NCBI RefSeq assembly: GCF_025602895.1
Contig: NW_026516524.1
Location: 1 to 26,562 of the forward strand
Length of the DNA stretch: 26,562 nt
Source of the DNA: Polychytrium aggregatum
Lineage: Eukaryota; Chytridiomycota; Chytridiomycetes; Polychytriales
Direction of reading: 5' to 3'
In this document: positions 1 through 26,562 of the stretch, piece by piece
How the letters are laid out: each line of letters begins with the position of its first letter
Position numbering within the stretch: position 1 is the stretch's first letter
Made by a program: the position numbers and the translations under genes
Notes under the pieces: model-generated
What the model saw: the letters and a program-made list of their open reading frames with translations, nothing else
What the model was told of the DNA's origin: nothing
The model's database searches: none

Positions 1-1
1 A

Positions 2-3000
2 GGTCATGAGTCACCGGTGGGGGGACACATGACCGGCAGCCGAATTGCAACCAATCGCAGCAAGGCGCGTGCACAAACAAACCGGCGCGTGCGAAGAAGA
101 CAAAGGAAGCGGAGCAGCGCGGGAAAACGGAAGTGCGGAAGGAGCGGAAAAGACAGGCAAAAGGCGGAAAATCGGAGGGGAACTGCAAGGCTACACACAA
201 ACAAACAGAAAGGCAAAAGAATAGCCAAGTGTGCAGTCAAAGTGGAGAACAAGCAGGAGCTATCCCTAACATCAAGAAAGGACACGTCGTTCCTCTGTGT
301 CGTGCGTGAGGTCGACGACACCGACCAAGCCGGTCCCGGTCCCCCGCCTGTGGTGACCAAGCTGCTCGACGAGTACAAGGACGTATTCCCCGACCAGTTG
401 CCACAATGCCTGCCACCCCAACGCACCGTCGATCATCGCATCGACATCGAACCAGGCTCGTCGCCTCCGTCAAGACCGACGTACCAACTGTCGCTGACGG
501 AGATGGACGAACTCAAGCGCCAGTTGGATGACCTCCTCGCCCATGGGTTCATCCGCCCGAGCCAGTCACCGTATGGTGCACCAGTGCTCTTTGTCAAGAA
601 GAAAGAAGGTGATCTCAGGATGTGCGTCGACTATCGCGCACTAAACAAACAGACCATCAAGAACACCTACCCGTTGCCCAGGATCGACGAGTTGATGGAT
701 CGTCTGAGTGGAGCAAAGGTCTTTAGCAAGATAGACCTCCGCTCAGGCTACCATCAGATCCGCATCCACGAGGATGATGTCCACAAGACCGCCTTCAGGA
801 CTCGCTACGGACTGTACGAGTTCCTAGTGCTGCCGTTCGGATTGACGAACGCACCTGCCACGTTCATGCAGCTGATGAACGATGTGTTCCGCCAAGAGCT
901 CGACAACTCTGTCATCGTGTACCTGGATGATATCCTTGTGTACAGCAAGGATGAAGCGACCCATGAAGGTCATGTCGCCCGCGTGCTGGCCAAGCTACGC
1001 GAGCACAAGTTGTATGCCAAACTGTCCAAGTGTGAGTTCTTCAAGAATCAAGTCCCGTTCCTGGGACACGTTGTCTCAGGAAGAGGAATCGAAGTCGACC
1101 CCGCCAAGGTCAAGTCTGTGGTCGAGTGGCCGCCGCTCGCATGCGTCTCTGACGTGCAGTCGTTTCTCGGTCTCGTCAACTACTACCGCCGATTCATCCC
1201 CGATCTGGCGCGCACTGCCGGTCCACTCACAGACCTACTCCGCAAAGAGTGCCCCTTCGTGTGGGACCACCCACAACGCCAAGCGTTCGAGACCCTCAAG
1301 CACGCCTTGACGAACGCTCCTGTCCTCGCTGTGTTCGACCCGAACACGGATGTCTCCGTGCACACCGACGCCTCCGACTTTGCGGTGGGAGCTGTTTTGA
1401 TGCAGGAGGGAAGGCCCGTTGCCTTCGAGTCGCGCAAACTGTCCCAACACGAGATCAACTATCCCGTGCACGAGAAGGAGCAGCTTGCGATCATCTACGC
1501 GCTGCAGAAGTTCCGAGTGTACCTCCACGGTACCGCCAAGCCCTTCAAGATTGTGACGGACCACCAGTCACTGCGTTACCTCGACACCAAGAAGAACCTG
1601 AGCCGACGCCAAGCGCGATGGATGGAGTTCCTCGCCGAGTACAACTACGAGGTTGTATACCAGAAAGGCAAACTCAATGTGGTGCCTGACGCACTGTCCC
1701 GACGCCCCGACTACCAATTGGCGTCACTGTACGAGTCGACTGTCAGTGTCGACAACACGATGCTGGATGTTGTCCGAGACAACATCGCCAACGACAAACA
1801 GTTCGGAGAACTGTTCCGAAAGGTGTCTAAGCTCCCCAAGGACGACGAATCATCCGAGTACACAGTGCGTGATGGCCTGCTCCTCCTGAAGAAGGACAGC
1901 CGTGTCTGTGTGCCGGACATTCCGTCGTTGAAGACCAAGTTGCTCCAAGAGGTCCACGACTCGCCCCTCGCTGGACACTTTGGAGTCGAGAAGACATACG
2001 ACCGACTGGCCAAAGTCGCATACTGGCCTGGAATGAAGCGCACCGTCGAGAAGTACATCGAGTCCTGCCATACCTGCAAGATGGTCAAGTCACGCACGAC
2101 CCGAGAGCAAGGATTGCTGCAACCCCTGCCTGTTCCCGACCGCCCCTGGACCAGCATGTCCATGGATCTCATCACGCATCTACCGACGACCAAGTTGGAC
2201 CACGATGCAATCGCTGTCTTTGTCGACAGGTTCAGCAAGATGGCACACTTTGTGCCGTGCCAGACGACATGCTCCGCGCCTGACCTTGCACTGCTGTTCT
2301 TCAAGCATGTGTTCAAGCACCACGGCCTCCCAAAGTCCATCGTCAGTGATCGAGACCCCCGATTCACCTCCTTGTTTTGGACAAGTCTGTTCGACCATCT
2401 CGGCACCAAGCTGAACATGTCAACCTCGCACCACCAACAAACGGATGGACAGTCCGAGCGGACGATCCGCACCCTCGAGCAATACCTGAGGACATACGCC
2501 TCGACCAGCCAAGACGACTGGGACATACAGCTGAGTCATGCAGAGTTTGCATACAACACCGCCAAGTCGAGCACAACTGGCTTGAGCCCCTTTGAGGCGC
2601 TCTACGGATTCCAGCCTGATGTTCCCACCTCCTTGACACTGACCGAGTCCACGGCTGGATTGCCTCCCAAACCAAGTGCCTTTGTCAAAGATCATCAAGT
2701 CCGACACAAGATGATCGCCGACGCGCTCACGGATGCGCAACAAGTGATGGCGAAGTACTACGACCGCCGACACCAGGATGTCTCCTTTGAAGTTGGAGAC
2801 CTTGTCTACCTGGACGCCGACAACATCAAGGTCCCCGAAGCCCAGTCAAAGAAGTTGTTGCCCAAGTACCGAGGACCGTTCAAGATAGCGGCCCGACCCA
2901 GTCCCCTCAACTACCTGTTGGACTTGCCACCTGGAAGCAAGCTCCATCCTGTCTTCCATGTGTCCAAGCTGCGTCGCCACACGACCCGCAGTCCAGCACA

Positions 3001-3289
3001 GTTCCCCGACGCCGACGAAGGTGTCCCGGACGACGCACCACTGGAAGACGACCTCGGACAATACTATACTCAAGAATATGAAGTCGAAAGGATCGTGAGG
3101 CACAAGAAAGTGGCTGATGGGTCACTTCGGTTTTATGTCAAGTGGGTTGGTTACCCACACTCGGGCAACACATGGCAAACACTGGAGGACTTGTCCCATG
3201 CACCCGAGGAGCTGAGTAAATACGGTAAACACCTCGAGGAGCCCCAAATAAAGAGCACACGCAGGGCTCCTCGCAGGAAGCCTTCTTAA
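2..3289 (+). CDS. Ty3/gypsy Pol, 5'-incomplete variant copy lacking protease (RT-RNase H-integrase-chromodomain)
   Basis: The frame is open from the left edge, so the true start is outside the window; the first ATG is at 17. From about residue 88 (base 278) the protein equals the pol of the right-hand copy: reverse transcriptase with YLDD active site, RNase H, integrase with an HHCC zinc finger and D,D-35-E type residues, then a chromodomain near the end. Stop TAA is at 3287-3289. Bases 2-277 are unrelated to the other copy and encode a very Lys/Arg-rich stretch with no DSGA protease motif. The breakpoint at 271-278 falls in a shared ATCAAGAA microhomology. This is either a non-autonomous variant or a recombinant; the part of the element further left cannot be seen. 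RT and integrase look intact. Confidence 0.88.
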
Positions 3290-3291
3290 GT

Positions 3292-3298
3292 GTGGGAG
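3292..3298 (+). other. Polypurine tract before the shared LTR
   Basis: GTGGGAG directly precedes the LTR's TGTA and follows the pol stop by two bases. It is in the position expected for the plus-strand primer of reverse transcription. It is short for a polypurine tract, so the boundary rests mainly on the TG start. Confidence 0.6.
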
Positions 3299-3607
3299 TG
3301 TAGGAGATGGTATCTCCGACGCTGTGCTGCGCGTACTGCGCGTACTGCGCGGCGCAGTGGGTCGTGACCTGTGCTGCGCTTTGCGTTTTCACGCACCGCA
3401 GGCAGGCCACCGCAGGGTATACCTGCGGGTTGCCCCCGTTCCCCCCGTTTGTCTGGAGTTCGGTTTTATCGTGAATAAACGTAAGTGCTCCCCGAGCTCA
3501 CCCGTCCGCTAGAGTAGCCTAGCACCGCCCTGTTCTGCCCCGTCCTGTCTTGTCTTGTACCCCCTCCCTCCCCGTCTTGCCCCAACGTCCCAGTAGTGGA
3601 CGTTACA
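3299..3607 (+). repeat. Ty3/gypsy LTR, shared by both tandem copies (309 bp)
   Basis: The LTR starts TGTAGGAG and ends GACGTTACA, giving short TGTA/TACA inverted ends. The right boundary is fixed by comparison: after TTACA this copy continues into the primer site, whereas the copy at 8457-8765 continues into host sequence. An AATAAA polyadenylation signal lies at 3474-3479. A perfect 7-bp inverted repeat (CCGCAGG / CCTGCGG with a 5-base loop) lies at 3410-3428, and a GCGCGTACT direct repeat at about 3328-3346. I see no clear TATA box. Confidence 0.93.
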
Positions 3608-3624
3608 TGGTAGCATCGGAAATC
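3608..3624 (+). other. Primer binding site of the complete gypsy copy
   Basis: TGGTAGC immediately follows the LTR CA end. The TGG is complementary to the tRNA CCA end, and TGGTAGC resembles initiator-Met primer sites in fungal LTR elements. The exact tRNA cannot be set without the host tRNA set. Confidence 0.65.
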
Positions 3625-3729
3625 CTCGTCTTGTTTTCGTCCTGTTTGTCCTCTTTCTAGATCCTCAAGCTGGATCCCGCCTCTCTTGCCGACCGACTCT
3701 CCTCTCTGTCCCTGGAGCCTGCCCCTGCC

Positions 3730-4551
3730 ATGAGCAACCCCCGCCCACTTCCGGAAGCCTTCCTCAAGACCTTCCGTGCCCCAGTGTTTACTGGGAAGAG
3801 CCGCTCCTCCTCGGTGGAGGACTGGCTGCAGCAACTCGAGGACTACCTCGATGCTGCCCAAGTCGCCCCCACCCACCACATCGTCGCCGCCAAGCTCTGC
3901 TTAAAGGACCAGGCGTACCGTTGGTACCGCCGCCAAGGGTTCGACGAGCAGAGCGAAGGTGTGTTTGACGACTTCAAGGACCGCCTCCGTCGCCGCTTCG
4001 GCAGCCCCAATGCTGAACTCATTGCCCGTGACAAGCTATACTCTCTCGTGCAGCGTGGTTCTGTGACCCGCTACATCGAGGAGTTTGAAGACCTCTCCTC
4101 CCAGATTGAGGAGCTGGGCTCTGCTGATGCGATGTACCTCTTCCAGAAGGGCCTCAAGCCCAAGATCAGAGAGTACATCGCCAGCAACCCTGATGCCCGC
4201 AAGTCCCTGGACGTGATGATGGACGTTGCCGAGAACCTCGACAACGTCCAGTACCATGGCCGCCAGTTCTACCCGCAGCTGGCAGGCGGCCATCGGTCTC
4301 ATCACGTCCCAGCCCGTCCGCCTCGCCCGGCCCCGCCCGCAAGACCCATGCCTGAGCCCATGGACGTTGACGTCAACGCCATGGAGGCTCGTGGCCCTCC
4401 CCGCTCCCGGTTCCAGCAAGCTGCCACTGTCTCCCCCAAGGACAGACAGAAGCAGGAGGACCTCCGCCATGGTTCCTGCTTCTTCTGTCACCGACCGGGA
4501 CACCAGGCCAAGGAGTGCCCCATGAAGTCGGGAAACGGCCGACCCCACTAG
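3730..4551 (+). CDS. Ty3/gypsy Gag with CCHC zinc knuckle
   Basis: This 273-residue protein starts at ATG 3730, about 120 bases after the primer site. The N-terminal two thirds match the retrotransposon Gag fold, with W-L-x2-L-E-D-Y-L near residues 32-40 and the typical Y-R-W-Y-R-R near 62-68. A Pro/Arg-rich linker (about 195-225) leads to a C-terminal CCHC knuckle (C-x2-C-x4-H-x4-C) near residues 250-263 that would bind the element's RNA in the particle. It ends at TAG 4549-4551. The pol frame overlaps in the -1 register and is reached by a frameshift site just before the stop. Compared with many gypsy Gags, length and domain order are ordinary. Confidence 0.9.
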
Positions 4552-4573
4552 GTGGCTCTGGAGCCCTAGTAGG
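4530..4573 (+). promoter_or_regulatory. Candidate programmed -1 ribosomal frameshift signal between gag and pol
   Basis: GGGAAAC occupies 4530-4536 in the gag frame as G GGA AAC, a canonical X XXY YYZ slippery heptamer. Slippage by one base gives GGG AAA, which is exactly the pol frame. Eight bases downstream a hairpin can form: CC-A-CTAG-(GT)-GGCT at 4545-4557 pairs with AGCC-CTAG-T-(A)-GG at 4562-4573 around a CTGG loop. The gag stop lies inside the hairpin at 4549-4551. Slippery site, spacer and structure all fit the standard -1 frameshift layout; function is inferred. Confidence 0.8.
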
Positions 4574-7500
4574 AGACCAACGCCGTGGATTGCTCAATGC
4601 AGTCCACGCGTCTCCAGAGGAAGTTCACCTCGCCCCCTCCCCCGAAGGAGAAACAAACCAAGTGTTGTGCGTCGTGCGAGAGGTGCATGGTGGCGCAAGC
4701 CGCCTGCCTCTCCACGAACGTGAAGAGAAAACCAAAATTGAAAACCAAAACAAAAAAGAAAATCAAGAACCCTTGAGGGACAGGACCGCCTGTGCCCTCA
4801 CCCCTGTCAAGTCGTGTGTGTCGGATGCTTCCGACATGTGTCCGCAAGCCGTGGACGTCGTGTGCAATGGCGTGCTGACGCCGCAGGCCCCCGCAATGGC
4901 CGAACCCTATCCAAAATGTCCGAGTGGCCGTGATGAAGCCAACCAAGACCAAGTGTCGCCCGTTCCCCCAAGTCAAGTCATGGTGCAGGAGGCTGTGCAG
5001 GAGGACCATGAAGAGTCCCTGCTGTACCTCCCTGCCACCGTCCAAGGTCACACCGTCCGAATGATGGTGGACTCTGGAGCAAGCTGCAACTTTGTCAGCA
5101 GACGCTTGCTCCAGGAGCTCAACATACATGCAACCAAGAAGAAGTCGCCGATGAGTGTGGCGCTTGCAGACGATCGTGTGCAGCAGTGCACACACCAAGT
5201 GGTCCTGCGAGTGGCCCTCCATCCCAAGTACCATCCTGTCCTGTTGTTCCAAGTGATCGACACCAAGTTCGATGCCATCCTCGGCATGAGCTGGCTTGCT
5301 CGTGCCGAGCCGACTCCAGTCGTCGACTGGAAAGGCCGCACTGTCCGTGTTGGCCCTGACATTGTCCTGCAGGGCATGGCCTCACCCAACATGCCACCTC
5401 TCCTCTCAGCCATGCAATTCAAGAGGCTGATCAAGAAGGACACGTCGTTCCTCTGTGTCGTGCGTGAGGTCGACGACACCGACCAAGCCGGTCCCGGTCC
5501 CCCGCCTGTGGTGACCAAGCTGCTCGACGAGTACAAGGACGTATTCCCCGACCAGTTGCCACAATGCCTGCCACCCCAACGCACCGTCGATCATCGCATC
5601 GACATCGAACCAGGCTCGTCGCCTCCGTCAAGACCGACGTACCAACTGTCGCTGACGGAGATGGACGAACTCAAGCGCCAGTTGGATGACCTCCTCGCCC
5701 ATGGGTTCATCCGCCCGAGCCAGTCACCGTATGGTGCACCAGTGCTCTTTGTCAAGAAGAAAGAAGGTGATCTCAGGATGTGCGTCGACTATCGCGCACT
5801 AAACAAACAGACCATCAAGAACACCTACCCGTTGCCCAGGATCGACGAGTTGATGGATCGTCTGAGTGGAGCAAAGGTCTTTAGCAAGATAGACCTCCGC
5901 TCAGGCTACCATCAGATCCGCATCCACGAGGATGATGTCCACAAGACCGCCTTCAGGACTCGCTACGGACTGTACGAGTTCCTAGTGCTGCCGTTCGGAT
6001 TGACGAACGCACCTGCCACGTTCATGCAGCTGATGAACGATGTGTTCCGCCAAGAGCTCGACAACTCTGTCATCGTGTACCTGGATGATATCCTTGTGTA
6101 CAGCAAGGATGAAGCGACCCATGAAGGTCATGTCGCCCGCGTGCTGGCCAAGCTACGCGAGCACAAGTTGTATGCCAAACTGTCCAAGTGTGAGTTCTTC
6201 AAGAATCAAGTCCCGTTCCTGGGACACGTTGTCTCAGGAAGAGGAATCGAAGTCGACCCCGCCAAGGTCAAGTCTGTGGTCGAGTGGCCGCCGCTCGCAT
6301 GCGTCTCTGACGTGCAGTCGTTTCTCGGTCTCGTCAACTACTACCGCCGATTCATCCCCGATCTGGCGCGCACTGCCGGTCCACTCACAGACCTACTCCG
6401 CAAAGAGTGCCCCTTCGTGTGGGACCACCCACAACGCCAAGCGTTCGAGACCCTCAAGCACGCCTTGACGAACGCTCCTGTCCTCGCTGTGTTCGACCCG
6501 AACACGGATGTCTCCGTGCACACCGACGCCTCCGACTTTGCGGTGGGAGCTGTTTTGATGCAGGAGGGAAGGCCCGTTGCCTTCGAGTCGCGCAAACTGT
6601 CCCAACACGAGATCAACTATCCCGTGCACGAGAAGGAGCAGCTTGCGATCATCTACGCGCTGCAGAAGTTCCGAGTGTACCTCCACGGTACCGCCAAGCC
6701 CTTCAAGATTGTGACGGACCACCAGTCACTGCGTTACCTCGACACCAAGAAGAACCTGAGCCGACGCCAAGCGCGATGGATGGAGTTCCTCGCCGAGTAC
6801 AACTACGAGGTTGTATACCAGAAAGGCAAACTCAATGTGGTGCCTGACGCACTGTCCCGACGCCCCGACTACCAATTGGCGTCACTGTACGAGTCGACTG
6901 TCAGTGTCGACAACACGATGCTGGATGTTGTCCGAGACAACATCGCCAACGACAAACAGTTCGGAGAACTGTTCCGAAAGGTGTCTAAGCTCCCCAAGGA
7001 CGACGAATCATCCGAGTACACAGTGCGTGATGGCCTGCTCCTCCTGAAGAAGGACAGCCGTGTCTGTGTGCCGGACATTCCGTCGTTGAAGACCAAGTTG
7101 CTCCAAGAGGTCCACGACTCGCCCCTCGCTGGACACTTTGGAGTCGAGAAGACATACGACCGACTGGCCAAAGTCGCATACTGGCCTGGAATGAAGCGCA
7201 CCGTCGAGAAGTACATCGAGTCCTGCCATACCTGCAAGATGGTCAAGTCACGCACGACCCGAGAGCAAGGATTGCTGCAACCCCTGCCTGTTCCCGACCG
7301 CCCCTGGACCAGCATGTCCATGGATCTCATCACGCATCTACCGACGACCAAGTTGGACCACGATGCAATCGCTGTCTTTGTCGACAGGTTCAGCAAGATG
7401 GCACACTTTGTGCCGTGCCAGACGACATGCTCCGCGCCTGACCTTGCACTGCTGTTCTTCAAGCATGTGTTCAAGCACCACGGCCTCCCAAAGTCCATCG

Positions 7501-8447
7501 TCAGTGATCGAGACCCCCGATTCACCTCCTTGTTTTGGACAAGTCTGTTCGACCATCTCGGCACCAAGCTGAACATGTCAACCTCGCACCACCAACAAAC
7601 GGATGGACAGTCCGAGCGGACGATCCGCACCCTCGAGCAATACCTGAGGACATACGCCTCGACCAGCCAAGACGACTGGGACATACAGCTGAGTCATGCA
7701 GAGTTTGCATACAACACCGCCAAGTCGAGCACAACTGGCTTGAGCCCCTTTGAGGCGCTCTACGGATTCCAGCCTGATGTTCCCACCTCCTTGACACTGA
7801 CCGAGTCCACGGCTGGATTGCCTCCCAAACCAAGTGCCTTTGTCAAAGATCATCAAGTCCGACACAAGATGATCGCCGACGCGCTCACGGATGCGCAACA
7901 AGTGATGGCGAAGTACTACGACCGCCGACACCAGGATGTCTCCTTTGAAGTTGGAGACCTTGTCTACCTGGACGCCGACAACATCAAGGTCCCCGAAGCC
8001 CAGTCAAAGAAGTTGTTGCCCAAGTACCGAGGACCGTTCAAGATAGCGGCCCGACCCAGTCCCCTCAACTACCTGTTGGACTTGCCACCTGGAAGCAAGC
8101 TCCATCCTGTCTTCCATGTGTCCAAGCTGCGTCGCCACACGACCCGCAGTCCAGCACAGTTCCCCGACGCCGACGAAGGTGTCCCGGACGACGCACCACT
8201 GGAAGACGACCTCGGACAATACTATACTCAAGAATATGAAGTCGAAAGGATCGTGAGGCACAAGAAAGTGGCTGATGGGTCACTTCGGTTTTATGTCAAG
8301 TGGGTTGGTTACCCACACTCGGGCAACACATGGCAAACACTGGAGGACTTGTCCCATGCACCCGAGGAGCTGAGTAAATACGGTAAACACCTCGAGGAGC
8401 CCCAAATAAAGAGCACACGCAGGGCTCCTCGCAGGAAGCCTTCTTAA
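4536..8447 (+). CDS. Ty3/gypsy Pol, complete (protease-RT-RNase H-integrase-chromodomain), made as a Gag-Pol fusion
   Basis: After the -1 shift about 1303 residues are added to Gag. An acidic/basic linker is followed by an aspartic protease with D-S-G-A-S at base 5070, reverse transcriptase with the YLDD box, RNase H (T-D-A-S near base 6520), an integrase HHCC finger near bases 7120-7240, and a catalytic core with its D...D...E residues (S-D-R-D-P-R-F and T-D-G-Q-S-E near 7505-7615). A chromodomain ends the protein (Y-V-K-W-V-G-Y-P near 8290). The chromodomain places it among chromoviruses, which target chromatin. There is no in-frame ATG or stop near the frame junction, consistent with frameshifting. 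All catalytic motifs are intact, so the copy may be active or recently active. The first in-frame start-like codon is the GTG at 4515, which I do not consider the real start. Confidence 0.95.
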
Positions 8448-8449
8448 GT

Positions 8450-8456
8450 GTGGGAG
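8450..8456 (+). other. Polypurine tract before the 3' LTR
   Basis: This is the same GTGGGAG as at 3292-3298, directly before the LTR's TGTA start. Confidence 0.6.
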
Positions 8457-8765
8457 TGTAGGAGATGGTATCTCCGACGCTGTGCTGCGCGTACTGCGCG
8501 TACTGCGCGGCGCAGTGGGTCGTGACCTGTGCTGCGCTTTGCGTTTTCACGCACCGCAGGCAGGCCACCGCAGGGTATACCTGCGGGTTGCCCCCGTTCC
8601 CCCCGTTTGTCTGGAGTTCGGTTTTATCGTGAATAAACGTAAGTGCTCCCCGAGCTCACCCGTCCGCTAGAGTAGCCTAGCACCGCCCTGTTCTGCCCCG
8701 TCCTGTCTTGTCTTGTACCCCCTCCCTCCCCGTCTTGCCCCAACGTCCCAGTAGTGGACGTTACA
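8457..8765 (+). repeat. Ty3/gypsy 3' LTR (309 bp)
   Basis: It is the same length and, as far as I can see by eye, the same sequence as the LTR at 3299-3607, with AATAAA at 8632-8637. Near-identity of the two LTRs points to recent insertion or gene conversion. It abuts host sequence CACGG at 8766; a 5-bp target duplication CACGG would be expected left of the outermost 5' LTR, which is outside the window. Confidence 0.93.
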
Positions 8766-8772
8766 CACGGCC

Positions 8773-8779
8773 CATAAAT
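8773..8779 (+). promoter_or_regulatory. Possible TATA box of the small intron-bearing gene
   Basis: CATAAAT lies 8 bases right of the LTR end and about 70 bases before the first splice donor. The position suits a core promoter, but only the motif supports it. Confidence 0.35.
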
Positions 8780-8847
8780 TCGGCTCGTTCTGATGGTGCT
8801 GTTTGCCCCCCAGGCAGTTGGGCAGCAGCAAATCTCAAGACCATAAC

Positions 8848-8932
8848 GTAAGTGCATTTCCTTCCGTGATGATACCGCATGCATGTGCGTGTGTCATGCT
8901 GTGCGATGGCTAACATGACTCGGCACCTCCAG
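8848..8932 (+). other. Spliceosomal intron in the 5' leader (85 nt)
   Basis: The donor GTAAGTG at 8848, branch-like CTAAC at 8910-8914 and acceptor CCTCCAG ending at 8932 match compact fungal introns. The intron ends 29 bases before ATG 8962 and so lies in the untranslated leader. It has not been confirmed by transcripts. Confidence 0.65.
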
Positions 8933-8961
8933 TCTGCACGTTCCATTCGCAGAAAACAAAA

Positions 8962-9291
8962 ATGACAATCACAATCATGCTCCTCCTGGCCTTCGTCCTC
9001 TGGCCCATTGCCCACTGCCTACTCCATACTGCCTCTTCTACGGCCTATACTATCATTGCCTACATTGCCTATATTGCCTGCTATCTTCCGGCACAAACCA
9101 TCCTATCCATCGCATTCCGCGATTACTACGCGTCGCACGTCACCATCGACGCCTCAAGACACTCCTGCCCATCCACGGCACATCCGAGACCATTCCTGTC
9201 TCTATCGATCCACTCGAGCCCCGCTCGCGACACCAAGACCACCAAGTTCGATACTCTCCCGACTCAAATGGGAACCACTCCTGGAACATGA
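8962..9291 (+). CDS. Hypothetical small hydrophobic (secreted or membrane) protein
   Basis: This 109-residue frame starts at an ATG in an A-rich context (AAACAAAA before it). The start is supported by a well-formed intron in the leader. Residues 3-21 form a signal-peptide-like hydrophobic stretch. A second hydrophobic stretch (about 29-52) contains an I-A-Y-I-A-Y repeat, and the rest is Ser/Thr/Pro-rich. I do not recognise a family. The gene converges on the kinase/WD40 gene. A gypsy LTR ends about 80 bases before its intron, so its native promoter is largely displaced or replaced. Further unrecognised splicing downstream cannot be excluded. Confidence 0.45.
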   Translation: MTITIMLLLAFVLWPIAHCLLHTASSTAYTIIAYIAYIACYLPAQTILSIAFRDYYASHVTIDASRHSCPSTAHPRPFLSLSIHSSPARDTKTTKFDTLPTQMGTTPGT

Positions 9292-9537
9292 CTCTGTTGA
9301 TTTGATATGATTTGATAAGCCCTCTGCCGCCGCCCATCACCAACTGGTTCGCCAGTTGAGACCTCCAGCTCTGTCTGGAACCACCGTGGCTCTGTCCACA
9401 CGCGAGACTGGTTCATTGGTCTTCGCTTCAACGACCATTGTGGTCGGGTTTGAACGCAAATTTGGCGGCGGCAGAGGCGGACCTATGCCCAAATTCACAC
9501 GGCATACGGACACTGTATTCGATATTTCGCATGCAAT
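9292..9537. other. Convergent intergenic spacer with no gene recognised
   Basis: This stretch lies between the stop codons of two converging genes and should hold both 3' untranslated regions. A TTGATATGATTTGATA duplication lies at about 9299-9316. I see no AATAAA and no convincing coding frame. Confidence 0.5.
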
Positions 9538-12500
9538 TTACTGCAATACACATCGTTTGGCCTCTTCCTCTGCCTTTCTGGCCTCTTCCTTTGCCTTTCT
9601 GGCCTCTTCCTCTGCCTTTCTGGCCTCTTCCTTTGCCTTTCTGGCCTCTTCCTCTGCCTTTCTGGCCTCTTCCTTTGCCTTTCTGGCCTCGGCTCTCTTG
9701 AGGGCTTCTTCCTCGGCTTTCTTGAGGGCTTCTTCAGCTCGTTTGGCTTCTACAGCCCGTCTCTCTTCGGCCAATTTGGCTTGCTCTTCGTGGAAGGCGA
9801 TCACTTCGGGACTCGAAAGGATGTTTGCTCCACGGGCTTGGCGTTCGTGATCAGGTGAGTTGCTGAGATAGCTGGCGAATGCAATCAGGACCTCGGGGTT
9901 GTTGGAGTAGATAGGCTGCGGGAGTGTTAGTTTGGTGCTGGCTGGTTTGGGATGAGTGAGTGGTTGGACTTACCAGGATGTGGCTGACAACTGGGTCGCT
10001 GGGAGGACCAAGGTAGAGCGGCAACTTGATGGCGTGAATTCCGTGGCGGATCCACTGGATGTTGTCGATTTGGATCCACTCGGGGGAGGTGAGCGTTGCG
10101 AGACGGTTGGTTGTTGGGGTAAAGTTGGGTGTTTGATCGAAAGAGCGAACCCATTGGCTGCCTTGGCGGACCCAGACGAATTCTTCGCGGGTGGTTGGTT
10201 CTTTCCAACCTGGGTTCCAGTTCCGCGAACTGATTGAGTTGCCATCGGGTGAGATCGCCACGGAGGTCACATAGTGTGTGTGTCCCTCGAGGGTGTGCTT
10301 CACCTGGCCAGTCGTGGCATCCCACACCTTGATGGTATTGTCCCCAGAGCCAGAGACAATCCACTTGCCATCGGGTGAGATCGCCACGGAGTTCACGTAA
10401 TCTGTGTGTCCCTCGATGGTGTGCTTCACCTGGCCTGTGGTGGCATCCCACACCTTGATGGTCTTGTCAGCCGAGCCAGAGACAATCCACTTGCCATCGG
10501 GTGAGATCGCCACGGAGGTCACATACCATGTGTGTCCCTCGAGGGTGTGCTTCACCTGGCCAGTCGTGGCATCCCACACCTTGATGGTCTTGTCCATAGA
10601 GCCAGAGACAATCCACTTGCCATCGGGTGAGATGGCCACGGAGATCACCCAGTTTGTGTGTCCCTCGAGGGTGTGCTTCAGCTGGCCTGTGGTGGCATCC
10701 CACACCTTGATGGTCTTGTCCTCAGAGCCAGAGACGATCGATTTTCCATCGAGTGAGATCGCCACAGACCAAACAATATTTGTGTGTCCCTCGAGGGTGT
10801 GCTTCAAGCTGCACGAGACACTATCCCACGTCTTGATTCTTTTGTAGTCCCCATTCTTCACAATTGCCACAAACTTGCCATCAGGTGAGATTGCCGAAAG
10901 ACGGACATCTCCATTGTGATCGGTGAAGGTTCTCGTGATCTCCCCGGTGCTGGCATCCAAATGCTTGATTGTCAAGTTAGTTTCGACAACTACGATGGTC
11001 TTGCCATCAGGTGAGATCGCCACGGAGTTAACATCTCTTGTGTGTCCCTTGAGGGTGTGCTTCAGTTGGCCAGTCGTGGCATCCCACACCTTGATGACAC
11101 CGTCACTGGTCCAAGTGGCAACCCAGGTCCCATCTGGTGATGTGATCATTGCGGCAATCGATCCGAATTGCTCGACTGGACAATCCCAATTCTTCTTAAG
11201 TCCAATGGTGACCAGGAATGGAATCTTGTCCTCGAGTCGAGAGGCATATGTCTTGTAGATCGCGGTCTCCTTCGGTGTGAAGGCATACCCCGAGTTGTAG
11301 ACCTGAGGTGCACTCTTGCTGATGGGATCGGCAAACTCCAGCACAAACTTGTGGATATCCTTGACCAGCTCCTGGGTCGATTGGTCGAATGTTTGCCCAG
11401 GTGTGTTCAAGACCATGTTCTCGAGCATACCAACCTGATTGGTCAGACCAGGGATCACGCCGATGAGGGAACCGCATTCGAGCCAGAAGAACACATGGCT
11501 TGAGAGGAATCTGGACAGTGTATCCACTAGACCGGATGGACGGTATTGTTTCCATGTATATCGATCGAGGGTGGTGTCGGTCATACACCAGACATAGTGT
11601 GTGATCCAATGGACGACGCTGTATCGGAGCGAGTCAGGTATCTTGGCTCTGACTAGGTCGTTGAAGTTTGGGATCATGTCGTGAAAGTCGTAGATCTCGC
11701 AAATGTTGACCACCGGTTCGTGCGAGAGGATCGACAGCAGGCACTGTGAGGCGAATGCCATATGAAACTTGGGGGTCACATGGAACGGCTCGTCAGCAGA
11801 TTCCTTTCCGAGCAGGTAGGTGACGATCGACTTGTGCTTCTGGGCCTTAGCCAATGAGCTACCCTCCTTGTTGTGGCTCAGTTTGCCAGGATCGAGGACG
11901 GGTCCAAGCTCCTTGATGCATCGACGGACGACTCGGATGTCGATTCCAAAGAGATCGGCAATCATTCGGATGGTCAGGGGAGACTGTGATGTTGCGATGG
12001 CCGAGCTTATCAGCGCGAGTTGGAGTTGATATTTGGACTTTGCATAAACGCTAGCAAAGGCACGCTGATAACCAGTACTGTCGTTACCATCAACGATCGC
12101 GAACCAGAGGTCAAAAACATCGTCCGCATCCTCGTCCGAGTCAAAATCGATCGTGGTATGGAAATTGAGCAGGTGTTGCACATCTGCCGGGTTTTTGACG
12201 GGGACTGGCTCAGATGCCAATAATGATGCAATTGGAGGAGTTCGTGAAGACGATGGCCCGGAAAATAAAGCTCGGGGAGATGAACAGTCTTGAGACGACT
12301 CGAATGAAACGGAGCTCCGAGGGGCGATGATAGTGGGCCTATACTCTCCGTCTTGAGCGGGATAGAGCTCTGTGGACTGGCGGAGGATGGCGAGGATCTC
12401 GGGGAACTTGGGTCGCTGGGAGGGGTCTTGGTGCCAGCAGCGCTCGATGAGGGCACGGATGTCGTCGGGAATGCCGTCAAACTGCTTGGGGCGAACTCCT

Positions 12501-13213
12501 CGGAGGACAAGGCGCTCGACGACACTCTCCCTCATCGGCTGTCCATCGATGGTGACCCAGATGGGCTTGCAGTCGTTGAAGACCTCGTAGAGGGTGACGC
12601 CGAATGCATACACATCGGTAGCCTTGGATGAGCCGGTAGGACGCTCGTCATCGAGCATTTCCGGTGCAATATACTCGAGAGTGCCGCCTGTCGGCTGGTC
12701 GCGGCGGGTTCGATTGGCCGAGGCCGAGGTGTGCTTGGTGCGGGACATTCCAAAGTCGGTCACCACAGCATTGGATGAGCCATCCAGCAGCACATTGAGG
12801 GACTTGAGGTCGCCGTGGACAATGTTGTTGCCGTGGAGATAGGCCATGCCCGAGGCAACCTCATAGAGAAGGCGGATCTTTTCACCCAGAGGACGAGGGG
12901 TGGGTGCGGTGGCAAAGTGGTTGCGGAGGGTGCCGTTGGGCATGAACGGCGAGACCATGAAGGGTTTAGTGGCTGTGTCGCAGGCGCCGAGGAGTGGAAG
13001 GATATGGGGGTGACTGAGTCTGTGCCAGATGCCAATCTCACGGCCAAAGTCGGCGAGTTCGTTCTGGTTGTAGCCCCTATAGAGCTGCTTGATGGCGACA
13101 GGGGCGCCATAGTACGAGGCCTTGAACACCTCGCCAAAGCCACCGGCTGCGATAGGATTGACTGACCGGTCGGTGATGGCTTCTTCAGGGATATACCAGG
13201 GTTTGTCGGCCAT
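9538..13213 (-). CDS. Kinase / NACHT-type winged-helix / WD40 / coiled-coil fusion protein (NLR-like), two exons
   Basis: The coding sequence is complement(join(9538..9915, 9974..13213)), 1205 residues. It starts at ATG 13213 in a CCATGG context; the frame's three upstream residues use non-ATG codons. Residues 15-285 are a tyrosine-kinase-like kinase: A-G-G-F-G-E-V loop near 22-29, VAIK Lys42, HGD loop with Asp135, DFG at 153-155, APE at 183-185. All catalytic residues are present. Residues about 395-600 resemble the winged-helix and helical arm of fungal NACHT proteins (S-P-L-T-I...L-F-G-I; I-P-D-S-L-R-Y-S...H-W), but no Walker A motif precedes them. Residues about 685-1020 carry about eight WD40 repeats, several almost identical. 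Exon 2 ends in a Lys/Glu/Ala/Arg coiled coil. Such domain sets act as regulated sensor/scaffold proteins in fungi; sensing or self/non-self function is inference. The intron marks it as a host gene. Confidence 0.85.
9559..9684 (-). repeat. 21-bp tandem repeat (6 units, 42-bp higher order) coding for the coiled coil
   Basis: Six 21-base units alternate in two types, differing at C/T in TTCC(T)CTGCC against TTCC(T)TTGCC, giving three 42-base pairs. They encode alternating E-E-E-A-R-K-A and K-E-E-A-R-K-A heptads, so each unit is exactly one coiled-coil heptad. Unit number is likely to vary between strains (inference). Confidence 0.9.
9916..9973 (-). other. Spliceosomal intron in the kinase/WD40 gene (58 nt)
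   Basis: On the minus strand the donor is GTAAGTCC, with a CTAAC branch site about 10 bases before the acceptor CCGCAG. It lies in phase 0 between a CTG codon and CCT. Removing it joins the WD40 exon to the long in-frame coiled-coil frame; reading through it gives an early stop at 9851. Exon lengths of 3240 and 378 are both multiples of three. Confidence 0.88.
10230..10830 (-). repeat. 126-bp near-identical tandem repeats coding for WD40 blades
   Basis: The TGGCATCCCACACCTTGATGG segment (plus strand) recurs at 10315, 10441, 10567 and 10693, exactly 126 bases (42 residues) apart. An older copy lies further right, near 11077. Differences cluster in the codons after G-H-T and before D-K-T-I-K, which sit on the exposed face of WD40 blades. 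Confidence 0.9.
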
Positions 13214-13300
13214 GGTTGACAACGGGAGACGGGACGAGGACTGAAGGAGGCGAAAACGGAGGGATACCCGCTGGACGAAGAGAAAGGAGGCAATCCTCTC

Positions 13301-13307
13301 TTATATT
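13301..13307 (-). promoter_or_regulatory. TATA box of the kinase/WD40 gene
   Basis: On the minus strand AATATAA lies about 90 bases before ATG 13213. The leader between is pyrimidine-rich, as in many fungal promoters. Confidence 0.5.
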
Positions 13308-14227
13308 GCCAGAAAATGCGCCACCGGGGTGGATGTCGCCAACCGGGCTCAGCCATGTCCATACACGCCGGGCTGGTGATACCAGGCTCCTCTCCAGCTG
13401 TTCGATACACGACTGCAGTGTATTATTTGCATCGAGGTATGATAAGTCGTCGAACACCATATCCTTTTCAGACTGGAAGCGAGGGGGTTGGACACCGGAG
13501 TAGAAGCGACCTGCACGACGGATCGGAGCGGGAGCAGGAGAAGGAGAGAGCTGGGCCACGAAGCTGCGGAGGTGTCATGAACGCTGACGACCCCTCACGA
13601 CGAGCTAAGATCGGTGATGCGCCTGGAAGGGTTGAGGGCATCATCCTGCTCATGGAGGAACTTGGAGAAGTCCTAGAGAGAACGGGCGTTCTCAGCAGAC
13701 TGGACGATGACGGCACGGATGGCCTGAAGCTCGGGCTCGGAAGTGCCGAGGGAGAAGGTGTGTGTGGGCAAGCCAGCCTGGTCTGGCCTGGTCGCAGGCA
13801 GAAACGCGAGCAAAAATGAACTTTCGGAGTGGGTGGCGCGCCAAAATACGAACCACCACGAAGCAAAACCGCCTATTTCCAATCGCGGGGATCGAACCTG
13901 GGTTGCCAGTAGGAAGGCCACCAAGTCGTTTGAATGACATAAGGTTCAGTGGTATGTGTGTGTTTTGTTTTCAGGAAGAGCACGTACGAGGAATTGAACT
14001 CCGGACCCACCGTGTCGGTGGCACGCGCTATCGAGTGGACTAAACTCGCTCCTTGCCTGACATGGCGCTACCACCACCTTTCACCCTTCTCACCACACAC
14101 GTGACTCCAGACCACTCATTTGGGTCAAATGCTCAGGGACAATGGATGTCTCTGAGCCTCGTAGACTCACAGATGATCAATGGAGAATTCAAGAACAATG
14201 TATTTCAATTATCGACCAGACATACGC
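13308..14227. other. Intergenic stretch between host gene and viral block, with tRNA-like remnants
   Basis: I see no convincing gene here. Two minus-strand motifs resemble tRNA T-arms. GGTTCGATCC lies at about 13890-13900. A 74-base unit at 13978-14051 has GAGTTCAATTCC at canonical T-loop numbering and ends that partly pair, but its D-arm does not fold and its anticodon loop lacks U33. They look like degenerate tRNAs or a tRNA-derived SINE. A short minus-strand frame near 13673-13760 reads like a protein C-terminus but cannot be linked to anything. The left border of the viral block lies somewhere in this stretch. Confidence 0.35.
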
Positions 14228-14581
14228 TTACTGGCTGGCCTGAGTAGCCGGGAAAGCAGCGACATACGAGCTTCCATCAGGAGCAATGCCGACCGGGGGT
14301 GCGGTGCTGGGCTGCTGGGCGACGACCGGCTGTGTCTGAGCGGGAGGTGCTTGCTGAGCAATGACCGTGGCGACGGGGGTGGCATCAGCGGCCGCAGAGA
14401 CCGGTTGCTTCTGAGGGCGGGGCAACGCCGAAACCTTTCCGGTAGAGGTGGAGGCGCCGCTGAACCAAGGGCAGAACTTTCTCGCCGCCACATAGCTCAC
14501 ACCCACGACGACAACGATGATGATGCCCCAGAAGATGTACGGGTTGGACGAGATGTAGTCGGTATAGTCAGAAAACGCCAT
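14228..14581 (-). CDS. Small single-pass membrane protein (viral block), unknown function
   Basis: This is a 117-residue frame starting at ATG 14581; the three codons before it are not ATG. A short N-terminus of about 14 residues is followed by a strong hydrophobic segment at about 15-34 (F-W-G-I-I-I-V-V-V-V). A basic stretch comes next, then a long Ala/Pro/Gln/Thr-rich tail of low complexity. The layout (short N-terminus, one helix, soluble C-terminal tail) is common among small NCLDV virion membrane proteins, but I cannot assign a family. It lies downstream of the Sel1 gene on the same strand. The 64-base gap holds an A/T-rich TTTTTTTATTGAC stretch that could end the upstream transcript and start this one. 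Confidence 0.6.
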   Translation of the reverse strand: MAFSDYTDYISSNPYIFWGIIIVVVVGVSYVAARKFCPWFSGASTSTGKVSALPRPQKQPVSAAADATPVATVIAQQAPPAQTQPVVAQQPSTAPPVGIAPDGSSYVAAFPATQASQ

Positions 14582-14645
14582 GCTGAGCAATGTATTGTCT
14601 TACAGATAAGTCAATAAAAAAAGTTTGCAGCAAACACCACGGCGC

Positions 14646-15890
14646 TCATTCCATCTGGCGCAAGGCGAGCTCAGCACCTCTGGCGTACAATTCCTTGGCC
14701 ACCTCAGGGTTTCTGGCAAAACCCACACCATCGGAATAGCGGCGAGCCAAGTGTCGCATCGCCGAGGGGAGTTCCTTTGTGGTGTTGTTGATGATGGCGT
14801 TGACTTGGTTGTCGTCAAAGTCTTTGAAGTATTTGAGGCTGATCTCCTCGAAAGAGAACTTTGACCCAAGTGTGGCGGCTTGAACGTGCAATTCGAACGC
14901 CTTGGCAATGGAGCGACTGGTACCACGGCCAAAATGGTAGCATGTTGCGAGTCCCGAGATACCCTCGGCAAACGACTGACTCGCTGCCTTGGAGAAGAAC
15001 TCGAATGCTTTGTGGTAGTCCTTCTCTACACCATCACCCTCGTAGTATGCACAGGCGATGTTGTACTGTGCACTGACATGTCCTTGGTCGGCGGCTTTCT
15101 TGAACCATGAAAATGCGACTTGGCTGTCTCTGGTGATGCCGATGCCATCGAAGTAGAGTGTGCCAATGACATTCTGAGCACAGGCCAGACCACCATCGGC
15201 TGCGAGAACAAGCCATTTGAGACATCTGGCCGAGTCCTTGTCGACATATATGCCATTGAGGTAACACATCCCAACCTCGAAGCAGCCGGTGAGGTTCTCC
15301 GCCTCAGCAGCCTTTCGGAAGTTGCAGAATGCTTCTTGGTGATTCTTGGGGACTCCGATGCCATCGCGATAGCATCGGCCAAGACGAAACTGTGCCTCGG
15401 CGTTGTTCCTCGCGGCCAGTATAGAGTACGCTTTCGCAGCCAGCACAAGATCTTGCTGGTCGAGGATATCGTTGGTGAGATATTGCTCGATCGGTGCGGT
15501 TGATCCATTCGGCAGCTTCTCCAGACACCCAGTCAGTAGCCTGGCGGCTCTCACATGGTCGATTGGGAGACCAATGCCATTCTGGTAGCGTACTCCCAGT
15601 GCATACTGCGAGGGTAGATGACCATGCTTGGAAGCGTGGATGAACCACTTGGATGCGATGACGTCGTTCTTTTCGACGCCATCTCCCTTTGCGTAGTGGT
15701 ACGCTAATTTTGCCATGGAAGAGACACATCCAGTATTCGCAGCATTGACCAAGGCCACGATGAAGCTCCTCTGTGGCTGTGGGCCAGGTGGTCTGGGGTG
15801 CGCTGATGTGATGTTCTCTTGAGCATTGCCGAGTGAGCTCTTCTTGGCGATCTGGGCGAATGTTACGGGCGGTGACTTGCGTTTGGCCAT
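14646..15890 (-). CDS. Sel1-like repeat protein (viral block)
   Basis: The protein has 414 residues, starting at ATG 15890 (M-A-K-R-K); the longer frame to 15935 has only a GTG. About seven Sel1-like (TPR-related) repeats run from about residue 65 to 400. Diagnostic pieces include Y-A-L-G-V-R-Y-Q-N-G-I-G, F-R-L-G-R-C-Y-R-D-G-I-G-V, and repeated A-x-x-W-F-x-x-A-A followed by G-x-x-x-A-Q. Such solenoids bind protein partners and are frequent in amoeba- and protist-infecting giant viruses, often as host-interaction proteins (family knowledge; target unknown). The N-terminal 40 residues are basic and unstructured. It sits between TFIIS and the small membrane protein on the same strand. A host origin is possible, but the position and lack of introns favour viral. 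Confidence 0.85.
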   Translation of the reverse strand: MAKRKSPPVTFAQIAKKSSLGNAQENITSAHPRPPGPQPQRSFIVALVNAANTGCVSSMAKLAYHYAKGDGVEKNDVIASKWFIHASKHGHLPSQYALGVRYQNGIGLPIDHVRAARLLTGCLEKLPNGSTAPIEQYLTNDILDQQDLVLAAKAYSILAARNNAEAQFRLGRCYRDGIGVPKNHQEAFCNFRKAAEAENLTGCFEVGMCYLNGIYVDKDSARCLKWLVLAADGGLACAQNVIGTLYFDGIGITRDSQVAFSWFKKAADQGHVSAQYNIACAYYEGDGVEKDYHKAFEFFSKAASQSFAEGISGLATCYHFGRGTSRSIAKAFELHVQAATLGSKFSFEEISLKYFKDFDDNQVNAIINNTTKELPSAMRHLARRYSDGVGFARNPEVAKELYARGAELALRQME

Positions 15891-16020
15891 GATGGAGTGC
15901 GATGCGAGGGGAAGCGTCTGCTCGCAACCCACCACCCGACACCGATATCAACCGGACACCCTTGCACGCCGCACTCGCCGCTCCTGAGCACGTTACACCG
16001 ATTTCTATAAAATAGCTATA

Positions 16021-16518
16021 TTAATTATTAATCTTCCACCGCTTGTCACAGGTCAGACAGTGGGCGTATATGGTGCTGGCCTCGTCCGAAGAGCGATGCT
16101 GGGCCAGGATGAACTCGGTGTTGTATGAGTCTCTGCCCATGCGAGCACAGTCCGTGCATTTCATCTGTCCGTCGGCTCCTCCGGACTTGCCGTTTGCCGC
16201 TGCTGCCGCCGTCGTGCCGGTGACCCCCTGGTCTTGTGCCAGCCAAGCGTCTGGACGAAGGTTCTGGTGTGTCAGATCATCCAGCCGGGAAGGATCTTGA
16301 ATGACACCCGAGTCGAGCAAGCCGACGATGGCCTCCAGGTTCGACAGCATCATGATGGCGCGGGACTTGTATGCGTCTCGGAACTGCGGGTTGATCCAGC
16401 TGCACACGCCCTTGTAGGTTGTGGTGGCATAGCGATAGATGCTCTCTTCCAAGACCTCGGCGTGGTCGGGCGTCTTTGCCTGGAGGGTCTGCAGGGCGAT
16501 GCTACGCGGCGAGTCCAT
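16021..16518 (-). CDS. Transcription elongation factor TFIIS-like, viral
   Basis: This 165-residue protein starts at ATG 16518. A C-terminal zinc ribbon has C121-x2-C124 and C154-x2-C157. Between them lies Q-H-R-S-S-D-E, the loop whose acidic pair (Asp145, Glu146) enters the RNA polymerase active site and stimulates cleavage of backtracked RNA. The first 90 residues fit a reduced TFIIS central domain; the N-terminal LW domain of cellular TFIIS is missing, as in NCLDV homologues. An Ala/Gly-rich linker sits at about 100-117. It would serve a virus-encoded multisubunit RNA polymerase, which is not in this window. It is divergent from the membrane protein gene at 16591; a candidate viral promoter motif lies 33 bases before its ATG. 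Confidence 0.92.
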   Translation of the reverse strand: MDSPRSIALQTLQAKTPDHAEVLEESIYRYATTTYKGVCSWINPQFRDAYKSRAIMMLSNLEAIVGLLDSGVIQDPSRLDDLTHQNLRPDAWLAQDQGVTGTTAAAAANGKSGGADGQMKCTDCARMGRDSYNTEFILAQHRSSDEASTIYAHCLTCDKRWKINN

Positions 16519-16550
16519 TGGGTGCTATTGCATATGCCGAGGATGAAACC

Positions 16551-16565
16551 CTTACTGCGTTTTTT
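16551..16565 (-). promoter_or_regulatory. Candidate viral promoter motif upstream of TFIIS
   Basis: On the minus strand AAAAAACGCAGTAAG ends 33 bases before the TFIIS ATG. The same 15 bases occur upstream of the F-box gene, and close variants upstream of TFIIB and PCNA. Confidence 0.6.
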
Positions 16566-16590
16566 CTGACACACCCTTCGCAGCAGACCA

Positions 16591-17127
16591 ATGTCAAGTC
16601 AAATCTGGATCATCGTGGCCGTTATAGCGCTGTGCTGCGTCTGCTCATCGCTCCTGACTGCGGGCGGAGGATTTGGACTCTACCAGTACAACAAGACCCA
16701 CTCGACAACACCATGGTCCTGCGTCTACGTCCCGACCATCAAGATGTATACCGTTGCACGCATCAACCAGAACAACGCCGAGTGCATGTACAACACTGAC
16801 GGCAATGGCTGCTATTATTTCCCAGTGAATCCAGGTGCAGCCACAGGTGATGGCAATGTCAGTCCGATGGATGAGTGTGCTAACATGATCCAAAACGTAC
16901 CCACCCCGACCACACTGGCTTCCCAGCAGACGCTGAATCTCGACATTTACACCTGCGGACCCAACTCGACCAACTACAAGCTCTGGAACCGCACAGGCTA
17001 CGAAGCAGCGAACGACCCGTGTGATGTCATTTTGAACAGTGACAATCGCTCGATCGTCAATATGCTCTTTGCACCGAGCACAACCACCATCAACTCGGCA
17101 TACCCACCACCTGCGGCTACTTCTTGA
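16591..17127 (+). CDS. Type II-like membrane protein with Cys-containing ectodomain (viral block), unknown function
   Basis: This 178-residue frame starts at ATG 16591. Residues 5-30 are a hydrophobic, Cys- and Gly-containing segment, best read as a membrane anchor rather than a cleaved signal. The remaining domain has six or seven spaced cysteines (C-V-Y, E-C-M, G-C-Y-Y, D-E-C-A-N, Y-T-C-G, D-P-C-D) and several N-x-S/T sites. No family is recognised. Its stop overlaps the stop of the convergent L1R/F9L-like gene by 11 bases (17117-17127). Its neighbour is also a membrane protein, which suggests a virion envelope role (inference). Confidence 0.7.
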   Translation: MSSQIWIIVAVIALCCVCSSLLTAGGGFGLYQYNKTHSTTPWSCVYVPTIKMYTVARINQNNAECMYNTDGNGCYYFPVNPGAATGDGNVSPMDECANMIQNVPTPTTLASQQTLNLDIYTCGPNSTNYKLWNRTGYEAANDPCDVILNSDNRSIVNMLFAPSTTTINSAYPPPAATS

Positions 17128-18118
17128 GCTTGCTCACGATGGATGCTGGTGATGGCATACCACCCGGTCCGCTGCTGCCGCTCCCAGAATCGATGCTTTG
17201 GTAAGCATAGTACCCGATGGCTGCAATCGACGAGATGCAGCAGCAACAGCAGAGGCATGCAGCAACCAGGGCAATGATCGCTGTCGAGTCGAGACCGGAA
17301 GTCGTCTGGTCAGACGAGAACTGACTCGATGTCTTGGTTGTATTGCCCTGTGCGATTTGAGTGATGGCTTTGTTGTCGAGCATGCACTGCTGGTATGATT
17401 TGTTGGAGTTGGACTGGATGATGCCGATTGCTGTGGCACAGGGTGCGAACTGGTTCTTTTGGATAGCGGAAAGCTGTGAAGCACACGAGTTCTGCAGGTT
17501 CAGGTATGTGCTCGTGTCCATGTTGGTGCTGACCAAGTTGCAGTTGTTGTTGGAGCTGGAGTTGCTGCCAGAGAGCAGGCCCTGAGCCTTCTGGATGGCG
17601 GATGCCACAGCCTGGCTATCCACGCTGTTGGTCTGGGCCATGAGTGTCTGGACCATCGATGTCATGGTGCACTGCTGAACGGCGTCATTCACATTGGTCT
17701 GGCTGATATTGGCCATGCTGCAGTCGTGGGTCTTGCAGTACTCACACTGTGAGTTGTCGATGACGTTTGTCTGGTAAGCGGCCATGTTGTTGGAGCAAGC
17801 GTTGACGATGTTCTTGACGTCCGAGTCCGACATGGTGGTGCCGATGACATTGCGGGTCTGGTTGCTGACTTGATTGCTTCCGCTGTCAAACATACTCAAG
17901 GGGTCGAATGCTTTGACGACATTTGCGAGGCCTCCGGCAGCGGCCGTAATATTGTCAGCGGTAGATGAGATGGTCTTGCAGGCTTCTGCGGCATTAGCGC
18001 CAAACATGTTCTTTCCGGTATCGGCCTGCTCGAGCGACGGAGATGGATCGACAAACATGTAGTATCCGAGGATGATGATCACGGCCAAGTATCCAAATAG
18101 GTACACTGGAACGGGCAT
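17117..18118 (-). CDS. L1R/F9L-type viral membrane protein
   Basis: This 333-residue frame starts at ATG 18118; the frame runs on to 18604 but only into the antisense of the next gene. Residues 4-23 are hydrophobic. A long Asn/Gln/Ser/Thr- and Cys-rich domain follows, with repeated x-Q-T-N patterns and paired cysteines (C-E-Y-C, H-D-C, Q-Q-C-T). A C-terminal membrane helix with a run of five cysteines lies at about 278-306, followed by a short Gly/Ser/Pro tail. This architecture matches the NCLDV family of virion membrane proteins related to poxvirus L1/F9, and partly the A16/G9/J5 type. The N-terminal Met-Gly needed for myristoylation is absent. Assignment rests on composition and topology, not on an alignment. 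Confidence 0.65.
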   Translation of the reverse strand: MPVPVYLFGYLAVIIILGYYMFVDPSPSLEQADTGKNMFGANAAEACKTISSTADNITAAAGGLANVVKAFDPLSMFDSGSNQVSNQTRNVIGTTMSDSDVKNIVNACSNNMAAYQTNVIDNSQCEYCKTHDCSMANISQTNVNDAVQQCTMTSMVQTLMAQTNSVDSQAVASAIQKAQGLLSGSNSSSNNNCNLVSTNMDTSTYLNLQNSCASQLSAIQKNQFAPCATAIGIIQSNSNKSYQQCMLDNKAITQIAQGNTTKTSSQFSSDQTTSGLDSTAIIALVAACLCCCCCISSIAAIGYYAYQSIDSGSGSSGPGGMPSPASIVSKLKK

Positions 18119-18156
18119 CTCTTGCGACGGAGGGTGTGTGGCTACCATCGGGCGAC

Positions 18157-18173
18157 AAAAAAACGCAGTAAGG
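18157..18173 (+). promoter_or_regulatory. Candidate viral promoter motif upstream of the F-box gene
   Basis: A run of seven A followed by CGCAGTAAGG ends 36 bases before ATG 18209. It shares AAAAAACGCAGTAAG with the motif at 16551-16565. It also lies in the divergent gap shared with the L1R/F9L-like gene. Confidence 0.6.
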
Positions 18174-18208
18174 CCTTCGATACACATGTACAGCATGACG
18201 CACCAGCG

Positions 18209-19696
18209 ATGGAGCTGCCACTCGAAGTCTGGGGCGAGATCGCCTCGTTCCTCGACATCCGATCGTGCTTGGCACTGACACGCACCTGCCGCCGATTCCT
18301 CGCATTTCATCAACCTGCATGGGAGGATACGATCTACCAGTGCTGCATCAACACCCGCAGCCTCTCGCTGATCCAGGTGATCATGCGACCGATCCCGGTT
18401 CTGTGGCGGAACGAAAGCGTCCTTCGACACTACACGCGCTTCAGCTCGATGATGCACAAGGAAGCAATGGTCTGTGAACTGCTCCGGCGTAGCCCCACAT
18501 CCACTAACGATCCCGGTTTCCGAATTCTGGAAATGTTGCTCGCGTGTGGAGTGTCGCCGCACGGTGAGATTGCTGCCCGATGCATCATGTGCATCCAGAA
18601 CCACGATGTCTTGGCACGTATCGTCCCTGTGATGACAGCCAATTGTGCCCGGAGGGGCGAGGAATCACTGGCGTTGTTTGCCAAGACCGCAGTCGAACGA
18701 GCGATACAGACGGGTCGCCACGAATTCATTCAAGCCTTCCTCGGGCAAGTGACACTCGATCTGGTGGACAGCATGCACTACTTTGACTGGGATCTCATCA
18801 ACGAAGCCATCTATGCCGAGAGCACGATCGTGCTGGATCTCTTCTTCCAACACCAGTGGCCTCGCCCCAGGCAGGATATCGTCCAGCAAGCCGCCATCAT
18901 TGGATCCAAGCGCAGCAGTGCTGTCGTTGTCGAATGGGCACTCGGCCACAATCAACTGGACGACCCTCGTGTGCTCCTCGGCCACATTATCAGCCTCTCT
19001 CCCGAGATCCACGACCTGGTTCTCCGATTCTTCCCGAACGAGACGACTCGTCTCCTGAAGCGACTACTCAAGTCACATCCAAACTCCGACCCACAGCCCT
19101 TGATCTACTACTGTCTCTGTCGATCGCCGCAGATCGACGCGGACGCCCTGGTGCTCACTGCGAGATACCAGAAACTCGAGCTCTTGCGATTCATGCTGGA
19201 GCAGATGAATCCGGAATCGTACGAGTCGGATCTGTGGTTCGACCTCCTCTGCAGCTCGGGACACAGCAACGCAACCGTGGCATTCGTGCTGCACCACCAC
19301 TGCTACAGCACCAAGGAGCAAGTCGATGCACTGCGCCGATTTGTGGTGTTTGGATTCGAGCCTGGAACCAATGTGATTCTGGACATGCTCGACGATCGCG
19401 ATCTTCCCGACGACATCTTGTTCCGGGCATACTTCAACATCAGCGAGTTCACTGGGATCTGTGTGTACACCCTGCTGCGTCGGGTGCTGCACATCCCCAG
19501 GATCATTGGATTCCAGGAAATGGGCGAGACCGTCCTGGAGCGGGTGATCCGCTTGCGAATGTGGTCGCACATCGTGCCTCTGGTGGATGCCGGGGTGCGG
19601 GTGTGCAATTCGCATGTGTTGCTGGCGAATGTGTATGCATGTCCCAACCGCATTTCGTGTAAGCTGGTCGTGAATGCGCCCCAGGAGGGTGAATAA
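18209..19696 (+). CDS. F-box protein with helical repeat region (viral block)
   Basis: The protein has 495 residues with the start chosen at ATG 18209, because the promoter motif lies just upstream and the F-box begins at once. An in-frame alternative ATG at 18122 would run through that motif. Residues 1-35 form the F-box (L-P-L-E-V-W-G-E-I-A-S-F-L, then C-L-A-L-T-R-T-C-R-R-F). The rest is a long series of amphipathic helices of about 30-35 residues with V-L-D-L-F-F and L-E-L-L-R-F-M-L cores, like degenerate ankyrin repeats. F-box proteins bind Skp1 and bring targets to SCF ubiquitin ligases; giant viruses and poxviruses carry many. The target is unknown. Confidence 0.75.
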   Translation: MELPLEVWGEIASFLDIRSCLALTRTCRRFLAFHQPAWEDTIYQCCINTRSLSLIQVIMRPIPVLWRNESVLRHYTRFSSMMHKEAMVCELLRRSPTSTNDPGFRILEMLLACGVSPHGEIAARCIMCIQNHDVLARIVPVMTANCARRGEESLALFAKTAVERAIQTGRHEFIQAFLGQVTLDLVDSMHYFDWDLINEAIYAESTIVLDLFFQHQWPRPRQDIVQQAAIIGSKRSSAVVVEWALGHNQLDDPRVLLGHIISLSPEIHDLVLRFFPNETTRLLKRLLKSHPNSDPQPLIYYCLCRSPQIDADALVLTARYQKLELLRFMLEQMNPESYESDLWFDLLCSSGHSNATVAFVLHHHCYSTKEQVDALRRFVVFGFEPGTNVILDMLDDRDLPDDILFRAYFNISEFTGICVYTLLRRVLHIPRIIGFQEMGETVLERVIRLRMWSHIVPLVDAGVRVCNSHVLLANVYACPNRISCKLVVNAPQEGE

Positions 19697-19745
19697 AAGT
19701 CAACTCTCTCTTGTAGAGCATCACATTCTGCGTCTGGTCCCAAGA

Positions 19746-20831
19746 ATGTACATGATTGATCAGATCCCCAAAACCATGATCCCACAGGACGCCATCCGCA
19801 ATGCGGGGTGTGAAGTTGAGCCCAGATACACGGAGAGCACGCACACCGACTACCCCGGCCTCGTGCTGACCAGCAAGTGCAACGGACGAGACAACTTCCA
19901 GGCGTACATCCAAAGCGCCAAGGGTGACAAGATCCTCTATCCATGCAATCCCAAGGAGATCAACGACATACCACAGGAGGGTGACGGGCTCGGTAACATC
20001 GTGTCTGCCCATGCTGCTTCCGACGGCACGCTGATCCGCTTGGGACACATCGGCGGCAAGTGGATCATGAGTTCCAACACATGCATCAACGCCCGAGACG
20101 CTCGCTGGGGTAGTTTCAAGAGCTTCTATACGCTCTTTGTGGATACGCTGAAGGAGCGTAAGCTGACTTACCAGGATTTCATTCATAGCCTTGACCCGAG
20201 CCGCACCTACCACTTTAGTCTCGAGCACCCGGAGAACCGCAACGTGATCTTCTATCCGAACCCACGAATTGTCTTCCTAAGCTGTGCCGATGCCAGCACC
20301 GGTGAACCAGTCCTTTACTCACGCGTATCGATGCAGCCACCCACAGGGACTGAGTATCCGCCGATTGTGCTCTCTGCCAATATCCGCGGAGTCATTTACA
20401 CTGCCCAAGATGGACGAGTCTACAACCACGATCTGCCTTGGTACAAGCGAGCCGGTGAACTCAAGGGGAACGAGAAGAACCTGCTGCACGCCTACTACCG
20501 GGCCTGGTGCAATGGGAACGGTGAAGAGTTCATGCGGCTCTTCCCGGATGTTGGCTTCAGTCAAAAAAAAGCCAATCTCTATATCCAGCACTTTCTTCGG
20601 CTCGTTCTGCAGCTGTATCGCAGAGTCCATGTGCAGCGGGTGTGCAAGGACGATGTGCTTTTGGACCGTGGCAGTAACGTCGGCCTGTTTGAGATTGTAG
20701 ACCGCATGCTGGAGGTCTACAACGAAATGGGCACACCCATGCGACTCCCGGAGACGGCGACGGTGGTGGGTACATTTAGCGGACGTTTTATTCACGATGC
20801 CATGCGAAACGTCCTGTTTGTGGATCTCTGA
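19746..20831 (+). CDS. RNA-ligase-like (T4 Rnl1-fold) protein with degenerate active site
   Basis: The protein has 361 residues from ATG 19746; an in-frame ATG at 19674 would overlap the F-box gene's end. Pieces align with the nucleotidyltransferase motifs of T4-Rnl1-type RNA ligases. S-D-G-T-L-I-R-L at 92-99 corresponds to motif I, with Ala91 where the adenylated Lys should be. Y-H-F-S-L-E-H-P-E-N-R-N-V-I-F-Y at 155-170 corresponds to motif III, with Ser for the acidic residue. R-G-V-I-Y at 214-218 corresponds to motif IV, with Arg for Glu. D-L-P-W-Y-K at 229-234 corresponds to motif V, without K-x-K. The ligase chemistry is therefore probably lost, and an RNA-binding or structural role is possible. 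The motif alignment is by eye and from family knowledge. Confidence 0.6.
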   Translation: MYMIDQIPKTMIPQDAIRNAGCEVEPRYTESTHTDYPGLVLTSKCNGRDNFQAYIQSAKGDKILYPCNPKEINDIPQEGDGLGNIVSAHAASDGTLIRLGHIGGKWIMSSNTCINARDARWGSFKSFYTLFVDTLKERKLTYQDFIHSLDPSRTYHFSLEHPENRNVIFYPNPRIVFLSCADASTGEPVLYSRVSMQPPTGTEYPPIVLSANIRGVIYTAQDGRVYNHDLPWYKRAGELKGNEKNLLHAYYRAWCNGNGEEFMRLFPDVGFSQKKANLYIQHFLRLVLQLYRRVHVQRVCKDDVLLDRGSNVGLFEIVDRMLEVYNEMGTPMRLPETATVVGTFSGRFIHDAMRNVLFVDL

Positions 20832-20839
20832 ACTGAAAC

Positions 20840-21826
20840 TCAGAAATCAGCTTCGAGGTCAAAGACCTGAGGCACACCACCCAATACACCGGCCTTTCTG
20901 TACTCGCCCACGCGCTTTTCGAAAAAGTTAGTCTTGCCCTGGAGAGAGATGAGCTCCATAAAGTCAAAGGGGTTGAGAGCGTTGTAGAGCTTGGGGTAGC
21001 CGAGAGCGACGAGGAGGCGGTCGGCGACAAACTCAATGTACTGCTTCATGAGAGTGGCGTTCATACCGATGAGGGCACAGGGGAGAGACTCGGTCATGAA
21101 TTCCTGTTCGATGGCGACGGCGTCCAAGATGATGGCCGTGACGGTCTCGGCCGGGGGCTTCTCGGTGAGCTTGGAGTAGATCAAGCAGGCAAAGTCAGTG
21201 TGGAGACCTTCGTCGCGCGAGATCAGCTCGTTGGAGAAGGTCAGGCCGGGCATGAGGCCGCGTTTCTTGAGCCAGAAGATGGAGGCAAAGGCACCCGAGA
21301 AGAAGATGCCCTCGACAGCGGCAAAGGCGAGGAGGCGCTGGGCAAAGGGGGCGTCTTGGTCCTCGATCCACTTGATGGCCCAGTTGGCCTTCTTCTGGAT
21401 GCAGGGGATGGTCTCGATAGCACCAAATAGGCGAGTGCGCTCCTCCGTGTCCAGGATGTAGGTGTTGATCAGCTGGGCGTACATCTCCGAGTGGATGTTC
21501 TCCATCATGATCTGGAACCCGTAGAAGGCGCGGACCTCGGGGAGCTGGGTCTCGGCATAGAAGCGGCCGCACAGGTTCTCGTTGACGATACCGTCCGAGC
21601 CGGCAAAGAAGGCGAGGATGTGCTTGATGAAGAAGCGATCGTTGTCGGTGAGCTTGTGCTGCCAGTGGGGCGGGTCTCTGGCGAGATCGACTTCCTCGAC
21701 GGTCCAGAAGGAGGCCTCGGCTTTCTTGTACATGGTCCAGATGTCATTGTACTGGATCGGGAAGAGCGTGAAGCGCTTGGAGCTGGGAACGAGGAGGGCG
21801 TGGTCAAAAGACGACATATCTGGCAT
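20840..21826 (-). CDS. Ribonucleoside-diphosphate reductase small subunit (class I R2), viral
   Basis: The protein has 328 residues from ATG 21826; ATG 21817 is the alternative. All residues for the di-iron tyrosyl-radical site are in place: Asp78, Glu109, His112, radical Tyr116, Glu172, Glu206 and His209, with spacing equal to that of eukaryotic R2. The C-terminal tail ends F-D-L-E-A-D-F, the peptide that docks onto R1. With R1 it reduces ribonucleotides to deoxyribonucleotides, supplying DNA precursors; R1 is not in the window. Intact R2 genes are common in NCLDVs. The lack of introns and viral neighbours on both sides favour a viral copy over a host one, which a tree could test. Divergent from the coiled-coil gene. 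Confidence 0.97.
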
Positions 21827-21931
21827 TGGTGCAGAAATTGTACTAAAGGAAAAATCACACATGTGAGGTATAGGTCCTCCCAACGGCAGACCGACACCCG
21901 GCTTTTAAACCCCATCCCGACCAGAACGACC
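21827..21931. promoter_or_regulatory. Divergent promoter between R2 and the coiled-coil gene
   Basis: This 105-base gap separates two divergent viral genes. It holds AAAGGAAAAATCACACATGTG (21845-21865) on the plus strand, a partial match to the A-run/CAC motif seen elsewhere, and CTTTTAAA at 21902-21909. The assignment to one or the other gene is open. Confidence 0.4.
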
Positions 21932-22462
21932 ATGTCCTCCCACGCCGACCACGATGAGCCTGCGCAGTTTTCACCCCCCCAGAGTCCAAACTCCACTCCG
22001 CGATCCCGACCGGAGACGGAGGTTAGCGACGATGTTGACCCCGACCCTGTCCTCGAGACGGGGTCCGTCGTCCGCAGCAGCAACAACGATCCCCGCCTCG
22101 AGATGGAGGTCACCCGATTTCGCCGGGAGATCGAGGAGTATGCCAGCCTGACCGGGCAGGTGGTGGATGTGCGCGGCCAGGTCAAGATCCTGCAGGCACG
22201 CATCAAGGAGCTGGAACCGGGTATCCAAAAGTTCATGCGAGATAACGGCGTGGATGCGATCGACTTGCCCAATGGCAGCATCAAGCTCCAGTCGAGCACC
22301 CGCATGGCACCGGTCAAGAAGGAGAATATCATTGACCACCTGTGCCGCACCATGCCCAAGGACACTGTCGAAGCCCTCGTCGAGAGCCTCTGGGCATCGC
22401 GCGAGAGCACCACACTCGAGAAGATCAAGCTGACCAAGGCCAAGAAGCAAAAGACGCAGTGA
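21932..22462 (+). CDS. Small coiled-coil NCLDV protein (DUF5760-like), unknown function
   Basis: This 176-residue frame starts at ATG 21932, just after the divergent promoter; the frame extends upstream only through the antisense of R2. Residues 1-52 are Pro/Ser/acidic and unstructured. A coiled coil runs from about 55 to 105. A short domain then reads D-A-I-D-L-P-N-G-S-I-K-L, P-V-K-K-E-N-I and a basic C-terminus (K-A-K-K-Q-K). The L-P-N-G...P-x-K-K-x-N-I pattern after a coiled coil recalls small uncharacterised NCLDV proteins of the DUF5760 kind. That link is from memory and moderate. It converges on the TFIIB gene with a 10-base gap. Confidence 0.65.
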   Translation: MSSHADHDEPAQFSPPQSPNSTPRSRPETEVSDDVDPDPVLETGSVVRSSNNDPRLEMEVTRFRREIEEYASLTGQVVDVRGQVKILQARIKELEPGIQKFMRDNGVDAIDLPNGSIKLQSSTRMAPVKKENIIDHLCRTMPKDTVEALVESLWASRESTTLEKIKLTKAKKQKTQ

Positions 22463-22472
22463 GAGGAAGAGC

Positions 22473-23411
22473 TCAGTTGGGCACACCAGATGTATTGGAT
22501 TCAATATACTTGACCACTTTGGTGACAGTAATCTTTGTCAACCCGACGACACTCAGTATGGCAGGGGTGAGATCGGGCAAGTGGAGTGCAATGCACCCAG
22601 CGGCAGTGGAGACCGGGGAGAACTGCTCCATTGAGCCGGTGGCAACAAGAGATTCGACCCTGTGTACAATCGTACGCTGCTGGTCTCCAAAGATGCCGAG
22701 TTTGTTGCAGTACATCTGAGCGTGATCGGCAGCGGACATGGGTGCGACTGAAGGATGGCCGTGGATATCCAGGAGGATGCTGCAGCCCTTGGTGAGGAAT
22801 CTCAACGGGACACGGAATTGCTTGACAAGCTCGCGCTGACCGATGGGTGAGTTGGCCCGTTCAAAGGCAAAGTAGAAGCAGGCGATTTGAATACCGATAC
22901 GGGTGTCGCCGCGATAGAGGACATGGTCGCGATTGGATTTGATGGATGGGCCCGGTTTGAGCTTTGCCATGGTGTCGACGTAGATGGCGGCGGCCGACTC
23001 GGTGATGTGGTTGTGGATCTTGAAGCTGTCACCGAGGGAACGAATCTCGCGCAAGTACTTGGAGCGAAGACGGTCCGAGCTGGAAAAGGTGGCCCAGAGA
23101 TGGTAGCGCTTTCTCTTGGACATGCCGTCGCCGTTTCGGATGTACGATGTGGCAGGGGTGGTTTCCATAGCCATCAATGCACTGGAATCGCCAAGGAGAG
23201 GGCGGTTGAAGCAGATGCCACACAGCGCACATGCCTCGAATCCGTTGTTGTCGATCGTGTTGCCGTTGCGTTCGCAGTCGCAATCGCACTTGGAAGGTGA
23301 GGGTGTCGCTGGTTCGGTGATGAAACTGAAGCTGTCGCTGTCAATGTCGATGCATTGAGACCAGATGGTGTCGATGAGCGATTCGTCGAGTGCTATGGGT
23401 GCGGATGGCAT
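22473..23411 (-). CDS. Transcription initiation factor TFIIB-like, viral
   Basis: The protein has 312 residues from ATG 23411. An N-terminal zinc-ribbon-like cluster is present (Cys42/44/46 with C61-x2-C64 and Cys67). A basic linker comes next, then two cyclin-like repeats: about 110-200 (H-I-T-E-S-A-A-A-I-Y, G-I-Q-I-A-C-F-Y-F-A) and 225-305 (S-T-A-A-G-C-I-A-L, L-T-P-A-I-L-S-V-V-G-L-T-K-I-T-V). TFIIB recruits RNA polymerase to TBP-bound promoters. NCLDV versions serve the viral polymerase and are divergent, as here. The first cysteine pair is oddly spaced. With TFIIS it suggests a viral transcription system. A candidate promoter motif lies 40 bases before its ATG. Confidence 0.9.
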   Translation of the reverse strand: MPSAPIALDESLIDTIWSQCIDIDSDSFSFITEPATPSPSKCDCDCERNGNTIDNNGFEACALCGICFNRPLLGDSSALMAMETTPATSYIRNGDGMSKRKRYHLWATFSSSDRLRSKYLREIRSLGDSFKIHNHITESAAAIYVDTMAKLKPGPSIKSNRDHVLYRGDTRIGIQIACFYFAFERANSPIGQRELVKQFRVPLRFLTKGCSILLDIHGHPSVAPMSAADHAQMYCNKLGIFGDQQRTIVHRVESLVATGSMEQFSPVSTAAGCIALHLPDLTPAILSVVGLTKITVTKVVKYIESNTSGVPN

Positions 23412-23450
23412 GTCGAAGAGTCGCCGTCAATGATATTCTGGTACGGATTG

Positions 23451-23467
23451 CTTAGAGTGATTTTTTT
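23451..23467 (-). promoter_or_regulatory. Candidate viral promoter motif upstream of TFIIB
   Basis: On the minus strand a run of seven A is followed by TCACTCTAAG, ending 40 bases before the TFIIB ATG. It is a variant of the A-run plus CRCAGTAAG motif found before TFIIS and the F-box gene. Confidence 0.5.
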
Positions 23468-23494
23468 CGATCGCTCACAGGCAGGCTAGCGAAC

Positions 23495-23821
23495 ATGGAT
23501 CCGGCCACTATCCTTGCGATTACGAACACTATATGTGGGACTCTGCTCATTGTCTCAGAGACCCTGCCGTTCATGCGCAACTCGCCCTACAACGGCATCA
23601 TCGAGACCCTGGCGAGTCTCATGCTCGGGTGGAGACCCCCTGGTCCCACAACAACCGCAACCACGACGACAGGGCCCTCCACCGGTCCTGTGGTCTATGT
23701 CGCTCCGATTCCCCCGGAGCCAGCGCCGTCTCCGCCCACAGCAGCTGCGAGCCCGGTGGGAAGTCCAATTCCGTTCGCCACCACGGTGGTCACGACCACC
23801 ACATCGACATTTTCGCACTGA
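23495..23821 (+). CDS. Small membrane protein with Pro/Thr-rich tail (viral block), unknown function
   Basis: This 108-residue frame starts at ATG 23495, divergent from TFIIB. Residues 5-25 are hydrophobic and could anchor it in a membrane; a second mildly hydrophobic stretch lies at about 33-46. The tail is rich in Pro, Thr, Ala and Val and could be glycosylated. No family is recognised. The case for a real gene is the clean start after a short divergent spacer, the viral gene packing, and the similar layout of the 14228-14581 protein. Confidence 0.5.
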   Translation: MDPATILAITNTICGTLLIVSETLPFMRNSPYNGIIETLASLMLGWRPPGPTTTATTTTGPSTGPVVYVAPIPPEPAPSPPTAAASPVGSPIPFATTVVTTTTSTFSH

Positions 23822-23834
23822 GCCTCAGCCTGTG

Positions 23835-23851
23835 AAAAATTCACAGTAAAG
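23835..23851 (+). promoter_or_regulatory. Candidate viral promoter motif upstream of PCNA
   Basis: AAAAATTCACAGTAAAG ends about 61 bases before the PCNA ATG and resembles the motifs upstream of TFIIS and the F-box gene. A TACTAGTATAAT stretch follows at 23859-23870. The greater distance to the ATG may reflect a longer leader. Confidence 0.45.
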
Positions 23852-23912
23852 AAAACCATACTAGTATAATCAGCAGGCGTCCTGAGACAACCCCAGACAC
23901 AAGCACGCCGAC

Positions 23913-24776
23913 ATGATGATGGACTGTGACGACCAACCGCAGCAGCACCGAATGACATATCACACGCTGGACTATGACCGCCTCCTGGAGGTGTCCACGG
24001 TCAAGTCCAATGTGTTCAAGAACATAGTGGAGGCCCTGAAGGTAGTCATCACAGAGGCCAACCTGATTTTCACACCCGAGGGGATCCGGCTGGCTTCCGT
24101 GGATACCCGCAAGTACGCCCTGATCCATCTGGGGATCGACAGGGACGCTTTTGAGATCTACCACGTCCCACACAAAGTGGTCGTGGGCCTGGACATGATC
24201 CATCTCCACAAGATCTTCCGCACGATCGTGGCCAATGACACCCTGACGTTCTTTGTGGACAAGTCCAACACCTCCAAGCTCGGCTTGCTAATCAAAAACT
24301 CGGAGCGGAAGGCGGTCAACAAGTTTATGATCCCGATGCTGCAGCTGCCAGAGTACGCTGTCTGCGACATCCGCGAGTTTGAGCATGCTCCGCCCGAGAT
24401 CCACAGTGGGGACTTTCAAAAGATCTGCCGGGACATTGCCTCCATGGGGACGGAGGTTATTGACATCACCCTGTTCAAGAAGCAGCTGATCTTCAGCAGC
24501 CGCGAGAGCGTGATCGAGCATGAGGTCCATGTCGATGTGCTGAACCACACGGCGATGGGCGGAACCGGGGCGGAGACGGACATTATCCAAGGGACTTTCT
24601 TCCTCAAGTTTCTGGTGGGGTTCTCCAAGGCGGTGCACTTATCTCCGCGGGTCCGCGTGATGATACAGAACAGCTGCCCGCTCATACTAGAATACCAGAT
24701 CGAAGCTCTGGCAAAGTCATCCCTGAAGTACGTCTTGAGCCCCGTCAAGACGGGGGACATGGGCGGGGCTGTCTGA
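23913..24776 (+). CDS. Proliferating cell nuclear antigen (sliding clamp), viral
   Basis: The protein has 287 residues from ATG 23913 (three successive Met codons). It matches PCNA along its length: V-F-K-N-I-V-E-A-L-K...F-T-P-E-G-I-R-L-A-S-V-D near 35-67, the interdomain D-K-S-N-T-S-K-L-G-L-L region, and a C-terminus with C-P-L-I-L-E-Y and L-K-Y-V-L-S-P-V. Cellular PCNA is about 258-265 residues; this one has about 15 extra N-terminal residues and a short tail. PCNA forms a trimeric ring that holds DNA polymerase and other factors on DNA. Intron-free and divergent, it fits the NCLDV clamp rather than the host gene. It is the rightmost recognisable viral gene here. Confidence 0.95.
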   Translation: MMMDCDDQPQQHRMTYHTLDYDRLLEVSTVKSNVFKNIVEALKVVITEANLIFTPEGIRLASVDTRKYALIHLGIDRDAFEIYHVPHKVVVGLDMIHLHKIFRTIVANDTLTFFVDKSNTSKLGLLIKNSERKAVNKFMIPMLQLPEYAVCDIREFEHAPPEIHSGDFQKICRDIASMGTEVIDITLFKKQLIFSSRESVIEHEVHVDVLNHTAMGGTGAETDIIQGTFFLKFLVGFSKAVHLSPRVRVMIQNSCPLILEYQIEALAKSSLKYVLSPVKTGDMGGAV

Positions 24777-25087
24777 CCGCGCTAATCTCCGCCCGCGAAG
24801 GGGGAAGGCCAGCCGCACCGATCGCCGCGCATGGCCAGCGCGACCTCCCGGACTCGGACAGGGAGCCCCACATAAAAGCCGCATCCACCGGCCTCCAGCA
24901 GCACCACACCACCATCGACCAACGCACTCCATTGAGCACTCTTCCACCATTCAGCACCTTCATCGCTACTACCAGCGCTACCACCAGCAACCGCTCCACG
25001 TCCGTCTTCTGACACCCCTCCTTGACTTTGCCATTCTTGTATCCGGGCGCCTATCTGCTTGCCAAACTTGCCTACGCCCTCATCTAC
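24777..25087 (+). promoter_or_regulatory. Host-type promoter and long leader right of the viral block
   Basis: A TATA-like CATAAAAG lies at 24871-24878. After it comes a Cys/Ala-rich, CCA-repeat leader with no ATG until 25088. Composition and promoter style differ from the viral gaps, so the right border of the viral block probably falls between 24777 and 24870. I see no supported gene in this stretch. Confidence 0.45.
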
Positions 25088-25177
25088 ATGTCTCTCATTC
25101 TCTTGGTTGCCCTTCTTGTGATCGGTTTGCCCTTCATTTCCGCTGCCCTTTTCGCTACAGCATGGCAAGAGTCTTAA
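25088..25177 (+). CDS. Possible 29-residue transmembrane microprotein or upstream ORF
   Basis: The first ATG after the TATA-like box opens a 29-residue frame that is almost wholly hydrophobic (S-L-I-L-L-V-A-L-L-V-I-G-L-P-F) and would form one membrane helix. The frame stays open and hydrophobic for about 25 codons upstream without an ATG, so it could be the end of a spliced exon. It may also act as an upstream ORF of the next frame. I cannot choose between these. Confidence 0.25.
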   Translation: MSLILLVALLVIGLPFISAALFATAWQES

Positions 25178-25281
25178 TCACATCCGGTCCTTACAGTGGC
25201 TTCACTGGCACCCATTTCTTCTGCCTATAGTTTTGTTGATCGTGACCTCTGATTCCCCCCAACACCTTCAGCTCTGTGATC

Positions 25282-25644
25282 ATGGTCAGGTTGGATATCC
25301 ACCCCGATCAAGAGATCAGACACAACGGAGGCCTGGCCGCTTCTTTTGATGTCATCTTCAGACATCAAGGAGTCGTCACCTTTGGTACGATGATCCGTGA
25401 CTCGAGCACCTGGAACGTGTTCTCCTCGAACGGATTCTATCACGTCCGTGTCGGCAACAGCTCCATCCGTGTTGCCATCAAGGACATCATCACACGACTG
25501 TGGTTTCCTACTCCCTCGATGCCCTCGGTATCGACTACAAACCCTTCAATCGAGCCCGTCCCAGAGAACCTCAAGAGCGGCATCCATCACCCCTACATCC
25601 AGAAACAATCGCAAGCGTGCTCCTCTGGTGCCTGTGAGGAGTGA
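25282..25644 (+). CDS. Unknown protein, 3' end cut by an LTR insertion
   Basis: This is a 120-residue frame from ATG 25282; the codons before it are not ATG. The first 75 residues are balanced and look like a folded domain (F-D-V-I-F-R-H-Q-G-V-V-T-F-G-T-M), while the rest is Ser/Pro-rich. The LTR of a minus-strand gypsy element starts at 25633, so the last four codons (C-E-E and stop) come from the transposon. The original protein was probably longer or ended differently. No family is recognised. An intron in the region 25038-25270 is possible but no donor is convincing. Confidence 0.4.
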   Translation: MVRLDIHPDQEIRHNGGLAASFDVIFRHQGVVTFGTMIRDSSTWNVFSSNGFYHVRVGNSSIRVAIKDIITRLWFPTPSMPSVSTTNPSIEPVPENLKSGIHHPYIQKQSQACSSGACEE

Positions 25645-26050
25645 ACAAGCGCAAGGACGAAGACCAAGTCTTGGTATGCGCTTTATTAGCTTTTAGCCCC
25701 GAACCACCAAAGAACAAGTTTTGTTCGAACTGGTGTTCAACATAGGCTCAGACATGCAGGGCTATTTATAGACCGGGAGAGGTCGAGGGGCCAAAGTGGC
25801 GAGAAGGTGGAGCATCACAGAGACGCGAGAAGGGGGTGCGAGAGTGGCTGGTGTGCAAGCGAGAGAGGCTTGGCACAGCCCGGGACATGTGCCGAGCGGT
25901 GGGGGAGGCAGGAAATCCAGTAGACGCGGGTGGCAACGGCGCGTGCTCATGCATGGGGGGCAAACAAACACGTGGTGGACTCATGATTGGTGCGGAGGGA
26001 GAGAGCATGCGGGACAATCTCATTGGTCCGTTGTGATGCTGGTCATCACA
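25633..26050 (-). repeat. LTR of a second Ty3/gypsy family (418 bp)
   Basis: Read on the minus strand it starts TGTGATGACC right after a polypurine tract and ends CTCCTCACA, giving TGTGA/TCACA inverted ends. It holds a good TATA box (TATAAATAG at 25770-25762) and an AATAAA signal at 25687-25682, in the right order for an LTR. It is unrelated to the 309-bp LTR on the left. The expected 5-bp target duplication is GTGCC (25628-25632), whose partner lies outside the window. Confidence 0.85.
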
Positions 26051-26063
26051 CTATCTCCTCCTT
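26051..26063 (-). other. Polypurine tract of the second gypsy element
   Basis: On the minus strand AAGGAGGAGATAG lies directly before the LTR's TGTG and overlaps the pol stop region, as expected. Confidence 0.75.
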
Positions 26064-26562
26064 AAACTACGGCGTGTTCCATCTTGAGTTCTCTGGGGCC
26101 AGGCTGTCTGGGTAGCGTCGGTGGTACTCCCGCGGCCACCGTTGGGGCAAAGACAATGTCGGCGGGCTCCCAACTTCGATCGGTGGACCGGGTAGCCTTT
26201 CCAATCGATGAGATAGTGCAGCTTTCCGCGCACGAACTTGGAGTCTAAGATCTCTTCGACCTCCCACTCCAAGTTCCCATCGATGACCACCGCAGGGGGC
26301 GGCGCTTGCACCCGACCCGGAAGCGAGTTCTTCTTGTAGGGCTCAAGAAGAGACACATGGAACACCGGGTGCACCTTTATGTCCTTTGGCAAGTCCAGGC
26401 GGAAAGCCAATGTCCCGACGGCCTCGAGGATGGTGAATGGTCCAATCCTCTGGTAATCCAGCTTCTTGCTTGGGCGAGTGGTGCTGATGTTACGAGTCAG
26501 CACCCAGACTTGATCGCCCGGACGCAAGTCGGGAGCCTGGGACCTCCGGAGATCTGAGAAGT
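26062..26562 (-). pseudogene. Ty3/gypsy Pol C-terminus (integrase end and chromodomain), frameshifted
   Basis: The frame runs in from the right edge. It shows the integrase C-terminal region (A-P-D-L-R-P-G-D-Q-V-W, then [16 protein letters not shown]) and then a chromodomain (V-E-E-I-L-D-S, L-I-D-W-K-G-Y-P). After G-Y-P, at about 26170-26189, the reading frame is lost. The expected W-E-P-A continuation is in another frame, which reaches a TAA at 26062-26064 next to the polypurine tract. One base has been gained or two lost. The element is therefore probably inactive unless the shift is a sequencing error. It is clearly different from the left-hand family. Confidence 0.85.

Follow-up and report, generated by a model that had tools for sequence, protein, structure and literature searches.

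A probable segment of a young endogenous giant virus with several copies in a fungal-type genome

Twelve adjacent open frames in DNA that resembles a fungal genome raise the question of whether a giant virus entered this genome and, if so, how recently and how often. We analysed the window, that is, the whole stretch of 26,562 nucleotides, and searched the assembly to which it belongs (64.7 Mb in 418 contigs, designated by C-numbers). The window is probably a segment of a young endogenous giant virus (Nucleocytoviricota), present in multiple copies in a fungal-type genome.

The gene block and its neighbours

The twelve adjacent frames given in the preliminary description at 14228-24776 were all found in the open reading frame listing (Table 1). 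Each runs from ATG to stop without an internal stop, they encode 108-495 amino acids, and by arithmetic on their coordinates they occupy about 95% of the block.

Table 1. Features of the window.
Feature	Position	Strand	Evidence or remark
Ty3-type LTR retrotransposons, left border of viral DNA	1..8768	+	one cut by contig start, one full
Protein kinase and WD40 protein, 1120 aa	9851..13213	-	one open frame; Pfam PK_Tyr_Ser-Thr and WD40
117-aa protein	14228..14581	-	one membrane span by eye
Sel1-repeat protein, 414 aa	14646..15890	-	Pfam PF08238, 211 bits
TFIIS-like elongation factor	16021..16518	-	Pfam PF01096, 31.3 bits, cut-off 21
178-aa membrane-type protein	16591..17127	+	frame only
Cys-rich protein with hydrophobic stretches	17117..18310	-	L1R/F9L resemblance by eye only
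F-box-like protein, 495 aa	18209..19696	+	Pfam F-box-like E=5e-5, just below cut-off
RNA ligase-like protein (T4 RnlA type)	19674..20831	+	PHROG 562 (phrog_562) E=5.4e-6
Ribonucleotide reductase small subunit R2	20840..21862	-	one frame; Pfam PF00268, 375 bits
DUF5760 protein	21932..22462	+	Pfam PF19064, 43.4 bits, cut-off 27
Possible divergent TFIIB	22473..23411	-	PDB sequence match to TFIIB, E=0.0057, residues 70-276
108-aa protein	23495..23821	+	frame only
PCNA sliding clamp	23913..24776	+	Pfam PF00705 and PF02747, 61.4 and 48.5 bits
5' part of viral-block 200-aa frame	25162..25632	+	weak KOW match only
Ty3 element start (LTR onwards)	25633..26562	+	runs into full element on C317

Among the marker genes named beforehand, TFIIS, R2, and PCNA were recovered by their Pfam families, and the PCNA frame also scored above the cut-off of TIGR00590. 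The assignment of TFIIB is weak; Pfam returned no match for this frame, even at E=10. The L1R/F9L label found no support in Pfam, PHROG, NCBIfam, or PDB. AlphaFold models made without an alignment had a mean pLDDT of 34.5 for the TFIIB-like protein and of 36.1 for the L1R-like protein, and both are uninformative. The L1R-like and F-box-like frames overlap by 102 bases, and both Pfam F-box models score below their cut-offs. For the RNA ligase-like frame, NCBIfam TIGR02308 (E=2.6e-4) falls far below its cut-off. DUF5760 is a family described from giant viruses. The 117-aa protein had no match in the Pfam scan and the 178-aa protein none in Pfam or PHROGs, and neither ARAGORN nor Rfam bore out the tRNA-like DNA at 13870-14050.

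The R2 protein has the same sequence in the window and on C5, C63, and C317. Its type is eukaryotic. Leaving its own copies aside, the closest sequence seen was the other R2 of this genome, on C301, which contains an intron-like gap. A placement of R2 within fungi would thus not be enough to refute a viral block.

The block had been described as lying between spliced host genes; the comparison with other contigs does not bear this out, and we identified no host gene within the window. The left neighbour, a single frame for a kinase-WD40 protein, keeps its order relative to the block on C5 and, for its 5' part, on C337; on C371 the collinearity is partial. On C5 it sits among viral genes, between the block and the S74 fibre gene, and by synteny it appears to belong to the viral block. 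The right neighbour is a viral frame of 200 aa, intact at C5:50803-51405 and cut in the window by a Ty3 LTR at 25633; the part left in the window differs from the C5 and C317 copies by small indels. The borders as first drawn therefore have to be moved, because the kinase-WD40 gene falls inside the viral segment on C5 and the right edge is a Ty3 element within a viral frame. The same cut means that at least one viral frame of the locus is disrupted; the 12 block frames themselves are open, as first described.

Ty3 elements lie on both sides, and they have inserted into viral DNA. Those on the left have LTRs in common at about 3299-3607 and 8457-8765, polyprotein frames at 29-3289 and 4836-8447 (reverse transcriptase/integrase by eye), and a gag frame at 3730-4551 (Pfam PF03732 and PF19259); positions 271-3607 and 5430-8765 are 99.97% identical. 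The start of the right element (about 930 bases) recurs in at least 21 other places at 98% identity. On C317 a Ty3 element occupies 11859-17928 in the site of the 200-aa frame, where C5 continues without one. The insertions are not the same between copies, and four of eight blind 1.2-kb samples of C5 looked Ty3-like by eye. Where compared, the LTR pairs of inserted elements are 99.0-100% identical.

Viral hallmark genes and their chromosomal setting

The preliminary description had proposed a search for major capsid protein (MCP), PolB, and A32 ATPase; assembly-wide, all three were found. The three MCP matches (PF04451) all lie in open 418-aa frames, on three contigs, at 174-176 bits against a cut-off of 34.8, and the family was found in none of the 14 control genomes. 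VLTF3, likewise absent from the 14 controls, has a single match, in an open frame; on C96 it adjoins the A32 ATPase (PF04665, 27.1 bits, cut-off 22.8), which is one frame running past the stretch read. Of the 18 PolB matches, two lie in uninterrupted single frames (992 and 995 aa), on two contigs.

MCP and block occur together on C5 and C63. On C5, MCP is at 19 kb, pieces of the block at 51-68 kb, S74 at 69 kb, and PolB at 159 kb; on C63, S74 is at 7 kb, R2 at 20 kb, and MCP at 45 kb, in the same relative order. The block is thus part of a larger viral segment on both contigs, with the S74 fibre gene on one side and MCP on the other. None of the contigs examined carried the full hallmark set. 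These open frames, and the linkage of MCP to the block, support the giant-virus origin proposed at the outset.

The best PDB matches of the MCP are 8h2i MCPv1 (334 bits), 3kk5 (288 bits), and 1m4x (labelled PBCV-1, 243 bits); we take the first two to be chlorovirus PBCV-1 entries as well. The closest solved relatives are thus chlorovirus capsid proteins, but the PDB samples such viruses thinly. Scans of viral contig collections returned no relative of a nucleocytovirus capsid or PolB, and a scan of genome contigs with one capsid pattern returned nothing. In 41 of the 80 viral records with an R2 locus the capsid family was found in 0/41, but the controls were silent too, so that absence is not implied. 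Three of these records with listed ORFs look like phages by eye.

A second RPB1-type gene is present on C96 and C24 (frames of 901 and 928 aa), beside RPB1-, RPA1-, and RPC1-like genes typed by eye. It is very near cellular RPB1 and may be a paralogue from the host; the other RPB1 of the genome has a long open frame too, of 1481 aa. This gene had at first been considered a host marker of a hemizygous insertion, an idea that was abandoned once the sequence showed a second RPB1-type gene, which may be either viral or cellular. A 432-aa frame at C24:90 kb, taken by eye for a D5 primase-helicase, had no Pfam match above cut-off and was not counted.

The assembly contains 26 matches to chitin synthase (PF01644), a family found in 0/14 control genomes and not exclusive to fungi. 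These matches, rather than rRNA, support a fungal-type host, as the preliminary description had it. One old copy of the block lies at 672 kb of C24, a contig of 1.04 Mb that carries host-type genes at 100.5-111 kb (pseudouridine synthase, PLP decarboxylase, and formin); further old copies lie in C13 and C371. By contig position and by the host-type genes on C24, the viral DNA appears to be embedded in a host chromosome.

Copies of the block and their divergence

Parts of the block repeat on C5, C63, C317, and C337, where they are 97-99.8% identical; older copies match at roughly 80-96%. Over 2.77 kb, five copies form three sequence groups: the window, which equals C317; C63, which is near C337; and C5. 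The 108-aa protein has identical copies on C5 and C317. The 117-aa protein is identical on C317 and differs on C337 by one silent and one replacement change; the Sel1-repeat gene has two 1-base indels in its C317 copy. C374 carries a tandem array of 5178-base units, of which units 2 and 3 are identical, and the array is also found on C182. Of 13 genome-wide matches to the D5 primase-helicase (PF08706), none is on a capsid contig and two are on C374 and C182, both carriers of the viral array. The near-identical copies, together with the LTR identities, support the recent insertion suggested earlier.

Between young copies, differences that change amino acids are about 5-12 times fewer than differences at silent sites. 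The ratio of 0-fold to 4-fold divergence is 0.18 for C5, 0.08 for C63, 0.17 for C337, and 0.17 for the C374 array (Fisher P 4e-5 to 6e-11). For C5 and C337, 0-fold divergence is also 4-6 times below intergenic divergence; the intergenic values for the C374 array (2/95, below the 4-fold value) and C63 (0/87) come from too few sites to serve as a control. This silent-site bias suggests that the differences arose mostly in functioning genes. In older copies the ratio is 0.47-0.59 in the four pairs tested, and since old copies with common frame-shifts give about 0.5 and not 1, mutation bias or constraint in the past accounts for part of the shortfall below 1. For the same reason a test against a codon-table neutral expectation (P 5e-5 to 2e-17), which counted the L1R/F-box overlap twice and left out the kinase, was judged too strong, and the 4-fold and intergenic comparison was used instead.

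Constraint is not uniform. The dN/dS of the L1R-like gene is 0.42 against C337, 0.07 against the C374/C182 units, and 0.83 against C5, where 309 bases are present (2 silent and 6 replacement changes). The kinase-WD40 copy on C5 has frame-shifting indels and a dN/dS of 0.48; its changes number 31 silent and 50 replacement between window and C5, and 8 silent and 7 replacement between window and C337. The L1R-like gene part and the kinase on C5 thus show little constraint.

Origin of the copies

We lean slightly towards at least three recent endogenizations by closely related viruses, since divergence between copies is 1.5-1.9% at 4-fold sites but far lower at sites that change amino acids. Ty3 insertions would then have broken up the viral segments. 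The older, frame-shifted relatives may represent an earlier entry by this lineage, with further copying inside the genome; five of them have frame-shifting indels in common, and so descend from one copy that was already broken.

These common frame-shifts also fit a single entry that was then duplicated inside the fungal genome, through tandem arrays, Ty3-mediated rearrangement, or alleles, with the copies diverging later. This account contests the repetition, not the viral origin. The array on C374 and C182 speaks for it, as do haplotig-like pairs in the assembly; some block copies may be alleles, and C249 and C317 are probably one locus represented twice. However, neutral divergence after integration does not give the strong silent bias of the young copies, and the Ty3 insertions vary among them. 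We consider a single entry unlikely, though still worth serious consideration.

A provirus that is latent or inducible and can still replicate, as in Ectocarpus phaeoviruses, would have open MCP, PolB, and VLTF3 frames, an open block, and silent-biased differences between copies, all of which are found. But Ty3 elements cut both C5 and the window copy, splitting a viral frame in the latter, and a search for one recombinase family, the serine recombinases, gave two weak matches (C135 and C306), none on viral contigs; this reading is improbable. The genes are intact, we infer, because the integrations are young and not because the window copy is a working provirus. Domestication by the fungus, with host selection maintaining the genes, would likewise keep 0-fold divergence low and frames open in several copies, but genes for structure and replication (MCP, PolB) are also open and several of the many copies are broken, which makes it very improbable. 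Contaminating or episomal virus DNA, or an assembly chimera, could be suspected from the shortness of C249, C317, C326, and C337 and from indel noise near the right end of the window (27 gaps against C317), but is scarcely credible given a Ty3 element inside a viral frame whose site is uninterrupted in another copy, one gene order repeated on several contigs, and the old copy deep within C24.

Repeated recent endogenization can be set beside published systems. The account of Rhizophagus irregularis describes a 1.5-Mb endogenous region related to Asfarviridae (PMC10640383), likewise a nucleocytovirus in a fungal chromosome, judged recent and with hallmark genes. There it is one contiguous insertion, missing in four other strains and with fewer transposable-element signals, whereas here several copies are interrupted by Ty3 and the capsid is closest to chlorovirus capsids among solved structures. 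Virus-like genes reported from Gonapodya prolifera and Allomyces macrogynus (PMC5294986) are also nucleocytovirus genes in early-diverging fungi, in small islands amid eukaryotic genes and with Phycodnaviridae affinity; they differ in being reported as marker genes (PolB, D5) in such islands. Recurrent giant-virus endogenization is described in Amoebidium appalachense, with hundreds of polymorphic insertions, but this is a relative of animals and its insertions are silenced by 5mC (PMC11244446). The giant endogenous elements of Euglena gracilis (PMC12455990) resemble ours in their several similar copies, duplications, and invasion by transposable elements; they belong to Asfuvirales and are described as eroded, whereas here several hallmark frames are open and the silent-site bias points to recent activity. 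Phaeovirus elements in Ectocarpus likewise consist of intact giant-virus genes passed on in the genome of a eukaryote; their reactivation has been shown (PMC13236599), which sets them apart from the present copies.

The authors of the Rhizophagus study stated in 2023 that double-stranded DNA viruses of fungi were not known (PMC10640383), which makes endogenous copies the main evidence. The near-identical copies, the open capsid and polymerase genes, and the silent-site bias argue for a virus that replicated in a fungus and returned more than once. The chances are about even that giant viruses of one lineage infected fungi until very recently, and perhaps still do, and entered this genome repeatedly; at least three closely related strains would then have left open hallmark genes above older, broken remains of that lineage. 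Such fungi have probably been infected more than once and recently. The copies supply marker sequences for searching isolates, transcriptomes, and water samples, and these make giant-virus infection of fungi directly testable.

Composition and borders of the block

The window is one complete contig (C249) of a 64.68 Mb assembly in 418 contigs. Between its two Ty3 regions (Table) it contains a kinase-WD40 frame and, as the preliminary description had claimed, twelve adjacent open frames. The TFIIS, R2, and PCNA labels given there were each confirmed by Pfam, as were Sel1 and DUF5760 in the block; one further frame resembles a T4-type RNA ligase. The TFIIB label persists as a weak sequence match only, and the L1R/F9L label found no database support. 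Spliced host genes had been named as neighbors; no host gene was identified within the window, which has Ty3 at both ends.

The borders drawn for the block were too narrow. On contig C5, viral-block sequence runs beyond both, leftward past the kinase as far as an S74 fibre gene (PF13884) and rightward through a 200-aa and a 243-aa frame, neither with a clear family. The 200-aa frame is cut by a Ty3 element in the window and on C317, where block sequence picks up again past the second LTR; C5 is uninterrupted at the same site.

The motif AAAAAACGCAGTAAGG is a candidate viral promoter motif. With up to three mismatches it had 3 matches versus 0.07 expected, although it had been chosen from these very upstream regions.

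Table. Coordinates of features in the window and on other contigs of the assembly
Sequence	Position	Feature	Remark
Window	1-8768	Ty3 retrotransposons	left end
Window	9537-9725	imperfect 21-base repeats	directly past end of kinase-WD40 frame
Window	13870-14050	two stretches, tRNA-part-like by eye	no confirmation by ARAGORN or Rfam
Window	16550-16565 (-)	AAAAAACGCAGTAAGG, exact	upstream of divergent gene pair
Window	18158-18173 (+)	AAAAAACGCAGTAAGG, exact	upstream of second divergent gene pair
Window	from 25633	Ty3 element, start only	right end
C24	66 kb	second RPB1-type gene	frame 928 aa
C24	93-98.9 kb	Ty3	identical 385-base LTRs
C24	100.5-111 kb	pseudouridine synthase, PLP decarboxylase, formin genes	
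C24	672 kb	old block copy	contig 1.04 Mb
C68	602050-603100	RPC1-like, typed by eye	matches over several frames, intron-like
C301	375650-376850	RPA1-like, typed by eye	matches over several frames, intron-like
C96	12115-12579	TnpB/Cas12f-type zinc-ribbon fragment (L136, PF07282)	near VLTF3/A32; possibly Fanzor-like
C374	34595-50128	tandem array (G000)	units 2 and 3 identical
C182	30882-37753	tandem array (G000)	

Hallmark genes elsewhere in the genome

The preliminary description had proposed a search of the flanking contig for capsid, PolB, and A32 genes; open frames of all three were found on other contigs of the assembly. PF04451, the capsid family, matched on C63, C326, and C5, each time in an open 418-aa frame; these were its only three matches, and 14 control genomes had none. 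The best solved relatives of the capsid were 8h2i MCPv1 (334 bits), 3kk5 (288 bits), and 1m4x (243 bits); the last is labelled PBCV-1, and we take the other two to be PBCV-1 entries as well. Of the 18 PolB matches, two, on C5 and C189, each fall within one frame of roughly 990 aa. The one VLTF3 match is on C96, with an A32 ATPase frame adjoining; a genome search placed this stretch on C96 only, besides two weak 73-base matches and a 789-base piece on C140 that is identical to it and stops short of VLTF3. The S74 fibre gene, the R2 block, and the capsid gene occur in identical order on C5 and C63, spanning about 50 and 38 kb, respectively. The block is giant virus DNA.

Eight places on C5 were sampled blind. 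Four were Ty3-like by eye, one was Sel1 and one a kinase (both with Pfam support), and those at 5 kb and 80 kb lay outside the Pfam search. A DDE_3 transposase gene adjoins the capsid gene on C63 (L043, PF13358) and on C326 (L044, frame split); none was seen at the corresponding place on C5. D5_N/DUF5906 helicase-like genes form one family at five places (L127-L131 on C374, C101, C182, C193, and C206), with identity over 3402 bases at four and 99.8% over 2175 at the fifth, and a second near-identical family at L132-L134 (C176, C235, and C262). They may represent a separate virus-like mobile element.

Copies of the block and their setting

C317 is 99.76% identical to window 13767-26562. Its block genes show zero base changes, and the sole differences in them are two indels of one base each in Sel1; from this similarity, the two are probably the same locus. 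C63 is 99.6% identical to the window; C337 and C5 are each 98.9% identical, with 97.3% for the kinase-side part of C5. Ty3 replaces window 13775-18001 on C5, and the C337 R2 has seven 1-base indels, perhaps an assembly error. Tandem units of 5178 bases, 97.8% identical to window 15997-19730, occur on C374 and C182; each unit combines 3.7 kb of viral DNA with 1.44 kb of other repeat DNA. The older copies (C24, C371, C161, C125, C374, and C13) are in pieces at roughly 80-96% identity and keep the gene order Sel1-TFIIS-TM-L1R, TM being a 178-aa membrane-type frame. One set of frame-shifting indels is common to five of these six, and C13 has three of them. Of the 752 candidates in the DNA copy search, just 37 were scored, so copy counts are lower bounds. 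Chitin synthase genes occur as haplotig-like pairs in the assembly; alleles and duplicates contribute to copy number.

The RPB1-type gene on C24 has a counterpart on C96 (frame 901 aa; 99.1% identity over 1.1 kb), 27 kb from VLTF3. The other RPB1-, RPA1-, and RPC1-like genes of the genome, typed by eye, are located elsewhere; the C24/C96 gene may therefore be viral or a host paralogue.

Constraint on the copies and their origin

We compared the window with each copy at 0-fold, 4-fold, and intergenic sites, using Fisher tests. For C5, C63, C337, and C374, respectively, 0-fold divergence was 0.0031 (13/4193), 0.0012 (3/2573), 0.0031 (15/4872), and 0.010 (23/2302), far below the 4-fold values of 0.0175, 0.0146, 0.0186, and 0.059 (P = 2.6e-6, 4.4e-5, 9.3e-8, and 6.1e-11). 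Intergenic divergence was similar to that at silent sites for C5 (0.013) and C337 (0.019); C63 (0/87) and C374 (2/95) had too few intergenic sites for comparison. This pattern indicates that the young-copy differences mostly arose in functioning genes. Exceptions, with little constraint, are the kinase and that portion of the L1R-like gene which C5 carries. In the four old-copy pairs tested, the 0-fold/4-fold ratio was 0.47-0.59 (P 0.008-0.12).

The simplest account of the young copies is separate integrations of related circulating viruses; the other account of their differences is a reactivating provirus. A search of one recombinase family found no dedicated integration enzyme. Endogenous nucleocytoviruses have been reported from Rhizophagus (PMC10640383) and from Gonapodya and Allomyces (PMC5294986), and as recurrent in Amoebidium (PMC11244446). 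Among the titles and abstract openings of the open-access papers searched, none described a giant-virus lineage that is both multi-copy and recently active in a fungus.

In the proposed course of events, a nucleocytovirus would infect fungal cells, bringing its own replication genes (PolB, PCNA, and R2) and transcription factors (TFIIS and VLTF3). Its DNA would enter the chromosome, by accident or with the aid of the virus, and would be inherited and then subject to Ty3 invasion, tandem amplification, and decay.
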